A DNA stretch of 64,000 nt, taken from NCBI GenBank assembly GCA_025453975.1, contig JALOPI010000003.1:1-64000 (forward strand). The letters run 5' to 3'. Positions within the stretch are counted from its first letter, which is position 1, and every line of letters starts with the position of its first letter. A program made the position numbers and the translations under genes. Of this stretch, positions 1 through 64,000 are shown one piece after another. The notes below the pieces were generated by a model. The model did no database searches and was not told the DNA's origin. It worked only from the letters and a program-made list of their open reading frames with translations. The stretch is from Syntrophobacteraceae bacterium (lineage in GTDB: Bacteria; Desulfobacterota; Syntrophobacteria; Syntrophobacterales; Syntrophobacteraceae).

Positions 1-344
1 CGGAACAGGTGAACACCGAGTCCTTCCAGGAGCTGGCGGACATGATCGGAGAGCTCGGTGACCACGCGGTCCTTGCGCTCCATCATGGCTCGAAGATCGA
101 TGCCGGGATCTCCCGCGCGCAGGCCGTGCCCGTGAAAATGATCCCTGGCGAGGACCAGAAGCTCCGTGGAGTCCAGGAGAGCCTTGCTGGGAATGCACCC
201 CACGTTCAGGCAGGCCCCCCCCAGTCTCGCATCCCTTTCCACGCAGGCCGTCTTCAGGCCGAGTCCGGCGGCCCGAGCCGCCGCTGTATATCCCCCAGGA
301 CCTGCGCCGATGACGACGAGGTCGTAAGCATCCCGCGATTCCAT
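1..344 (-). CDS. lpdA: Dihydrolipoyl dehydrogenase (E3), N-terminal part, runs off the window
   Basis: FAD-dependent E3 that reoxidises the lipoyl groups of 2-oxo acid dehydrogenase complexes with NAD+. Only the first ~114 residues are in the window. Seen: an N-terminal Rossmann FAD motif ([13 protein letters not shown]) and the redox-active disulfide motif CLNVGC followed by IPSKALL, both diagnostic of this family. The start ATG at 344 is preceded by GGAG. It lies on the same strand and about 1.3 kb downstream of sucAB, so it most likely serves as E3 of the 2-oxoglutarate dehydrogenase complex, although two other genes intervene. The 3' end lies beyond position 1. Confidence 0.95.
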
Positions 345-418
345 TCCTCATGCTCCCTCTCGAGCCACGGTGCGCCGTGCCTGTTCCCCACGGCGCCCGT
401 GGCCCCTCGTCCCCCGAT

Positions 419-817
419 TCAGGCGGTACCGCAGCTCCATCCCTCCGCCAGGAGATGACAGATGCCGGCGACCTTCCCTTCCGAGACCATATCCCCCTGG
501 TGGGCCAGGACCCGGACGTCGGGCTCGGTCACCGTCACCAGGAAGCCCAGCGGAAAGGCGGCCGGAAGGAATAGCGTCAGGGTGGCCCGCTTGGGAAGCG
601 CGGCACCGATCATCTCACCCATGGGCGGAAGCCCGACCTTCACTCCCTGCAGGAAGAGCAGAAGCCCTGCCAGGACCAGCACGGCGCCGACGAGGAAGCG
701 AGCAAAATCCACGAGTGGCAAATGAATGATCGAAATCTGAAGCAGGCTCATCACCAGGCTCAGGGGAGCGATGGCCCACAGGAACTCCTTGAAGCTTTCC
801 TTGATGTCTGCCGGCAT
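419..817 (-). CDS. Truncated DUF1538-type membrane protein (132 aa)
   Basis: The first ~110 residues resemble the start of a DUF1538 domain, a family of multi-pass membrane proteins proposed to be cation transport related. Two or three hydrophobic stretches are visible (about residues 12-30 and 36-58, and LTLFLPAAFPLGFLV), plus a PMGEMIG motif and the segment LVTVTEPDVRVLAHQ. Family members continue with further membrane helices, but here the frame ends after a short unrelated tail rich in Cys/Gly. Only 74 bases separate the stop from lpdA, so the rest of the domain is absent. The start ATG has a strong GGGAGG site, so it may still be translated. It is best read as a 3'-truncated remnant, less likely a minimal family member. 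Confidence 0.6.
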   Translation of the reverse strand: MPADIKESFKEFLWAIAPLSLVMSLLQISIIHLPLVDFARFLVGAVLVLAGLLLFLQGVKVGLPPMGEMIGAALPKRATLTLFLPAAFPLGFLVTVTEPDVRVLAHQGDMVSEGKVAGICHLLAEGWSCGTA

Positions 818-1038
818 CGCACCTCCCTGGCCGGATTCTTGAGCTGACGGGCTCTCGGCAAGCCACTGGCCTAAAAAATAGTGATGACACCCTAAATGGC
901 GTATCCTTGCCGCACCACCTCAGCACCGTAAGCCACGGAGAATGGGACCGCACCCCTGAAAGGGATTAGGGGGCTCGAGCCCCGCCTGCATGAGTGAGCT
1001 GGTTGACCTCCATCTGGATGCCGATCGCAGGAGGAGAA

Positions 1039-1509
1039 ATGTCAGGATGGATCGTAAGGTGCACCCGCCTCTGGCTTCTGGCCTGTCTCGGCATCCTCGC
1101 GCCCCTCGCTTCCTCGGAAGGCAAACAGGAGACCCGATCCATCGAGGTGAGCGCCCTCAACCCGCACTACGGTCTGTTGGAGAAAAGCGAGAGCGTTCAG
1201 CGCAAGACGATCGAGATCGAGGAGACCTATCGCTACGTCGAGCATGTCGTCACGATCATCTCGGCCCATCCGCGAGACGGTGGAGATGAAGAGTGGACCC
1301 ATTCGGACGGCGTCATCCAGGGTCCGGATGGCAGGATTCAGGCCGTCTGGGTTGAAGTGAAAGCCCGCAACAAGGGCCTTTTTGGAGAGGCTGTCCGGGT
1401 GCGCGCCCGACTCAGCGTCACTCTCGAGGAGGTGGCTCCGCCGCCCCCTTCTCCGACGAGTACCCTCCCATCGCCTGCCGAAAGCCCCGATAAAACTCCC
1501 CCGGAATGA
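1039..1509 (+). CDS. Small secreted protein of unknown function (156 aa)
   Basis: The family is not recognised. The ATG at 1039 is chosen over an in-frame upstream ATG at 994 because GGAGGAG stands immediately before it. The protein begins with a basic then hydrophobic stretch (about residues 9-25, WLLACLGILAPLA) that looks like a signal peptide, so a periplasmic or envelope location is likely. The mature part has charged, strand-like segments and ends in a Pro/Ser/Thr-rich tail (from about residue 126). It is a lone plus-strand gene inserted between sucB and the DUF1538 remnant, which run the other way. A 14-bp perfect palindrome (GGGGCTCGAGCCCC, 970-983) lies just upstream and could be an operator, but nothing else supports this. 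Confidence 0.6.
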   Translation: MSGWIVRCTRLWLLACLGILAPLASSEGKQETRSIEVSALNPHYGLLEKSESVQRKTIEIEETYRYVEHVVTIISAHPRDGGDEEWTHSDGVIQGPDGRIQAVWVEVKARNKGLFGEAVRVRARLSVTLEEVAPPPPSPTSTLPSPAESPDKTPPE

Positions 1510-1662
1510 AGCCAGGCTGTCACCGAAGTCTTATTTTTGGTACAACGCCACACAAATGAGTGTCCGATGACCAGGTGTCATGCCCGCGAGGGCCGGGTGC
1601 ACGAGATCGACAGCGAGCCCCTGCGAGATTGCCAGTGAGGAGCCGAAATCCGTCGGTCCCCC

Positions 1663-3000
1663 TCACACGGCAAAGAGCATCCGCTCCGGGTCCTCGACGC
1701 ACTCCTTGATCCGCTTCAGGAAACCGACGGCCTCGCGCCCGTCGATGATCCGGTGGTCATAGCTCAGGGCCACATACATCATGGGGCGGATGAGGATCTG
1801 CCCTTCCACAACCACGGGCCGGTCCTCGATCTTGTGCATGCCGAGGATGCCGCTCTGGGGATGGTTGAGGATCGGCGTGCTCAGGAGCGACCCGTAGACG
1901 CCCCCATTGCTGATGGTGAAGGTGCCGCCTTCCAGATCCGAGAGATCGATGCGGTTCTCGTTGATCTTGACCACGAAATCGGCGATGGCCCTCTCGATCT
2001 CCGCAAAGCTCAGTCCATCGGCGTGCCGGATCACCGGCACCACCAGTCCCCGCTCGGCGCCTACGGCCACCCCGATGTGCTGGTAGTGGTGATAGACCAT
2101 GTCCTTACCGTCGATGAATGCGTTGACCTCGGGGTACTCCTTCAAGGCCTCGACGGCGGCCTTGACAAAAAAGGACATGAATCCCAGGCCGATGCCGTAT
2201 TTCTTTCTGAACGCCTCCTTGTAGCGGGACCGAAACTGCTGGGCGCGGCTCATGTCGATCTCGTTGAAGGTCGTCAGCATGGCCGTATTGCGGCGGGCCT
2301 CCAGCAGGTGCTCGGCGATGCGCAGCCGGATGCGGCTCATGGGCTTGCGCGTGATTCTCTCCTCGCCGCCGGGACGCGCCTCCGGCATCGGGATGGTCGT
2401 GGTCGGCCGCTCGGCTTCCCGCGCCGCCGGGCGATGAGCCGTCTCCCTCTCGCCACGGGCCGGGGCGGATGTCCCAGGCTCCTCCGTTTCCCCGGCCCGG
2501 GCTTCGACAGCCAGGAGCACGTCACCCCGGGTCACCCTGCCGGCTGGACCGGTCCCCTGGACTCCGGACAGATCCACACCCTTTTCAGCGGCGAGCTGCC
2601 GGACGGAGGCGGCAACATCCACCGGGGACGGCTGCCCTGAAGCAGCCGGCGGAGGGCCGGGCACGGGCGACTCCGGGGCAGCGTCCCTCATCTCGCGATG
2701 CCCCTCTTTGGTGACCGGCTCCGGCGCAAACTGCTGCTGAACGGCGGACCCGGCCCCCACCGCTCCCTCGGTATCCAGAAGTCCCACCAGGCTACCGATG
2801 GCCACGGTCTCACCCTCGGGGACCATGATCTGAAGCACGCCGTCCGCTTCGGCCGCGATTTCCAGGGTGACCTTGTCCGTCTCGATGACGAAAAGGACAT
2901 CGTCCTTCCGAACCTTTTCACCGCTCTTGCGGTACCACTGGGCCAGCAGGGCCTCCCTCACCGATTCCCCCACCTCGGGGATTCTGATCTCGACCTTCAT
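1663..3000 (-). CDS. sucB: Dihydrolipoyllysine-residue succinyltransferase, E2 of 2-oxoglutarate dehydrogenase
   Basis: E2 core of the 2-oxoglutarate dehydrogenase complex: it transfers the succinyl group from the lipoyl arm to CoA in the TCA cycle. Visible order of domains: a single lipoyl domain (about 1-76, lipoylated Lys43 in IETDKVT), a Pro/Ala-rich linker, a peripheral-subunit-binding domain (about 127-165, [15 protein letters not shown]), a second linker, and a catalytic acyltransferase domain (about 215-445) with the active-site motif SYDHRIIDG (His416, Asp420). At 445 residues it is slightly longer than typical SucB (~405), mainly through its linkers. The start at 3000 has GAGGAAAGG upstream. 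It follows sucA by 63 bases and is almost certainly cotranscribed with it. Confidence 0.96.
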
Positions 3001-3063
3001 AGCCTTTCCTCGCCTCCCTCCCGGAGCAGTCCTTCTCGTCTCTTCAAGCCTCTTCGCGCCCCC

Positions 3064-5811
3064 TCAGCTCCAGTAGCTCTTTTTTCGCCGGGTGGCTCCG
3101 GGGTCGAAGGCGCGCTCCAGGATCTCCTGCTGCTCCAGCTTATGCACGCCGTGGTACCCCGTGGCCGGGCTGGGCGAGGCCTTCCGCCCCACGTAAACGA
3201 TCTTGCGGCCCGTCAGCTCCTGGAGCCACTCCCTCACGAAGCTCCACGCCCCCATATTCTGGGGCTCCTCCTGGACCCAGAGCCACTCCTTGACCTCCCT
3301 GAATGGCTCGACAGCCTGTCTCAGGGCACCATCGGGCCGCGGGTAGAGCTGCTCCAGTCGCAAAATGACGTGGCCATAACTGCCCGTTGACTCCCGCTTT
3401 TCGGCCAGATCGTAATGGATTTTCCCCGAACAGAGCAGAACGCGGCGAGGGGATTCCACCGGCGCTTCATCCCGCAGAACCTCATGGAAGCCTCCCGCTG
3501 AAAGCTCCTGCACGGACGACACCGCCCTGGGATGGCGGAGGAGGCTCTTGGGGGCCATGACGATGAGGGGCTTTCGGAAAGGCTGCTTCACCTGCCGGCG
3601 AAGGAGGTGGAAGTACTGGGCGGGAGTCGTCGGATAGCAGACCTGCATGTTGTTTCCGGCGCAGAGCTGCAGGAAGCGCTCCAGCCGGGCGCTGGAATGC
3701 TCGGGCCCCTGCCCTTCCAGCCCGTGGGGGAGGAGGAGCGTCAGCCCGTTCAGCCGCTGCCACTTGGCCTCGCCGCTGGAGATGAACTGATCGATGATCC
3801 CCTGGGCGTTGTTGGCGAAATCACCGAACTGGGCCTCCCAGAGCACCAGGGTTTGGGGGCTCACCAGCGCATAGCCGTACTCGAATCCCATGACGGCGCT
3901 CTCGGAGAGCATGCTGTCGTAGACGAAAAAGGGAGCGGCCCCCTCGCCGAGGTGATCCAGGGGCACGAAGCTCTCGCCCGTCTTCACGTCAAAGAGGGAG
4001 GTATGCCGCTGACTGAAGGTTCCCCGGCGGCTGTCCTGGCCGCTCAGTCGAACGGCGGTCCCCTCGGCGAGGAGGGAGGCGAAGGCCAGCATCTCGCCCG
4101 TGGCCCAATCCAGGGGTCCTCCGGCCTCGACGGATTCGAGCCTCCTGCCCAGGATCCGGCTCAGCTTGGGGTGGACCGAAAAACCGTCTGGAACCTCCAC
4201 ACACTGGCGGGCAAGCTGGATCAAGCGCTCCCCATCCACGCCGCTCTCGACGGAAGCCGGCGAGTGACTCTCGCCGAACCCTTCCCACGATTCATAAAAA
4301 CCATGCACCGGCGCTGGACAGGTGTGCTCGTGGGCCGCCTTGTAAGCTTCCTCCAGGTTCCGGAGATAATCCTTCCGGGCCGACTCGACCTCCCCTTCCG
4401 TGACGACGCCCTCCCCCACCAGAACCTTGCCGTAAAGCTCCGGAACGGGCGGGCGATGCCGGATCCTCTCGTACATCCGGGGCTGGGTGAAATACGGCTC
4501 GTCTCCCTCGTTGTGGCCGTACCGGCGGTAGCAGACGAGGTCGATGACCACGTCCTTCCGGAATCGCACCCGGTAGTCCCACGCCAGCCTCGCCACGTGC
4601 AGGACCGCCTCGGGATCCTCTCCGTGAACGTGGAAGATGGGTACCATGAGCATCTTGGCGATGTCCGTCGAATATCGCGTGGAGCGGGCATCCTCGGGAA
4701 GCGTCGTGAAGCCGATCTGGTTGTTCACCACCACGTGGATGGTGCCGCCGGTGCGATAGCCCTCCAGCTGCGACAGATTGAGCGTCTCGGCCACGATGCC
4801 CTGGCCCGCGAAGGCGGCGTCGCCATGCATGAGCACCGGAAGGACCCGGCGGGTGTCCCGGTCATCCCAACGCTCCTGGCGGGCCCGCGCGATGCCCTCC
4901 ACCACGGGATCCACCGCCTCCAGGTGGCTGGGGTTGGTGACCAGGAGCAGGCGCACGGGATGACCCTCGGGAGTCGTCACATCCGAAAGGTAGCCCTTGT
5001 GGTACTTGACATCTCCGCTCCCCACCAGCGACTCGGGGTCGTAGCTGTCCTCAAACTCGCAGAACACGGCCTCCATGGGCTTTCCCAGGTTGTTCACCTG
5101 GACGTTGAGCCGCCCGCGGTGGGACATGCCCAGGATCACTTCCCGGCATCCGTCCACGGCGGCGTGGCGTACGAGCCCGTCCAGAAGGGGCACCATGGAC
5201 TCGGCCCCCTGCACCGAGAAACGCTTCTGGCTGAGGTATTTGTTGTGGAGAAACTGGTCGAACTGCATGGCTTCCGAAAGGAGCCTCAGGATGCGGCGTT
5301 TTTCATCGGCGGAAAACCGGGACCGATTCCTGGCGGGCTCCATTCGTTCCTGAAGCCAGCGCTTCTCGCCGGGGTCCTGCAGGTGCATGTACTCCACTCC
5401 GACGGAATGGCAGTAGGTATCTCGAAGGAGGTCGACGATCTCACGGAGCGTAGCCTGCTCCCCGGCACCCGCGAGGGAGGGGACATGGAACAGGTGGCCG
5501 AGATCTTCATCGCCAAGTCCGAAGCTTTCCAGGCTGAGCAGGGGGTGCTCCAGGACGCACGTCTCCAGGGGATCCAGACAGGCCAGAAGATGGCCCAGCT
5601 CCCGGTGCCTGGCGATGAGCGACTCCACGCGAGCCTGCCGCAGCATGTCCTCCCGCGAGCAGACGCCGCCCATGCCGGTAGCGGAGGATGCGGCGAATTC
5701 AAAGCCCTCGAAGAACGCACGCCATTCGCGGGGAGATCCCTCGGGATCGGACTTCCATTGCTGGTAGAGAGAGTCAATGAGCTCAACGTTCTGCGCTACC
5801 GCCAGGACCAT
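3064..5811 (-). CDS. sucA: 2-oxoglutarate dehydrogenase E1 component
   Basis: Thiamine-diphosphate-dependent decarboxylase that converts 2-oxoglutarate to an enzyme-bound succinyl intermediate and reductively succinylates the E2 lipoyl group. The 915-residue length matches the family (~930). The N-terminus has the E1o signature (LIDSLYQQWKSDP) typical of homodimeric OGDH E1. Other seen motifs are HRGRLN (231-236), the cofactor segment HGDAAFAGQG (329-338) and YRRYGHNEGDEP (about 429-440), all characteristic. The C-terminal part carries the transketolase-like pyrimidine-binding domain. Start ATG at 5811 follows GAGGAGGGG. It heads the sucAB transcription unit; a near-consensus sigma-70 promoter lies about 160 bases upstream. 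Confidence 0.97.
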   Translation of the reverse strand: MVLAVAQNVELIDSLYQQWKSDPEGSPREWRAFFEGFEFAASSATGMGGVCSREDMLRQARVESLIARHRELGHLLACLDPLETCVLEHPLLSLESFGLGDEDLGHLFHVPSLAGAGEQATLREIVDLLRDTYCHSVGVEYMHLQDPGEKRWLQERMEPARNRSRFSADEKRRILRLLSEAMQFDQFLHNKYLSQKRFSVQGAESMVPLLDGLVRHAAVDGCREVILGMSHRGRLNVQVNNLGKPMEAVFCEFEDSYDPESLVGSGDVKYHKGYLSDVTTPEGHPVRLLLVTNPSHLEAVDPVVEGIARARQERWDDRDTRRVLPVLMHGDAAFAGQGIVAETLNLSQLEGYRTGGTIHVVVNNQIGFTTLPEDARSTRYSTDIAKMLMVPIFHVHGEDPEAVLHVARLAWDYRVRFRKDVVIDLVCYRRYGHNEGDEPYFTQPRMYERIRHRPPVPELYGKVLVGEGVVTEGEVESARKDYLRNLEEAYKAAHEHTCPAPVHGFYESWEGFGESHSPASVESGVDGERLIQLARQCVEVPDGFSVHPKLSRILGRRLESVEAGGPLDWATGEMLAFASLLAEGTAVRLSGQDSRRGTFSQRHTSLFDVKTGESFVPLDHLGEGAAPFFVYDSMLSESAVMGFEYGYALVSPQTLVLWEAQFGDFANNAQGIIDQFISSGEAKWQRLNGLTLLLPHGLEGQGPEHSSARLERFLQLCAGNNMQVCYPTTPAQYFHLLRRQVKQPFRKPLIVMAPKSLLRHPRAVSSVQELSAGGFHEVLRDEAPVESPRRVLLCSGKIHYDLAEKRESTGSYGHVILRLEQLYPRPDGALRQAVEPFREVKEWLWVQEEPQNMGAWSFVREWLQELTGRKIVYVGRKASPSPATGYHGVHKLEQQEILERAFDPGATRRKKSYWS

Positions 5812-5976
5812 CGCCTTCGCCCCTCCTCTGGATCAGTCCAACTTCACCCGAGCATCGATGTCGGCCGCCGGCCCGCGGCACGACCGCAGTCTCCCGAGCA
5901 CTCCGCAAGACCTGGTATCTGGAATCACCACGAAAAGATCACCCCATCGAGGCATTTGTGAAAGACGCGCCTCGAA

Positions 5977-6005
5977 AAGTTAACACCCGCTCCCCAGGTT
6001 GTCAA
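5977..6005 (-). promoter_or_regulatory. Predicted sigma-70 promoter of sucAB
   Basis: Reading the minus strand, a perfect TTGACA -35 box (6005-6000) is followed after exactly 17 bases by TAACTT (5982-5977), which keeps the key T, A and final T of a -10 box. Predicted transcript start is near 5970, giving a leader of about 160 bases before sucA. The 337-base gap 5812-6148 separates the divergent sucA and tamB genes; a weak extended -10-like TGGTATAGG for tamB is seen at 6074-6082. Nothing else is evident there. Confidence 0.55.
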
Positions 6006-6148
6006 AGCCGGTGTTCCATGGGGCGGGCCGTCTCGAAAGGCGGGAAGTCGTCCATGACCCCTCGTCTCTTTTCTGGTATAGGTCTGAAAAGCGACCTCCC
6101 GCGGCCTCGGCCCTGAAAGCATTGGAAACCCCCAGCCCAGCGTGAGAC

Positions 6149-9100
6149 ATGACAGAGCCCGCACCCCATCTCATCCGTTCATCTTTCCGACGCCGCATCG
6201 TTTACGGAACAGGCCTGCTGGCGTCCATCCTGGCTCTGATGCTGGCGTCGGGCTTCCTCTTCCTGCAGACGGGATCGGGCCGGGAATGGCTCAGGGCTCG
6301 CCTTTCCTCCCTCTTGACCTCCAAGCCCCACCAGATCGTCGAGCTGGGAGCCATCTCCGGGATCCTGCCCTGGGATATTCGACTGGAAAGCCTGGAGGTG
6401 GGGGATGCCCTGGGGACCTGGCTGAGTGTCGAAGGCCTGGCGCTGCGCTGGTCTCCGGGCAGGCTGCTCCTGGGGGTGGTGCGAATCCAGGAGATCAGGG
6501 CCGCATCCATCGAGGTGAGACGTTTTCCCCGATCCCGCGAGGATAAGCCGCCCGGTGAGCCTCGTCTTCCCACCGTCTCGTTCAAAGCGCCACCGCTCAC
6601 CATCCAGATCCTGAGCTTCCCTCGACTTGCCTTCGGCCGCGACGCCCTGGGACAGGCCGTCGAGATGGAGGCGGCGGGATTCCTGGCGCCATCCGACCCG
6701 TCGAAGGCCCGGACGCTGGCGCTGCAAGTGAGGCGGGTGGACCAGGGCCCCCCCCTGGAAACCCACCTGGTCGGGCACTTCGATGAGGATGCGGAATCGC
6801 TGGCGCTGGACCTGGATGTCATGGAAGCACCAGACGGGCTCGTGGCTCATCTTCTGGGACTGAAGGATGCGGGTGACCTGGACCTGCGGCTCGCGGGCAG
6901 AGGTCCCGCCCCGGCATGGAGGGGCGGCATGGAGGCGAGGTCGTCGCGCCGCGGCTCGATCACGGCCGCCTTCTCCCTGGCCCTCGCTCAGGAGCCATCC
7001 CTCGAGCTGTCGGGTGTCGTCCATCCCTTCCCTGGGCGTCAGGCCGACAGCGGCGAAGGAGACGCTTCAAGGGATACCGTGGTTCAGCTCAAGGCACGCC
7101 GTGTCGAGGGCAAGGGGGCATACCTGGATCGATTCGATGCCCGGGGAAGCGGGCTCACACTGACAGCGGAAGGACAGCTCGACGAGAATTCCCAGGCGGT
7201 CCAGCTCGGGCTCTCCCTCTGGATTTCGGACCTGCGACCCCTGGCGGCTGACGCAGGGTCGGAGGTGACGGGCCGGGGAGAGCTGTGCATCGAGGTGGCG
7301 GGAACGACCAGGGATCCGCTCATCGACCTGAGCGTCAGCCTTCAGGACATCATGACGGGTGCGGGGGGGGCTTCCAGCGCTCTCCAACACCTGCGGATGG
7401 AGACCCTTCAGCCGGCTCCCGACGGCCCGGGCCGGTCCTGGCGGCTTGCGGGAGCCGGGCGAGCCTCCGGTCTGCGGGACCATGCCGGACACCCGCTGCC
7501 GGAGGAATCCCTGGCCTGGACCGTTGAAGCGGAGCTGTCACCCGGAAGGGACACTGTCCATCTGCAAACCCTGCGGGTGGACGGGGCCCATCATCAGCTC
7601 CAAGCGCGGGGAAGCCTGAGCACATCCACGCTGGTGGGGAGCCTTCAGGCCGACCTGCGGATCCAGGACACCCAGGCCCTCACCCGGTTGCTGGGCCACG
7701 AGCTGCCGGGATCCCTCCACCTCGCGCTGACCATGACCGGCGATGGAAGCACGCGCTCCGCCACCGGCAAGCTGGCCGGGAAGCTCTCGCCCCGGGCTGG
7801 ACCCACTCACCCCCTGGCTGGTATCCTGGGGCCGGAGACCCACTTGACCTCCGACTTCCTGGTTAGCGAGGGGAAAACGGTCCAGGTGGACCAAGCCGTT
7901 CTCGCGAGCCCGGCCTTCGAGGTGAAGGGATCCGGCTCCCTCGACCTGGCGGGGGGCCAGGCCCGCGCCGAGCTTCTGGCCGACGCTCCAGACATCAAGC
8001 CTCTCTCCATCCTGCTCCGGGAGGACCTGTCGGGAGCGATCCAGTCGGGCCTGAAGGTCGAGGGACCCCTGGACGACCTTTCAATCAGCCATTGGCTCGA
8101 GGGTCGCCGGGTCCGGTGGGGGCAGCAGCCCCCGTCCGAGATCCAAAGCCGTCTGGAGGCCTCCCAGGTGCCCGGGAAAGCCCGGGGACAATGGACGTTG
8201 CGGGTGAATCAGGCCGCGGAGAAACTGGAAGCCTCCGTGGGCGTCGAGCGTGCGGGAAAGCGCCTGCGGCTGAGCGGGGTGCGTGTGGACGGACCGGGAG
8301 CCCGGCTCAACGGGGACCTGACGCTGGCTCTCGAGGCCTGGACCGCCGAGGGAGCCCTGCAGGGCCGCTTCGATGACCTCGCCCGCATGGGACGATTCCT
8401 CGGCCGGCCCCTGGGGGGAAGCGCCTCCCTGGATGCGCGGCTGAGCGCTCCCCGGGGAATTCAGAGCGTCACCGTGAAGCTCGGCGGCAGCAAGCTTTCC
8501 TCGGGGGCGGGAAGGATCTCCAGCCTGGCGGTGGATGCCGATTTCCAGGACCTCTTCAAGATCCCCCGGGGTAAGCTGCAGGCTGAGCTTTCCGGGCTCG
8601 AGGCAGGCTCGACCCGGGTTCGGACCGCCAGCCTCAAAGTCGACGGCGATCGGAACCGGCTCGCCTTCACCGGGCGGGCCGGCGGGCGAATGCGGCAGGA
8701 AGCCGAGATTCAGCTCGCCGGCGACCTCAGCCGGTCCAACGGAGCACTCAAGCTCGAGCTGTTTGATTTGAAAGGCCATTACGGATCCTACCCTTTCAGG
8801 CTCAACCGCCGGGTGGCCATCGAGCACTCGAGTCAGGGAGGGGGCCTGGAAGGGCTTTCCCTGGCCCTGGGACCGGGCACCCTGACCGCCGAGGGACGGA
8901 TCATCGAAAACCGGGTACAGGGGCGGCTCAGCATAGACAACCTCCCCCTGGACCTGGTGACCCTGGCGGGCGGCCCCGACTGGTCGGGCAAGGCGCGGGG
9001 AAAGCTGGAGATCGATGGATCCCCGACACAGCCTTCCGGCTCCGTGGATCTCCACCTGGCGGAGTTTCGCATGCGCTCCACCGAGGAGCGGAACCTTCGC

Positions 9101-10561
9101 GCCGCCTTCATCCATGGGCAGGCGCGGCTCGAGGGCGGAACCTTCCGGGGAGCCGTGACCCTGGAGCAAGTCCTGGATGAGCCCGCTCGCCTGGATTTCG
9201 CACTTCCTCTTCGCCTCTCGCTCTCTCCACGCCTCGTCTGGGAGGTGCCGCCCGGCGGGCCCCTTCAGGCCAGTGCCGATCTCGAAGGTGAGCTGGGACG
9301 CCTGGCCGGACTCCTCCCCTTTTCCGACCAAACACTCTCGGGCCATGCCCGGGCCTCCGTGAGCGTCTCCGGAACGGTGGCCGAGCCCATCTTCCGCGGG
9401 GCCATGCGCCTCTCCGACGGCTTTTACGAGAATCTCAACACGGGTACGGTCCTCAAAGGGATCCAGGGAGAGGTGACGGCCAGGGACCGCCTGCTCGAGA
9501 TCAGCCGTTTCGAGGCCACCGACGGCGGGCGGGGTCGGATCAGCCTCGGAGGCCGGATGGAGATCGACGGGGCGAGACACTTCCCCCTGGAGATCGAGGC
9601 TCTCCTCCAGGACGCCAGCCTGGTCCACCGAAGCGACCTGGATGCGACCGCTGATGGAAAAGTGAGGCTTTCAGGGACCCTCGGCGCCCCCCGGGTGGAA
9701 GGAGATCTGACGGTGGCGCCCGCCGAGTACCGCATCCCCGATCGTCTCCCCCCCGGCGCGGCGGAGCTGCGGGTCATCGAGATCGATGCCCATGGACTGC
9801 ATAAGGCCCCCAAGGAGCCGGATAAGCCAGGATTGACCCCGCTCCCCCTGGACCTCAATCTTGCCCTGGGATTTCCCAATCGGGCCTACGTGCGAGGCCG
9901 AGGGCTCGATTCCGAGTGGAGGGGACGGATGACCGTCGTGGGAACGGCTGGCCGGCCAGCACTGACGGGCCGACTGGACGTGGTGCGCGGACGATTCGAT
10001 TTCCTGGACCGCCGGTTCGAGCTGAGCCAGGGGGCCATCACCTTCCTCGGTGGGATTCCACCGGACCCCCTTCTGGATTTCAAGGCGGAATCACGGGCCA
10101 GGGACATCACGGCAATCCTGAAAGTGACCGGGGCTGTTTCTTCGCCCTCGGTCCAGCTGGATTCCGATCCCCCCCTGCCCCCGGAGGAAGTGCTGGCCCG
10201 CCTGCTTTTCGGCAGAAGCGTCGATAGAATCTCCCCCATCCAGGCCTTGAGGCTGGCCCAGGCCATGCGGACCCTTTCGGGAAGCTCCCGACTGCCCGGA
10301 CTTGACTTCGTCGGGGCCACCCGACGCCTCCTGGGCCTGGACCAGCTGGAGCTCCGGAACACGGCCGGGGGGGCGGAGACCGGCCTTGGCCTTGGCAAGT
10401 ATCTCACGGAGGATATCTATGTCGACGTGGAGAAGAATCTGGGCGGGACCGGCGGCAGGATTTCCGTCGAGGTGGAGCTGACGCCCAACATTTCCATCGA
10501 GAGCGAGGTCGGATCGGACGCCCAGACGGGAATCGGCATCAACTGGAAACACGACTATTGA
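6149..10561 (+). CDS. tamB: TamB-like translocation/assembly module protein (AsmA/DUF490 family)
   Basis: Large inner-membrane-anchored protein that spans the periplasm as a long beta-taco. Family members insert autotransporters with TamA and carry phospholipids to the outer membrane. Seen: an N-terminal basic stretch and one membrane anchor (about residues 17-42), over 1300 residues of low-complexity amphipathic beta repeats rich in Gly, Leu, Ala and Arg (many G.L....V.L.L units), and a C-terminal TamB/DUF490 domain (about 1120-1470) with GRLDVVRGRFDFLDRRFEL, the PPEEVLARLLFGRSV segment, and a terminal strand in GIGINWKHDY. Length 1470 is within the family range (1250-1500). No tamA gene is adjacent. 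It stands alone, divergent from sucA. The start ATG has only a weak GTGAGA site. Confidence 0.9.
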   Translation: MTEPAPHLIRSSFRRRIVYGTGLLASILALMLASGFLFLQTGSGREWLRARLSSLLTSKPHQIVELGAISGILPWDIRLESLEVGDALGTWLSVEGLALRWSPGRLLLGVVRIQEIRAASIEVRRFPRSREDKPPGEPRLPTVSFKAPPLTIQILSFPRLAFGRDALGQAVEMEAAGFLAPSDPSKARTLALQVRRVDQGPPLETHLVGHFDEDAESLALDLDVMEAPDGLVAHLLGLKDAGDLDLRLAGRGPAPAWRGGMEARSSRRGSITAAFSLALAQEPSLELSGVVHPFPGRQADSGEGDASRDTVVQLKARRVEGKGAYLDRFDARGSGLTLTAEGQLDENSQAVQLGLSLWISDLRPLAADAGSEVTGRGELCIEVAGTTRDPLIDLSVSLQDIMTGAGGASSALQHLRMETLQPAPDGPGRSWRLAGAGRASGLRDHAGHPLPEESLAWTVEAELSPGRDTVHLQTLRVDGAHHQLQARGSLSTSTLVGSLQADLRIQDTQALTRLLGHELPGSLHLALTMTGDGSTRSATGKLAGKLSPRAGPTHPLAGILGPETHLTSDFLVSEGKTVQVDQAVLASPAFEVKGSGSLDLAGGQARAELLADAPDIKPLSILLREDLSGAIQSGLKVEGPLDDLSISHWLEGRRVRWGQQPPSEIQSRLEASQVPGKARGQWTLRVNQAAEKLEASVGVERAGKRLRLSGVRVDGPGARLNGDLTLALEAWTAEGALQGRFDDLARMGRFLGRPLGGSASLDARLSAPRGIQSVTVKLGGSKLSSGAGRISSLAVDADFQDLFKIPRGKLQAELSGLEAGSTRVRTASLKVDGDRNRLAFTGRAGGRMRQEAEIQLAGDLSRSNGALKLELFDLKGHYGSYPFRLNRRVAIEHSSQGGGLEGLSLALGPGTLTAEGRIIENRVQGRLSIDNLPLDLVTLAGGPDWSGKARGKLEIDGSPTQPSGSVDLHLAEFRMRSTEERNLRAAFIHGQARLEGGTFRGAVTLEQVLDEPARLDFALPLRLSLSPRLVWEVPPGGPLQASADLEGELGRLAGLLPFSDQTLSGHARASVSVSGTVAEPIFRGAMRLSDGFYENLNTGTVLKGIQGEVTARDRLLEISRFEATDGGRGRISLGGRMEIDGARHFPLEIEALLQDASLVHRSDLDATADGKVRLSGTLGAPRVEGDLTVAPAEYRIPDRLPPGAAELRVIEIDAHGLHKAPKEPDKPGLTPLPLDLNLALGFPNRAYVRGRGLDSEWRGRMTVVGTAGRPALTGRLDVVRGRFDFLDRRFELSQGAITFLGGIPPDPLLDFKAESRARDITAILKVTGAVSSPSVQLDSDPPLPPEEVLARLLFGRSVDRISPIQALRLAQAMRTLSGSSRLPGLDFVGATRRLLGLDQLELRNTAGGAETGLGLGKYLTEDIYVDVEKNLGGTGGRISVEVELTPNISIESEVGSDAQTGIGINWKHDY

Positions 10562-10663
10562 ATCCCCGTCCAAATGGAACGGTAGAATCAACGGACGATC
10601 AAGGCCCATCAGCATTCATCCGCGTTCCAGTGATTCTGCCTCCCATCATGGAGAAGACACATC

Positions 10664-11161
10664 TCACGGAGATCGGCGGGCAACGGTTTTCATGGCCGAG
10701 AGCAGCAGGTTCCGATCCCTGGGATTCATGGCCACGAACTCCAGCCCCGCACTGTAGATCTCTTCGTGGATGGGCACGTACCAGCGCACTTCCACCAGAG
10801 AATTCACCACGGCACCCGGCACGAAGAGATTGAGCTTGAGGCGCTCCTCCGCCGCGAGCACTCCGAGGAGGTCCTGCTCGGCCCCGGACTGGCGCACATG
10901 AATGCAACAGCCGCCCTCGGACACGTTCAGCACCTGCACGTCCACGGTTTCCCTGGCCTTGGAGGCGGCTCTCCCCAGGACCCCCTTCCAGTTGACTCTC
11001 ACCCGCTCATGCTTTCGGCGCTCCTGGCCATCCCACGTCAGGTGGTCTGCAAAAGATCTGTGGGCGGATGGACGTCGAGATTCTCCAGTGGAGTGGCTTT
11101 GTCCTGGGTTGGGATGTGCTCTTTTCAATTCTGGCCCCCTGCGATGAGAAGTGTTTGGCAA
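10664..11161 (-). CDS. PilZ domain protein, putative cyclic-di-GMP receptor
   Basis: Likely cytoplasmic cyclic-di-GMP effector. The PilZ signature is intact: the RxxxR motif in RRKHERVRV (about residues 48-56) and the (D/N)xSxxG motif in LNVSEGGCCIHV (about 78-89), followed by the beta-barrel core ending near YSAGLEFVAMNP. The first ~45 residues are polar and unrelated. The start is uncertain: the frame opens with TTG at 11161 and another TTG at 11128 has GGGGG upstream; no ATG occurs before the PilZ domain. It converges on tamB, with 102 bases between stops. Its output partner is not in the window. The sensor kinase gene at 11833-13854 lies upstream on the same strand but is separated by 671 bases. 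Confidence 0.8.
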   Translation of the reverse strand: MPNTSHRRGPELKRAHPNPGQSHSTGESRRPSAHRSFADHLTWDGQERRKHERVRVNWKGVLGRAASKARETVDVQVLNVSEGGCCIHVRQSGAEQDLLGVLAAEERLKLNLFVPGAVVNSLVEVRWYVPIHEEIYSAGLEFVAMNPRDRNLLLSAMKTVARRSP

Positions 11162-11832
11162 GGTCGGTCACGGGTGAGGGATCTTGGAGGGCGGCACCTC
11201 CTGCACTCGATAACCTCACATGAATTACAATAGGGTATTCGAGCCCACTCCATCCCCTTTCCGATCAAGGGGCGGAGTGGATCGACCCAATCCGGAAGAA
11301 TGTCTAAAGGCCCCTCTTGCCTTCCCAGGTCGGGCGGACTCCGGAACAGCGTGAGCCTTCAGGACACGCCCGTCGCCCTGCCGACCCCGGAGCCCTGGAT
11401 CATGGCCAGGCGATCCGAGTCATGAGCACCATCCGTGCCGATGCCGCCCATGGAGAATTGTCGGGGATAGCTGAGCCCCCGCCTGGCTCCCCGCCAGCCG
11501 CGGACCTCCCCCGATGCAGCTCGGAGGCCCAATGGCAGTGCAGTCATCCAGCAGGGATGAAGGGGGAAGGGGATCAAGGAATATTTCGATGCATATATCG
11601 AAGGTTGGACCGTTCAACCGCATGCTCTCCATGAGCTGGAGCATACGGTTCTCACACACTCGGCAACGGGACGCTGATTTTCACGATGCACCTGGATTCA
11701 CCCCGCTGCACGGAGAGAAAGCCCGAACCAGCGGAAACCGGAGAGCATGAGTGCTCATCGGCGGCCCTTTGGTTTTCCCTCCCCTCGCCGAGAAGACACT
11801 CCACACCCAGCGTGGCCCGTGATCGAGTCATC
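11162..11832. other. 671-base gene-poor stretch with one dyad
   Basis: No convincing gene is seen between the PilZ gene and the histidine kinase. Short open frames here lack ribosome sites and recognisable composition. The one structured element is a perfect dyad TTCGAT-n6-ATCGAA at 11585-11602 in a locally A+T-rich patch, which could be an operator or promoter region for the PilZ gene. Confidence 0.4.
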
Positions 11833-13854
11833 CTACATCGATCGCGCCGTCGGGAAAAGGATGCGCACGGCAGTCCCTTGTCCTGCCACGCTCCTGACAG
11901 AGACAGCCCCGTGATGGGCCCGAACGATTCCCAGCACAGAGGCCAATCCCAGCCCGCGCCCCGTGAGCTTGGTGGAGAAAAACGGATCGAACATCCGTGC
12001 GACGGTTTCCGGACTCATGCCGCATCCATCGTCCGCCACCTCCAGATACGCATAGGTTCCTGGCTCCAGGTCCCCATCGCCCAAGGTTTGCTCCAGGCAG
12101 GCATCATCGCAGGTGATCAGGCCCGTGCTCAGCATGAGCATCGTCCCAGTCTCTTCCAAGGCTTCCAGGGCGTTGCTGGCCAGGTTGAGCACCACCTGAC
12201 GGAGAGCGTCGACATCCGCCATCACCGGGGCGAGATGGCACCCCAGATGGACGCTGCAATGAACCGACGGCGGCAGCGAGCTCTCGATGAGAGGCAGCAC
12301 ATCCGCAACCACCTTGGAGAGGTCGCGCCATGCCTTGATGCCTATCCCGTGCCCCATGTAGGTCATCAGCAGGCGACTCAGCTCCGTGGCCCGACGCGCC
12401 GCCTTCTGAGCCTGGCCCAATATGGCGAGGCTTCTCGCTTCCAGGACCGAGGCGTCCTGGAGCAGCTCCAGGTTGCCCAGAACCCCCATGAGCAGGTTGT
12501 TGAAATGGTGAGCCACCGCGCTGGCCATGGCCCCCAGGCTTTCGTGCTTCTGGGAGACAAGCAGTCGACGCTCCATGTCGAGCCTTCTGAGCTCGGCTTC
12601 TTTCCGTTCCGACACGTCATGCATGATGCCGAAGACATACAGCACCTGCCCTTCACTGTCCCAGATGGCGTCCACCCGTTCCCACAGAGTGAACTGGCGG
12701 CCCAGGGCATCGACGGCCTCCAGCTCACCCTCCCAGCTCTCGCCGTCGAGCAGTCGGGGAAAAACTTCTCGCCTGAGCACCTCGTTGGATTCGGGAAGAT
12801 AGTGATCCTGGACCTGGAGCCTCACGGCCTGGTGGAACGGTCTGCCGAAAAGGGCTTCATAGGCCGGATTGACGTAGATCAGGGCGCCCCTGGGGTCGCT
12901 GATGGCGACAGCTTCCTTGGTGTTCTCGATGATCTGCCTGAAGAGCCGAAATGCCAGCTCCCCTTCCTTCCGCCCCGTGATGTCCATATAGGTGCCTGAC
13001 ATGCGCAGGGCGCGGCCGCCGAGATCCCGCTCCGTGACCCTCCCCTTGGCCAGGATCCATTTCCACTGGCCAGAGCTGGCTCGCATGCGGTATTCGCATT
13101 GGAAGAAAGGACACCTCCCTTTCAGATGATCCTTGAGCGCTTCCCGGGCCTGGGCCTGGTCGTCGGGATGGATCAGGCTCACCATGAGATCCATGTCGAT
13201 CTCGGGAGAGTCGAGGGTGTACCCGAGGATCTCTACCCAACGTCTTCCATAGTAGCCCCCCCCTGAAGAGACGTTCCAGTCCCACATGCCGAGGTCGGCT
13301 CCCTTGAGCGCCAGCTCAAGCCGCTCCTGGACATCGAACGACCCTGGCGAGGATGGGATCTCCCGGGAAAGACTTGAGCCCACCGCAAAGAAAGCCGGCT
13401 CTCCATTCCAGCACCCCGTGGCGGACCGGATCTCCACATCGATGACTTCCCCAGACCCCACCATGACCGGAATGGTGCCCGAGGGACGCCGCCCCTTCGC
13501 CATGTCCAACAGGATCAGTCCGGATTCCCCGCGCCTGTCGGGGGGAATGAGATCCAGGACGCGCAGACCCGGGAGACAATCGCGGGACAGCCCCAGGGAG
13601 CTTTCCACCGCCTGGTTGAAATCGATCACGTGACCATCGGAATCGACGATGAGCACCAGCTCGTTCAGAAGATCCAGAAATGGCTTCATGCCCCCTGAAA
13701 CGGACTGCGGCAGCTCCCCCCCTTCCTCCTGGATCGGGAGAAGATGCCCGGCACACTCGCAGCCTTCGGGGATGCTCGCCTCCCGTAGCCGCCCGTCTTC
13801 CAACGTTTCAGAACCCTTTGCCGCCTGCTTGTCGCCTGGACGCGGAAATCCCAT
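11833..13854 (-). CDS. PAS-domain sensor histidine kinase (soluble, three PAS domains)
   Basis: Predicted cytoplasmic two-component sensor: no membrane segment is visible in 673 residues. Domain order: PAS about 56-165, PAS/PAC about 178-298 (ends YMDITGRKE), PAS/PAC about 303-420 (ends GIMHDVSERKE), dimerisation/phosphoacceptor helix with His449 in VAHHFNNLLMG, and an HATPase domain with N-box (VLNLASNALEAL), G1 box DDGCGMS and G2 box GRGLGLA. The residue after the phosphoacceptor is His rather than the common Asp/Glu (AHDFNN type). No response regulator is adjacent, so its partner is elsewhere. The signal is unknown. The start ATG at 13854 has GGGATGG upstream. Confidence 0.88.
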   Translation of the reverse strand: MGFPRPGDKQAAKGSETLEDGRLREASIPEGCECAGHLLPIQEEGGELPQSVSGGMKPFLDLLNELVLIVDSDGHVIDFNQAVESSLGLSRDCLPGLRVLDLIPPDRRGESGLILLDMAKGRRPSGTIPVMVGSGEVIDVEIRSATGCWNGEPAFFAVGSSLSREIPSSPGSFDVQERLELALKGADLGMWDWNVSSGGGYYGRRWVEILGYTLDSPEIDMDLMVSLIHPDDQAQAREALKDHLKGRCPFFQCEYRMRASSGQWKWILAKGRVTERDLGGRALRMSGTYMDITGRKEGELAFRLFRQIIENTKEAVAISDPRGALIYVNPAYEALFGRPFHQAVRLQVQDHYLPESNEVLRREVFPRLLDGESWEGELEAVDALGRQFTLWERVDAIWDSEGQVLYVFGIMHDVSERKEAELRRLDMERRLLVSQKHESLGAMASAVAHHFNNLLMGVLGNLELLQDASVLEARSLAILGQAQKAARRATELSRLLMTYMGHGIGIKAWRDLSKVVADVLPLIESSLPPSVHCSVHLGCHLAPVMADVDALRQVVLNLASNALEALEETGTMLMLSTGLITCDDACLEQTLGDGDLEPGTYAYLEVADDGCGMSPETVARMFDPFFSTKLTGRGLGLASVLGIVRAHHGAVSVRSVAGQGTAVRILFPTARSM

Positions 13855-14107
13855 CGCGGACCATCCCTTTAGAATCCGACCGTATCAACAAACACCCGTC
13901 TAATGGTCAGGCCCTGAATTGGTGCTCTCGGTGGCGGGTTCCCATGAAGGGCATAGCATCTGGAATGTCTTATAAACCATTGGGGGATAGCGCGGAAGCC
14001 CTAATTGGTCGGGAGACCATGGAGTGGGGGGGGGATGCCGGGTGCCGGCGTGCCTGTGGAAGGCTGCCGACACCATGGGGATGGGCGGAGAATAGCCTGG
14101 CTACCGG

Positions 14108-15328
14108 TTACGCCAGGAGGGTCGCCGCCTCGCTCATGAGCCGCGCGATGGGCAGATTTCGAGGGCACCGCCTCTCGGCAGCTGTATAATCCAGACCCGC
14201 CAGTCGACGGCGCATCTCCAAGGGCAGCTCGCCATAAAGCATGCGCGCCAGGCCCGACTCTCCATAGCTCCTCGAATACATGAGATACCGCAGCACATCG
14301 CCGATGGGCGCGCCCCCTCCCACGGCAGCCTCGCAAATCTGCGTGCAGCCGGCGCAGTAGCTGGCGGCCGTCTCCTCGGCATATCGCTCAAGGAGCAGGG
14401 CACCCTCGGACGAAAGCTTCGTCTCGTTCAAAGCGGCTCCGACGTTGGCCATGAGGATGGTCAGGTTGGGCATCTGGGAGCAGATGCTGGCGATCTCCGG
14501 AGCTTCCCAGACCGCTTTCAGCTTGGCCTGCTTGTCCGTGAAGCCCTGTTTCACAAAGGTTTCCACCAGGCGCGACTCGGTCTCACTCTCCATGCTGAAA
14601 GGTCCACCCGCCTGTGTCTTCATGGCCGTGAGCCCGATTCCCGCCCTGGCGCAGGCCTCCACGGCACGCTTCATCTTGTCGGAATTCATGATGCGGTAAT
14701 TGTAGGTCATCATGATGCCGTCGATCCAGCCCAGCTTCGCCGCCTCCAGCATGCAGTCCTCCATGCTGCTGTGCGTGCTGAAGCCGAAGAGCTTGATCTT
14801 CCCCTGGGACTTGGCCTTCTCGGCCCAGGTCTTCGTTTCCTCGTTGATCTCGGAGATCCGCTTCATGGCGTGGATGAAGTATAGATCGACATAGTCGGTC
14901 TTCATCCGCTCGAGGGAGCGGTTGAGGAGCCTGGTCAGCCCTTCCGGGTCCCGGTCGTCGGACTTGGTGACCAGAAAAACCTTCTTGCGGGCATCGGGAT
15001 ACTTCTCGAAGAACTGGCCGATGCCGGTCTCGCTCTTCCCCCCCTCGTAACAATCCGCCGTGTCCCAGTAGGTCACGCCCCACCGAAGGGCCTGCCGCAT
15101 GAGGAGCTGGTTGGAGGGGATGTCGAACATGCCTCCCAGCGACAGGCACGAAACATTCACCCCCGTCTTGCCAAAGGGCCGCACGGGCACTTGGCGGGCA
15201 TCGCCGCCCTTTCCAGTCCCCTCGGGAGCGTTCTGCCCATGGGCTCCCTTCACACCCAGAAGCGTTCCGGCGGAAATGGAGCCGACAGCCCTGATGAAAC
15301 CGCGACGGGACAAATCCTTGCCAGCCAT
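14108..15328 (-). CDS. Tat-exported aldo/keto reductase with C-terminal cysteine cluster
   Basis: The start at 15328 is chosen over an upstream frame extension because GGAGG precedes it and it gives a clean twin-arginine signal (LSRRGFIRAVGS), so the enzyme is predicted to be exported folded. The body is an aldo/keto reductase TIM barrel with the tetrad visible: Asp and Tyr in WDTADCYEGG, Lys in LVTKSDD and His in YFIHAM. The C-terminus has CAGCTQICE and a later Cys-Pro (RRCPRN), like the iron-sulfur-binding tail of COG1453-type reductases. NADPH is normally cytoplasmic, so an exported reductase may take electrons from the polyferredoxin encoded 50 bases upstream. It is the last gene of a four-gene unit with DUF6599, DUF362 and the polyferredoxin. 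Confidence 0.85.
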   Translation of the reverse strand: MAGKDLSRRGFIRAVGSISAGTLLGVKGAHGQNAPEGTGKGGDARQVPVRPFGKTGVNVSCLSLGGMFDIPSNQLLMRQALRWGVTYWDTADCYEGGKSETGIGQFFEKYPDARKKVFLVTKSDDRDPEGLTRLLNRSLERMKTDYVDLYFIHAMKRISEINEETKTWAEKAKSQGKIKLFGFSTHSSMEDCMLEAAKLGWIDGIMMTYNYRIMNSDKMKRAVEACARAGIGLTAMKTQAGGPFSMESETESRLVETFVKQGFTDKQAKLKAVWEAPEIASICSQMPNLTILMANVGAALNETKLSSEGALLLERYAEETAASYCAGCTQICEAAVGGGAPIGDVLRYLMYSRSYGESGLARMLYGELPLEMRRRLAGLDYTAAERRCPRNLPIARLMSEAATLLA

Positions 15329-15378
15329 GGGGATCCTCCATATCCAATCGTTATCATTGACTTTTTCTGGAAGCGCCG

Positions 15379-17316
15379 TTACAACAGCAGCGAGTGCCGA
15401 CGGTTTCGCGACTCGTTTTCCGCCGTCACCCGAATGGCCCGGAGACCGCTGACGGGGCATTCGTGCTCGCAGATGCCGCAGCCGATGCACCGGGAGGGAT
15501 CCACCCGAGGCCGCTGCAGCCGCACCTGAACCTCCAGCTTCTGGCCGGGCTGCAAAGCTTCGACCCAGCCGGCCCGCACCGTCACCCCCCCCGCGGTGTT
15601 CCCCAGGATGGGAGATCGAGATCCAAGCCCTGCCCCGTCGACGGCAAGATAATAATCCCCCGTGGCCAGGTCTCCAGGACGGAAGGGATTTTCCGTGAAT
15701 TCCACGTCTCCGCGGCTCACCCGCTTCACGGAGACCACCCCGTCCCGCACGGTGCCGTAATGCTCATGAACGAAAATCGCCTTGGGGCTCACGGGACAGT
15801 TCTCCTGGCAAACGATGCAGGGCCGATCCATGGCCCATGGCAGGCAGCGGCCATGATCCACGAAAGCCATCCCCACCCGGATGGGTCCCCTCGGCCCGAA
15901 GTGCCCCACGCCGTGCTTTTCCTCCAGCAGGATGGGGCGAATGGCCGCCGTGGGACAGATGTGACCGCAGGCGATGCAGTTGAGCTGACATCCGCTGGTC
16001 CCAACGCGATAATTCAATACGGGAGTCCAGATGCCTTCCAGGCCGCCCTCAAGCCCCGCCGGATGGATGATGTTGGTGGGACAGACCCGCATGCACTGAC
16101 CACACTTGATGCAACGCTTGAGGAATTCGTCTTCGGAGAGAGCCCCCGGGGGCCGGATGAGCCGGGGATTCCAGCTGGAGCCCAGGTGCCCCTGAAGCCG
16201 CACCGTCGGAATGACCGCCACGCCGGAGGCCAGGGCCAGGAGAGCGCTCCGGCGGGAGAGGCTAGGCGACACGATCTCCCCCGATGCCGAAGGCTGAGTC
16301 CCGTACCCGATGACCCCGTGCCGGCATCCCTCCCGACAGTTCATGCAGAGAACGCATTCGGGGATGCGGATCTGCCCCAGGGGCTCGCACCCCCCCTCGC
16401 AGTCCGCCTCGCACAGACCGCACTGGACGCAGTCGCCGCGGGTCTTTCCGATTCGCCAGAGGGCATAGCGCGACAGGACCCCGAAGAGGGCTCCCAGGGG
16501 GCAGACAAACCGGCAGTAGAACCTCGGGACCTTGAGGTTCAAGACCAGGGCCGCCCCGAAAACGAGCCCGATGAGACCGGCACCCTCATAATGACGCTGG
16601 TCGACGGAGAGCAGGTGGGTCGAGGCGTCGGCCAGGGGCAGGATGACGAGGCTGACGGACCGGTAAGCCAGCGGGATGGGGTCCAGAAGCCCCGTCTGAA
16701 GCGATGCCGCGACCATCCCCTCGATGGCGAGCAGAGACCCCGCAGCCGTCCAGAATCCCACCAGTCCCAGAAGCACCGTGCTCGCACGGCGCTTCTTCAT
16801 CCCCATGCCGACGAGGGCCAGGCCGGCCACGAGGATGCATACCGCGGCGGCTCCCCAGACCACGGGAGATGAACCGAGACCTTGCCGGATTCCCCGGGCC
16901 AGAAGAGCTCCCCCACCCGCCGAAAGCAGGAAAATCAGAATCCAGTATTTGACGGACTGCCTAGCGTTGAATCGATTGGCGGCGATCCGCTCCCGCACCG
17001 TCCCCGCGCGCTTTCCCAGGTAGCCCACGGCATGGTGCAGGGTCCCGAAGGGGCAGACCCAGCCGCAGAAGAATCTCCCCAGGATCACCGTGAGCGCCAC
17101 CGTCGCCAGCGCCCAGAGCAGACGGGCATGGAGCGCCCCCGTCGTCAGCATCGTTCCCAGAGCCACCAGGGGATCCAGCTCCAGGAACCAGGAAACGGGC
17201 CACCCGCGGAGCTGCCAGACCTCGACGCCCAGGGAGCTCACGACGCAGAACCACAGGAAAAGCGCCAGAAAGAACCCCTGGCTGATTCGACGAACGAGAA
17301 TGATCCTCATGAACAT
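15379..17316 (-). CDS. Membrane polyferredoxin, NapH-like plus NapG-like fusion
   Basis: Predicted membrane electron carrier of 645 residues. The N-terminal half is a NapH/NosR/CcoG-like membrane module: about six hydrophobic helices with two CxxxCP motifs (FCGWVCPFG and FYCRFVCPLG), then two ferredoxin clusters (CVQCGLCEADC, CVLCMNCREGC). An internal SRRSALLALASGVAV segment resembling a Tat/anchor sequence starts the second half, which has four more cysteine groups: CIKCGQCMRVCP, CQLNCIACGHICP, CIVCQENCP and CIGCGICEHECP. The arrangement suggests NapH and NapG homologues fused end to end. Start could be ATG 17316 or ATG 17310 (the latter better spaced from GGTGG). It begins 13 bases after the DUF362 gene and likely passes electrons between the quinone pool and periplasmic partners. 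Confidence 0.88.
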   Translation of the reverse strand: MFMRIILVRRISQGFFLALFLWFCVVSSLGVEVWQLRGWPVSWFLELDPLVALGTMLTTGALHARLLWALATVALTVILGRFFCGWVCPFGTLHHAVGYLGKRAGTVRERIAANRFNARQSVKYWILIFLLSAGGGALLARGIRQGLGSSPVVWGAAAVCILVAGLALVGMGMKKRRASTVLLGLVGFWTAAGSLLAIEGMVAASLQTGLLDPIPLAYRSVSLVILPLADASTHLLSVDQRHYEGAGLIGLVFGAALVLNLKVPRFYCRFVCPLGALFGVLSRYALWRIGKTRGDCVQCGLCEADCEGGCEPLGQIRIPECVLCMNCREGCRHGVIGYGTQPSASGEIVSPSLSRRSALLALASGVAVIPTVRLQGHLGSSWNPRLIRPPGALSEDEFLKRCIKCGQCMRVCPTNIIHPAGLEGGLEGIWTPVLNYRVGTSGCQLNCIACGHICPTAAIRPILLEEKHGVGHFGPRGPIRVGMAFVDHGRCLPWAMDRPCIVCQENCPVSPKAIFVHEHYGTVRDGVVSVKRVSRGDVEFTENPFRPGDLATGDYYLAVDGAGLGSRSPILGNTAGGVTVRAGWVEALQPGQKLEVQVRLQRPRVDPSRCIGCGICEHECPVSGLRAIRVTAENESRNRRHSLLL

Positions 17317-17329
17317 CCACCGGAAGGCA

Positions 17330-18328
17330 TCACGCCACGCTGGAGCGCACCGGGTTCAGGGATTCCACATCGGCCGTCCCCACTCCGGCCTCCGCCGCTT
17401 TCAGAATGAAGGGGAGGTCCGAAGCCGTTTTTCCGAGAAGCGTCGCCCCGACGGCGTCGGCTGCCACCTGATCGGTGCTGGCGATGAGCGTGTTGGTCAC
17501 CCTGAGATCCGACAGGGAGCCGCCCGTCGGTCCATTGGTCATCATGGTCACGGTTCCATCCAGAATCACAAGGGTCGGCTTCACCATCATGGCCAGCTCC
17601 TTGATGGTGTTGTGGATATCCTGGTGGAAAATGTTACGGCGCCCCCCCAGCAGACCGTACCAGTTTTTCATGATCATGGAGGCTCCGCTTCGGTTGTGAT
17701 CCTTGACGGGAGCGACGGAGATGAGCTTCGTCACCCCCTGGAACGGCGCATGGAGGAGTGGCCAGTTCTTGATGAGGGAGCCGCCCTCCACCGTGGTGGG
17801 CCGGAAAGAGCCCGACCGGGGAAGCAGCACCCGGGCTCCCGCAGAATGGGCGGCATCCCGCAGTCCCGTCAGGGTGAAAGAGCTCTCGGGATCGTTGATG
17901 GGATTGTCCGTCACCACCACCGAGGCGGCCCCCGCCTTCAGGCACATCCGACACACCTCCGCCAGCAGGTCGGGGTGGGTGGTCGCCGAGAGAATGGCCG
18001 GAGTGGCAAAAGCCGCGTTCACCTTGACGAGAACCCGGTCGCCCCGCTGAATGAAGGCCTCGATGCCTCCCAGCGCCTGGAGGGCCGCATGGAGCGATCG
18101 GACGCGGTCCGGTCCCTGGATGATGCTCATGCGCCTCTCCAGGCCTGGAACCGAAAAGTCCGGGAGCCGAACCAGCCCGCTCCCGGCCTCGGAGGGTGCC
18201 TGGGGACCCCGGGCATCGTACAGCCATCCGCTGACGCCCCCCGCCAGGGCCAGCAAGGCCCCGGCCTTGGCCGATCGTGTCAGAAACTCCCTTCGCGAGG
18301 GATCCCTTTCATGGGTCAAGTGGGACAT
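17330..18328 (-). CDS. Tat-exported DUF362 protein
   Basis: DUF362 family protein of 332 residues. No biochemical role is established for most members, which often occur with ferredoxins. Seen: a twin-arginine signal (SRREFLTRSAKAG, residues 11-23) followed by a hydrophobic stretch, then the DUF362 core with VLVKVNAAFATP, SVVVTDNPIND, and the characteristic VKDHNRSGASMIMKNWYG near residue 215. It has none of the C-terminal ferredoxin cysteines found in some relatives; iron-sulfur clusters may be supplied by the polyferredoxin encoded directly downstream. It lies between the DUF6599 and polyferredoxin genes with gaps of 45 and 12 bases. Confidence 0.85.
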   Translation of the reverse strand: MSHLTHERDPSRREFLTRSAKAGALLALAGGVSGWLYDARGPQAPSEAGSGLVRLPDFSVPGLERRMSIIQGPDRVRSLHAALQALGGIEAFIQRGDRVLVKVNAAFATPAILSATTHPDLLAEVCRMCLKAGAASVVVTDNPINDPESSFTLTGLRDAAHSAGARVLLPRSGSFRPTTVEGGSLIKNWPLLHAPFQGVTKLISVAPVKDHNRSGASMIMKNWYGLLGGRRNIFHQDIHNTIKELAMMVKPTLVILDGTVTMMTNGPTGGSLSDLRVTNTLIASTDQVAADAVGATLLGKTASDLPFILKAAEAGVGTADVESLNPVRSSVA

Positions 18329-18373
18329 GACGCCCCCTTTTCATCGTCTCGGGACCCATCGGGCCGAACACCG

Positions 18374-19357
18374 TCAGGGCAGGGCTTCGTAGAGCCTGGC
18401 GGCCAGGGCCTCGGCAGCCCCCTGATCATCCGCCTCGTGGACCCCCGCGAGCCGCTCTCCCCTGGTGAAGATCACCTCGTAGACGTCGAACAGGTGGATC
18501 ACCCTCGCTCCGGGAATCTTGAGACCTGTTTCAACCACCCTCCCGCCGTTATCGATGAGGAACCGCTCATAGTCGGCGGCCAGGCTCCGAGCTTCCTCGG
18601 GGGAAGACCGGCGCGATATGAAGGCCATGAGCCGCCACTCCCCCATGGCATAGGCCGCCGTATAGGTGCCGTCCAGCTTCTCGTAGCCAAAAACATTGGC
18701 CGAAAGGAGCGTGATGGAGGCAGGATCCAGACCGTCCCGGGGAAAAAGCGCCAGCTCGCCCAGAGTCTCCCCGGCTTGAGGACGCGACTCGACGAAACGC
18801 TTCCCGATGGAAAGCATCTCTTCCATCAGCGACTCGTCGGAGCCCACGATCTCCACATATTCCCCGCCGTGGGCCATGAAGAGCGCGTTGGGCGTCCTGT
18901 ACGCAAAGCGGGTCGGATCCGCGTCCTCGGCCTCGGCCCTTCGCTGAGAGCTGAAGACCGAAAAGGCATTCCTCGCCTCTCCCATGTCGTAAACGAAAAG
19001 CTCAAGCCATGAGCGCCTGTCCGAGACTCTGGCAAACCTCTGGCACGTCAGGCTCACGAAGCCGCTCGACAGGTATAGCTCGGCTTTTCCATCGATCTTT
19101 TCGGAGAGCGTTTCCGCATTGAACTGCTCGGGAGGGGCCAGGGGAGCAAGGCTATCCGGCATGAAATCCCGGAAGGGGGAGTCGGCCTCGGGCAGCGATG
19201 GAGCCGGCCCGTCCACTCCCTGCCTGGCGGCGGTGACGACCAGGACGGAAGCGTCGAATCGGGACTGCCGCTCGTAGACCCACACGCAGATCCCGACAAG
19301 ACCCACGAGAATCAGAGCCCCCACCGCTCTTTCGGTCATGCTGACTTGGTTTTTCAT
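18374..19357 (-). CDS. DUF6599-type membrane-anchored periplasmic protein
   Basis: Unknown function. The 327-residue protein has one N-terminal hydrophobic segment (about 10-28, ALILVGLVGICVWVY), probably an uncleaved anchor, and a periplasmic remainder. The core FNAETLSEKIDGKAELYLS and LELFVYDMGEARNAFSVFS are what I recognise as the DUF6599 signature. There are no cysteine clusters or heme motifs. It is the first gene of the cluster leading into DUF362, polyferredoxin and aldo/keto reductase, and the family is typically met in such neighbourhoods in Desulfobacterota and Acidobacteriota (recalled, not checked). The start ATG at 19357 lacks a clear ribosome site; ATG 19339 is an alternative. 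Confidence 0.72.
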   Translation of the reverse strand: MKNQVSMTERAVGALILVGLVGICVWVYERQSRFDASVLVVTAARQGVDGPAPSLPEADSPFRDFMPDSLAPLAPPEQFNAETLSEKIDGKAELYLSSGFVSLTCQRFARVSDRRSWLELFVYDMGEARNAFSVFSSQRRAEAEDADPTRFAYRTPNALFMAHGGEYVEIVGSDESLMEEMLSIGKRFVESRPQAGETLGELALFPRDGLDPASITLLSANVFGYEKLDGTYTAAYAMGEWRLMAFISRRSSPEEARSLAADYERFLIDNGGRVVETGLKIPGARVIHLFDVYEVIFTRGERLAGVHEADDQGAAEALAARLYEALP

Positions 19358-19734
19358 CGGACCACGCTCGAAAACCGCATGCAGGGCTCGGCACCCCGTT
19401 CATCAGGCCAAACCGCCCCGGCGCCCGCGCCATGGTGACCTTGGGGATGGGCCGCCCCTCCCGGACCAACGGGCCAATGTCCTTGACTGAAGCCCATCGG
19501 CTTGAGCCGAAGATGGTGCCATGGGCGAAGCAAAGCTCGCCCGTGCCTGTTCAAGGTACCACGGACAGGCTCCCCTCAGCCCGCGCCACCCGTTGAATCA
19601 ACAGCTTTGGACGCATGGGCGTGGTCATGGTCTCGTTTCGGGGGGAAGACCCCTGGAAAAAAGCACTCGGAAGGGGTGCCTCCGGAACCGGGCTCCCCGT
19701 CATGGACACTGCCGCGGCAGCCATGGACCGGATT
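19358..19734. other. Gene-free gap upstream of the DUF6599 cluster
   Basis: These 377 bases separate the nitronate monooxygenase-like gene from the DUF6599 cluster (all minus strand). They should contain the cluster's promoter, but no convincing -35/-10 pair or terminator hairpin could be picked out by eye. Confidence 0.4.
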
Positions 19735-20904
19735 TCAGGCTTCCGCCCCCTGGGGCATGCAGCCGGTGAGCAGGTATTCCAGAAGCTCCTTGACGGGACG
19801 AATGGCACTTCCAAAGGGCAGGCTTTCGGATCCCCTGAAGAAAAGCCCTTTGTTGATATCGCCGCGCAAGGCGGCGGCCAGCTGGGAATCGATGCAGAAC
19901 TGGCCGAACTTGGCCAGCCCGTCGCGAAGCCCGCACTTGATGAGGCACTGGAGGCCGACGGCACAGCGCTCCGCGCCCGCCCGGGCACACTCCTGGAGCT
20001 TGGCCTCCAGCCGCAGGTAGCTCTGGAGCCACGGAGTCAGGACGGCACGAGCCGGAAGCCCCGCCACGCTCATGAAGGTGACGATGTCCTCGGGCCTGGC
20101 TTCAGCCAGCACTTTCTTGAAATTGGGGTGAGCATCCCCCTCCTCCGTCACGGCGAAGGGCGTTCCCACCTGGACGGCCGATGCCCCCAGACCCAGAAGC
20201 TCCTTGATCTTTTCGTGCGTATTGATTCCCCCCGCCGGGATGAGAGGGATCTGCCTGGACTCGATGCCGAGCTCTTCGAAGAGCTGGAAGGTCCCCTCCA
20301 GCACCACGGGGAACTCGAATCGAGGATCGTTGATCTCCTCGGCCTTGGGCGCCCCCAAATGTCCTCCGGCGTAACGCGGATGCTCGATGACAATGGCATC
20401 GGGAAGACGCTTCTTGCGCATCCACTTCTTGATGACGACGGCAATGCCGCGAACATCGGAGAGGATCGGAATGAGAGCCACCTCCGGATGGTCGACGGTG
20501 AGATCCGGCAGGTCCAGGGGCAGGCCGGCTCCCATGACGATGGCCTGGGCGCCGGATTCGCACGCCGCGCGCACCAGGGCCGCATGGCTGGACACCGCCT
20601 TCATCACGTTCACGGCGATGAGGCCGTTCCCTTCCGCAATCTCCAGAGCCGCCTTGATCTCCCGCTGGAGGGCTATGATGTTGAGCTCGTCCAGCTTTTC
20701 GTGATCGCGCACATTCCGCGCCCGCTCCATGAGGTCCGCATGGTGATGCCGGAGATCGATGCTGGCGATGGTTCCGACAGCCCCGAGCCGCGCCACGCTG
20801 CCAGCCAGACGGTGAGCGGAAACTCCAACGCCCATCCCCCCCTGGACGATGGGTAAGAGCTGGCGGCCTTTCAATTCGAAAAGGGGCGCGTCGACTTTCA
20901 GCAT
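19735..20904 (-). CDS. Nitronate monooxygenase-family FMN protein
   Basis: NAD(P)H-independent FMN flavoprotein of the 2-nitropropane dioxygenase/nitronate monooxygenase family (TIM barrel); related folds include enoyl reductase FabK, so the exact substrate is open. Seen: the N-terminal FMN segment PIVQGGMGVGVS (about residues 17-28), the VIEHPRYAGGHLG motif with the conserved His, and a phosphate-binding stretch PLIPAGGINT...ASAVQVGTPF. A C-terminal Cys-containing extension (about 300-389, LQCLIKCGLRDGLAKFGQFC) is longer than in fungal enzymes and fits the bacterial class. ATG 20904 has GGAG nine bases upstream and is preferred to the TTG five codons earlier. It is flanked by gaps and seems monocistronic. 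Confidence 0.85.
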   Translation of the reverse strand: MLKVDAPLFELKGRQLLPIVQGGMGVGVSAHRLAGSVARLGAVGTIASIDLRHHHADLMERARNVRDHEKLDELNIIALQREIKAALEIAEGNGLIAVNVMKAVSSHAALVRAACESGAQAIVMGAGLPLDLPDLTVDHPEVALIPILSDVRGIAVVIKKWMRKKRLPDAIVIEHPRYAGGHLGAPKAEEINDPRFEFPVVLEGTFQLFEELGIESRQIPLIPAGGINTHEKIKELLGLGASAVQVGTPFAVTEEGDAHPNFKKVLAEARPEDIVTFMSVAGLPARAVLTPWLQSYLRLEAKLQECARAGAERCAVGLQCLIKCGLRDGLAKFGQFCIDSQLAAALRGDINKGLFFRGSESLPFGSAIRPVKELLEYLLTGCMPQGAEA

Positions 20905-21112
20905 GGTGAAAAGCTCCAATGATCGATCTTGTAACGAAACTCACAATGCAGGGAGCAGCCCTCCCCGCTCAGAAAGCACCTCTACGGCGGTGAGTGAGCT
21001 GACGGTCGACTCCAGGCCTTCCTACCGAGCCTCTCCTCATCCGGCGGCTGCATTCTCCATGATGGAGCGGAATCTCAATGCCCACCGGTAAGTTCCCCTG
21101 ATTCGGCAATAA

Positions 21113-21141
21113 CATGTATCAGAAATGAATCCATCTGGCAA
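21113..21141 (-). promoter_or_regulatory. Possible promoter of the nitronate monooxygenase-like gene
   Basis: On the minus strand, TTGCCA (21141-21136) is followed after 17 bases by an extended -10-like TGATACATG (box 21118-21113). The surrounding 21100-21180 is clearly more A+T-rich than its neighbours. The rest of the 353-base gap 20905-21257 holds no visible gene or hairpin. Confidence 0.35.
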
Positions 21142-21257
21142 ACTCAGTCTATCGAATCTATCCACTCGGAAGCATGATTATCTCGCGTGGGCTCGCTCAG
21201 CCATGCACCGGAGACGCTTCAGCGCGGGAGAAGCTGACGATAGTGACAAGTGGGATC

Positions 21258-22019
21258 TCAGCCCGCTCGGCCGGTGATGTACTCTTCCGTCAGCCTCTGG
21301 GACGGTCGAGTGAAGATGGATTCCGTCACATCGAACTCCACCAGGCGGCCCATCCAGAAAAACCCGGTGTGGTCGGAGACGCGGGCGGCCTGCTGCATGT
21401 TGTGGGTGACGATGACGATGGTGTAGGCTTCGCGAAGGGTCTGCATCAACTGCTCGACCTGCAGGGTATTCACCGGATCCAGGGCCGAGCATGGCTCATC
21501 CATCAGGATGACCTCGGGCTTCACGGCGATGGCCCGTGCTATGCACAGCCGCTGCTGCTGCCCCAGGGAAAGGCTCAGGGCGTCGCTGTCCAGCCTGTCC
21601 TTGACCTTGTCCCACAGGGCGGCCCCGCGCAAGCTCTCCTCCACCACATCGGGAAGCTCCTGCCTGGAGCAAAGTCTGAGGACCCGCGGCCCAAAGGCCA
21701 CATTGTCGAAGATGGACTGGGGAAACGGGTTGGGGCGCTGAAACACCATGCCCACGCGGCGCCGCAGGTCCACGACGTCCGTCCCTCCGCCATGGATGTC
21801 CTCGCCATCCAGCAGGATCCGACCCTCGATGCGGGTGCCGCGGATGGTATCGTTCATCCGGTTGAGACAGCGCAGGAATGTCGATTTACCACAGCCCGAA
21901 GGGCCGATGAGAGCCGTGATCATCTTCTCCCGAATGGGGATGGAAATGTCCGCCAGGGCGATCTTTTGCCCGTAATAAAAGTTGAGATGATCGACTTTAA
22001 TTTTTTCCTGGGTCAACAA
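21258..22019 (-). CDS. pstB: Phosphate ABC transporter ATPase PstB, copy 1
   Basis: ATP-binding subunit of the high-affinity phosphate importer. 253 residues, the usual PstB length. Walker [10 protein letters not shown] (39-47), Q-loop Gln94 in [10 protein letters not shown], Walker B ILMDEP with Glu175 and H-loop His206 (VTHNM) are canonical. The signature motif, however, reads LSLGQ (150-154) instead of LSGGQ. The start is TTG, touching the stop codon of the second pstB (TAGTTG), with GGGAGG nine bases upstream. It is the last gene of pstS-C-A-B2-B1. No phoU or phoBR lies nearby. Confidence 0.92.
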
Positions 22020-22778
22020 CTAGCCGAACCTCCCGGTGACATAGTCCTCGGTCCGCTGATCCCCCGGTGTGGTGAAGATTTCCGTGCCCGGCCGGTATTC
22101 CACCAGCTCCCCCATGAGGAAAAACGCGGCGTGGTCCGCCAGGCGAGCCGCCTGCTGAACGCTGTGAGGCACGATGATGATCGTGTATCGCTTCTTGAGC
22201 TCGAAGAGCGATTCCTCGACCTTTCGGGTCGACACCGGGTCGAGACCCGAAGTCGGCTCGTCCAGCAGGAGGACCTCGGGCTCCAGGGCCAGGCTCCGCG
22301 CGATGCAGAGCCGCTGCTGCTGGCCTCCCGAAAGGGCCGTCGCCGGGTCGTTGAGACGATCCTTCACCTCATCCCAGAGGGCCGCCTGCTCCAGGCTTCG
22401 CTCGACGATGCCGCTCAGCCTCCGCTGATCTCGAACACCAGCCAGCCTGGGTCCATAGACCACATTCTCCCGGATGGTCCCCGGTAGCGGCAGCGGCAGC
22501 GCGAACACCATCCCGACCCGGCGCCTCAGACGGGCAACACTCAAGCCCGGCGCATAGATGTCTTCTCCGTCGAGCCAGATCCGTCCCTCCATTTCGGTCC
22601 CCTCCACCAGATCGTTCAGCCGGTTGATGAGGCGGAGGAGCGTGGTCTTGCCTCCGCCGGCCGGCCCGAAGAACACCGTGATGGACCGGGGAGGAACATC
22701 CAGGCTCACCCCCCGCAGCACCTGTCTCCCGTCGTAGCTGTAGCTGACGTTCTCGGCGCGGACCTTGGGAGCTACCAC
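22020..22778 (-). CDS. pstB: Phosphate ABC transporter ATPase PstB, copy 2 (atypical Q-loop)
   Basis: A second PstB-like ATPase, 252 residues, clearly divergent from the one downstream. GTG at 22778 is chosen because GGAG lies six bases before it; the frame stays open far upstream but only inside pstA. Seen: Walker A GPAGGGKTT (38-46), signature LSGGQ (149-153), Walker B LLLDEP with Glu174, H-loop His205 in VPHSV. The Q-loop, normally MVFQ.PNPFP, reads MVFALPLPLP with Ala93 in the glutamine position. The gene overlaps the end of pstA by seven bases. It probably pairs with the neighbouring PstB (see finding on complementary motif changes). Confidence 0.88.
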   Translation of the reverse strand: MVAPKVRAENVSYSYDGRQVLRGVSLDVPPRSITVFFGPAGGGKTTLLRLINRLNDLVEGTEMEGRIWLDGEDIYAPGLSVARLRRRVGMVFALPLPLPGTIRENVVYGPRLAGVRDQRRLSGIVERSLEQAALWDEVKDRLNDPATALSGGQQQRLCIARSLALEPEVLLLDEPTSGLDPVSTRKVEESLFELKKRYTIIIVPHSVQQAARLADHAAFFLMGELVEYRPGTEIFTTPGDQRTEDYVTGRFG

Positions 22779-23617
22779 TGGCGTCTCCGCCGAAACAGGC
22801 TGCGGATCACCGTCGCGACAAGATTCATGGAGAGGACCAGCGCCAGGAGGACCAGGGCGGTGCCGTACTGCATCTCCTCGGGCATGCCGGGGACCTGGGT
22901 GCTGATGACATAGAGGTGATACGGGAGCGACATGGTCTGATCGAAGGGAGACTGGGGCAGGCGGGGAAGGTAAAAGGCCGCCACGGTGAAGAGGATGGGC
23001 GCGGTCTCGCCCGCCGCCCTCAGCAGCCCCAGGATGATCCCGGTGATGATTCCCGGAAGGGCCTGTGGCAGGATGATGTGACGAATCCCCTGCCATCGCG
23101 TGCCGCCCAGGCTGGCACTCACCGTCCTGAACTCCATCGGCACCGCCCGCAGAGCCTCCTCCGCCGTGCTGATGATGACGGGGAGCGTCATGATGGCAAG
23201 GGTGAGGGAGCCGGCCACGATGGACGTCCCCATCTTGAGGAAGAGCACAAAAAGCCCCAGGCCGAACAGGCCGTAGACAATGGACGGAATGCCGGCAAGA
23301 TTCACGATGGCCAGGCGTATGCACCGGGTGAGCCACGTGTCCCTGGCATACTCCGCGAGGTAGATGGTCCCGCCCACGCCCACGGGTATGGCGATGAGCG
23401 CGGTTCCCAGAGTCAGGAGCAGCGTACCCACGATGGCCGGGAAGATGCCGCCGGCCTTCATGCCGTCGTGGGGCATGGCCGTCAGGAAGGTCCACGAGAT
23501 GGCCCCGAATCCCTTGACGATGATGACCGCCACCACCAGCACCACGGGGATCACCACCATGAGAGAGACGGCCGTGAGGGTGAGAAACCCGATCCGCTGC
23601 ACCCGATAGCGGTTCAT
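22772..23617 (-). CDS. pstA: Phosphate ABC transporter permease PstA
   Basis: Inner-membrane permease subunit of the Pst importer. 281 residues with six hydrophobic helices, beginning at FLTLTAVSLMVVIPVVLVV; the cytoplasmic EAA-like loop that contacts PstB is visible as EEALRAVPMEFRTVSASLGGTRWQ. The ATG at 23617 shares its A with the stop codon of pstC (TGATG), so translation is probably coupled. Length and motifs match the family; nothing unusual is seen. Confidence 0.94.
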   Translation of the reverse strand: MNRYRVQRIGFLTLTAVSLMVVIPVVLVVAVIIVKGFGAISWTFLTAMPHDGMKAGGIFPAIVGTLLLTLGTALIAIPVGVGGTIYLAEYARDTWLTRCIRLAIVNLAGIPSIVYGLFGLGLFVLFLKMGTSIVAGSLTLAIMTLPVIISTAEEALRAVPMEFRTVSASLGGTRWQGIRHIILPQALPGIITGIILGLLRAAGETAPILFTVAAFYLPRLPQSPFDQTMSLPYHLYVISTQVPGMPEEMQYGTALVLLALVLSMNLVATVIRSLFRRRRQW

Positions 23618-24528
23618 CAGCGGAGCCCCCCGCGGCGCTGCTTCTTGAATATGGCGCCGGCAGCCACCAGGTTGATCAGGAAAGTCAGAACGAACAAAAT
23701 GATCCCGATACCGAACAGGGCGTGGTAATGTACGCTTCCCTGAGCCACCTCGCCCATTTCGGCCGCGATGGTGGCCGTCATGGTCCGGGCCGGCTTGAAA
23801 AGCGCATCCAGGCCGAGGGGGATACGGGCGGCGTTGCCCGTGACCATCATGACGGTCATGGTCTCACCGATGGCCCGCCCCATGCCCAGCATCACCGCCA
23901 CCGCCATGCCCGAGCGGGCCGCCGGCACCACCACACGCCAGATGGTCTGCCACTGGGTCGCCCCCATGGCCAGGGCCGCATCCCGGTAGCTCCTGGGGAC
24001 GGCGTCCAGGGCATCCTCGGCGACGCTGATGATGGTGGGCAGAGCCATGTAGGCCAGGATCAGGGCCCCGGTGAACACGGTCAGCCCCGTGGGCGCACCC
24101 AGGAACCGATGGACCATGGGCGCGATGACCGTCATCCCGAAGAAGCCCAGGACCACCGAGGGGATCCCCGCAAGGGTCTCGACGGTCGGCTTGAGAATCT
24201 CCCTCGCCCAGCCCGGAGCCACCTCCCGCACGAAAACCGCCGTCGCCACACCCAGGGGAAGAGCCATGACGACCGCCACCAGGGTCACCAGGGCCGATCC
24301 CAGGATCAGGGGCATCGTCCCGAAGAAGCCAAAGGTTGGATACCACCGGGTCCCGAAGAGATTCTCCAGGGGCACCTCATGGAAAACGGGCACCCCTTCC
24401 TTGAGGAGGAAAAGAAAGATCAGGCCGACGAAGCCAATGGTCGAGAAACCGAGCACCTTGATGAGGGATTCAACGGCGAGCTCGATCCGATGCTGTCCGC
24501 GGGCCCTCGCCTCTTCTCTGGAATCCAT
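23617..24528 (-). CDS. pstC: Phosphate ABC transporter permease PstC
   Basis: Partner permease of PstA. 303 residues with six predicted helices; the first (about 23-45, VLGFSTIGFVGLIFLFLL) follows a cytoplasmic N-terminus. The EAA-like loop EDALDAVPRSYRDAALAMGATQWQ that docks PstB is present. It starts nine bases after the pstS stop codon and overlaps pstA by one base, consistent with one operon. A G-P pair region ETMTVMMVTGNAARIP is typical of PstC. Confidence 0.94.
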   Translation of the reverse strand: MDSREEARARGQHRIELAVESLIKVLGFSTIGFVGLIFLFLLKEGVPVFHEVPLENLFGTRWYPTFGFFGTMPLILGSALVTLVAVVMALPLGVATAVFVREVAPGWAREILKPTVETLAGIPSVVLGFFGMTVIAPMVHRFLGAPTGLTVFTGALILAYMALPTIISVAEDALDAVPRSYRDAALAMGATQWQTIWRVVVPAARSGMAVAVMLGMGRAIGETMTVMMVTGNAARIPLGLDALFKPARTMTATIAAEMGEVAQGSVHYHALFGIGIILFVLTFLINLVAAGAIFKKQRRGGLR

Positions 24529-24537
24529 GACGATACT

Positions 24538-25470
24538 TCAATCCTTAATGGGCACGAATCCAAGCTTGGCCACCAGAATCTGCCCATCCAGAAGAAGCCA
24601 ATCCATGAATGCCTTCGTCCGTCCACCAGGCTTTCCCGCAGTATACATGAACAAAGGCCTCGAGACGGGGTACGAGCCATCATTGACGCTGGCAATGGAG
24701 GGCAGCACATGAGGGCTCGCGCCGTCCCTGGCCACCGCCAGGACCTTCTGGTCCGGCGTCACATAGCCCAAACCGTCATAGCCAATGGCATTGACGTTGA
24801 GCCGAACCTCGGCGCTGATCCCTTCGGACGAAGGCATGAGCAGAGTCTCGGGCGAGAAGAGCAGCCGCGATTCCTTCCTGCCCCTTCGAATCACATTCTC
24901 CAGGAAATAGACATAAGTGCCGGAATTGGACTCCCGCGAAAGGAGGACGATGGGACGGTCGTCACCGCCCACATCCCTCCAGTTGGTGATCTCTCCCGTG
25001 TAAATATCGGAAATCTGCTGCAGAGTGAGCCGTGAAACTGGATTTCGGGGATTGACCACAATGGCGATGGCATCGCGCGCCACCACGAATTCCACGGGGG
25101 AGATGCCGCGCGCCCTGGCACTCTCCATCTCCTCGGGCTTCATCTCCCGCGAGGCGTTGGCAATGTCCACGGTTCCATTGATCATGGCGGCGATGCCCGT
25201 GCCCGTGCCGCCACCCGTGACGGAAATGCGGACATCGGAGTGAGCCTGCATGTAGGTCTCGGCCCAGGAAAGGGCCAGGTTCACCAACGTGTCCGATCCC
25301 TTGTTCTCGATGGTCCTGCCCGATGATGACTCACCCCGGTTTTCGGAGTCATTCCGCGAGCGTCCGCACCCCTGGACACAAACCAGCACACAGGCCAGCC
25401 CGATACACACCCCCATCCCGAAGGGACGCCACCGGCTCGCGCCGCACGTTCCAATGCCTTCGAAAGCCAT
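24538..25470 (-). CDS. pstS: Phosphate-binding lipoprotein PstS
   Basis: Periplasmic phosphate receptor of the Pst importer. 310 residues. The N-terminus has a basic region, a hydrophobic stretch and a lipobox-like VQGC (Cys about 35), suggesting a lipid anchor. Phosphate-ligand segments are visible: ENKGSDTLVNLA near the mature start, GGGTGTGIAAMINGTVDIANASR, and SRESNSGTYVYF. It resembles the PstS clade found in Geobacter-like bacteria more than E. coli PstS. It heads the operon, with a good sigma-70 promoter about 130 bases upstream. No clear Pho box was seen. Confidence 0.93.
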   Translation of the reverse strand: MAFEGIGTCGASRWRPFGMGVCIGLACVLVCVQGCGRSRNDSENRGESSSGRTIENKGSDTLVNLALSWAETYMQAHSDVRISVTGGGTGTGIAAMINGTVDIANASREMKPEEMESARARGISPVEFVVARDAIAIVVNPRNPVSRLTLQQISDIYTGEITNWRDVGGDDRPIVLLSRESNSGTYVYFLENVIRRGRKESRLLFSPETLLMPSSEGISAEVRLNVNAIGYDGLGYVTPDQKVLAVARDGASPHVLPSIASVNDGSYPVSRPLFMYTAGKPGGRTKAFMDWLLLDGQILVAKLGFVPIKD

Positions 25471-25599
25471 CTCACTGCCAGACCGTCGTGAGCCAAACCA
25501 TTCCTATGCATACCCTTCCCCAGAGCGGAAGGGAATGGCCTTCCATCCCATTACGCCGAGCCCCGATCCAGGCGGAATCAGGCCCTGCGGCGCGAAAGG

Positions 25600-25628
25600 A
25601 TTATGAGGTATTGGATGGTGAAATTCAA
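25600..25628 (-). promoter_or_regulatory. Predicted sigma-70 promoter of the pst operon
   Basis: On the minus strand TTGAAT (25628-25623) and CATAAT (25605-25600) are separated by 17 bases; the -10 box matches five of six positions. Predicted leader to pstS is about 120 bases. No E. coli-type Pho box (CTGTCAT repeats) overlaps it. The remaining 25471-25807 gap has nothing else visible. Confidence 0.5.
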
Positions 25629-25807
25629 CGCTTTTGTCTGGGAGCGGGATGGACCGTACCCCCTCGTCCATGGCTGAGGCACGGCCCGTTAAATCCTCGA
25701 CGCGGGAAAGCTTCCTCACGGCGGGGCCCCGGCGCGGAAATGGGAGTCGCACCCAACAGGCCGTCCAATCCAGGCCTCGGGCCCGCCCCTTGAGCCCTCC
25801 CGGATCA

Positions 25808-28800
25808 TCAACGAATGTCGGCGTGATAATCCTGCAGGGACTTCACCCCGGCCTTGCCGGCCCTCAGGGCCTGGATGCCCCTGGCCGCCGCCACCGCCGC
25901 CGCCAGCGTCGTGATGTGGGGGATCTTGTACTTGATGGCCGCTTTACGGATGTAGGAGTCGTCGTGCTTGCTCAGCTTACCGCTGGGCGTGTTGACCACC
26001 AGCTGGATCTCCCCGTTCTTGATGGCGTCCACGATGTTCGGGCGCCCCTCGTGCATCTTGTGGATCGGCTCGGCCTGCAGCCCCTGAGCCGCGAGGAACC
26101 GGCAGGTGCCGCTGGTCGCACGGATGGTGAACCCCAGATCCTGGAAGCGGCGAGCCACCTGCACCACCGAGTGCTTTTCGGGGTCCGAGACCGTGATGAG
26201 CACGCTCCCCTCCAGGGGCAGCCTCTGATTGGCGGCCTCCTGGGCCTTGTAGAAAGCGGTGCCGAAAGAGCTCCCCATCCCCAGCACCTCGCCCGTGGAT
26301 CGCATCTCCGGGCCGAGGACCGGGTCGACTTCGGGGAACATGTTGAAGGGAAAGACCGCCTCCTTCACTCCAAAGTGCGGAAAGTGACTGGCCTTCAGAT
26401 TCATGGCCGCCAGCCCGTTTCCGAGCATGATCTGGGTAGCCAGCCGGGCCATGCTGATGTTGCAGACCTTGGAGACAAGGGGGACGGTCCGGGACGCCCG
26501 GGGGTTGGCTTCCAGCACGTACACCGTGTCATGGGCCATGGCGTACTGGATGTTCATGAGCCCCACCACCCTGAGCTCCGTGGCGATCTTGCGCGTATAC
26601 TCATAGATGGTGTCCAGATGCTTGGCCGGAATGCTGATGGGGGGAATCACGCACGCCGAATCCCCCGAATGAACTCCCGCCAGCTCGATGTGCTCCATGA
26701 CGGCGGGCACGAAGGCGCCGCTGCCGTCGGCCAGGGCGTCAGCCTCGGCCTCGATGGCATTCTCCAGGAACTTGTCGATGAGGACGGGCCGGTCCGGGGT
26801 CACCCCCACCGCCGCAGCCATGTAGTGTCGGAGCATCTCCTCGTCGTGGACCACCTCCATGCCTCGCCCCCCCAGCACGTACGAAGGACGGACCATGAGC
26901 GGATATCCGATGGAGCCGGCCACCTGGACGGCCTCCTCGAGGGTGCTCGCCATTCCGGACTCGGGCATGGGAATGCCGAGCCTGTTCATGGTCTGACGGA
27001 ACCGGTCACGGTCCTCGGCCAGGTCGATGACCTCAGGCGACGTCCCGATAACGGGAACGCCCGCCTCGGCCAGTTCCTTGACGATGTTGAGAGGCGTCTG
27101 CCCCCCGAACTGCACGATGACACCTTCGGGCTTCTCCTTCTCGTAGATCGAAAGCACATCCTCGACCGTCACGGGCTCGAAGTAGAGCTTATCGGAAGTG
27201 TCATAGTCCGTGGACACGGTCTCGGGGTTGCAGTTGACCATGATGGACTCGAAGCCCTCGTCCCGAAGGGCAAAGGCCGCATGGACGCAGCAGTAGTCGA
27301 ACTCGATGCCCTGCCCGATGCGGTTGGGCCCACCGCCCAGCACCATGATCTTCCGCCGACCGCTGGTCTGGACCCGGTCGGGCGCGTTGTACGTGGAATA
27401 GTAGTAGGCCGCGTTGTCGACCCCGCTCACCGGCACCGCATCCCACGCCTGGAGCAGCCCAATGGCCTTGCGCCGCTCCCGGATCTTCCGCTCCGGAATT
27501 CCCAGAAGCTGCGCCAGGTAGCGATCGGCAAAACCGTCGCGCTTGGCCCGCCCCAACAGATCGTCGGGCGGCATGCCACCCCGGTGCCGCAGGATCTCCT
27601 CCTCCAGCTCCACCAGCTCCTTCATCTGCTGGATGAACCAGGCCTTGATGTGGGTCTTGGCATGAAGCGCCTCGACGGTGGCCCCTTTGCGCAGGGCCTC
27701 GTACATCTGGAACTGCCGCTCGCTGGACGGCGCCGAAAGCAGCTCCATGAGCTCGCCCAGGGACCGGTCATGGAAATCCCTGGCGAAGCCCAGGCCGTAC
27801 CTCCCGCTCTCGAGGGACCGGATGGCTTTCTGGAGGGCCTCCTTGTAGGTCTTCCCGATGCTCATGACCTCGCCCACGGCCCGCATCTGGGTCCCCAGCT
27901 TGTCCTCGGAGCCCGGGAATTTCTCAAAAGCCCAGCGGGCGAATTTCACCACGACGTAATCCCCCCATGGCGTGTACTTCTCCAGGGTCCCCTCGCGCCA
28001 GTAGGGGATCTCGTCCAGGGTCAGGCCGCCGGCCAGCCGCGCCGAGATGAGGGCGATGGGAAAGCCCGTGGCCTTGGAGGCCAGGGCCGACGAGCGCGAT
28101 GTCCTCGGATTGATCTCGATGACCACCACCCGCCCCGTTCCGGGATCGTGGGCAAACTGGATGTTGGTGCCGCCGATGACCTCGATGGCCCGCACGATGT
28201 CGTAAGAATACTTCTGGAGCCGCTCCTGGAGCTCGGGGGCAATGGTCAGCATGGGGGCGGTGCAGTAGGAGTCCCCCGTATGCACGCCCATGGCGTCCAC
28301 GTTCTCGATGAAGCAGACGGTGATGCATTGATCCCTGGCGTCGCGAACGACCTCCAGCTCCAGCTCCTCCCAGCCCAGAACCGACTCCTCCACCAGGATC
28401 TGTCCCACCAGGCTGGCCGAAATCCCGCGGCTCGCAATGGTCCTCAGCTCCTCCACGTTGTAGACCAGCCCGCCGCCGGTCCCCCCCATGGTGTAGGCCG
28501 GTCGGATCACCACGGGGTACCCCAGCCGGGCGGCAATGGCCTCGGCCTCCTCGACGGTGAAGGCGGGCTCGCTGCGGGGCATTTCGATCCCCAGCCGATT
28601 CATGGTCTCCTTGAAGGCGATGCGGTCTTCGCCCCGCTCGATGGCGTCCGCCTGGACCCCGATGATCCGCACACCGTACTTCTCCAGGATTCCCCTTCGG
28701 TGCAGCTCCGCCGAGAGATTGAGGCCCGTCTGCCCGCCCAGGTTGGGTAGAACGGCGTCCGGCCGCTCCTTTTCGATGATCTTTTCCAGGGATTCGATGG

Positions 28801-29008
28801 TGAGGGGCTCGATGTAGGTGGCATCCGCCATGCCGGGATCCGTCATGATGGTCGCGGGATTGGAATTGACCAGCACGATCTCGTAGCCGAGCTGCCTCAA
28901 GGCCTTGCAGGCCTGCGTGCCCGAATAGTCGAATTCGCAGGCCTGGCCGATGACGATGGGTCCCGAGCCGATGATCAAGACTTTGCGGATATCCTCTCTT
29001 CTTGGCAT
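25808..29008 (-). CDS. carB: Carbamoyl-phosphate synthase large subunit
   Basis: Makes carbamoyl phosphate from ammonia (channelled from CarA), bicarbonate and two ATP, for arginine and pyrimidine synthesis. 1066 residues, the normal size. Two homologous ATP-grasp halves are visible: carboxyphosphate half (about 1-400, KVLIIGSGPIVIGQACEFDYSG) and carbamoyl half (about 550-930, KIMVLGGGPNRIGQGIEFDYCC), linked by the oligomerisation region, with a C-terminal MGS-like allosteric domain (about 940-1066, ITVSDPEKHSV...VNTPSGK). The start ATG at 29008 has GGGAG upstream. carA is not in the window, so the small subunit is encoded elsewhere. An inverted repeat lies about 140 bases upstream. Confidence 0.97.
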   Translation of the reverse strand: MPRREDIRKVLIIGSGPIVIGQACEFDYSGTQACKALRQLGYEIVLVNSNPATIMTDPGMADATYIEPLTIESLEKIIEKERPDAVLPNLGGQTGLNLSAELHRRGILEKYGVRIIGVQADAIERGEDRIAFKETMNRLGIEMPRSEPAFTVEEAEAIAARLGYPVVIRPAYTMGGTGGGLVYNVEELRTIASRGISASLVGQILVEESVLGWEELELEVVRDARDQCITVCFIENVDAMGVHTGDSYCTAPMLTIAPELQERLQKYSYDIVRAIEVIGGTNIQFAHDPGTGRVVVIEINPRTSRSSALASKATGFPIALISARLAGGLTLDEIPYWREGTLEKYTPWGDYVVVKFARWAFEKFPGSEDKLGTQMRAVGEVMSIGKTYKEALQKAIRSLESGRYGLGFARDFHDRSLGELMELLSAPSSERQFQMYEALRKGATVEALHAKTHIKAWFIQQMKELVELEEEILRHRGGMPPDDLLGRAKRDGFADRYLAQLLGIPERKIRERRKAIGLLQAWDAVPVSGVDNAAYYYSTYNAPDRVQTSGRRKIMVLGGGPNRIGQGIEFDYCCVHAAFALRDEGFESIMVNCNPETVSTDYDTSDKLYFEPVTVEDVLSIYEKEKPEGVIVQFGGQTPLNIVKELAEAGVPVIGTSPEVIDLAEDRDRFRQTMNRLGIPMPESGMASTLEEAVQVAGSIGYPLMVRPSYVLGGRGMEVVHDEEMLRHYMAAAVGVTPDRPVLIDKFLENAIEAEADALADGSGAFVPAVMEHIELAGVHSGDSACVIPPISIPAKHLDTIYEYTRKIATELRVVGLMNIQYAMAHDTVYVLEANPRASRTVPLVSKVCNISMARLATQIMLGNGLAAMNLKASHFPHFGVKEAVFPFNMFPEVDPVLGPEMRSTGEVLGMGSSFGTAFYKAQEAANQRLPLEGSVLITVSDPEKHSVVQVARRFQDLGFTIRATSGTCRFLAAQGLQAEPIHKMHEGRPNIVDAIKNGEIQLVVNTPSGKLSKHDDSYIRKAAIKYKIPHITTLAAAVAAARGIQALRAGKAGVKSLQDYHADIR

Positions 29009-29143
29009 ATGCGTCTCCCTGAGCCCCCGGATTCCATGAGTATGACTAATGAATTCAGGCGACGGCCTCGCCCGTGGCCATCAAAACGGGCGCAACCTAT
29101 CACTTTTTTGGCTGAGAGTACACAGGATGGTCGGTCGGTGGGG

Positions 29144-29178
29144 GCATGACTCCGGAAAAGCATTGTTTTTAGTCATGC
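29144..29178. repeat. Inverted repeat upstream of carB
   Basis: Perfect 8-base arms GCATGACT (29144-29151) and AGTCATGC (29171-29178) with a 19-base spacer containing an A/T run. It lies about 140 bases upstream of the carB start in the 349-base gap 29009-29357 and could be an operator or leader hairpin. The gap also has a 14-base palindrome CGACCCCGGGGTCG at 29340-29353, next to the stop codon of the 146-residue gene. No gene is seen in the gap. Confidence 0.35.
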
Positions 29179-29357
29179 TGATGGATTTCAGTGGGCTGTG
29201 CTGGAGAGATCACTCGGCGAGGGTCCCCGAGTCTTACGGAAGGAGCCGGCCCGGCGACCCCGATGGAAGTCGGCAGCCGGCTCCTGAACGAGAAGTCAGG
29301 TGGAAAAGGGCAGCAGCGCCAGGTCCGGCCCGCGGCGCCCGACCCCGGGGTCGGCCC

Positions 29358-29798
29358 TCATTCCGTCGAGTGGTAAACGATGAAGATCCTGGCCACGGCG
29401 AAATCGTCCCGCACCCGGGCCTGCTCGCCCTTTTCGTTCCGCGTGTGGATCCCCAGCACGTTTCCCCTGGGCTTGAGACGGCCCGCCGGGATCTGGTGCG
29501 TCTGAAGCACCCAGGTCTCGCCGGGGTTGGGGAGCACCCGCCAGACGAAGCTCTCGTGCTCCCGGGCCTCGTCGAATCCCATGTGGACAATGGTTTCCGG
29601 GGGGTTGACGGTGATGAAGTTCTTGTCCAGATCCACCTCCCTGGTGGCCAGAACAACGAGGGCCGGCAGGTCCGCGCAGCCGGGGAGGTCGATATTCTCA
29701 AAGAACAGGTCGAAGACCCCGGACCCACCGGGCCCCTTGGCGTCTCCCAGCTCCCGGGATCCCGTGGGAAGAACGCCGTGGAAAGTCAAATGCGCCAT
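29358..29798 (-). CDS. Conserved-looking hypothetical protein (146 aa)
   Basis: Not recognised. The 146-residue, soluble-looking protein has no signal peptide or membrane segment. It is mostly beta-strand in character, with an acidic patch FFENIDLPGCADLPAL, LDKNFITVNPPETIVHMG and FAVARIFIVYHS at the end. AGGAG lies seven bases before the ATG. It begins 66 bases after the DASS transporter stop and is the last gene of the oadG-oadB-CBS-DASS unit, so it may take part in handling the transported acid, but no motif supports a specific reaction. Confidence 0.6.
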   Translation of the reverse strand: MAHLTFHGVLPTGSRELGDAKGPGGSGVFDLFFENIDLPGCADLPALVVLATREVDLDKNFITVNPPETIVHMGFDEAREHESFVWRVLPNPGETWVLQTHQIPAGRLKPRGNVLGIHTRNEKGEQARVRDDFAVARIFIVYHSTE

Positions 29799-29864
29799 TT
29801 TTCAGCTCCTTTCGATATGCCGCTCCAAAGACCGCTCCAGCGGCCCGGTACACCACCTTCAGCT

Positions 29865-31442
29865 CTAGCCCAGCCCCACCAGGGGCAGGAGAATCCACAG
29901 TCCCGCCCAGATGACGAGCCCGCCCAGGATATCGAAGAAGATCCCTGCCCGGATCATTTTGGTGATGGGAACCATCCCCGAGCCGTAAACGATGGCGTTG
30001 GGCGGCGTGGACACCGGCAGCATGAAGCCCCAGCTGGCCCCGATGGTCGCCCCGATGGCCGGTGGTATGGGATTGACCCCGGCAGCCTGGGCCAGGGAGA
30101 TCATGACCGGCACCACCATGTTGGCCGATGCCGTGTTGGATGAGGTCTCGCTCACCAGGATGGCGATGAAGATGGCGCCGAAGGTGATTCCCCACACCGA
30201 AGTGGCGCCGCTCAAGGCCAGCAGGCTCTTGCCGATCACCTCCGCCAGCTTGAGCTCAAACATCAGGTTACCCAGCGTGATGCCGCCCCCGAAGAGCAGC
30301 AGGGTCCCCCAGTCGATCTTGACGGCCTGGCCCCAGGAGATGGTGAACTCCCGATCTTTCCAGCTCACCGGCAGCAGGAAGAGCAGCGCCGCTCCGATGA
30401 GCGCCGCCACGCCCTCGGGCATGAGCTTGTTGTAGGATTTATAGAGGGGGGAGTCGGTGCCGTACAGGACGGCCAGAATGCCCGGAATGAGCCAGAGGGC
30501 CACGGTCACGAGAAAGGCGAGCATCGCGTTCTTCTGCCCCCGGGTCCACGAGCCCAGCTGGGCTCGCTCCTGCCTCACGTACTGCTGGCTTCCCTCGATG
30601 TGCGACACCTCGGGCTTGTGGAGGAAGTACATGAGCACGAAAAGCAGCGTAAAGAGCAGCACCAGCAGGGGGATGGCGAAGGACATCCACTGGAAGAACG
30701 GGATCTTCACGTTGCAGAACTTCTCGATCATGGCGATGCCGATGAGGTTGGGCGGGGTTCCTACCGGTGTCCCGATCCCGCCGGCCGAAGCCGCGTAAGC
30801 CGCCATGAGCATCATGCCGGTGCCGAACCGCAGCCGGGTGGGGTCCACGCGCTTGCCCGTCTTCTGGAAGGTGATGTCCGCCATGGCGTACACGATGCCG
30901 AGGGCGATGGGGAACATCATGGCCGTGGCGGCCGTGTTGCTGATCCACATGGAGAGGAAGCCGCAGATGACGCCGAAGGCGCACAGGATCCGGCCGGTGC
31001 TGTTGCCCACCGTCTTCATGGACATGATGGCATAGGCGAACCGCTTGTCCAGCCCGTGAATGGCCATGGACTCCGCCAGGAGGAAGCTCCCGAAAAAGAG
31101 GTAGATGATGGGGTCCGCGAAGGGCGCGAAAACCTTCTTGGCGTCGGCGATGCCGAAAACCACGCAGAGCACGGCCCCCAGCAGCGCGCTCATGGGAATG
31201 GGGATGGGCTCGGTGATCCACCAGATGCCGACCCAGCTGATGATGGCGGCGAGGACATGGGCTTCGGGGCTGAGGGAGGGCATGGGCATGAGATAGACCA
31301 TGAGGGCGACGAGGGGGCCCAGACCCAGTCCGATGGTGTTCCGCCAGCGCTCGAACCGCTCCTCCTCCGGGGAGAGCGTCTCCTTGGCCTGGCCAAGACT
31401 CTTGATGTCTTTTCGTTTCGGCTCCATTGCGATCTCGCTCAT
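29865..31442 (-). CDS. DASS-family (SLC13/CitT-like) sodium:dicarboxylate symporter
   Basis: Inner-membrane transporter of the divalent anion:Na+ symporter family; likely substrates are C4-dicarboxylates, tricarboxylates or sulfate. 525 residues with about 11-13 hydrophobic segments. Both inverted-repeat signatures are present: SNTAATAMM with GTPVGTPPN in the first half, and SSNTASANM with PVSTPPN in the second; these SNT and TPPN elements bind sodium and substrate carboxylates in VcINDY. The ATG at 31442 has GAGGAGG upstream and is preferred to an earlier in-frame codon. The cotranscribed OadB/OadG genes and the upstream kinase/regulator pair make an organic-acid substrate most likely. Confidence 0.9.
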   Translation of the reverse strand: MSEIAMEPKRKDIKSLGQAKETLSPEEERFERWRNTIGLGLGPLVALMVYLMPMPSLSPEAHVLAAIISWVGIWWITEPIPIPMSALLGAVLCVVFGIADAKKVFAPFADPIIYLFFGSFLLAESMAIHGLDKRFAYAIMSMKTVGNSTGRILCAFGVICGFLSMWISNTAATAMMFPIALGIVYAMADITFQKTGKRVDPTRLRFGTGMMLMAAYAASAGGIGTPVGTPPNLIGIAMIEKFCNVKIPFFQWMSFAIPLLVLLFTLLFVLMYFLHKPEVSHIEGSQQYVRQERAQLGSWTRGQKNAMLAFLVTVALWLIPGILAVLYGTDSPLYKSYNKLMPEGVAALIGAALLFLLPVSWKDREFTISWGQAVKIDWGTLLLFGGGITLGNLMFELKLAEVIGKSLLALSGATSVWGITFGAIFIAILVSETSSNTASANMVVPVMISLAQAAGVNPIPPAIGATIGASWGFMLPVSTPPNAIVYGSGMVPITKMIRAGIFFDILGGLVIWAGLWILLPLVGLG

Positions 31443-31515
31443 GTTCCCGTTCCTCCTCGTCGGCGTGGGACCGCCTCCTGGATTGAGGCGCTCAATGCGC
31501 GCCATGGACCTGGCT

Positions 31516-32031
31516 TCAATGCATGCCGGATTTCTGGATGTCCCTGCAGGCCATGGAGAAGACGTCGCTCAGCCGGAGTATCCCGACGGACGCCCCGCCG
31601 CTCGTCACGACAAGGTTGAGGTAGGGCCCCTCCACCAGACGCGACATGGCCTCCTCCATGGAGAAATCCTCCGTCACGTACTCTTTTTCGCCATAGCGAT
31701 GCATGACATCCTTGACCCGAACGGAGCGTGCCGTCCGGTTCAGGTCGGCCCAAACCTCGACCCAGGTATTCGCCGGCGGCGCGGCCGACTCGAGCCCGGC
31801 GGGCGCCCGGCCCGGGGCGAGGGCCCGGAGCATGTCCAGCTGGCGCAGGCTGCCGACAATGCGGAAGTCCGGGTCGTGCACGAGGACGACACGCGGCCGG
31901 TATGCACTGTGCTCGAACCTCTGCCGACAGGCCTCGAGCATGAGGACGGCATCGTAGACGCTGCGGTCCTCGGCCACGCGCGCGCAGTCCGAGAGCGGCA
32001 CCATGTAGTCTCTCACTTTCATGGGGATCAT
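31516..32031 (-). CDS. CBS-domain protein (171 aa)
   Basis: Small cytoplasmic protein built from a CBS pair: MKVRDYMVPLSDCARVAEDRSVYDAV opens the first CBS motif, VVLVHDPDFRIVGSLRQLDML closes it, and VKDVMHRYGEKEYVTEDFSMEEA through VGILRLSDVFSM forms the second. CBS pairs sense adenine nucleotides or ionic strength and gate transporters or enzymes. Located 73 bases before the DASS transporter and 41 bases after oadB, it may regulate one of them. Start is ATG 32031 (AGGA four bases upstream) or ATG 32022 three codons later. Confidence 0.82.
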   Translation of the reverse strand: MIPMKVRDYMVPLSDCARVAEDRSVYDAVLMLEACRQRFEHSAYRPRVVLVHDPDFRIVGSLRQLDMLRALAPGRAPAGLESAAPPANTWVEVWADLNRTARSVRVKDVMHRYGEKEYVTEDFSMEEAMSRLVEGPYLNLVVTSGGASVGILRLSDVFSMACRDIQKSGMH

Positions 32032-32072
32032 CCTTTCCTGAAGAGTTGACCGGAGCTGCCTTCCCGGGCGAT

Positions 32073-33212
32073 TCAGCCCAGACCGAGACCCTTGAGCACC
32101 GAGAGCATGATGCCCGCCGCCATGATGGAGCCGACCTGGCCTCCCGTGTTGGCTCCCATGGCGTGCATGAGGAGCCAGTTGTTGGTGTCGTAGCGGCGCC
32201 CTTCGGATTGAACCACCCGAGCGGCCATGGGGTAGGCCGAAATGCCGGCCGCGCCGATGAGCGGGTTGATCCTGCCCCCTGTGAGGAGGCACATGAGCTT
32301 GCCGAACAGCACCCCCATGACCGTGTCGAGGCAGATGGCCAGGAGACCGAGCCCCAGGATCAGGAGAGTCTGCCCGCGCAAAAAAGCCGCCCCGTCCATG
32401 GTGGCCCCAATGGCCAGGCCCAGCAGCAGCGTGACGATGTTGGCGATCTCGTTTTCCGAGGCCTTGGTGAGGCGGGCCACGACGCCGGATTCCTTCATGA
32501 GGTTGCCGAGCATGAGCATGCCCATGAGAGGCGTGCCCATGGGGGCGATGAGGCAGGTCACGATGGTCACGGCAATGGGAAACATGATCTTGAGATTCCT
32601 GGAAACGGACTTGGCTGGGTATTCCATGCGGACCTTGCGCTCCTTGTCGGTGGTGAGGGCCCGCATGATGGGAGGCTGGATGAGAGGGACCAGGGCCATG
32701 TACGAATAGGCGGCGACGGACACCGCTCCCAGAAGATGCGGAGCGAACTTGGACGTCACATAGATGGATGTGGGCCCGTCGCAGGCACCGATGATGCCGA
32801 TGGCCACCGAGTCCAGCAGGTTGAAGCCCAGCCCCATGGCCAGGAGCAGCGTCAGGAAGATCCCGAACTGCCCCGCCGCCCCGAGGAGAAGGATCTTCGG
32901 GTTTTCCAGGAGCGGCGTGAAGTCGGTCATGGCGCCGATGCCGATGAAGATGAGGCAGGGGAAGATTTCCGTGATGACCCCAAAATCATAGAAATGGCGG
33001 AGCAGCCCCCCCTCGCTCATCATTCCCGCCAGGGGGATGTTCACCAGGATGGCCCCGAATCCGATGGGCACCAGCAGGAGCGGCTCATAGCCCTTCTTGA
33101 TCCCGAGAAAGAGAAGCCCACCCCCCGCGGCCATCATCACGACGTTCTGCACGGTGAGGGCGCCGACTCCCATGAACAGGGAGAGCAGTCCATTCTGGAT
33201 CATTTCAAGCAT
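32073..33212 (-). CDS. oadB: Sodium-translocating decarboxylase beta subunit (OadB/GcdB/MmdB family)
   Basis: Membrane subunit that couples decarboxylation of carboxybiotin to sodium export. 379 residues, about nine helices. The catalytic/sodium site is intact: GACDGPTSI with Asp145 (equivalent of Asp203 in Klebsiella OadB) and GISAYPMAARV with Ser325. The ATG at 33212 has GGAG eight bases upstream and overlaps the stop of the small upstream oadG (TGATG). No carboxyltransferase alpha subunit or biotin carrier gene lies nearby, so it must use one encoded elsewhere or act differently. It shares an operon with a CBS protein and a Na+-coupled transporter. Confidence 0.92.
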   Translation of the reverse strand: MLEMIQNGLLSLFMGVGALTVQNVVMMAAGGGLLFLGIKKGYEPLLLVPIGFGAILVNIPLAGMMSEGGLLRHFYDFGVITEIFPCLIFIGIGAMTDFTPLLENPKILLLGAAGQFGIFLTLLLAMGLGFNLLDSVAIGIIGACDGPTSIYVTSKFAPHLLGAVSVAAYSYMALVPLIQPPIMRALTTDKERKVRMEYPAKSVSRNLKIMFPIAVTIVTCLIAPMGTPLMGMLMLGNLMKESGVVARLTKASENEIANIVTLLLGLAIGATMDGAAFLRGQTLLILGLGLLAICLDTVMGVLFGKLMCLLTGGRINPLIGAAGISAYPMAARVVQSEGRRYDTNNWLLMHAMGANTGGQVGSIMAAGIMLSVLKGLGLG

Positions 33213-33367
33213 CAGACGATCTCCTTTCCGTTCTTTTCCTGCTCCTCCCGGTATGGAAAGACCTTCTTGAGGAGCCCGATCATGAAGGTGATGAACCAGA
33301 GGCTCGCCAGTGTGCCTCCCATTCCCACCACCGTGATCACCAGACCATAGGTGAGCTTGTCTTCCAT
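33212..33367 (-). CDS. oadG: Small OadG-like gamma subunit (51 aa)
   Basis: A 51-residue single-span membrane protein found by reading upstream of oadB. It starts MEDKLTYGLVITVVGMGG, continues through one hydrophobic helix (about 9-32) and ends in a charged tail (KKVFPYREEQEKNGKEIV). Gamma subunits of sodium-translocating decarboxylases have this design: one N-terminal helix and a polar cytoplasmic tail that helps assemble alpha and beta. Its stop overlaps the oadB start by one base (TGATG). GAGG lies nine bases before the ATG. It is shorter than Klebsiella OadG (~80) and lacks the His-rich zinc-binding tail. Confidence 0.8.
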   Translation of the reverse strand: MEDKLTYGLVITVVGMGGTLASLWFITFMIGLLKKVFPYREEQEKNGKEIV

Positions 33368-33488
33368 GGGACCATGCCTCGTCTGTAAGGTTGATGGTTG
33401 CGAAGCCCTGTATATGCCGGGGTCGGGTCACTTCCCGTCCCCAGGATCATGGCGGGCCGGGGTGATGCTCCGGTTTCAGGGCCGCCAA

Positions 33489-33504
33489 TGCAAGCCGCGT
33501 GCGA
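33489..33504 (-). promoter_or_regulatory. Predicted sigma-54 (-24/-12) promoter of the oadG operon
   Basis: On the minus strand the sequence TCGCACG-CGGC-TTGCA matches the sigma-54 consensus TGGCACG-N4-TTGCA at all positions but one (C for the first G of the -24 GG), with exact spacing. Predicted start is near 33477, giving a ~110-base leader to oadG. The sigma-54 activator gene at 33845-35239 ends 340 bases upstream. Confidence 0.6.
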
Positions 33505-33657
33505 TGGCAACCGGTGACTTGCCCCCCAACGGCATCCACCCGGGGGGGAAGCCCATGGAGCCCCTCCAGTGCTCGGTCCACCGCCCGATCCCTCCATGGA
33601 GGCCGGAGGGGAGAGCCGCGGAGGGGGGATGCTCCGGATCCAGCCCCCCCCAATCGA

Positions 33658-33673
33658 TGGCGAAAAACCGCCA
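33658..33673. promoter_or_regulatory. Candidate activator-binding palindrome, copy 1
   Basis: TGGCGAAAAACCGCCA: inverted half-sites TGGCG and CGCCA around a 6-base A-rich centre. Located about 170 bases upstream of the predicted -24/-12 promoter. It is identical in form to two further copies at 33771 and 33791. Confidence 0.6.
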
Positions 33674-33770
33674 GAACGCCGAGGGCCGCGAGGGGATGCC
33701 TGAGGGGCGGAACGTCGATCCCGCATGGGATCTCGCGCACGGAGGACCGGGAGGATGGTTGGGACGGGGG

Positions 33771-33786
33771 TGGCGAAATACCGCCA
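33771..33786. promoter_or_regulatory. Candidate activator-binding palindrome, copy 2
   Basis: TGGCGAAATACCGCCA, one base different from copy 1. It starts 20 bases (about two helical turns) from copy 3, which would place two dimers on the same DNA face. Confidence 0.6.
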
Positions 33787-33790
33787 GGCT

Positions 33791-33806
33791 CGGCGAAAAA
33801 CCGCCG
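33791..33806. promoter_or_regulatory. Candidate activator-binding palindrome, copy 3
   Basis: CGGCGAAAAACCGCCG, the same core with outer bases changed symmetrically on both sides (T..A to C..G), which is what a protein-bound dyad would be expected to tolerate. The rest of the gap 33368-33844 holds no gene. Confidence 0.6.
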
Positions 33807-33844
33807 CCAGCGGAAAGCGGACGGCTGGCGGCCCCATGTCTCCA

Positions 33845-35239
33845 TCAATCCGAGGCCGATTCCACGTGATGCTTCTCCAGCTTGTATCGAAGGGTGCCCC
33901 GGGGAATCCTCAGCAGCTTGGCCGCCTGGGAGATGTTGCCGTCGACCATCCCGAGCACCCGCTCGATGAGGTCGTGGGTGAATCGATCCACCACCTGATC
34001 CAGATCGATCCCCTCGGGGGGAATGGCGAAGTCCGGGGGCAGAAGGTCTTTCACCTCGCTCTCGCAGGGGTCCGACAGCTCCCTGGGCAGATGGGACTCC
34101 AGGATGCGCTCCCCCTCGTGGAGGATGCAGATGCGCTCGACGATGTGCCGCAGCTCCCGCACGTTGCCCGGCCACGGGTAGGCCGCCAGCCGCCGCTGAG
34201 CCTCGGGCGAGATCCCCCCGAAGCCCCGGCCGTACTTTCTGCAATATTCAGAGAGGAAGGTCTTGGCAAGGGCGATGACATCCTCCGGCCTTTCCCGAAG
34301 CGGCGGGAGGTGAATGGGAAAAGCGTGAAGGCGGTAGTAGAGATCTTCCCGGAAGCGCCGGGCCTTGATGGCCTCCCGCAAATCGACGTTGGTCGCGGCG
34401 ATGATCCGCACATCCACCTCGAGGGTCTGGGTGCCGCCGACGCGCCGGAGCTTCTTGTCCTCCAGAACCCGCAGCAGCTTGGCCTGGATGCCCAGATGCA
34501 TCTCCCCCAGCTCGTCCAGGAGGATGGTGCCCCGATTCGCCGCCTCGAAAAGTCCCAGCTTCCTGACCTTCGCCCCGGTGAACGCGCCGCTCTCGTGACC
34601 GAAAAGCTCGCTCTCCAGGAGGCTCTCCGGCAGGGCGGCGCAGTTGATCTCCAGGAAGGGCCTCGTGGACCGGGGGCTGAGGGTGTGGATGGTACGCGCG
34701 ATGAGGTCCTTTCCCGTCCCCGTCTCCCCCGTGATGAGGACCGTGGTGTCCGAATGCCGGGCGACCTCCCGCACCTGCTGGAGTATTTCCTGGAAAGCCC
34801 GGCTCTCGGCGATGACAGCCCCATCGGCGAGCCATCCCTCATGCTGTTTCTTCAGGCTGCGCACTTCCCGCTTGAGGCTTTGCGTCTCCAGGGCCAGTCG
34901 CACGATGAGCTTGATGACGTCGGCCTTGAACGGCTTCTTGATGTAGTCGTAAGCCCCCATCTTCAGGGCTTCCACGGCGGACTCCACCGACGCGTAGCCC
35001 GTGATGACGATGACCAGGAGATCGGGGTCGAGGCCCTTGATATCCTTCAGGATGTCCAGACCGTTCCGGTCGGGCAGGTTGAGATCGAGAAAGACCAGAT
35101 CGACCTGGTTTTCCCGAAGCCACCGCAGCGCCGCGTCTCCCGTCTGCGCCACCGCCGTGTCGTAATGCTCCTCTCCCAGAATCCTTTGGAGATTCTCACA
35201 GATGAACGCTTCATCATCCACGATGAGGATCTTTTCCAT
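33845..35239 (-). CDS. NtrC-family sigma-54-dependent response regulator
   Basis: Two-component transcription activator, 464 residues. Receiver domain about 1-120 with acidic pair Asp8/Asp9 and phosphoacceptor Asp52 (VFLDLNLP). A central AAA+ domain follows (about 142-370) with Walker A GETGTGKD (171-178) and the sigma-54-contacting GAFTGA loop (218-223). A C-terminal Fis-type helix-turn-helix is near 434-457 (GNISQAAKLLRIPRGTLRYKL). ATG 35239 is preferred to the TTG six codons earlier because GAGG lies upstream. It starts 10 bases after the kinase stop. Its likely target is the oadG operon directly downstream, where a sigma-54 promoter and palindromes are visible. Confidence 0.93.
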   Translation of the reverse strand: MEKILIVDDEAFICENLQRILGEEHYDTAVAQTGDAALRWLRENQVDLVFLDLNLPDRNGLDILKDIKGLDPDLLVIVITGYASVESAVEALKMGAYDYIKKPFKADVIKLIVRLALETQSLKREVRSLKKQHEGWLADGAVIAESRAFQEILQQVREVARHSDTTVLITGETGTGKDLIARTIHTLSPRSTRPFLEINCAALPESLLESELFGHESGAFTGAKVRKLGLFEAANRGTILLDELGEMHLGIQAKLLRVLEDKKLRRVGGTQTLEVDVRIIAATNVDLREAIKARRFREDLYYRLHAFPIHLPPLRERPEDVIALAKTFLSEYCRKYGRGFGGISPEAQRRLAAYPWPGNVRELRHIVERICILHEGERILESHLPRELSDPCESEVKDLLPPDFAIPPEGIDLDQVVDRFTHDLIERVLGMVDGNISQAAKLLRIPRGTLRYKLEKHHVESASD

Positions 35240-35249
35240 GGAGACCGCC

Positions 35250-38200
35250 TCACTCAAGGGCTCCGCCCTCGACCTCGGGAAGGTCGATGTGGAACGTGGT
35301 TCCCGCGCTCAATCGACTGGCCACGGAGACGCGGCCCCCGTGCTCATCGACGATGGTATGGACAATGGCAAGACCCAGGCCACATCCCGATGGGTGGCGG
35401 CTGAAAAAGGGATCGAAAATGTACGGGATATCCCCCTCGTCGATGCCGACCCCCGTATCCGCCACCGTGATGCGGACCGACGGGCGTGACAGCAGCGAAT
35501 CCTCCATGGCGACCCGCTTGAGATCCACCGCCAGCTCCCCGCCGTCGGGCATGGCCTGGATGGCGTTGAGAAGCAGGTTGAGCAGCGCCTGCTTGAGCTT
35601 CTCGGGGTCCAGGAGAAGCCGGGGGAGGGAAGGCTCGACCCTGACGGTGAGGGAGATGTGCTGGTTTCTGCAGAGCTTTCGCACGAGGAAGAGCGTGCCC
35701 TCCACCACCTCCTCCACCGGTCTGAGCTGAAGGGCCGCATGACGATCGGGAGCCGCGAAATCCAGGAGCCCCGTGATGAGGTCCTCCAGACGGTCGATCT
35801 CCTGGAGGGACTTCTCGATGAGCTCCCGCTCCCGCGGGCGGCCGCTCAGGTGATCGTGGAGGTCGTCCATGAGCAGCGAGATCCCCGTCAAGGGGTTGCG
35901 CATTTCATGGGCGACGCCCGCCGCCAGAACGCCCAGGCTCACGAGCCGGTCCGAGCGGCGGATGTGCTCCTCCATCCTCCGGCGCTGGGTCACGTCCCGC
36001 ACGAACATCATGAAAATGCGCTGGTGCTGCTTTTCCTGAGAAATCGTCGAGAAATGCACTTCCAGGATTCTTTCGCCCCCATGGGGCGGGTGGATCGTGC
36101 GCTCGACGGATCTCACCTCGCCGGCCGGCAGCTCCCAGTGCTCCCGGATGAGCCCGGCAACCTCGGGCAGGCGGCTGAATACCTCGCGAAACGGCCTGCC
36201 AAGCGCCTCCTCCTGGCGGATGGCCAGCACATCCTCGCTGCACGGGTTGAACCACGTCACCCGTCCGGCCTCATCCAGGGTGATGATGCCGCTCGTCATG
36301 TGGGTCACGATGGATCGGACGAAGTTTCGCTCCGAAACGAGTCGACCGTAAAGCCCCGACAGCTCGATGGCCCGGGCGGCGTCGTTGGCGAAAATCTCCA
36401 GGGTCTCCACGTCCAGGGCACTGATCTCCCGCTGGGACGTCTTGGTGTCCGCCCCCAGGATGCCGATCACCCGGTCCCGGCTCTTGAGGGGAGTGAAAAC
36501 CGCCGATTCCAGGTCTCCCGCGTGGGCGATCCTGAGGTCGAGCTCGGTGGCCAGGGGCTCGGCCTGGATGTCCCGGACAAAGACGGACTTACCCGTTCGA
36601 TAGACCCGGGTGGGAATGCAATCGTCCCGGGCCAGGTCGTAAGACGTGGCCAGCGCCCTCCGCTCCTGATCCGGCGTCAGCCCGAAGGTCTTGTGGCAGA
36701 CCAGCTTCCCCCTCGCCTGGTCCAGGAGGTAGAGCACCACGCGGTCGTAGCCCAGACCCTCCACACAAGTCTTCAGCACCGTGTGCAGCACCGACTCCCG
36801 GTCATATCCGGTGCTCAGGTAATGGCTGAGATAATGAACGTTCTTGAGCACCCCGAGCTGTTTTTCCAGCTCCCTCGAATACTGCTCCATGGACCCCTTG
36901 GATTCCGCCAGCCTGGCCATGGACTCCCTGAGGCTCTCCTGGTGGTCCCGGATCTCCCTCGCCATTTCGGCGAAGTTCACCGACAGGAGCTCCAGCTCGT
37001 CTCCCGTGGCCACAACGATGTTCTCCCCCTGGTGCCTGCCCGCTCCGATCTCCCGTGCCCTGTCCGCCAGGTGCAGGATGGGGCGGGTGATGCGCCGGGC
37101 CAGAACAATGGCAAGCATCCAGGCCCCCGCCGCCGTCACCCCGAGAATGAGGAGACTGTTTCGCTTGGTCTGGGCCACCATCTCGTCGATGCGTCCCCGG
37201 GTCAGGATGGCGGGCTCCGAGAACTTGGCCGTCTCCACGCCGATGGTGACGCCCCCGAAGATCCCGTGGCGATCGTAGGGCGGGCGGCTGTAATGAATGG
37301 GGGCATACGCCATGACCCGCGGAATCCCCCCCACGTTGAAGGTGCTCGTGACACCCGAGCGCCCCGCCCGCACCTCACGGGCGATGAAGGGATAGTTGGG
37401 ATTGATGAAGTCCACGAAGTCCAGGTTGAAGGGCAGCTCGCCGGAGAGGAGGCGCTCACGGGTGTAGGACGGGTGAGTCGGATCGAAAAAGCTCCCATCC
37501 GGACACAGCCCCCGAATGTCGTTGTACTTGGGGTGCGAGATGATCCAGCCCTCGTCATCGAACATGAAGGCGTAGTTGCCGCTCGAGTAGCTCGGAAAGA
37601 CGACGAAGCGCTCCTCGGTGGGAAGGATGTGCTGGGTGAGCTCCATGAGATGCCGATGGTCGATGGAAAGCATGACCATTCCCTCGAGCACCCCGTCGGG
37701 GCCGTGGCATGGCGTCGCCATGCGAATGACCCCCTCGTACTTCCTCCCTTCCACGGCTTCCTCGGGGGACCCGGCCCCCTGGAGCTGCTCCTCCCGGGTC
37801 ACGAACCACCCCGTCACACGGGATGCGTGGATCTCACCGTCCCGCAGACGACGGGTCTCGTCGAAGTAGCGCTCGGACTTGTAGGTCGTGCTCTCGGGAC
37901 GGCTCACATCGCGCAGATCCCGCGCTTCCACGATCCGACCGTCGACGACGCGGATGATCTCCCTGCCAACCGGGTCGATGAACGCGATCTCCCGGTAAAG
38001 GGGAAGCTCCAGGTGAGCCTCGACGGGATGGGCGTTGGTGCCCTCCCTGGTCCACACGGTCCGGGTGTGGATTCTCAGGAATTCACGGTAGATCTCGGGG
38101 TGGCGGGGCATCATCCTGACGGTGAGAAGATCCATCTCGCAGCTGTGCAGGAGCTGAGACACGCGGGAGGCCACGTCGATGGCCCTGAGCTCCAGGGCCT

Positions 38201-38363
38201 CGCGGGCACGGTGCTCCAGCTGGCTCGTGCTGCTTTCGATGGCGTGATCCCCGATGACGCGCAGGCTTTCGAGGGTTCTGAAGCCCAGAACGGTCAGGGG
38301 CACCACGGACAGCCCCAGAAAGGCCAGGATGAATTTTCGCCGGATGGAGAAGCGCAGGGCCAC
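35250..38363 (-). CDS. Transmembrane sensor histidine kinase (dCache-HAMP-GAF-PAS-kinase)
   Basis: Partner kinase of the downstream NtrC-type regulator. GTG at 38363 is chosen for the perfect AGGAGG nine bases upstream, giving 1037 residues; an earlier GTG at 38408 has none. Order: first membrane helix about 10-32, a large periplasmic sensor region (about 33-405, double-Cache-like) and a second helix near 420. A HAMP domain (ARRITRPILHLADRAREIGAG), coiled coil, GAF domain (about 530-690, with LGYDRVVLYLLDQARG), and PAS domain (about 700-820) follow. The kinase core has phospho-His in GVAHEMRNPLTG, N-box LLNLLLNAIQAM, and boxes DTGVGID and GCGLGLA. A double-Cache sensor is typical for carboxylate ligands (DctB-like), matching the downstream transporter. 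Confidence 0.9.
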   Translation of the reverse strand: MALRFSIRRKFILAFLGLSVVPLTVLGFRTLESLRVIGDHAIESSTSQLEHRAREALELRAIDVASRVSQLLHSCEMDLLTVRMMPRHPEIYREFLRIHTRTVWTREGTNAHPVEAHLELPLYREIAFIDPVGREIIRVVDGRIVEARDLRDVSRPESTTYKSERYFDETRRLRDGEIHASRVTGWFVTREEQLQGAGSPEEAVEGRKYEGVIRMATPCHGPDGVLEGMVMLSIDHRHLMELTQHILPTEERFVVFPSYSSGNYAFMFDDEGWIISHPKYNDIRGLCPDGSFFDPTHPSYTRERLLSGELPFNLDFVDFINPNYPFIAREVRAGRSGVTSTFNVGGIPRVMAYAPIHYSRPPYDRHGIFGGVTIGVETAKFSEPAILTRGRIDEMVAQTKRNSLLILGVTAAGAWMLAIVLARRITRPILHLADRAREIGAGRHQGENIVVATGDELELLSVNFAEMAREIRDHQESLRESMARLAESKGSMEQYSRELEKQLGVLKNVHYLSHYLSTGYDRESVLHTVLKTCVEGLGYDRVVLYLLDQARGKLVCHKTFGLTPDQERRALATSYDLARDDCIPTRVYRTGKSVFVRDIQAEPLATELDLRIAHAGDLESAVFTPLKSRDRVIGILGADTKTSQREISALDVETLEIFANDAARAIELSGLYGRLVSERNFVRSIVTHMTSGIITLDEAGRVTWFNPCSEDVLAIRQEEALGRPFREVFSRLPEVAGLIREHWELPAGEVRSVERTIHPPHGGERILEVHFSTISQEKQHQRIFMMFVRDVTQRRRMEEHIRRSDRLVSLGVLAAGVAHEMRNPLTGISLLMDDLHDHLSGRPRERELIEKSLQEIDRLEDLITGLLDFAAPDRHAALQLRPVEEVVEGTLFLVRKLCRNQHISLTVRVEPSLPRLLLDPEKLKQALLNLLLNAIQAMPDGGELAVDLKRVAMEDSLLSRPSVRITVADTGVGIDEGDIPYIFDPFFSRHPSGCGLGLAIVHTIVDEHGGRVSVASRLSAGTTFHIDLPEVEGGALE

Positions 38364-38491
38364 GGGACGCGACCTCCTCGCAGCGTGGGATAACGGGACT
38401 GCCGGCACCCACGGGCAGGACAGCGAAGGCAGGCATCAGTTCAAGCGCACCCACTCAACGGCGGGGCCGGGGCACGCCCGGCCCCCAAACT

Positions 38492-39823
38492 CTAGAACAT
38501 GGGCAGGTAACGCTCGATCTCGTACGACGTCACCTGGGTCCGGTACATCTCCCATTCGATCTGCTTGTTCTCGATGAATTTCTGAAAAATGTGGTCACCG
38601 ATGGCCTCCCTCACCAGGCGGCTTCCCTCAAGGCTCTGGATGGCCTGGAAGAGGCTCCCCGGCAGCGAATCGATGCCGCGCTTGCGCCTGTCTTCGGCCG
38701 TCATGCTGTAGATGTCCTCCTCGACGGGGGCCTGCAGCTCATACTCCTTCTCAATCCCTTCGAGGCCGGCGGCCAGCATGACCGCAAAGGCCAGGTACGG
38801 ATTGCAGGCCGGGTCGGGCGCCCGGTACTCGATGCGCGTCGCCTTCTCCTTCCCCGGCTTGTACATGGGAACTCGCACCATGGTGGACCGGTTCCGCCTG
38901 GCCCAGGAGATGTAAACCGGCGCTTCGTAGCCGGGAACCAGCCGCTTGTAGGAGTTGACCCACTGGTTGGTGATGGCCACGATCTCCGAGGCGTGTCTCA
39001 AGATGCCGGCGATGTAGCAGCGCGCCACCCTGGAGAGGTGAAAAGGATCCGTTTCGTCGAAAAATGCATTGCGGTCCCCCTGGAACAGGGACTGATGGAC
39101 GTGCATCCCGCTCCCGTTCTGGCCGAAGAGCGGCTTGGGCATGAAGGTGGCGTAGACGCCGTGCTGCCGGGCCGTCTCCCGCACGGCGATGCGGTACGTC
39201 TGGGTGGCGTCGGCCATTCGGAGGGCCTCGTCGTAGCGCAGGTCGATCTCATGCTGGCTGGGCGCCACTTCGTGGTGGCTGTACTCCACCTGGATCCCCA
39301 TCTTCTGGAGGGCGAAAATGGTATTTCGCCGGAGATCCCCACTCCGGTCCAGGGGGGTGATGTCGAAATACCCTCCCCGATCCAGGATTTCCGGAGCGGC
39401 GTCGGATTTGAAATAGAAATACTCCAGCTCGGGGCCGACGTAAAATGTGTAGCCCTTGTCAGACACCCGCTTCAGCATGCGCCTCAGGGCATAGCGCGGA
39501 TCCCCCTCATAGGGCTCCCCATCGGGTCGATAGATGTCGCAGAACATGCGCCCCACGGGCCTCTCCCGGGGCCGCCAGGGAAGCATCTGGAAGGTGGACG
39601 GGTCCGGAATGGCCACCATGTCGCTCTCTTCGATCCGCGCAAACCCTTCGATGGAGGAGCCATCGAAGCCCATCCCCTCGCCGAAAGCCAGGGGAAGCTC
39701 CTCCGATGTCACCGAAAAGCTCTTCAACTGACCCAGCACATCCGTGAACCAGAACTGGATGGAAGCCACATCCATCTCCCTGGTGACCTTCAAGACGTCT
39801 TCCGGACTCCTGCAAGCGAACAT
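38492..39823 (-). CDS. glnA: Glutamine synthetase, type I-alpha
   Basis: Condenses glutamate and ammonia to glutamine with ATP. 443 residues, which fits the GSI-alpha group (Bacillus-like, ~444) and not GSI-beta (~469). The beta-type adenylylation site (NLYDLP) is absent: the corresponding region reads EEDIYSMTAEDRRKRGIDSLP. Seen: the N-terminal Asp-loop GFDGSSIEGF, catalytic GPELEYFYF, ATP/Mn motif FMPKPLFGQNGSGMHVHQSL, and RRNRSTMVRVP. Regulation should thus be by feedback or transcription rather than adenylylation. ATG 39823 has GGGAGG upstream. It stands between the oxidase locus (203-base gap) and the kinase (128-base gap), probably as its own unit; no sigma-54 site was seen before it. 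Confidence 0.95.
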   Translation of the reverse strand: MFACRSPEDVLKVTREMDVASIQFWFTDVLGQLKSFSVTSEELPLAFGEGMGFDGSSIEGFARIEESDMVAIPDPSTFQMLPWRPRERPVGRMFCDIYRPDGEPYEGDPRYALRRMLKRVSDKGYTFYVGPELEYFYFKSDAAPEILDRGGYFDITPLDRSGDLRRNTIFALQKMGIQVEYSHHEVAPSQHEIDLRYDEALRMADATQTYRIAVRETARQHGVYATFMPKPLFGQNGSGMHVHQSLFQGDRNAFFDETDPFHLSRVARCYIAGILRHASEIVAITNQWVNSYKRLVPGYEAPVYISWARRNRSTMVRVPMYKPGKEKATRIEYRAPDPACNPYLAFAVMLAAGLEGIEKEYELQAPVEEDIYSMTAEDRRKRGIDSLPGSLFQAIQSLEGSRLVREAIGDHIFQKFIENKQIEWEMYRTQVTSYEIERYLPMF

Positions 39824-40026
39824 TCTGCCTCCCTTCAATGGTTGATGATGAGCGCCAAGAGAATGGATCACTTTAGTCAAAGCGGGGGCCAAGATCAATC
39901 GGATGCATGGGAGACCGCGAAGCATCGAAACCGGGGAGCGGCCCAGTGGAGCCTGCAAGATCCCAGCGCGGCCCGGCGGACATCCGCCCGAATCACGCCC
40001 ACAGCCCGCCGTCTCCGAAGGACCAC

Positions 40027-41640
40027 TCATCGGCCCGATGGGGTGATCCACCCGGAAACCGGGGTCAGCTCCTTCCGATGGGGATCGACTCGGACGATGT
40101 GGGCCCCCCAGGCTCCTATTCGGCGGTTGGGTCCATAGGTCAGCCTGGGGGTCAGCCCCGTCTCGAATTCATAAAGTTTTTCGAGATGATTGATGAGGCC
40201 CTGGCGAGTGACCTCTCGACCGGCCGACTTGAGCCCCTCGAGGAGGATTTTGACGGCGCAGTAAGCCGTGAGCTGGGCATGGAAGTGTACCGGCCGGAGC
40301 CCATGGGCTTCCATCAGGCGTCCGATCTCCCGGCTTCCGGCCGGGGTCTGGTCCAAAGGGAGCATGGGGTAGGAGAGATAGAGGGGATTCGGGTGAGCGG
40401 CCGCCAGCTGAAAAACTTCCTGGGTGACCTGGGAGCCCGAAAGAAAGACGCTGGGGCGCCAGCCCCGGGCTGCTCCCTCCTCGAGGAGGGTCGCAAGCTC
40501 TTCCCTCGAGCCATAAAACAGGACCAGGGTGACTCCCTTCCCTTGCCATTCGCGGACCTTCAACTCGTAGGGAAGGCCGCCGGCTGGATACCGGAGCACT
40601 TCCAGGGGCTGGATGCCACGTCGTCGAGCATGCCCAACGACGGCCTCGATATCTTCCGCGGGCAGCTCATCCTCGGGAGCCGCCAGCGTCAGGCCACCAA
40701 CCGCGATGCCCGTCCCGCCGGAAGCAAAATCCAGGAACGCCCTGGCCTGATCCCCGAGACCCGAAAACAGGTAAAAGACCGAATGATTCATGGATTCGGC
40801 CGGGAGGGGAAACAGGGTGAAAGGACCCACCACGGGTAGATCGATGGAGCCCGCCCAACGAGCGAGCTTCCGGTCGACCCCGACGATGAAGGGAGCCACC
40901 AGGGCGAAAACATCCCCCCCCTCCAACCATCGCCGCAGATTTCCCAAAGCGGCCTCGGGTGAATCCCCAAGCTCGACGACTTCCAGCTCCAGCCTCCGGT
41001 TGTAAATTCCTCCCTGTCGGTTGACCTCCGTGAGACAGGCCTTGAGCATCGACTCCATGGCCAAGCCCATGCCGCCGAACCTGCCTTCCCTGGGAAGAAT
41101 CGTTCCCAGCCGAAGGGCGGAATCCGTGACTCCCGGATCGGGCTCGGCTCCCATGCGCTTGAGATACGCGACAAGGGCATCGAGATCGCCCTCCGGCATC
41201 CTGTACATCGGCATGGTGGGAGCGAGACGCTTGCCCGCCGGATCCATTCCCCGGACGATGGCTGTCCGAAGCGCCCCCTCGTCGTAAGGCGGCCTTTCCC
41301 TTCCGCCCGGAAGCTGGATGCTGTAGGGCTTGGTCAGCTCCTTCCAGGTGATATCGGTGGGCACCACGTCGCTCTCGGGTCTTCCCCGACCGTCAGCTCC
41401 GTGGCAGTTCACGCAGGGCATGGCCTCCCCCGGGACCTCCATGGAGCTCGCGGGGATGTAGGCCGTGATCTCGCCCCCCGATGGGCTGGTGGCGCTGGTG
41501 TAGACCTGCTTGCCCCGGGCCTCCAGCTCTGTCAGCGAAGTCCACGCGCCGCCCCCGGTCTCGACGCCACCCGCGACCGCGACCAGGGTGCAAGCCAGGA
41601 ATCCTCCGATGACCGCATGCGGAAGCTTCGACAATCTCAT
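40027..41640 (-). CDS. Cytochrome c fused to a branched-chain-amino-acid-type periplasmic binding domain
   Basis: A two-part periplasmic protein of 537 residues. After a signal peptide (about 1-24), residues ~35-165 form a class I cytochrome c: heme motif CVNCH (76-80), with Met143 or Met145 in APTMPMYRM as candidate axial ligand. Residues ~170-537 are a type I periplasmic binding fold like LivJ/Peripla_BP_6 (LRLGTILPREGRFGGMG, EVNRQGGIYNRRLELEVVELGDSP). No ABC permease lies nearby, so this is probably a redox-linked sensor or scaffold, not a transport receptor. Its ATG overlaps the SCO-like gene stop (ATGA). It is the last gene of the multicopper oxidase locus. Confidence 0.85.
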   Translation of the reverse strand: MRLSKLPHAVIGGFLACTLVAVAGGVETGGGAWTSLTELEARGKQVYTSATSPSGGEITAYIPASSMEVPGEAMPCVNCHGADGRGRPESDVVPTDITWKELTKPYSIQLPGGRERPPYDEGALRTAIVRGMDPAGKRLAPTMPMYRMPEGDLDALVAYLKRMGAEPDPGVTDSALRLGTILPREGRFGGMGLAMESMLKACLTEVNRQGGIYNRRLELEVVELGDSPEAALGNLRRWLEGGDVFALVAPFIVGVDRKLARWAGSIDLPVVGPFTLFPLPAESMNHSVFYLFSGLGDQARAFLDFASGGTGIAVGGLTLAAPEDELPAEDIEAVVGHARRRGIQPLEVLRYPAGGLPYELKVREWQGKGVTLVLFYGSREELATLLEEGAARGWRPSVFLSGSQVTQEVFQLAAAHPNPLYLSYPMLPLDQTPAGSREIGRLMEAHGLRPVHFHAQLTAYCAVKILLEGLKSAGREVTRQGLINHLEKLYEFETGLTPRLTYGPNRRIGAWGAHIVRVDPHRKELTPVSGWITPSGR

Positions 41641-42248
41641 TTCCCTTCAGACCGGCTCCCCCTCGAAGCCAGGAAGCGATTGATCTCCGTCAGGAGCACA
41701 TCGGGTGACGGGTACCCGTAGAAGCGCTTCCATTGGCCGCGCGGATCCCCCACCAGAGTGAGGGGGATGTGACTGTGCTCGTCCAGGCTCTGACCCACCA
41801 GGTACTGGACTCCGATGCCGTCGAGCACCCGGCCCAAAGCGTTGCGCTCCCCCGACACAAAGACCCACCCAGGCTTCGCCTTCTTGCGGGTGGCGAAGGC
41901 CTTGAGCCTCGGGGGTATGTCCGTCCTGGGATCCACGCTGACGGAGATCAACACCACGTCCCGGCCTAGATGCTCTCCCAGGAGATCCTGCAGCCTGGAA
42001 AAAACGTAGATGAGGATCGGGTAGGCCGTCGTACAGTTGGTGTAAAAGGGAACGATGGCCACCACGCGGTCGCCGATCACGTCCGATTTGAACCGGACCG
42101 TGGAGCCATCCTGGTCCCAGAGCTCCAGGTCGTGAAGCTCCACATCCACCTCGCGGCCGGCGGCGGTGAGCTCGCCCGCGAAGCCCGGAGCCCCATGAAA
42201 AGCCACGATCCACAGAGCCCAGAGCCAGACAACGACGGCTTGCCTCAT
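41637..42248 (-). CDS. SCO1/SenC-like thioredoxin-fold protein lacking one copper cysteine
   Basis: Exported SCO-like protein of 203 residues: signal peptide about 1-24, then a thioredoxin fold. SCO proteins deliver copper using CxxxC and a distal His. Here the motif reads FYTNCTTAYP, with Cys72 kept but the second Cys replaced by Tyr76. The fold is otherwise evident (ISVSVDPRTDIPPRLKAF), and His158/His160 stand where the distal ligand is expected (LDEHSHIPLTLVGD). ATG 42248 has GAGGG upstream and is preferred to a GTG at 42299 that would overlap the beta-propeller gene. It likely serves the multicopper oxidase of this locus, but normal two-Cys copper binding is not possible. Confidence 0.82.
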   Translation of the reverse strand: MRQAVVVWLWALWIVAFHGAPGFAGELTAAGREVDVELHDLELWDQDGSTVRFKSDVIGDRVVAIVPFYTNCTTAYPILIYVFSRLQDLLGEHLGRDVVLISVSVDPRTDIPPRLKAFATRKKAKPGWVFVSGERNALGRVLDGIGVQYLVGQSLDEHSHIPLTLVGDPRGQWKRFYGYPSPDVLLTEINRFLASRGSRSEGK

Positions 42249-42279
42249 GAGATCCCTCACTCCCCCCACCTTCCCACGC

Positions 42280-44343
42280 TCAGGGCGTCGACTGAACACC
42301 GGCCCCAGGCGGGCTTCGAGCCGTCATTACGAGATTCGGAAACTGGCGGGCGTCCATGCCGAGAGAGGCGCACGAGAACGTCAGGTAATGCGGACCCGGA
42401 CGCGCCGGGCTGAACGATGCCTCGTAGACCCCATCGCCCACCTCCAGCACGGGGTACTTGTCGAACCAGGTTCCCGGCGCCAGGGTGGCCTGAAGCCGGA
42501 GATCCGCGACACCCTTGACCGGAGCCCCGCTACCCCGGTCCACCATCCGAACCCGGAGGGTGAAACGCTCGCCCACCAGCGCAGCCCGCTCCCGGGTCAG
42601 GATCTCGATCAGTGGGAGCCGGGCGTCCTTGTCCACCAGCAAAGGATTCGCTGCCGCGGAAAAATCGAAGCAGTGGAGCACCCTGGGGGTATCGAGCAAG
42701 AACGCCACCTGGTAGCGACCTTGCCCCGGAATCCGAACCCTGGCCCCGTAGACTCCGCGCTCTATCTCCCTCACGCCGCGGTCCACCACACGCACGGCCC
42801 GCTGGACGGTCCCGCCATGGCTCCGGAAGCTCCCCATGGCGAACTGCATGCCCTCCATGTAATAGTAGATCATGCTGTCGGCCGGGTTGGCGATGAGAAC
42901 GTGCCCCTCCTCCGGAGTCGGAACGATGGCGTCGGCGAAGGCGTGAAAAGGGGAATCGCCGGGGGGCCTCTGCCCATACTGGATGCGGCTGACGGCCAGG
43001 GTCCGCCCTTGTCCCACCTGTCGCAGTGGGATCAGTACCACCGCTTGGGACCCCTTGCAACGGATATAGGCAAATTCACGGGTGAAAGTGACCTGATCGG
43101 GCTCGCTGTCCATCTCCACCCGCTCGACCACCTTGCCGGTGGCCGTATCCAGAATCAGGAGCTGGCTGGTCCTGGAATTGGCCACGAAGGCGTGACGACC
43201 GTCGGGGGTTATCCGGACCACGCGCAGGCCCGGCTCCAGCTCGAGAGTGCTCAGCACCCGGTGTGAGCCCGCGTCCACCACCGCCACGGTGCCGCTCCCC
43301 GCGCTGGCCACGAAGATCGACTTGCCGAGCTTCGAATAGGCCAGGGAAATGGGATCCACGCCCACAGTGAGCTCTTGAACCCTGGCCAGCCTGCCCACAT
43401 CGATGATGGAGAGCGTGGCTTCCCTGCTGTTGGTCACGAAGGCATACCGGCTATCCTCGGAAAAAGCGATCTCGTGATGGCCCGGCGCCGTGAGGATGCG
43501 TGCAGCCACCTGCCGGGACACCGCGTCGATGACCGTCACGCCGCTCTCCCCGGCCTCCGCCGAGTCGTTGCCCACCCAGAGGTACCTCCCGTCGGGCTGA
43601 AGGGCGATGCGGTAAGGATTCGGACCGGCGTCCACATTCTGGATGACCTTGAAGGTCTCGGTGCTCACCACGGCCACCTGACCCGCCCTGGGCATGGTCA
43701 CGAAGAGCAGCTTGTCGTCCCTGCTGGCCGCCCAGTCTTCGCCGGGACGCTTCAGCTGGATGATGGTATAGAGCTGGGTCACTCCGCTGAAGCTCACGAT
43801 GGGGTCCGTCACCGATATGGTCGCATCGTTGTTGAGGGAGAGGATGAAGTACGAATTGAGATCCACGTCGGGCCGGTAGGCGAGGGAGCCCTGCATGTAA
43901 AGTCCGATCTTCTCCTTGCAGGTGAGGCCACCCCCCTCCTTCTCACCGGGCACGGGCTTGTCCCTGTCCAGCCAGACGGAAGGCGACAGCACCGAAAGGG
44001 GCGCGCCCGTCGTGGCATCCTTCACCGTGAACCTCAGATCAGCCATCTGGCCGTGGAGGATTCTGGAGCCTTCCAGGGCAGCGACGGAAAACTCGATCTC
44101 GGCGTCCTGGCGGGTGAGCTTCTGCTTCACGGGCGCTCCGGGGTCCGGGAGCCCTGCGGGAGCCTCGGAAACAGTGGCGTCGGGGCCGGCCGCGACGTGG
44201 TCGGGCGAAGCGACCGTCGCGGCTCCAGGATTGACGGTCCGCGAAGATGCCAACCCGGTGCTCGCAAGCCCCAGGAGGCCCAGCAGAAAGAGAATGACGA
44301 CTCGCCGCCTCCTCCAGGCCCCAATGATTCTATCTTCCTTCAT
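42280..44343 (-). CDS. Periplasmic YncE/YVTN-type beta-propeller protein
   Basis: 687 residues. After a basic, hydrophobic export signal (about 12-33) comes an Ala/Pro-rich linker and an N-terminal domain (about 75-190, with LTCKEKIGLYMQG). A seven-bladed YVTN-like propeller (about 200-520) follows, with repeated blades such as LFVTMPRAGQVAVVSTET, LWVGNDSAEAG, AFVTNSREATLSIIDV, IFVASAGSGTVAVVDA and AFVANSRTSQLLILDT. The C-terminal region (about 560-687) is an immunoglobulin-like beta domain. Such propellers accompany periplasmic oxidoreductases and may scaffold them or bind metal. It starts 167 bases after the multicopper oxidase and 31 bases before the SCO-like gene. Confidence 0.82.
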   Translation of the reverse strand: MKEDRIIGAWRRRRVVILFLLGLLGLASTGLASSRTVNPGAATVASPDHVAAGPDATVSEAPAGLPDPGAPVKQKLTRQDAEIEFSVAALEGSRILHGQMADLRFTVKDATTGAPLSVLSPSVWLDRDKPVPGEKEGGGLTCKEKIGLYMQGSLAYRPDVDLNSYFILSLNNDATISVTDPIVSFSGVTQLYTIIQLKRPGEDWAASRDDKLLFVTMPRAGQVAVVSTETFKVIQNVDAGPNPYRIALQPDGRYLWVGNDSAEAGESGVTVIDAVSRQVAARILTAPGHHEIAFSEDSRYAFVTNSREATLSIIDVGRLARVQELTVGVDPISLAYSKLGKSIFVASAGSGTVAVVDAGSHRVLSTLELEPGLRVVRITPDGRHAFVANSRTSQLLILDTATGKVVERVEMDSEPDQVTFTREFAYIRCKGSQAVVLIPLRQVGQGRTLAVSRIQYGQRPPGDSPFHAFADAIVPTPEEGHVLIANPADSMIYYYMEGMQFAMGSFRSHGGTVQRAVRVVDRGVREIERGVYGARVRIPGQGRYQVAFLLDTPRVLHCFDFSAAANPLLVDKDARLPLIEILTRERAALVGERFTLRVRMVDRGSGAPVKGVADLRLQATLAPGTWFDKYPVLEVGDGVYEASFSPARPGPHYLTFSCASLGMDARQFPNLVMTARSPPGAGVQSTP

Positions 44344-44510
44344 GAGGATAACCTCCCTTCCAGCTCACAAAACCAATGCAGGATTCTTCTCGACATTCAC
44401 TCCCCGCGCAGCCGTCCTCGCCCAGGACGGGAGAAAGAAGGGGCGCGGGCCCCTTTTGCACCCGCACCCCGGTCATCCGTCACCGGGCTGAGTCCGGTCC
44501 CCCCGATCCG

Positions 44511-47500
44511 TCACTCCACACGGAAGATGGCCCACTGCCCCTCGAGGTTCTTGAAGGCATCCTGCATCCGGATGAGATAGTCTCCACGAATCCTGAAGGC
44601 GCCACCCGCCCCGTGCTCCAGCACGATGTCGTAATGACTGCTGGGGCCCAGGCCTTCCTGACTGCCCACTCTCTGAGAAGTGGGGTTGCTGGCGATGCCC
44701 GTCGGCCCCCCGATGGCCACGTTGCCGTTGTAAGGCTCACGCTGCCACAGATGGCCGTGGATGGCCAGGGTACCAAAACGGGAGGTCCCGTCCGGCACCA
44801 TGAAATGGAACCGCGTGGCCGCGCCGGCTGCAGCCCTGAAGACGGGGGTCTGAGGATCGCCGCCCACCCGGCCATTGGCGAAAAGGTCCGCCTGTGGGAA
44901 ATCCCTCGACATCTGGCCGAAGGGCAGGTGCGGCGGGAACCCGAGGCGGTACCAGGCCGGCTCCGTTCTGTAGTTGATGGTCTTCTGACCCGAATCCTCG
45001 CTGACGTCGGCGGAGAAGCGGCCCTCCCCGCCGATCATGGGAACGGGGTGATTGGTGAGGGAATAGTAGATCTGGGTCTGGTTCTGAAGAATGGCCACGA
45101 AATCACGCACACCCCTCCGAGGCAGGCCGGATCCCCTTACGGAGGCTGAAGCCCGGGAGTCCCGATCCTCCCGGATGATCGCATTCCTCGGGTAGACCAC
45201 CATGCCGCCCACCAGCCCCTTGCCGCCCTGTTCGATCCGGTCAGCGGGCATCAGGTTCAGCCCGCCGAATTCCACCGGGGTGGCGATGAGCCGAAACCGG
45301 TTGCCCACCGTGCGCTGCAGGCGGATGTCCCCGGCATACCAGCGGTACTGCACCACACCTCCGGGAGGGGCCGTCTGGATCGGGTTCCTGCCCACATTGG
45401 CCCCGTCGCTCCGCGTCACGTCATACTCCAGGAGCTGCGGATGAAGACCGACATGGCTCGAGGGCTTGATGTCGTTGAGATTGAACGTCACCTTCGGATC
45501 CTCGCTCTTATCGATGATGGGCGGCATGAGGTGCCATCCAGGAAGATCTGGAGGCATCTCCGCCGGGAGCCGGTTCCTCAGGGTCACTTCGATGCACTCG
45601 CCCGCCCGGGCCCGGAGGATCAGCGGCTCCACGGGAGCGCCCCGACGGAGTCGTCCTGTTCGCCGGTCGAGGTCGCCCGTCCGGACGTACAGGAGAGCCG
45701 TGGGGTTGTGCAGCGGCCCGACTCCCCCCTCCACGACGCTTCCACCCCCTCCGGGCTCGGGCTCGCCCGCGACATCGGGGATGGCCGTCGGCCTGGAGTT
45801 CAGGATGAGCGTCGTGGAGGGAAGGCCATTGGCGTCGATGAGCACATCAGCGGCCCTCACCGCCGTGATATCCACGCGGTTCCGCCTGGCGCTCCTGGGG
45901 CAGACCCCCACGAACTGCCGATCGTTGTCGAAATCCTCGAGATTCTCGATGAATGGAGCACCTCCCCCTTCGCCAGGGAGTGGAGCCAGATCGGGCCTGG
46001 CATCGGCATAGCTCCTCAGGTAGCCCCATATGCCGTTCCAGTAGCCGGGCGATCCAGCGTTCATGGTGTAGAGGTAATCCGCCACCCGCCCATTCTGATC
46101 CTTGTCGGCAATGATGGGCGTCCTCAGCTGGAACTGCTCATTGATCCCCATCTGGTGCGTGTTGCGCCAGCCGGAGCTGATGTTGGCGAACTCCTGGAGC
46201 CACTTGAGGCCATGAACCGTGATGTTGTGCGCCTCCTCGGTGGCACCGGTCTGCACCTTGATGCGGACGCGATCCCCCTGGTAGACCCTCAGGATGGGCG
46301 TGGCAGGGTCCGTGGGCCCCACATCGGCGGTGAGCTGAGTCTCCGCCGGGGTGCCGAGGGGGGTGCCGATGTTGATCGTGCCTCCCAGATCCCCCCCCAG
46401 ACTGGCGGGCGGGAGAGGATCGTTGTAGGTCGTTCCCCGCACCGCCGCCGGCATGAGCTGGTTGAGCTCGGGGATCTTGCGCTCGATGGACGAGGAGAAG
46501 GCGAAGGCCAGGTCCCCAGCCGGTCCGTCGGCCTGCCCCCCGGGGATGGACGTCCCCGGAACGACTTTATCCGGATCGAAGATCCTGAAGCCGACGGGCT
46601 CGTTGCGGTAGTTCACGACATACATGGTGTGGCCTTCGGCATTGATGGCCTCGGGGCAGGGCCGCGGCTGGAGACCGGGGCACTCGCTGGGAAACGCCAG
46701 CACATCGCCGGGGTTGTCGGCGAGGGCGTTGGGGGCTTCCACTCGCACCACCGGGTTGATGGCCTTGCGGAAGCTTTGAGGATTATCCGGGCCGGTGACG
46801 CCGTTGAAGTCCTTCTTGTAGGCGTGCTGGAAGTCCGACCACTCGAGGTAGAACTCACGGAAGCTCGGCTCCAGGGGATTGTTCCCGCCGATGATCCGAG
46901 CCTGCCAGGATGTGGGGCCGCCGTCGCTCCTCGTTCCGAAGGTCTCTTCCCGCTCGTTGTGCTTCCAGATGGACCCCGCGGGCTCCACCAGCAGCGTGGC
47001 GTAGAGCCCCACCTGCTGATGGGTGGAAGGTCCGAAGTGGTCGTGGGTGAAGACCACCCCCAGGGTACGATCCTCGCCCCTGGCGTTGAGGATGGGGTCC
47101 GCGAACCAGCGCTGCACGGTGGTACGGGCTCCCAGCCAACGATCGTTGGGCCCGGGGCCGAAGAATTCATGCTCCGCGGCCGTCAGCCGGCTCCGCCCTC
47201 CCGTCAGGCTCACGATCCCCCCCTCCGCGTTGATGGCGTTGATGCGCTCCCGAACCTCGTCGGGGCTCAGGGTGCCATCCTCGTAGTTGAAGCCGTTGGC
47301 GGCCCCGTCCGCCGAGGTCACGTCGAACTTCACCATGTGGATGTGCTGTCCGATGACATCCGTGGGCGTCCGCACCTGGTAGTCATCCAGCTCGTAGAGG
47401 CTGGGAACGAGATTGGTGTGGTGAAACTCCGCGCAATCGAGCGTGTTCAGCCGCATGACGAAAGGCTCGGGCGGCCTCGCTCCCGACAGGGTTGGCGCCA

Positions 47501-49904
47501 CGTCCTCCCAGAGCGTGATGATGCGCTGCTGCGGGTGATGGTAGCCGATCTTATTGAAGATCATGTCCAGCTGGATGTTGGCCGCCTTGTAAACCCTGGG
47601 GCTATCCGCGCCGAACTCAACGTTCTGAGGAGTCAGGCTCGTCTCGCCCCTGAAGAACGGGTTCGATGCGGCGCTGGTCGGCTGGCCGTTGTCGTCCATG
47701 CAGGGGTCGGCATAGGGCGCGCCCCGAACGGGTGGACGCCCGTTGGTCAAGAAGCCGCCTTCACCCCTGGCCTCCGTGCCGTCGGGCAGGAACGTGTCAT
47801 GAGATCTCAGGCTGTGAAAGCTCATGGCCACCGCTTCCGCATCGGTTCCCAGCTCGGGGAGCTGCACGGCCGTGGCTCTCGCCAGTGCCTTGCTGAAGTC
47901 CCACCGACTCTCCACGTGAGCCGTGAGATCGCCGTCCGCATTGGCTCCCAGGGGTCCCGTGATCATATGGCGCGGAAGTCCGCCGTCCGACAGCAGGTCC
48001 AGGGGTGGCGTGGGCGGACGATGGCCCGCCACGCCCGCAATGTAGAAGGGGTAGCCCGGATTGCTGCCAGCTCCACTCAAGGCATTCCCCCTGAGGTCGA
48101 CCTGGCTGCCGGGAAGACCCAGCTCGGCCCCCGCCCTCACCGTGGCAGGCCCGGGCATGGGTGCCATGGGCGCGCCGGGCACCGGCACCACTCCCGGAAT
48201 CGGCGTTCCCGCCACGATCTCGCCATCGGGAAGGGCACGGGCCCCGCTGACGGGCGCGTTCATCTCAAAGGGGCTCTGCTTCAGGGCAAGAACCGTTCCC
48301 CGCTCGAACACGTCGTGGATCCTCCAGAGCGCCCACATGCCCTGGGCGAAATGGGGATAGAAGTGACAATGGAAGATGGCGTCCCCCGGCGTCTTGTTGC
48401 GGTTCCCACTGCCGCCGTGGGCCACGTCGTAGGTGTACCCGCTCCCCGCCCCGATGGTCTGGCCGTCCAGGTAGGACGAGCTGTCGTTCTGGGGTGAGAA
48501 GGCCCACTGGTGCGCATGGAGGTGGAACATGTGCTGCTCCTTGGGGCCGGCATGGAGGTTGCGAATCTTGACGTGATCGTTGAGATAGCTGTGATGGACT
48601 CCGGCGGGATCGTCCGGATAGAGAGCCCGGGTGGCGACCTGCGTCGGGTCCCTGGGAGGCGGGAGCGACCCGGGAGGCAGCAGCTCCAGTCCCTGGTTGG
48701 CCGGTCTGTCCACGATCATGCCCGGATCGCCCACGACCCAGGACGTCAGGAAGAACTCCTCGTACTTGCAGTCGTTGCAGTCCCACATGGGTCCAACCCC
48801 CAGCCGGTTGGCAATGATCTCGGCCCCGATACCCCCCGTCGCATAGTTGATGGCGAAGGTATCTCGGACACCGTGGAGCGTGTGGCCCAGGACGGCATCG
48901 TTGAAGAAGCCCGCGAAAGACTGTATGGCAAACACCTCGTCATGGAAGATGACGGTGAATTCCCTGAAAGGCTTGTGCTGATCGGGGTTGATGGGCGTGG
49001 TCGCATAGTGGGTCCCCGGGACGAAGCTTCCCCGCCCCGGTCCCGTGATGATGGCGTTGATGTCCGAATGCACGATCCGATTGCCCTGGGTCATCCTGAC
49101 GATGGGCAGCCCGGCCTTGCCTTCGCTCACATAGGGCTCCCTATCGGGATAGACCGCGTCATAATTGAGAATGGGGTGCCCCTGCCCGGGCGTCTGTCCG
49201 ACGGTCGCCAGATCGATCTCCTCCCGGGTGAGCTGACTCCGATACCACTCGGACCCGGCAGGCTCGACGTTCACCGCGCCGAAGAGACCGTGGGTGATGG
49301 TCCCTCCCCCGCCCTCGGCTCCCGCCGTGGCTCCCATGCTGGCCAGCAGATACGTGTTCTCATACTGTGCGTAGAACTTGTATCTCCGGGTCTGGCCGAC
49401 CGGGACGAGGCTGCTCGCGTTACGCCCCACGTGTGAGCCGTCACTGCCGATGTCACCCACGAGCTGCATCCCGTTCACATGGATGGACGCCTCACGGGTG
49501 AGGGGTATGTCGCCTCCCTGCCCCGGGATCGCCGGCGGCGGACCGAGGAGGTTGGTGAAGCTGATCTCCAGACAGCTCCCGGCGTTCATCCTGAGTACCA
49601 GGGGACGCGGACGCTTGTCGGGACGCAGCGTCACGAGGCCCGGAGACAGGGTCCCCCCCGCCGACTCGGGCGCCCCCGAAACCTTGTCCACCACGTCCCG
49701 ACGCAAAGCGTACATCATGCCGTTGGGATTGAAGGCCCCCAGACGATTGTAGAAGAACGGCTGGTCCAGCGCCACCACATCCGCCGTGAAGGTCTCACCG
49801 CACTGTTGCGCCACGGCTTCGGACGGATAGCTGGACACGGCGAGGAAGAAAACCGATACCGCAGCCGCGGTAAGACTCCCGAAGAGATTGAAGTGCCCAG
49901 TCAT
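44511..49904 (-). CDS. Very large secreted multicopper oxidase, MofA-like (1797 aa)
   Basis: Predicted exported multicopper oxidase. The ATG at 49904 follows a perfect AAGGAGGAGAAA; a signal peptide (about 1-34) ends near SEAVAQQ. Three tandem units of about 450-560 residues are recognisable from the recurring segment P.VLR.....C.E....N.L followed by H....-(S)DG...GRN. Unit 1 has HMFHLHAHQW (about 453-462) and the blue-copper motif FHCHFYPHFAQGM (about 509-521); unit 2 has EFHHTNL, GQHIHMV and THDHFGPSTHQQ (about 953-964); unit 3 has AIHGHLW but no HCH. The size and the HLHAHQW/FHCHFYPHF motifs resemble MofA-type Mn(II)-oxidising oxidases, so metal oxidation is a reasonable but unproven role. 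It heads the locus with beta-propeller, SCO-like and cytochrome fusion genes. Confidence 0.88.
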   Translation of the reverse strand: MTGHFNLFGSLTAAAVSVFFLAVSSYPSEAVAQQCGETFTADVVALDQPFFYNRLGAFNPNGMMYALRRDVVDKVSGAPESAGGTLSPGLVTLRPDKRPRPLVLRMNAGSCLEISFTNLLGPPPAIPGQGGDIPLTREASIHVNGMQLVGDIGSDGSHVGRNASSLVPVGQTRRYKFYAQYENTYLLASMGATAGAEGGGGTITHGLFGAVNVEPAGSEWYRSQLTREEIDLATVGQTPGQGHPILNYDAVYPDREPYVSEGKAGLPIVRMTQGNRIVHSDINAIITGPGRGSFVPGTHYATTPINPDQHKPFREFTVIFHDEVFAIQSFAGFFNDAVLGHTLHGVRDTFAINYATGGIGAEIIANRLGVGPMWDCNDCKYEEFFLTSWVVGDPGMIVDRPANQGLELLPPGSLPPPRDPTQVATRALYPDDPAGVHHSYLNDHVKIRNLHAGPKEQHMFHLHAHQWAFSPQNDSSSYLDGQTIGAGSGYTYDVAHGGSGNRNKTPGDAIFHCHFYPHFAQGMWALWRIHDVFERGTVLALKQSPFEMNAPVSGARALPDGEIVAGTPIPGVVPVPGAPMAPMPGPATVRAGAELGLPGSQVDLRGNALSGAGSNPGYPFYIAGVAGHRPPTPPLDLLSDGGLPRHMITGPLGANADGDLTAHVESRWDFSKALARATAVQLPELGTDAEAVAMSFHSLRSHDTFLPDGTEARGEGGFLTNGRPPVRGAPYADPCMDDNGQPTSAASNPFFRGETSLTPQNVEFGADSPRVYKAANIQLDMIFNKIGYHHPQQRIITLWEDVAPTLSGARPPEPFVMRLNTLDCAEFHHTNLVPSLYELDDYQVRTPTDVIGQHIHMVKFDVTSADGAANGFNYEDGTLSPDEVRERINAINAEGGIVSLTGGRSRLTAAEHEFFGPGPNDRWLGARTTVQRWFADPILNARGEDRTLGVVFTHDHFGPSTHQQVGLYATLLVEPAGSIWKHNEREETFGTRSDGGPTSWQARIIGGNNPLEPSFREFYLEWSDFQHAYKKDFNGVTGPDNPQSFRKAINPVVRVEAPNALADNPGDVLAFPSECPGLQPRPCPEAINAEGHTMYVVNYRNEPVGFRIFDPDKVVPGTSIPGGQADGPAGDLAFAFSSSIERKIPELNQLMPAAVRGTTYNDPLPPASLGGDLGGTINIGTPLGTPAETQLTADVGPTDPATPILRVYQGDRVRIKVQTGATEEAHNITVHGLKWLQEFANISSGWRNTHQMGINEQFQLRTPIIADKDQNGRVADYLYTMNAGSPGYWNGIWGYLRSYADARPDLAPLPGEGGGAPFIENLEDFDNDRQFVGVCPRSARRNRVDITAVRAADVLIDANGLPSTTLILNSRPTAIPDVAGEPEPGGGGSVVEGGVGPLHNPTALLYVRTGDLDRRTGRLRRGAPVEPLILRARAGECIEVTLRNRLPAEMPPDLPGWHLMPPIIDKSEDPKVTFNLNDIKPSSHVGLHPQLLEYDVTRSDGANVGRNPIQTAPPGGVVQYRWYAGDIRLQRTVGNRFRLIATPVEFGGLNLMPADRIEQGGKGLVGGMVVYPRNAIIREDRDSRASASVRGSGLPRRGVRDFVAILQNQTQIYYSLTNHPVPMIGGEGRFSADVSEDSGQKTINYRTEPAWYRLGFPPHLPFGQMSRDFPQADLFANGRVGGDPQTPVFRAAAGAATRFHFMVPDGTSRFGTLAIHGHLWQREPYNGNVAIGGPTGIASNPTSQRVGSQEGLGPSSHYDIVLEHGAGGAFRIRGDYLIRMQDAFKNLEGQWAIFRVE

Positions 49905-50029
49905 TTTCTCCTCCTTGTGCCCCACGAGGGCGCCCGGCACCGCTGGATGCGGAACCGGAATGGCACCGGGTCCACATCCTCCCGGCGTTCAATTTCGCGA
50001 ACGACGAACATCGCCGTTTGCGGGTAGGG

Positions 50030-50180
50030 AAATGATCAACACTACTGGCAAGCTCCTACACACCCAATGCTAGTTACTGTATCTATACTTAACAGAGCAT
50101 CTAAGTTAAAATACGTACTAGTAATCATTCACATACGGCAAACGATAGCTATGGCCGCATAGCTACAAGTAGCTATCCAT
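50030..50180. promoter_or_regulatory. A+T-rich island upstream of the multicopper oxidase with three mutually complementary arms
   Basis: This stretch is markedly A+T-rich against its surroundings. It contains three copies of TAGCTA (50146, 50160, 50170). TAGCTATG (50146-50153) pairs perfectly with CATAGCTA (50158-50165) around a GCCG loop; GATAGCTA (50144-50151) alternatively pairs with TAGCTATC (50170-50177). Short palindromes TACGTA (50112-50117) and TACTAGTA (50116-50123) lie nearby. It is the only plausible control region for the 49904-44511 gene, about 125-270 bases from its start. No single -35/-10 pair stands out. Confidence 0.5.
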
Positions 50181-50313
50181 TGTATGAAACCATGGCTGCG
50201 GAGGATGGTCTTTGGCTCGGGAACAGACAAGGGGATAGGAGCCCAGGGGGTATCGGGGCCACCTCGGGGAGGGTTTTTCTCAATGATTGGAGGCAGAATC
50301 AAGGTTCTACAAG

Positions 50314-50337
50314 CCTGCCCCCCGGATGCGGGGCAGG
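50314..50337 (-). terminator. Hairpin after the 207-aa gene, possible terminator
   Basis: CCTGCCCC (50314-50321) and GGGGCAGG (50330-50337) form an 8-bp G+C-rich stem with an 8-base loop, 64 bases past the stop of the minus-strand gene at 50402. No U-run follows on the minus strand, so factor-independent termination is doubtful. Confidence 0.35.
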
Positions 50338-50401
50338 GAATCACGGGAGGGCGGCTCCAGGAGTGAGAGGGCAGTCGGCGGCTCGCGCCGCCATGCCTGA
50401 T

Positions 50402-51025
50402 TCAGTGGGGCCGACCCTCGTCGGGGGAGATCTCCACGGAGAAGACGACCCAATCCGTCCCCCACCGCGGGATGTCCAGCTCCCCCGGAGCGATCTTTTG
50501 CCCGTCGGCGACGATGGAGGTGGAGGCTGCCCAGAATCCGGGAGGCCGCGATTCCAGGAATTCCGCAAGCTCTCGAGCCTGGACACGGATCCCCCCCTGC
50601 AGCAGGTCCCGCTCCAGTGCCGTGGCCGTGAGGTTGAAGAGCTTCACGCGCACATCCCCGCAACAGGGCTCTTCACGGCAATCGCCTTGCGAGAAGGAGA
50701 TGCCGCTTCGCAGCGAGGCATAGTAGCCGCCCCGACGCATGGTGGCTCCCACCAGGCCCGGCATGGCGGCCGAGAGGGCCAGGGTGCACCCGTCTCTGAC
50801 ATTGACCGAGTCCAGATCGTCGACGGGCTTGCCGTCAAGAAAAACGCTCTGAACCAGCTGCTCGACGAGCTCGGAGCCCAACCCCAGAGTGTTCATGAGA
50901 AAGCCCCTGATGCTGCCACATCCTTCGGCTCGCACCAGGAATCCCCCTTGAAGGAGGAGGGAAAAGCCGGGCAAACCGCCGTCGGGAAATGTCATTCGGA
51001 CCGTGTGCTTCACTGCTCTCTCCAT
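50402..51025 (-). CDS. Unknown protein with possible beta-grasp N-terminal half (207 aa)
   Basis: No established family recognised. ATG 51025 is chosen because AAGGA lies just upstream; a TTG five codons earlier is possible. No signal peptide is seen. Residues ~8-95 have a layout like MoaD/ThiS beta-grasp proteins: an N-terminal hairpin (FSLLLQGGFLVRA), a helix after GCGSIRGFLMNTLGL, then SVFLDGKPVDDLDS...VRDGCTLALSAAMPGLVGA, where 'DGKPV' and 'DG..LAL' mirror the family's NGKPV and GD.V.L strands. The second half has a Cys-rich loop GDCREEPCCG and ends FSVEISPDEGRPH. Neighbouring genes give no functional link. The fold suggestion is inference from pattern only. Confidence 0.6.
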   Translation of the reverse strand: MERAVKHTVRMTFPDGGLPGFSLLLQGGFLVRAEGCGSIRGFLMNTLGLGSELVEQLVQSVFLDGKPVDDLDSVNVRDGCTLALSAAMPGLVGATMRRGGYYASLRSGISFSQGDCREEPCCGDVRVKLFNLTATALERDLLQGGIRVQARELAEFLESRPPGFWAASTSIVADGQKIAPGELDIPRWGTDWVVFSVEISPDEGRPH

Positions 51026-51231
51026 TGATTTCCTTTTCAACAGCCCCCAGGGCGCTGCGCATCTCCGAGCTGAATGCCCGGCAGGGGGCCGCCTGTACGG
51101 ATCTCCGGCGATCCCGTCAAAAGTCGTGCGCCAAGGGCCCGGTCGTGGGATAATGGGTCCTGAAGCCAGCCCGGTTCAGGATGAGACCACCGGGCACGGC
51201 GATGCCGCACACTCCACCACGGGTTGCCCAC

Positions 51232-51810
51232 ATGAGCCATTTCTTCGCCTACCTGTCACGGATGAAATTCATCAAGCGCTGGGGCCTGATGTACAACACC
51301 CATCCCGAAAACATCCAGGAGCACAGCCTGCGGGTGGCTTTGATCGCCCACACCCTGGCCGTTACAAGGAACCGCCTCTTCGGCGGTCGCGTGAATCCCG
51401 AGCGCGCCGCCACCCTGGCGCTTTACCATGATGCGACGGAAGTGCTCACGGGAGACCTGCCCGCCCCCATCAAGTACTTCAACCCCGAGATCAGCCGGGC
51501 ATCCAGGAACCTTGAAGCCTCGGCGGCCCGCCGTCTCGTCGAGATGCTCCCCCGGGAGCTGCGAGACGAGTACGAGCCCCTCTTTTTTGACGCCGGCGGA
51601 GACGGCGGACACCGGGAGATCGTCAAGGCCGCCGACAAGCTTTGCGCCTATATGAAGTGCCTCGAGGAGCTGGGAGCCGGCAACCGGGAATTCTCCCAGG
51701 CCGAGAAGGCACTGCGGGAGAGCGTCGAAGCGATCGACCTGCCCGAGGTGAGGTATTTCCTGGATACGTTCATCCCGAGCTTCAGACTGACCCTGGATGA
51801 GCTCGGCTGA
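51232..51810 (+). CDS. yfbR: YfbR-like HD-domain 5'-deoxynucleotidase
   Basis: HD-superfamily phosphohydrolase that removes phosphate from deoxynucleoside 5'-monophosphates. 192 residues from ATG 51232, very similar to E. coli YfbR throughout (SHFFAYLSRMKFIKRWGLM, YHDATEVLTGDLPAPIKYF, ADKLCAYMKCLEELGAGN). Metal and catalytic residues are all present: Arg16, His31 (EHS), His66-Asp67, Glu70, Asp75 and the Asp in KAADKLCAY. The start was chosen by alignment with the family; no strong ribosome site is seen before it, and ATG 51202 would add ten residues. It is a single plus-strand gene, convergent with the secreted protein at 51851. Confidence 0.92.
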   Translation: MSHFFAYLSRMKFIKRWGLMYNTHPENIQEHSLRVALIAHTLAVTRNRLFGGRVNPERAATLALYHDATEVLTGDLPAPIKYFNPEISRASRNLEASAARRLVEMLPRELRDEYEPLFFDAGGDGGHREIVKAADKLCAYMKCLEELGAGNREFSQAEKALRESVEAIDLPEVRYFLDTFIPSFRLTLDELG

Positions 51811-51850
51811 ACCGCGCACCCTCTCCAGGAGCAGGATCCCCGCGCACCCA

Positions 51851-52321
51851 TCATTCCTTCGGTTTCCAGGAGCCGTCCCCCACCCGGGACATCCGCGTGG
51901 GGGGGTCGTTTTTCCATTCATAGTAAACCTCGCCGTCCCTTACGAAAATAGAGACTCCCACTTCACTCACGATGCGGTCTCCATCGAGGGTCCAGTCGCG
52001 CCATCCCCGGTATTGCTTCATCTTGCGCTTCTTGTCCCTGTAGAAGAAAAGCCCGTACTGGCCGTCCTTCTGCACGAGCCAGTACTCGACCGGCTCCTCG
52101 AATGTCTCCCCCGTCTTCATGACCCTCGTGATGTGCCTGCAGCCCCAGTGTCCCAGCAGCAGGGGGTTCGGCTCCCGAGCCACCTTCATGGGGGGGTCCG
52201 GTTTCCCGGCGACATCCTGGGGGCTGATCTGGGGTCTGAGCTCCCCGATCTGCCCCACGCCAGCCCACGTCAGGCCGACCATGAGGCAGAGCACCACCGC
52301 GATTCCAGTCAGGCTTCTCAT
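51851..52321 (-). CDS. Secreted protein of unknown function (156 aa)
   Basis: Not recognised. A clear signal peptide (about 1-20, LTGIAVVLCLMVGLTWAG) is followed by a polar linker and a compact beta-rich domain (about 55-156) with several Trp and Tyr residues: LLGHWGCRHITRV, EYWLVQKDGQYGLFFYRDKK, VYYEWKNDP. The pattern resembles small lipocalin-like or stand-alone beta-barrel domains, but this is a guess. GGAGGTGAACG precedes the ATG, and a TATAAA -10-like box lies upstream (52410-52405, minus). It appears monocistronic. Confidence 0.65.
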   Translation of the reverse strand: MRSLTGIAVVLCLMVGLTWAGVGQIGELRPQISPQDVAGKPDPPMKVAREPNPLLLGHWGCRHITRVMKTGETFEEPVEYWLVQKDGQYGLFFYRDKKRKMKQYRGWRDWTLDGDRIVSEVGVSIFVRDGEVYYEWKNDPPTRMSRVGDGSWKPKE

Positions 52322-52467
52322 CGTTCACCTCCGTCGTCACACGGTCCATGCAGCCGAACGAGCGGCGCCAGCCGCGCCGGCCGGCCCGCACCCGGCGAGC
52401 CTCATTTATACCCAAACCGGGCCACTGCACATAGATCTCTTTTCACCTGGCCGTTCAGGAGCCCGTC

Positions 52468-52498
52468 GACTCCCGCCGGGATGCGCGCGGCGGGAGTC
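52468..52498. repeat. Stable hairpin in the divergent region
   Basis: Perfect 10-base arms GACTCCCGCC (52468-52477) and GGCGGGAGTC (52489-52498) with an 11-base loop, in the 442-base gap 52322-52763 between divergent genes. An A-run (52506-52512) follows on the plus side; no U-run does. Structured leader or operator; nothing else is seen in the gap. Confidence 0.4.
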
Positions 52499-52763
52499 CT
52501 CCGATGAAAAAAAGTGATGGAATCCTTCCCGGCAACCGTCAACATCAGCGTGGCGCTCCCAAGAGGCATGGTGCCCGGGATGCTCGGCTCCCCCCGGCAC
52601 CTCCACGGTGTCGAGCGGACAGAAGAGCGTCCGCGGACCGTCACGGGCGCCATGCCCCAAATGCGAAGCCAAGCCATGCGAGATCAGGCGAGGAGTCCCG
52701 GGCAAAATGCATCTGTTCAGGGCCCTTGTCCCCAACGTCATCCCAGCCAATGGAGAATACGCC

Positions 52764-53018
52764 ATGACCGTTCGTCCTCTCCACCGAGCCGCACGCGCCG
52801 TCCTGTTGGTCTGCTGCCTTCTTGGCATGGCGGGCGGCCTTGGGGGCTGCTCGCCGTCGTCGGAGGCACCCCGCGAGCCCGCGGCCACCCCTCGTGCGTC
52901 CCAGGAGGCCCTGGATTCCATCCGAGCGTACCGGGACGGGGCCATACGGAAGTCGCGCCTGACCCACGAGCTCGGGGAGGAGAGAACCCGGGCCATCGAC
53001 GGAGCCCTGCGGCAGTGA
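52764..53018 (+). CDS. Small lipoprotein (84 aa)
   Basis: An 84-residue predicted lipoprotein: basic N-terminus (MTVRPLHRAARA), hydrophobic core VLLVCCLLGMAGG and lipobox LGGC, leaving a short polar mature part with an amphipathic helix (ASQEALDSIRAYRDGAIRKSRL). GGAG is eight bases before the ATG, which is why this start is preferred to the much longer upstream extension of the frame. Function unknown. The next plus-strand gene is arfB 107 bases downstream. Confidence 0.65.
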   Translation: MTVRPLHRAARAVLLVCCLLGMAGGLGGCSPSSEAPREPAATPRASQEALDSIRAYRDGAIRKSRLTHELGEERTRAIDGALRQ

Positions 53019-53125
53019 CCATGGGCATTTTCCTTCACAATTTCACAGGCAAGGGGATATCATGAATTGATATCTCGAGAACCGACGCCCATGAGCCCCC
53101 TTCGAAATCCAGGGAGATTGAACTG

Positions 53126-53551
53126 GTGAATCCATCCGATATCAGCCGCGACCTGATCCTGCGATCCGAGGCCGTCGAATTCGAGTACTATCGGTCCTCG
53201 GGTCCCGGAGGTCAGAATGTCAACAAGGTGGCCACCGCCGTCCGTCTCCGGCTCGACCTGTCCCGCGTGACCTGGCTGCCGGACGACGTCAAGGCGAGAC
53301 TCGCCCGACTCGCGGGGAGCCGACTGACGGAAGGGGGCGTGCTGCTCATTGAAGCTCAGCGGTTCCGAACCCAGGAGAGCAATCGCGAGGACGCCGTGGA
53401 GCGCCTGATCGGTTTGATGGTCAAGGCCTGGCACAAGCCCCGGAGGCGCCTGCCCACCCGTCCCACCGTGGGCTCCCAGGAGCGCAGGCTGGATTCCAAG
53501 AAGCGTCGCGGGCGCGTCAAGCACGAGCGGCGGAAGACCCCTGACGATTAG
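53126..53551 (+). CDS. arfB: ArfB/YaeJ-type peptidyl-tRNA hydrolase for ribosome rescue
   Basis: Hydrolyses peptidyl-tRNA on ribosomes stalled at the 3' end of truncated mRNA. 141 residues, matching E. coli ArfB (140). The GGQ catalytic motif is intact in RSSGPGGQNVNK (Gly28-Gly29-Gln30), and the C-terminal third is a strongly basic tail (RRLPTRPTVGSQERRLDSKKRRGRVKH region) that enters the empty mRNA channel. Start is GTG 53126 with GGGAG ten bases upstream. Monocistronic or paired with the lipoprotein gene. Confidence 0.93.
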   Translation: MNPSDISRDLILRSEAVEFEYYRSSGPGGQNVNKVATAVRLRLDLSRVTWLPDDVKARLARLAGSRLTEGGVLLIEAQRFRTQESNREDAVERLIGLMVKAWHKPRRRLPTRPTVGSQERRLDSKKRRGRVKHERRKTPDD

Positions 53552-53989
53552 AAGCCCCCTGCCCGCCATCCATCCCGCCGGGCTCCGCTCCCCCTTGTGA
53601 AGCCGCACCGTCATGGCTACCATGAAGTCAAGAGGATTCTAGGCATCTCACCCGCGATCTCGATCTGTTGACGAGCCACTGCCCGCTCAAGCGGATGAAC
53701 GTGAAACGGATAAGATCATCACGGGCTCAATGATTCCGTCCTGAGCCCTCCGCTCCCCCGTCCACCGCATCCATCTCATCCTCCTATTCCAGCTCCCGCC
53801 GAACGCTCGGGCATCACGGCGCATCCTCCGCCGCCCAAGACAAAGAAGCCTTTCCGGCCCATTGCCATTCGACGATCGAGGACGCTCCATCGGCCCACGG
53901 CGTCGGGCATGCTCGGCATGAAGCGGGCCGCCTTTCCCCGGAAGGTCGAGCAGCAGCCATGGAATGGACCGATTCATGGGGAGGAGGCC
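53552..53989. other. Gene-free stretch after arfB
   Basis: No supported gene, hairpin or repeat is seen in these 438 bases apart from a ribosome site (GAGGAGG) for the next gene at the end. Open frames on either strand look like chance products of high G+C. Confidence 0.4.
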
Positions 53990-54262
53990 ATGATGAAAAA
54001 AAACAGCAGGTTCTTCATCGACCTTTCAGCCAGGCGAGTCTACTGCAGGAATTGCGGAAAGAAATGCCATTCCCTCGACTTGACCGACCACACTCTGTTC
54101 TGGTGCTCCACCAAGTCCTGTGGAAACGACGATGAAGTCAGACTTCACCCTGGCGGTATCTGGGAAGTTTACTCGGTGCGGGAGGCCCTTCAGGAGAACT
54201 CCATCAGTGAGATCACCACTCGCCTGGTCCGATCCATCGGGAGCCGAAAAGGGGAGCACTGA
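53990..54262 (+). CDS. Small zinc-ribbon-like protein (90 aa)
   Basis: Unknown 90-residue protein. The ATG at 53990 follows GAGGAGG closely, which fixes the start (a second ATG follows at once). A cysteine array YCRNCGKKCHS...FWCSTKSCGN (about residues 19-45) looks like a four-Cys zinc ribbon or knuckle; the rest is charged with a C-terminal helix (REALQENSISEITTRLV). Possible roles are nucleic-acid binding or protein interaction. It converges on gspD, with a hairpin between the stops. Confidence 0.65.
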   Translation: MMKKNSRFFIDLSARRVYCRNCGKKCHSLDLTDHTLFWCSTKSCGNDDEVRLHPGGIWEVYSVREALQENSISEITTRLVRSIGSRKGEH

Positions 54263-54341
54263 AGGAGTCGCGGGAAAAGCCGCTCAAGCTCGCCATGACG
54301 CATGGCGCATGTTGACAGGGCTTCTCACGGGATTGGATTCC

Positions 54342-54365
54342 AGGGCAGGCCTCACGGCCTGCCCT
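54342..54365. terminator. Hairpin between convergent genes (likely bidirectional terminator)
   Basis: Perfect 10-bp stem AGGGCAGGCC / GGCCTGCCCT around a TCAC loop, lying between the stop codons of the zinc-ribbon gene (54262, plus) and gspD (54403, minus). The position suits a two-way terminator, though a U-run is only weakly present (CTCTCTTC on the plus side). Confidence 0.5.
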
Positions 54366-54402
54366 CTCTTCGGGTCAAGACCTGGATCGTCGCCATCCAG
54401 AC

Positions 54403-56823
54403 TTACATGCGCTCCACGTCGATGGTCCGCTTGAGCTGCCGCAGCCGGTCGAGAAACTCCCGGGTGGCCCCGGAATCCCTGCGGTCGATGACGTGCGGCG
54501 TTATGGCGATGAGGAGCTCGGTACGGTCCCTCTGCTTGCTCCTCACGGAGAAGAGGGGCGAGATGATGGGGATGTCCTGCAGAAAAGGAATGCCGTCCTT
54601 GTCCCGCTGCACGTTATCCTCGATGATCCCCCCAATGACCACCGTGTGACCGTTCTGGGCCAGGAGCGTGGTCTTCACGTTGCGCTCGGTGAATCTCGGG
54701 GCGGTGTTGCCCGCTCCCACCTCGACGCTTTGACCGGTCCTCCGGATGGTCTGCTCCACCTCGAGGCGCACCAAGCCTCCGGCATTGATGTGGGGCACCA
54801 CGTTGAGGATGATACCCGTCTCCTCGTACGAGATGGTGCTGACCGTCGTTCCGCCGGTCCCCTCGCCGATGGCCGTCCCGGTGGGTACGGGCTCCCGTCC
54901 GCCAACGGTGATGGAGGCTTCCTTGTTGTCGGTGGCCAGGAGTGTCGGGGCGGACAGGACGTTGACTTCCGTACGATCGGCGATGGCCGTGACCAGGGCC
55001 GCCAGGCTGGACACGTCCCCCGCGAACAGGCGAAGTCCGGTGCCCACCAGGGCGTCAGGATTGAAGTCGGGCCGGTTGAGAGTGCTGCTGTTGAACAACG
55101 CCTTGAAGTCCCCCGAACGGAAGAGCCACTCGAGACCGTAAGCCAGATCCTTGTTGAGGGTAACCTCGAGGATCAGCACCTCGATGAGCACGGCCCGGGG
55201 CAGAATGTCCAGGGTGTCGATGGTCTTCTTGATCTTGGCGTAGTCGACGGCGTTGGCGCGGATGACCAGGGCGTTGTTGACCTCGTCCGGAATGACCATG
55301 GCTTCGCCCGTCAGCCCGTAACCCGGGGCCTCACCCCCGCCCGCCCCTCCGAACGTACCGAAGGTCCCCCCTCCCGTGCGGCCTCCCGTAACCCCGGTGC
55401 GCCCGGTGGTGCCTGCGGCCCCCGTGGTGGAGCCTGTCGTCGAGCCCATGGTGGAGCCGAAGCTCGAAGTCCTGCCCGTGGATCCGAGACCCGAGCCGAA
55501 GCTGCTTCCCGTGGAGGAGCCCAGACCCGACGACCCCAGTCCCCGCGACGAAGAGCCCAGCGTACTCCGGCCTGTCGAAGACCCCCCCCCGCCGAAGGAT
55601 GAGGATCCAAATCCCCCGCGCGTCCCGAAGCCTCTCGAGCCCAGGGCCCCAACGATCTGCTGCTCGGGCCTGGCGCCACCGCCTCCCCCGCGGAGGCCGA
55701 ACACCTCATTGAGGATGTCGCCGATGTCCCGTGCCAGCCCGTTCTGGACAAAATATACATGGATCTGCTCACCAGTCTGCTCGCCCTGTACGTCGAGGGC
55801 ATTGAGCCAGTATTTGATCGTCTTGAGCAGATCGGGATTCTGGGCCAGACAGAGTATGCCCCCGTAGTTCGGCAGCGGGATGAAGGCATAGTTGGCCCGA
55901 ATGGCGCTCTCCTTGAACAGCTCGAGCTTCCCCATCAGGGCTTCCATGCTCTGCACCGCATCCTGGGGCGAGATGGAGGTGAGGGGGACGATCTCCATGT
56001 TCACCTCCTGCAGGACATTGACGTCCAGGGCCTTGAGCACCTCCAGGATGGTTCGGGCGTTGTCTGAATTCTCCACAAAAATGAGGGTGTTGGTCGTATT
56101 CTCCGAGGTGACTGGCCTGCCGGGAGCGAGGAAGAACTTGATGGTGTTGATGGCCTGCTTGGCATCCATGTAACGCAGCCTGTACATGACGATCAGCGGT
56201 CTCACCCCTGCCGCGTCCCCTTTCAGCAGCTGGGGAGTCGCGATGGGAAGGCTGCTGCTGCTGCTCCGCTGAGCCGGCTGCAGGTAGTACGCCCCCCCTC
56301 GAGGCACCACCGAGATTTCATTGGCTTCATAGACCCTCGTCACCATCTGCAGCAGCTCTTCCTTGGAGTACTCCCCATCCAGGTACATGCTGATGCGCCC
56401 CTGGAGCTTGGGGTCCAGAACGTAGCTCAGCTTCAGATACTCGCCGAACACCTGGTTCGTGACCTCAGACACGTCGGCCTTTTCGAAATTGAGAATGATC
56501 TTTTGGCGATCCCCCGCGGGCACCGGCGGCTCATCCAGGATCTTCTGCCCCGTAGCCGTCAGCAGGCCCGATTTGATCTGCCCACCCAATCCCTCGGGCC
56601 GGGGCGGCAGAAGCTTCTTCCTATCCGCCTTATCCCTTCTGGAGTCGGGCTGTATCTCGACCGACTTCTCCATGTCCTGGGACTGGTCCCCGGAATCCTT
56701 GGGACCATAGGAAATCTTGCCAAAGGGGGACACATCGGGGGGAGCCTTTCTGGGAGGGGCAGAGGCACACCCCGCCAGCAACAAGGCCATCACCACCATG
56801 CAGACCACTCGATCGATTCGCAT
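54403..56823 (-). CDS. gspD: Type II secretion secretin GspD with lipobox and Gly/Ser/Thr-rich insert
   Basis: Outer-membrane channel of the type II secretion system, 806 residues. The N-terminus has a lipobox (LLLAGC, Cys19), so this secretin is probably itself lipidated, which may replace a pilotin. Periplasmic N-domains occupy about 105-375 (IILNFEKADVSEVTNQV; TLIFVENSDNARTILEVLKALD). Residues ~378-501 are a low-complexity Gly/Ser/Thr-rich insert inside the N3-type region. The secretin beta-domain (about 505-795) carries LIEVLILEVTLN, VNVLSAPTLLATDNKEA and the secretin signature VVIGGIIEDN...KDGIPFLQDIPIISPLF. AGAGG precedes the ATG. It is the last gene of the gsp cluster, 146 bases after gspM. 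Confidence 0.95.
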   Translation of the reverse strand: MRIDRVVCMVVMALLLAGCASAPPRKAPPDVSPFGKISYGPKDSGDQSQDMEKSVEIQPDSRRDKADRKKLLPPRPEGLGGQIKSGLLTATGQKILDEPPVPAGDRQKIILNFEKADVSEVTNQVFGEYLKLSYVLDPKLQGRISMYLDGEYSKEELLQMVTRVYEANEISVVPRGGAYYLQPAQRSSSSSLPIATPQLLKGDAAGVRPLIVMYRLRYMDAKQAINTIKFFLAPGRPVTSENTTNTLIFVENSDNARTILEVLKALDVNVLQEVNMEIVPLTSISPQDAVQSMEALMGKLELFKESAIRANYAFIPLPNYGGILCLAQNPDLLKTIKYWLNALDVQGEQTGEQIHVYFVQNGLARDIGDILNEVFGLRGGGGGARPEQQIVGALGSRGFGTRGGFGSSSFGGGGSSTGRSTLGSSSRGLGSSGLGSSTGSSFGSGLGSTGRTSSFGSTMGSTTGSTTGAAGTTGRTGVTGGRTGGGTFGTFGGAGGGEAPGYGLTGEAMVIPDEVNNALVIRANAVDYAKIKKTIDTLDILPRAVLIEVLILEVTLNKDLAYGLEWLFRSGDFKALFNSSTLNRPDFNPDALVGTGLRLFAGDVSSLAALVTAIADRTEVNVLSAPTLLATDNKEASITVGGREPVPTGTAIGEGTGGTTVSTISYEETGIILNVVPHINAGGLVRLEVEQTIRRTGQSVEVGAGNTAPRFTERNVKTTLLAQNGHTVVIGGIIEDNVQRDKDGIPFLQDIPIISPLFSVRSKQRDRTELLIAITPHVIDRRDSGATREFLDRLRQLKRTIDVERM

Positions 56824-56969
56824 ACGTCAGCCTCTCAAAGAAGCGTTGGAGCCAAAACAGCCGCCGCAGCCACTGCTCGGGGATCGTGAGAAGCCCGGAG
56901 GCCAGAGGATGGATACTCCACGGCATTTTCCACAGTTTTGACAACGTGTAAAGGAAGTTATGAGTAAGC

Positions 56970-57551
56970 CTACGATTTTTCTTTCTTTTCCATGAGCGCC
57001 GCCAGAATGACATTCACCACCAGGTCCGGCCCCCCCTTGCGCTGGACCTTCTGGATGTTGATCTCCTGAACCAGCAGCGCGGACTGAAAGTTCCGGGCTT
57101 TCTCGAGGAAATAATGAAATCCTTCGATGGTGGTCATGAAGTTGAACCGGAGATGAACCTCCTGGTAAAGACCATACTCCTTGCTGGCCAGCACCTGGTA
57201 AGTCTTGATATCCAGCTTCTGGCCCTCCTTGGCCGAAAGCATTTCGCTGAGAGTCGCGGCCAGCTGATAGGGATCGTTCCCTTTGAAAAGGAACTTTTGA
57301 AGACCTTTCAGCTCGGATTCCTGCTTGGCCAGATTGTCGCGGATGGACTGGCTCTGCTGCAGCTTCTCGTTGTATTTTCTCACGAGCTCCCGCTGCTGAT
57401 TCACCCTGGCCTCCACCTCCTCCTTGTCGCCCGACAGGGGAGCGATCCAGATCAGGTGCGCCACGATGAGCACCACCACTGAAAGAATCGCAAAGACGAT
57501 CGATGAGCGGTGCTTCCGCGCATCATCGAGGCTCAGCTCACGCCACTTCAT
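56970..57551 (-). CDS. gspM: Type II secretion inner-membrane protein GspM-like
   Basis: 193 residues with a short cytoplasmic N-terminus, one membrane helix (about 18-38, SIVFAILSVVVLIVAHLIWIA), a coiled-coil (about 42-82, EEVEARVNQQRELVRKYNEK) and a C-terminal periplasmic ferredoxin-like domain. This is the GspM/PilO architecture. Sequence identity across GspM is low, so the assignment rests on the layout, the position after gspL (4-base ATGA overlap) and before gspD. GspM binds GspL in the inner-membrane platform. Confidence 0.85.
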   Translation of the reverse strand: MKWRELSLDDARKHRSSIVFAILSVVVLIVAHLIWIAPLSGDKEEVEARVNQQRELVRKYNEKLQQSQSIRDNLAKQESELKGLQKFLFKGNDPYQLAATLSEMLSAKEGQKLDIKTYQVLASKEYGLYQEVHLRFNFMTTIEGFHYFLEKARNFQSALLVQEINIQKVQRKGGPDLVVNVILAALMEKKEKS

Positions 57552-59083
57552 GGACTCTCCTCCTCCGCCGTCGGCGGCTCATCCTCCACGGTGATCTCAA
57601 GAGATTCCTCGGAGCCCGGATCCTCCTCGACACCATCCTCCGGCGCAGCCACCGCCGCCGGGCTCTCCGCCGGCACGCCTCTGGCCGGAGCAACGTCCAA
57701 CTGCAGGTCGCCGATGACCTTCCGAAACTTCTCGGTGTCCAGCTGAAGCTGAACGTTGAATCGCTCCTGCTCCGAGGATGGATTGCGGGTGACGGGTGAA
57801 GCGAACTTCACATCGTTGAAAGCTTCGATTTTGGACAGCTCCGGCAAATACTTGATGGCCGACTTGCTCTCCCCCCGCAGGATGACCTGCCCCTTTCTCA
57901 GGGAAAAGTAGTTCAGGGATGTATCATCGGGAGTGATCTGAGTCAGCAGGGTGAGGAGCTCGAGGAGCGGGTAGCCTTCCATGTTGAACTGGGAAAGGGT
58001 CTTCTGGTCCTCCTCGAATTTGGCAATCTTGGTCTGGAGCTGCTCTATGGGCTTCCACTGCGCCTCCAGGCTGGCCGTCTGCTTTTTGAGACGCAGTGCC
58101 TGATCCTTGAGCTGCCCCAGGCTCTGAACCTGGTAGAGGGCGAAAAGAGCGTAAAGCCCCGCGACGGCAGCCACCGGCCAAACCACCTTGGGAACCTTCC
58201 AGGGCTTCAGGTAGAGAGGCTCCTCGAAGGTCCTGATCTCGTCCTGCTGGAAAAGATGCTCCATCCAGTGCTCGACGAGCTTGCCCCTCACCGCCCGCAC
58301 CCGAATCGGCAGGTGATCCCAGACCCAGCCGGTCTCATCCCTGCGCTCGATGCTGTCCATGTCCTCGATGAGCTCGATGCTGGAGGGCTGCTCGTCCTGG
58401 AGCCCGTCGAGGCACCGTACCTTTTCCTGGAGCAGCCTCAGGCTGAGGGAATCCTTCCCCACGAGGGTGGAATCCAGAAGCAGCCCCTTGAAAAAGCTGT
58501 GGACCTCGAGCTGCGACCGGTTGGTCAGGCGCGCCACCATGCGCACCTGAAGGGCTTCAGGGTCCTCAACCACCTCCGGGCTCAGGAATGAGCCGTAGCA
58601 GAGCGCCGCGGGCAGGACAGCGTAACCGCGGAACATCCCGGACGACAGGGTTTGCTGGAATCGATCGAAAACATCCTTGCGCATGTAGAAAATGGGGACC
58701 GAAAGATGGTCTTCGACCTGAACCGGGGGACCCGCAAAGTGCAAGGTCCCCTCGAGATCGTGGAAGATGTTCTCCTGCCAGTCGAAGGTCAGAGCCTCAT
58801 CCAGCTGATCCTTGAGGGCTGCCGGATACACCGCCCGATGGAAACTGTAGAATTCCAGCGGAAGCAGGAGCACAAGACCCGCGTTCTTGCGGCCTCTTCC
58901 CCGGAGATTGAGCCGGGCGAGACAGTCGAAAACCGACTCCTCCTCTCCCACAGCGACACGCTCCACCAGATCGACCTGCCATTGGCGCCACTGGCGATGG
59001 GCCGTCAAGACTTCCACACGGTCCTGCTCGACATAGACGGCCGTGATGTGATTGACTCTCTGCTTCACGAAGCGCTTCATCAT
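57548..59083 (-). CDS. gspL: Type II secretion platform protein GspL
   Basis: 511 residues from ATG 59083 (GGAG ten bases upstream; an earlier in-frame ATG at 59137 is less well placed). The N-terminal ~300 residues are a cytoplasmic actin-like domain that recruits the ATPase GspE. A membrane helix (about 322-345, VVWPVAAVAGLYALFALYQV) follows, then a coiled-coil and a periplasmic domain (about 370-480). A C-terminal acidic Pro/Ala/Glu tail of ~40 residues is an unusual addition. It overlaps gspM by four bases. Confidence 0.88.
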   Translation of the reverse strand: MMKRFVKQRVNHITAVYVEQDRVEVLTAHRQWRQWQVDLVERVAVGEEESVFDCLARLNLRGRGRKNAGLVLLLPLEFYSFHRAVYPAALKDQLDEALTFDWQENIFHDLEGTLHFAGPPVQVEDHLSVPIFYMRKDVFDRFQQTLSSGMFRGYAVLPAALCYGSFLSPEVVEDPEALQVRMVARLTNRSQLEVHSFFKGLLLDSTLVGKDSLSLRLLQEKVRCLDGLQDEQPSSIELIEDMDSIERRDETGWVWDHLPIRVRAVRGKLVEHWMEHLFQQDEIRTFEEPLYLKPWKVPKVVWPVAAVAGLYALFALYQVQSLGQLKDQALRLKKQTASLEAQWKPIEQLQTKIAKFEEDQKTLSQFNMEGYPLLELLTLLTQITPDDTSLNYFSLRKGQVILRGESKSAIKYLPELSKIEAFNDVKFASPVTRNPSSEQERFNVQLQLDTEKFRKVIGDLQLDVAPARGVPAESPAAVAAPEDGVEEDPGSEESLEITVEDEPPTAEEESP

Positions 59084-59161
59084 CGTGGATCTTCTCCGAG
59101 GTTCCCTGAAATACCCCGCATACCCGACAAAGGTCACCCAAGGCCCGTCACGAGCGGGCGA

Positions 59162-60034
59162 TCAAAGGATCTTTCGATAGAGGACCTCATAAGGCTGTTC
59201 CCCGTCGGCAACGTAGCGCACCACCAGCCACATCAGCACCGAAGGGGGCCCACCGAAGGATCGTCCCAGGGACAGGATGCGGTAGACGCCACCCTTTTCC
59301 CAGGTGATGATCTTCTCTTCCATCTCGTCCCAGGGGTCTTCCTCCAGCATGAGCTGGTTCTTCCCATGAACGGTCAACAGACTGAACAGGGAGTGGATCG
59401 AGGGCAGAGCCGAATCCCACAATTCTCCGTAGGGATTCACCTCCGGGGGCTCGCTCTGGTACCCGTAAAAGAGCTGGGGAGTCATGCCGGGGATGAGCAG
59501 CATCTGGTCGAGGCTGAGGAGCGGCCCGTTGAAGGGTGGGTAAGGGACTCCCTGGTTTTCATAATAGTCCTTTTCGCCACCGTGGAGCCGTTGAAAATCG
59601 TCGGCATCGACGAAATCCGCCACCAGGTCCGCCAGATGCTCGGCTTCGGCCTCGGCCATTCCCGCCCGCTCAAAGACCAGCCGGAGCTGCTCGGGAGGGG
59701 TCAGGTTGACATTGACCTTCCGCCCCTCCGACTCGATGATGACCAGGGCATGGCCCGTATCATACTCCACGAGGTGCGGCTTCCCGTTGGGCTGCCAGCT
59801 CTCCTGCGCCTTGCGTCCCAAACCGAGATCCAGGGGCTCCCCCATGCGCGCCAGGGCTTCGTAGCATCCGCCTATGGCCAGATAGAGGGCCTGGGACCTG
59901 CGATGGACATGCACCTGCTCCTCCCCCTGCAGGCGACTCTCGGCCCCGATCTGGAGCGCAAACCACATCGTCAGGGCGCAGATCCAGAGCACCGCAATGA
60001 CGATGACGCCGTCTTGGCGCCGGATCAGGATCAT
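59162..60034 (-). CDS. gspK: Type II secretion minor pseudopilin GspK
   Basis: 290 residues. The N-terminal segment (IRRQDGVIVIAVLWICALTMWFALQI) is the prepilin-type helix: cleavage would fall after the Gly at residue 9. GspK characteristically lacks Glu at +5 of the mature protein, and here the +5 position is Ala, which fits. The large alpha-helical insert domain is present (GMAEAEAEHLADLVADFVDADD; LSLDQMLLIPGMTP). GspK caps the pseudopilus tip with GspI and GspJ. Its start overlaps the gspJ stop by four bases (ATGA). Confidence 0.9.
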   Translation of the reverse strand: MILIRRQDGVIVIAVLWICALTMWFALQIGAESRLQGEEQVHVHRRSQALYLAIGGCYEALARMGEPLDLGLGRKAQESWQPNGKPHLVEYDTGHALVIIESEGRKVNVNLTPPEQLRLVFERAGMAEAEAEHLADLVADFVDADDFQRLHGGEKDYYENQGVPYPPFNGPLLSLDQMLLIPGMTPQLFYGYQSEPPEVNPYGELWDSALPSIHSLFSLLTVHGKNQLMLEEDPWDEMEEKIITWEKGGVYRILSLGRSFGGPPSVLMWLVVRYVADGEQPYEVLYRKIL

Positions 60035-60849
60035 TCACCTCTCCCGAAGCTCGATTCCCCGAACGCCCCCTCCTCGGTGCGCCTGGGAAAGAGAGAGTTG
60101 GGAACCATGGCATGAATCACCCGTTCCTGGCCATCGGGCGTCCAGCTCACCAGAACGACTCCGGGAACGGTCCTGTCTTCACCCCACTTCTCCTCGAAGC
60201 CTTCGGACTCGCCGTCCTCGGCATACGAAAAAGCCACTTCGGCGACGGCCGTGGAGAAAAATCCCCCGCGCTTCCTGCCCTTGCCCGGCATCGCTTTCAT
60301 AAACTCCTCGAGCATCTCCGAATGGTAGGGATCGAAAGGGATCTCCGCATAGTAGAGCGCCTTGTCTCCGGGAACAAACACATAGCGTGCCACCACGGGT
60401 GCCCCCCTGGTTATGGCCTTGACGGAGTGGGTCGTGGCGAAAGTCAGTGAGTGATCGTCCCCCATGAACACCGGAACGGACTCTTGCTCGATGCGGACCG
60501 GATGGGGCTCGAAGGTGGCCAGCTGCCACTTGAGGAGCTGAATGACCGACGGCATGTCGCTGGGAGCCTGGCTCTGCTGGCGCTCCCAGATGCGGAGCGA
60601 AAACCCGAGGGCCACGGCGACGATGCCCATGACCAGAGAGGAAATGAGCGTGGCGATCACCAGCTCGACGAGGGTGAACCCCGTGGCATCGAGACCGGCC
60701 CAGCGTCCCGCCGGATTCGGATCGGACATCCGCATGCCCGTCCCTACACCGCCATGAGCCGTCGAGCCTCCGAACGTGCCCTCCAGCTTCGGGCCGCCCG
60801 GGCACGCGGCTCCCTCCCCGGCATCCCTGGACCCTTCCCGTCCCATCAT
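60031..60849 (-). CDS. gspJ: Type II secretion minor pseudopilin GspJ
   Basis: Prepilin of up to 272 residues. The prepilin peptidase site ATG|FTLVELVIATLISS lies at residue 57 if translation starts at ATG 60849 (GGAGAGGA immediately upstream), an unusually long leader. ATG 60735 would give a 19-residue leader nearer the norm but with a weaker site. The mature part has the GspJ core (YVFVPGDKALYYAE; DRTVPGVVLVSWTPDG). It sits in the tip complex with GspI and GspK. It starts 10 bases after gspI and overlaps gspK. Confidence 0.9.
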   Translation of the reverse strand: MMGREGSRDAGEGAACPGGPKLEGTFGGSTAHGGVGTGMRMSDPNPAGRWAGLDATGFTLVELVIATLISSLVMGIVAVALGFSLRIWERQQSQAPSDMPSVIQLLKWQLATFEPHPVRIEQESVPVFMGDDHSLTFATTHSVKAITRGAPVVARYVFVPGDKALYYAEIPFDPYHSEMLEEFMKAMPGKGRKRGGFFSTAVAEVAFSYAEDGESEGFEEKWGEDRTVPGVVLVSWTPDGQERVIHAMVPNSLFPRRTEEGAFGESSFGRGE

Positions 60850-60859
60850 TCCTCTCCAG

Positions 60860-61267
60860 CTAATCCAGTGCCGACCTGGGGACCAGAACGCTCATCTCCA
60901 GCCTCTGCCCCCGGCAGGTCAGCATCACTCGATACAGCTCGCCGCCTGTCCGTGCCTCTCCAAAGTCATCCATGTGCGGGACCTTGACGGCCGCGATGAA
61001 AACCGGCGGCGCATCCCGAAACGCCTTGAGCACCATCTGCCCCTCCAGGATCCGCTCCGGCTGAATCAGGATCTCCTGCGCCGCGGCGTCGAGAAACGGC
61101 TGCACCAGGCTCCTTTCCTTCACCCGGTAGGTATACTGAAGAGACGCGGAAATGGCCCCCATGACCCCGCCCAGGATGATCACCCCGATGGTGAGGGCCA
61201 CCATGACCTCGAGGAGCGTGAACCCTTCCGCATGCCCGGGTCCGCTTTTCACCTGGAACACGCTCAT
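60860..61267 (-). CDS. gspI: Type II secretion minor pseudopilin GspI
   Basis: 135 residues. Prepilin signal with cleavage at AEG|FTLLEVMVALTIGVIILGG (Gly15, Glu at +5), typical of GspI, followed by a short globular domain (about 45-135). GspI starts tip assembly with GspJ and GspK. The ATG overlaps the gspH stop by four bases. Length and position match the family. Confidence 0.92.
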   Translation of the reverse strand: MSVFQVKSGPGHAEGFTLLEVMVALTIGVIILGGVMGAISASLQYTYRVKERSLVQPFLDAAAQEILIQPERILEGQMVLKAFRDAPPVFIAAVKVPHMDDFGEARTGGELYRVMLTCRGQRLEMSVLVPRSALD

Positions 61268-61752
61268 CGACTCTCCACCTTGCTCACCCGGATGTTTCCC
61301 ACCAGGGGGTGAATGGTGATCAGGAATGAGCGCTCCTTGTCAAAAGTCACTTCGATGTCGCCGCCCGAAAGGCTCCCGTCGGGATAGAACACCACCAGGT
61401 GATCCTGGGTCTCGGGATCGCGCTCCAGGTGGTCGCTGTAGATGTCCACGTGATCGGGAATCCGGCGGGTCGGCGGCATCCCTATGTCGTAAAGCCGCTC
61501 CGACGGACGGATGCGGAACGCGGTCAGCCGGCCCGAATTCATGGCGATGAGCCGTCCCCGCTTCAGCGTCTGGACGAAATCCTGGAGAAACTCCCGGTCC
61601 TCCATTCTCCTCCACCCGGCGCCGATCCTGGGCAGCACGACGGCCACGACCATGGAGATGATCACCAGCACCACCACGAGCTCGACCATGGTGAACCCGG
61701 CACGGGACCGATCCATTCGCGTCAGATACGGCAATGAAAGCGCCATGGGCAT
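61264..61752 (-). CDS. gspH: Type II secretion minor pseudopilin GspH
   Basis: Prepilin of up to 162 residues. The peptidase site is SRAG|FTMVELVVVLVIISMVVAVVLP (Glu at +5). The globular part (RRMEDREFLQDFVQTLKRGRLIAMNSG; ITIHPLVGNIRVSKV) is of GspH/FimT type, not the major pseudopilin GspG. Starts at 61752, 61746 or 61716 are possible; the last gives the shortest leader, and none has a strong ribosome site. It directly follows gspF with only 50 bases between, where gspG would normally lie. Confidence 0.87.
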   Translation of the reverse strand: MPMALSLPYLTRMDRSRAGFTMVELVVVLVIISMVVAVVLPRIGAGWRRMEDREFLQDFVQTLKRGRLIAMNSGRLTAFRIRPSERLYDIGMPPTRRIPDHVDIYSDHLERDPETQDHLVVFYPDGSLSGGDIEVTFDKERSFLITIHPLVGNIRVSKVESR

Positions 61753-61802
61753 TACCGACCGATCCAGACAGCTCCCGGGACGTCGGAAGACGCCGAGCCC
61801 AT

Positions 61803-62990
61803 TTAGAATTGAATTTCGTTGATGCCGAAAATGGCCGTGAACATGCTCATGACCATGATGGCGATGATGAGTCCCGTCACGATGATCACCACCGGCTCGA
61901 GGAGAGCCATCATCCGTTGAAGGCTCCGTTGAAGCTCCCGCTCGAAGTGATCCCCCAGCCCCAGCAGGCCGTCGCCCAGGCTCCCCTGCTCCTCCGAGAT
62001 CCTCAGCATGGTCCCCATCCGCGGGGGGAAGGTCTGCTGAGACCGAAAATAGTTGCTCATGGAGCGGCCGGCCTTGATCTCGCGGTGGAGCGGCCCCATG
62101 GCCTCCTTCAGAACACTGTTCATGAGCACCTGCTCGCCGAGACTCAGCGCCCTCAGGAGTGGAACGCCCGACTGGAGCATCGTTCCGAGCGTGCGGCAAA
62201 ACCGCGTCAGCTCACCGTGAATAACCAGGTAGCGCGTGAGGGGGATCCTGATCAACAGCCGATCGACGGCCCGCCGCACCGCAGGCTGGCGGTAGAGATA
62301 ACGCCCTCCCCAGTAGAAGACACCCAGGAGTAGAGGAAAAACCCATCCATACTCCTTCAGAAACACACCCAGCTGAAGCAGGATCTCCGTCAGCAGCGGA
62401 ACCTTCTGGTTCAAGTCACGGAAAATCTGGGCGAACTTGGGTATGACGTAGACCAGCAGGATCACCATGGACACGAGGCTGATGCTGAAAAGGATGACGG
62501 GGTAGATCATGGAGGACACGAGGCTCTGGCGGAAATCCCGGCGCTGCTCCAGGTACTGAGCCAACCGCTTCAGGATGGGTCCCAGCGTTCCGCTGGCCTC
62601 CCCCGCCCGGATCATGTGGTCCGAAAGATCACCGAAAACGTCACGGTAACGCCCGATAGCTCCCGAGAGATCGCTCCCCCCCTGAACTTCCTCCAGGAGG
62701 TCCCGCACCACGCGCTGGAACACCTTATGAGTCTGATTGGTGCTGATCAGAGCCAGGGCCCGATCCACCGGCAGCCCCGCCGAAAGGAGGTCCGAAAGAT
62801 CGTAGAAAAATCTTATGGTATGCTCCTCGGGAACCCTACGGGGTCGGCTTTTCCGGACGGCCTTGACCTTCAGCGGGTAGAGGCGGCTGGACTTGAGCTT
62901 GCGCGCCGCATCGCTTTCGGAGAGAGCCTCCATGACCCCGCGATGGGTCTGCCCCTGAAGGTCCCGAGCCTGATACTGGAAATAGGCCAT
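61803..62990 (-). CDS. gspF: Type II secretion inner-membrane platform protein GspF
   Basis: 395 residues, two homologous cytoplasmic domains and three membrane helices (near 167-190, 212-235 and 365-390). Domain 1 carries FFYDLSDLLSAGLPVDRAL and domain 2 FCRTLGTMLQSGVPLLRALSL, the duplicated GspF signature. It anchors the assembly platform that extracts pseudopilins. It begins 29 bases after the gspE stop. Length matches the family (~400). Confidence 0.94.
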   Translation of the reverse strand: MAYFQYQARDLQGQTHRGVMEALSESDAARKLKSSRLYPLKVKAVRKSRPRRVPEEHTIRFFYDLSDLLSAGLPVDRALALISTNQTHKVFQRVVRDLLEEVQGGSDLSGAIGRYRDVFGDLSDHMIRAGEASGTLGPILKRLAQYLEQRRDFRQSLVSSMIYPVILFSISLVSMVILLVYVIPKFAQIFRDLNQKVPLLTEILLQLGVFLKEYGWVFPLLLGVFYWGGRYLYRQPAVRRAVDRLLIRIPLTRYLVIHGELTRFCRTLGTMLQSGVPLLRALSLGEQVLMNSVLKEAMGPLHREIKAGRSMSNYFRSQQTFPPRMGTMLRISEEQGSLGDGLLGLGDHFERELQRSLQRMMALLEPVVIIVTGLIIAIMVMSMFTAIFGINEIQF

Positions 62991-63019
62991 GAAAGGACGT
63001 TCCTCTTCTCGCCGTCTCG

Positions 63020-64000
63020 TCAGGAAGCCAGTGAAAGGCTGGTCACCCGGAGCACCTCGGACAAAGTGGTCTGACCCTCAAGGGCCTTGCTGTATCCATG
63101 ATAGAGCAACGGTCGGTAGCCTTCCTGAAACGCAACCTGGGAAATGGTACCCGCGCTCTTGCCGGCCACGATGGCAGAGCGCACGGCATCACCCACGGGC
63201 AGCACCTCGAAGATCGCCTCGCGGCCCCGAAACCCCGTGTTGCCGCACTTGTCACAGCCTCGGTTGTGATGGAGCGTCACCGTTTCGGGGAGATCCGGCA
63301 TCAGATCCCTCAACCGCGCATAGTCCGCCTCCCTGGCTTCATACGGCTCCTTGCAGCTCGGGCACAGGAGCCGGACCAGGCGCTGCGCCACAATGGCCAG
63401 CAGAGAATCCGCCATGAGAAAAGACTCTATGCCGATGTCGCGAAGTCTCGTGATGGCTCCGGGGGCATCGTTGGTGTGCAGGGTGGAAAGCACCAGATGA
63501 CCGGTCAAGGCCGACTCGATGGCGATGTCCGCCGTTTCCTTGTCCCGAATCTCGCCGATGAGCAGAACGTCCGGGTCCTGACGGACCAGCGAGCGGAGGG
63601 CGTTGGCAAAGGTGAGGTCGATCTGGGGCTTGACCTGGATCTGGTTGATCCCGTTGATCTGGTATTCCACGGGATCCTCGACGGTGAGGATCTTCCTGTC
63701 GACCGAGTTCAGCCGTTTGAGGACTCCGTAGAGCGTCGTGGTCTTACCCGAACCCGTGGGACCGGTCACCAGAATCATCCCATAGGGGCGCTCGATGAGC
63801 TTCTCGATGAAACCATACTGCCGGGAATCCATTCCCAGGGAGGCCAGATTGTACTCGACACTCTCCTGGGCCAGCAGGCGCAGCACCACGCTTTCCCCGT
63901 AGATGGTGGGCACCGTGGATACGCGAATGTCCACCTCGCGGTTTCCAAACCGCAGCTTGATCTTGCCGTCCTGGGGAAGCCTCCGCTCGGCGATGTTCAG
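63020..64000 (-). CDS. gspE: Type II secretion ATPase GspE, C-terminal part
   Basis: Cytoplasmic hexameric motor that powers pseudopilus assembly. The last ~326 residues are in the window; the 5' end lies beyond 64000. Seen: the Asp-box region (SIV...DIRVSTVPTIYGE), Walker A GPTGSGKTTTLY, the Walker B region VRQDPDVLLIGEIRDKET, the His-box LSTLHTNDAPGA, and the tetracysteine zinc motif CPSC...CDKCGNTGFRG typical of GspE. It is transcribed ahead of gspF and the rest of the cluster. Confidence 0.96.
   Translation of the reverse strand: MNIAERRLPQDGKIKLRFGNREVDIRVSTVPTIYGESVVLRLLAQESVEYNLASLGMDSRQYGFIEKLIERPYGMILVTGPTGSGKTTTLYGVLKRLNSVDRKILTVEDPVEYQINGINQIQVKPQIDLTFANALRSLVRQDPDVLLIGEIRDKETADIAIESALTGHLVLSTLHTNDAPGAITRLRDIGIESFLMADSLLAIVAQRLVRLLCPSCKEPYEAREADYARLRDLMPDLPETVTLHHNRGCDKCGNTGFRGREAIFEVLPVGDAVRSAIVAGKSAGTISQVAFQEGYRPLLYHGYSKALEGQTTLSEVLRVTSLSLAS

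Follow-up and report, generated by a model that had tools for sequence, protein, structure and literature searches.

Gene content of the locus

Four genes lie in a row on the minus strand between positions 40027 and 49940 of the window, the stretch of 64,000 nucleotides that we analysed. All four are present in its list of open reading frames, and their Pfam domains (Cu-oxidase; YncE/D1-type propeller; SCO1-SenC; Cytochrom_C plus Peripla_BP_6) agree with an earlier, sequence-only reading of this DNA, which had described four genes on one strand with the last two overlapping. The first gene encodes an MnxG-type giant multicopper oxidase (44511..49904, minus strand). Its open reading frame extends to a GTG at 49940 (44511-49940, 1809 aa), but translation probably begins at the ATG at 49904, which is preceded by AAGGAGG and coincides with the coordinate of the earlier reading. 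Next comes a YVTN beta-propeller protein of 687 aa with beta-rich N- and C-terminal regions (42280..44343, minus strand), recognized by profile matches. The third gene (41637..42299, minus strand) encodes a SCO-family protein of 220 aa without the CxxxC motif (SCO1-SenC match at 3.9e-10); it starts with GTG, with an alternative ATG at 42248, and overlaps by 4 bp the last gene (40027..41640, minus strand), which encodes a 537 aa fusion of a cytochrome c and a type I periplasmic-binding protein. N-terminal hydrophobic segments in the predicted proteins would be compatible with export.

Directly downstream of the operon lies a glutamine synthetase gene (38492-40051, read from its translation), followed further downstream by a gene for a large sensor-kinase-like protein (35250-38408). 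No sigma-70 site was found upstream of the oxidase.

The haem c site of the fusion protein, CVNCH (41401..41415, minus strand), includes C76, C79 and H80; these residues and M143, the likely axial ligand, are invariant in 28 homologues. The model of this protein (pLDDT 88.7) has LivJ/AmiC-type fold matches, namely to leucine-, amide- and aromatic-acid-binding proteins, with a TM of about 0.5 of the query. In the model of the propeller protein (pLDDT 87.9), beta-rich regions flank the propeller on both sides, and an EGM motif near residue 497 is conserved. An L-NosZ hit and Foldseek matches to NosZ raised the question of a kinship between this protein and nitrous oxide reductase, which we discarded because the TM for the whole chain is about 0.34 and just one His is strongly conserved.

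The source genome is a bin, 88% complete with 5.9% contamination, and genome-wide statements made here rest on single-family searches. Neither rpoB nor 16S was detected in this bin, and its gyrB shares no more than 59% with the best match among 32 named genomes. The host is most likely an uncultured bacterium of the GTDB phylum that holds Geobacter. Contamination was rejected as the source of the operon: in tetranucleotide composition the window is close to contigs C11 and C106 (r 0.98, or 0.96 when the operon is taken by itself), which carry further copies described below.

The oxidase as a relative of MnxG

The type 1/2/3 copper ligand set of the oxidase is complete, with the motifs in the order L3, L4, L1, L2. 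HMFHLHAHQW (48504..48533, minus strand) provides ligand His of types 1, 2 and 3, HCHFYPHFAQGMW (48333..48371, minus strand) a type 3 His and the type 1 Cys, His and Met, and HIH (47337..47345, minus strand) and HDH (47037..47045, minus strand) provide type 2/3 ligands. The ligand His of the first motif, the H, C, H, H and M of the second and both His of each of the other two are invariant, so that ten His, the Cys and the axial Met are retained in all 82 homologues including Pseudomonas MnxG; this invariance partly reflects selection of the sample, as two His pairs and the HCH motif fall within the patterns or stretches used to find the loci.

Searched with the NCBI model of MnxG (NF041487), the window oxidase reaches 1785 bits, its two matching stretches covering almost all of the model between them. 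This score is below the equivalog cut-off of 3100 bits, which Pseudomonas MnxG proteins exceed (3757 and 3894) and a Methanoperedens homologue does not (1625); the window protein is thus an MnxG relative and not an equivalog. The MnxG of the Bacillus Mnx complex (PDB 9bxa) aligns to it with E=4.6e-79 and is homologous over several stretches, copper-motif regions included, but it has only 1227 aa against about 1800 in the window oxidase. A tree of 82 oxidases places the window protein with that of locus L079 in a clade (support 100) that is sister (support 99) to a 32-row clade holding Pseudomonas MnxG. The window oxidase is not inside the latter clade, which does include the second oxidase of the source genome, encoded on contig C11. 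Judged by family profile and phylogeny, the operon is of the mnxG type, and its oxidase belongs to a clade sister to that of Pseudomonas MnxG.

The sequence-only reading had likened the enzyme to MofA. Its best family match is MnxG, and the MofA operon carries mofB and mofC instead of the partners seen here (PMC8218464). On these two grounds, with MofA judged by the description of its operon, we set it aside as the nearest relative. At that level of description, the Leptothrix operon (mofA, a Mip-type mofB and the cytochrome c gene mofC) resembles the window in its large multicopper oxidase, its downstream c-type cytochrome gene and its link to Mn(II) oxidation, but its description mentions neither a propeller nor a cytochrome/binding-protein fusion.

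Comparison with the Pseudomonas mnxG operon

The earlier reading also knew of no established pathway that combines exactly these four genes. Such a combination does exist in Pseudomonas putida GB-1, a Mn(II) oxidiser (PMC11409713), whose putative mnxG operon comprises mnxG, a YVTN propeller, two successive SCO1 genes, an ABC-SBP/cytochrome c gene and SurA (PMC11409713 Table 4; PMC8218464 Fig. 2c). The window has the same four families, arranged in this order along a single strand and led by the giant multicopper oxidase. The differences lie in the details: there are two SCO genes in GB-1 and one, without CxxxC, in the window; no SurA gene stands directly downstream in the window; the window oxidase shares about 45% identity with Pseudomonas MnxG and falls short of the equivalog cut-off; and a sigma-54 site is predicted at PmnxG of GB-1, whereas none like it was found in the upstream region of the window oxidase, matches in the window as a whole being at chance level. 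By gene order and sequence likeness, the gene combination is already known from Pseudomonas and the window holds a divergent version of it, an operon ordinary in kind and unusual in detail. What is new beyond the known operon is the wide spread over bacteria and archaea, the loss of the SCO motif and a second copy beside bc-complex genes.

The propeller also recalls PQQ-linked periplasmic clusters, which contain TIGR03866 propellers and ABC-type binding proteins. It matches TIGR03866 at 99 bits; however, this is under the cut-off of that family (287), and the neighbour of the propeller in the window is a copper oxidase.

An altered SCO protein

In place of the copper/redox CxxxC of SCO proteins, alignment shows CTTAY in the window protein (42021..42035, minus strand). 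A Tyr stands at the second Cys, while the distal His is kept, with a short insert before it. SCO1/SenC chaperones are defined by a CxxxC and a distal His that bind copper; as the CxxxC is replaced here, the window protein cannot bind copper in this usual way. The same CTTAY-type change and insert are found in the SCO proteins of loci L079 and L036, in whose second SCO the second Cys is missing as well; L079 retains this second gene.

Between the window and L079, SCO is the most conserved of the four proteins (69% identity, against 63% for the oxidase, 51% for the propeller and 43% for the fusion). The SCO protein of L036 is 67% identical to that of the window, while the oxidases share only 44%. 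This conservation points to selection and to an exchange of SCO genes between operons, and argues against simple decay; going by these identities, the altered SCO is probably under selection. L036 has the look of a mosaic operon, with its SCO gene at 8251-8916 and its oxidase gene at 441-6269. A Cys-less SCO of this sort constitutes a natural experiment on the role of SCO proteins for multicopper oxidases.

Distribution of the operon

We compared 80 named loci of relatives found with two peptide patterns, a sample biased to homologues that keep these patterns and in which related genomes are not independent. A propeller gene is present in 59 of the 70 relatives with at least 2.2 kb of sequence downstream of the oxidase. 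Propeller, SCO and fusion are all present in 37 of the 57 relatives with at least 6.5 kb downstream, and in 36 of these 57 they follow the same order, so the grouping is not due to chance. The sequence-only reading would have been refuted by a lack of such co-occurrence, which these counts contradict. Its view of a dedicated extracytoplasmic oxidase module, plausibly acting on Mn(II), with co-occurring partners is upheld to this extent, while its view that no established pathway has this gene combination is not.

The full operon is kept across a range that takes in Pseudomonas, Acidobacteriota and the phylum of Geobacter, and the oxidase-propeller pair occurs also in Chloroflexota and Methanoperedens, which shows a widespread module and not a Pseudomonas peculiarity. 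Methanoperedens and several Chloroflexi have the pair only. In the two Methanoperedens archaeal loci L017 and L019, the MnxG-related oxidase and the propeller have no SCO or fusion gene within 10 kb. Relatives also occur in Jettenia and Geobacter, and in the phylum that holds Geobacter the oxidase was found in 9 of 395 genomes sampled.

Additional copies in the source genome

Contig C11 carries a second mnxG operon (locus L014:3442-15883) with genes for oxidase, propeller, a SCO with an intact CTTIC and fusion. This operon runs on, on the same strand, into genes for a Rieske protein, a cytochrome b6-like protein and a subunit IV-like protein. The cytochrome b beside it is the only one (PF00033) that we found in the 88%-complete bin; among relatives, 22 of 60 have a PF00033 cytochrome b somewhere in the genome. 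No bc genes were found beside the window operon, and the 80 loci of relatives likewise have none in their flanks of up to 10 kb. Contig C106 (L016:7333-8067) holds a broken oxidase gene and a remnant of the cytochrome/binding-protein fusion near the contig end. The source genome also encodes two haem-copper oxidase subunits I, which makes respiration of O2 plausible in the host.

Proposed function and alternative explanations

The explanation that we favour, and consider probable, is that of an extracytoplasmic Mn(II) oxidase operon of the mnxG type. We infer Mn(II) as the substrate and the following roles for the gene products. The oxidase would be exported and would oxidise Mn(II) in one-electron steps at the type 1 copper, probably via Mn(III) to Mn(IV) oxide; the electrons would then pass to O2 at the trinuclear copper centre. 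SCO may help in copper loading or enzyme assembly, although not through the canonical two-cysteine chemistry, and the propeller could be a docking partner or a maturation factor. The cytochrome c/binding-protein fusion might carry electrons in the periplasm, with its binding domain responding to a small organic molecule as ligand. What bacteria gain physiologically from oxidising Mn(II) is itself not yet known (PMC11930936).

Some of our observations count against Mn(II): the occurrence of relatives in Methanoperedens, Jettenia and Geobacter, whose expected physiology does not include Mn(II) oxidation with O2, the loss of the usual CxxxC and His copper binding in SCO, and the lack of a sigma-54 site upstream of the oxidase. 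Could an operon of the MnxG fold act on another substrate? Multicopper oxidases are broad in substrate, and Fe(II), Cu(I) or a phenolic or other organic compound might be oxidised instead, with the binding domain sensing or binding the substrate or its product. The divergence of the clade, which scores 1785 bits where 3100 are required and is only about 45% identical to Pseudomonas MnxG, suggests that the substrate may have shifted, and the likeness of the binding domain to amino-acid, amide and aromatic-acid binding proteins points the same way, as do homologues from groups like Methanoperedens and Jettenia, which are not known to oxidise Mn. However, the Pseudomonas mnxG operon contains the same kind of fusion, which is therefore no argument against Mn, and the genome keeps a second operon whose oxidase falls within the Pseudomonas MnxG clade. 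We regard a substrate other than Mn(II) as unlikely.

The genes for Rieske, cytochrome b6-like and subunit IV-like proteins that continue the C11 operon evoke a respiratory module, in which the cytochrome c fusion and a bc complex would hand electrons from the oxidised metal or substrate to the chain, making the oxidation energy-conserving. The partners do resemble exported electron carriers, and no PF00033 cytochrome b other than that on C11 was found in the bin. Yet a multicopper oxidase that itself reduces O2 would bypass the chain, bc genes are lacking at the window operon and around the 80 relatives, and cytochrome b is so patchy among relatives that its proximity on C11 could be coincidental. 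Such a module seems improbable to us, and slightly more so in the more specific form of a respiratory mnxG type, whose operons would feed the fusion and a dedicated bc complex and whose Cys-less SCO would mark a changed assembly of the copper enzyme. The bc linkage is nonetheless a concrete lead on whether Mn oxidation can feed respiration. As to the window operon being a spare copy that is losing its function, the missing CxxxC and the fragments on C106 would fit, but none of the four reading frames is broken, no copper ligand has been lost and, relative to L079, the altered SCO is better conserved than the other three proteins (43-63%), besides being well conserved in L036; redundancy followed by decay is thus very improbable.

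Linkage to type II secretion genes

The Mn(II) oxidase that we propose would act outside the cytoplasm, and the window contains a candidate for its export. A type II secretion gene cluster, gspE-F-(G/H)-I-J-K-L-M-D, lies on the same strand (54403..64000, minus strand) and runs off the window to position 64726 of the contig; it is linked to the mnxG operon and at most a putative part of it. Between the end of the cluster and the start of the oxidase, which lies downstream, there are 4.5 kb. The bin has two secretins, that of this cluster and one on contig C45. At least two of gspD/E/F occur within 10 kb of the oxidase in 9 of the 80 relatives' loci, mostly in Pseudomonadota, against 0 for eight control genes, a contrast to be read with the caveat that some E/F matches may be type IV pilus homologues, which have more copies per genome than the controls.

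This arrangement recalls P. putida, where, according to passages in PMC3798386 and PMC3056050 that cite de Vrind 2003, a Gsp-related pathway is required for secretion of the Mn-oxidising factor; the same papers report that cytochrome c maturation and a secretion pathway are needed for Mn oxidation. The linkage in the window supports an extracellular site of action, and the nearby type II secretion system may take the oxidase through the outer membrane, a route that has been reported for the P. putida factor. In the Pseudomonas-type loci L044 and L086, secretion genes flank the mnxG operon on both sides.
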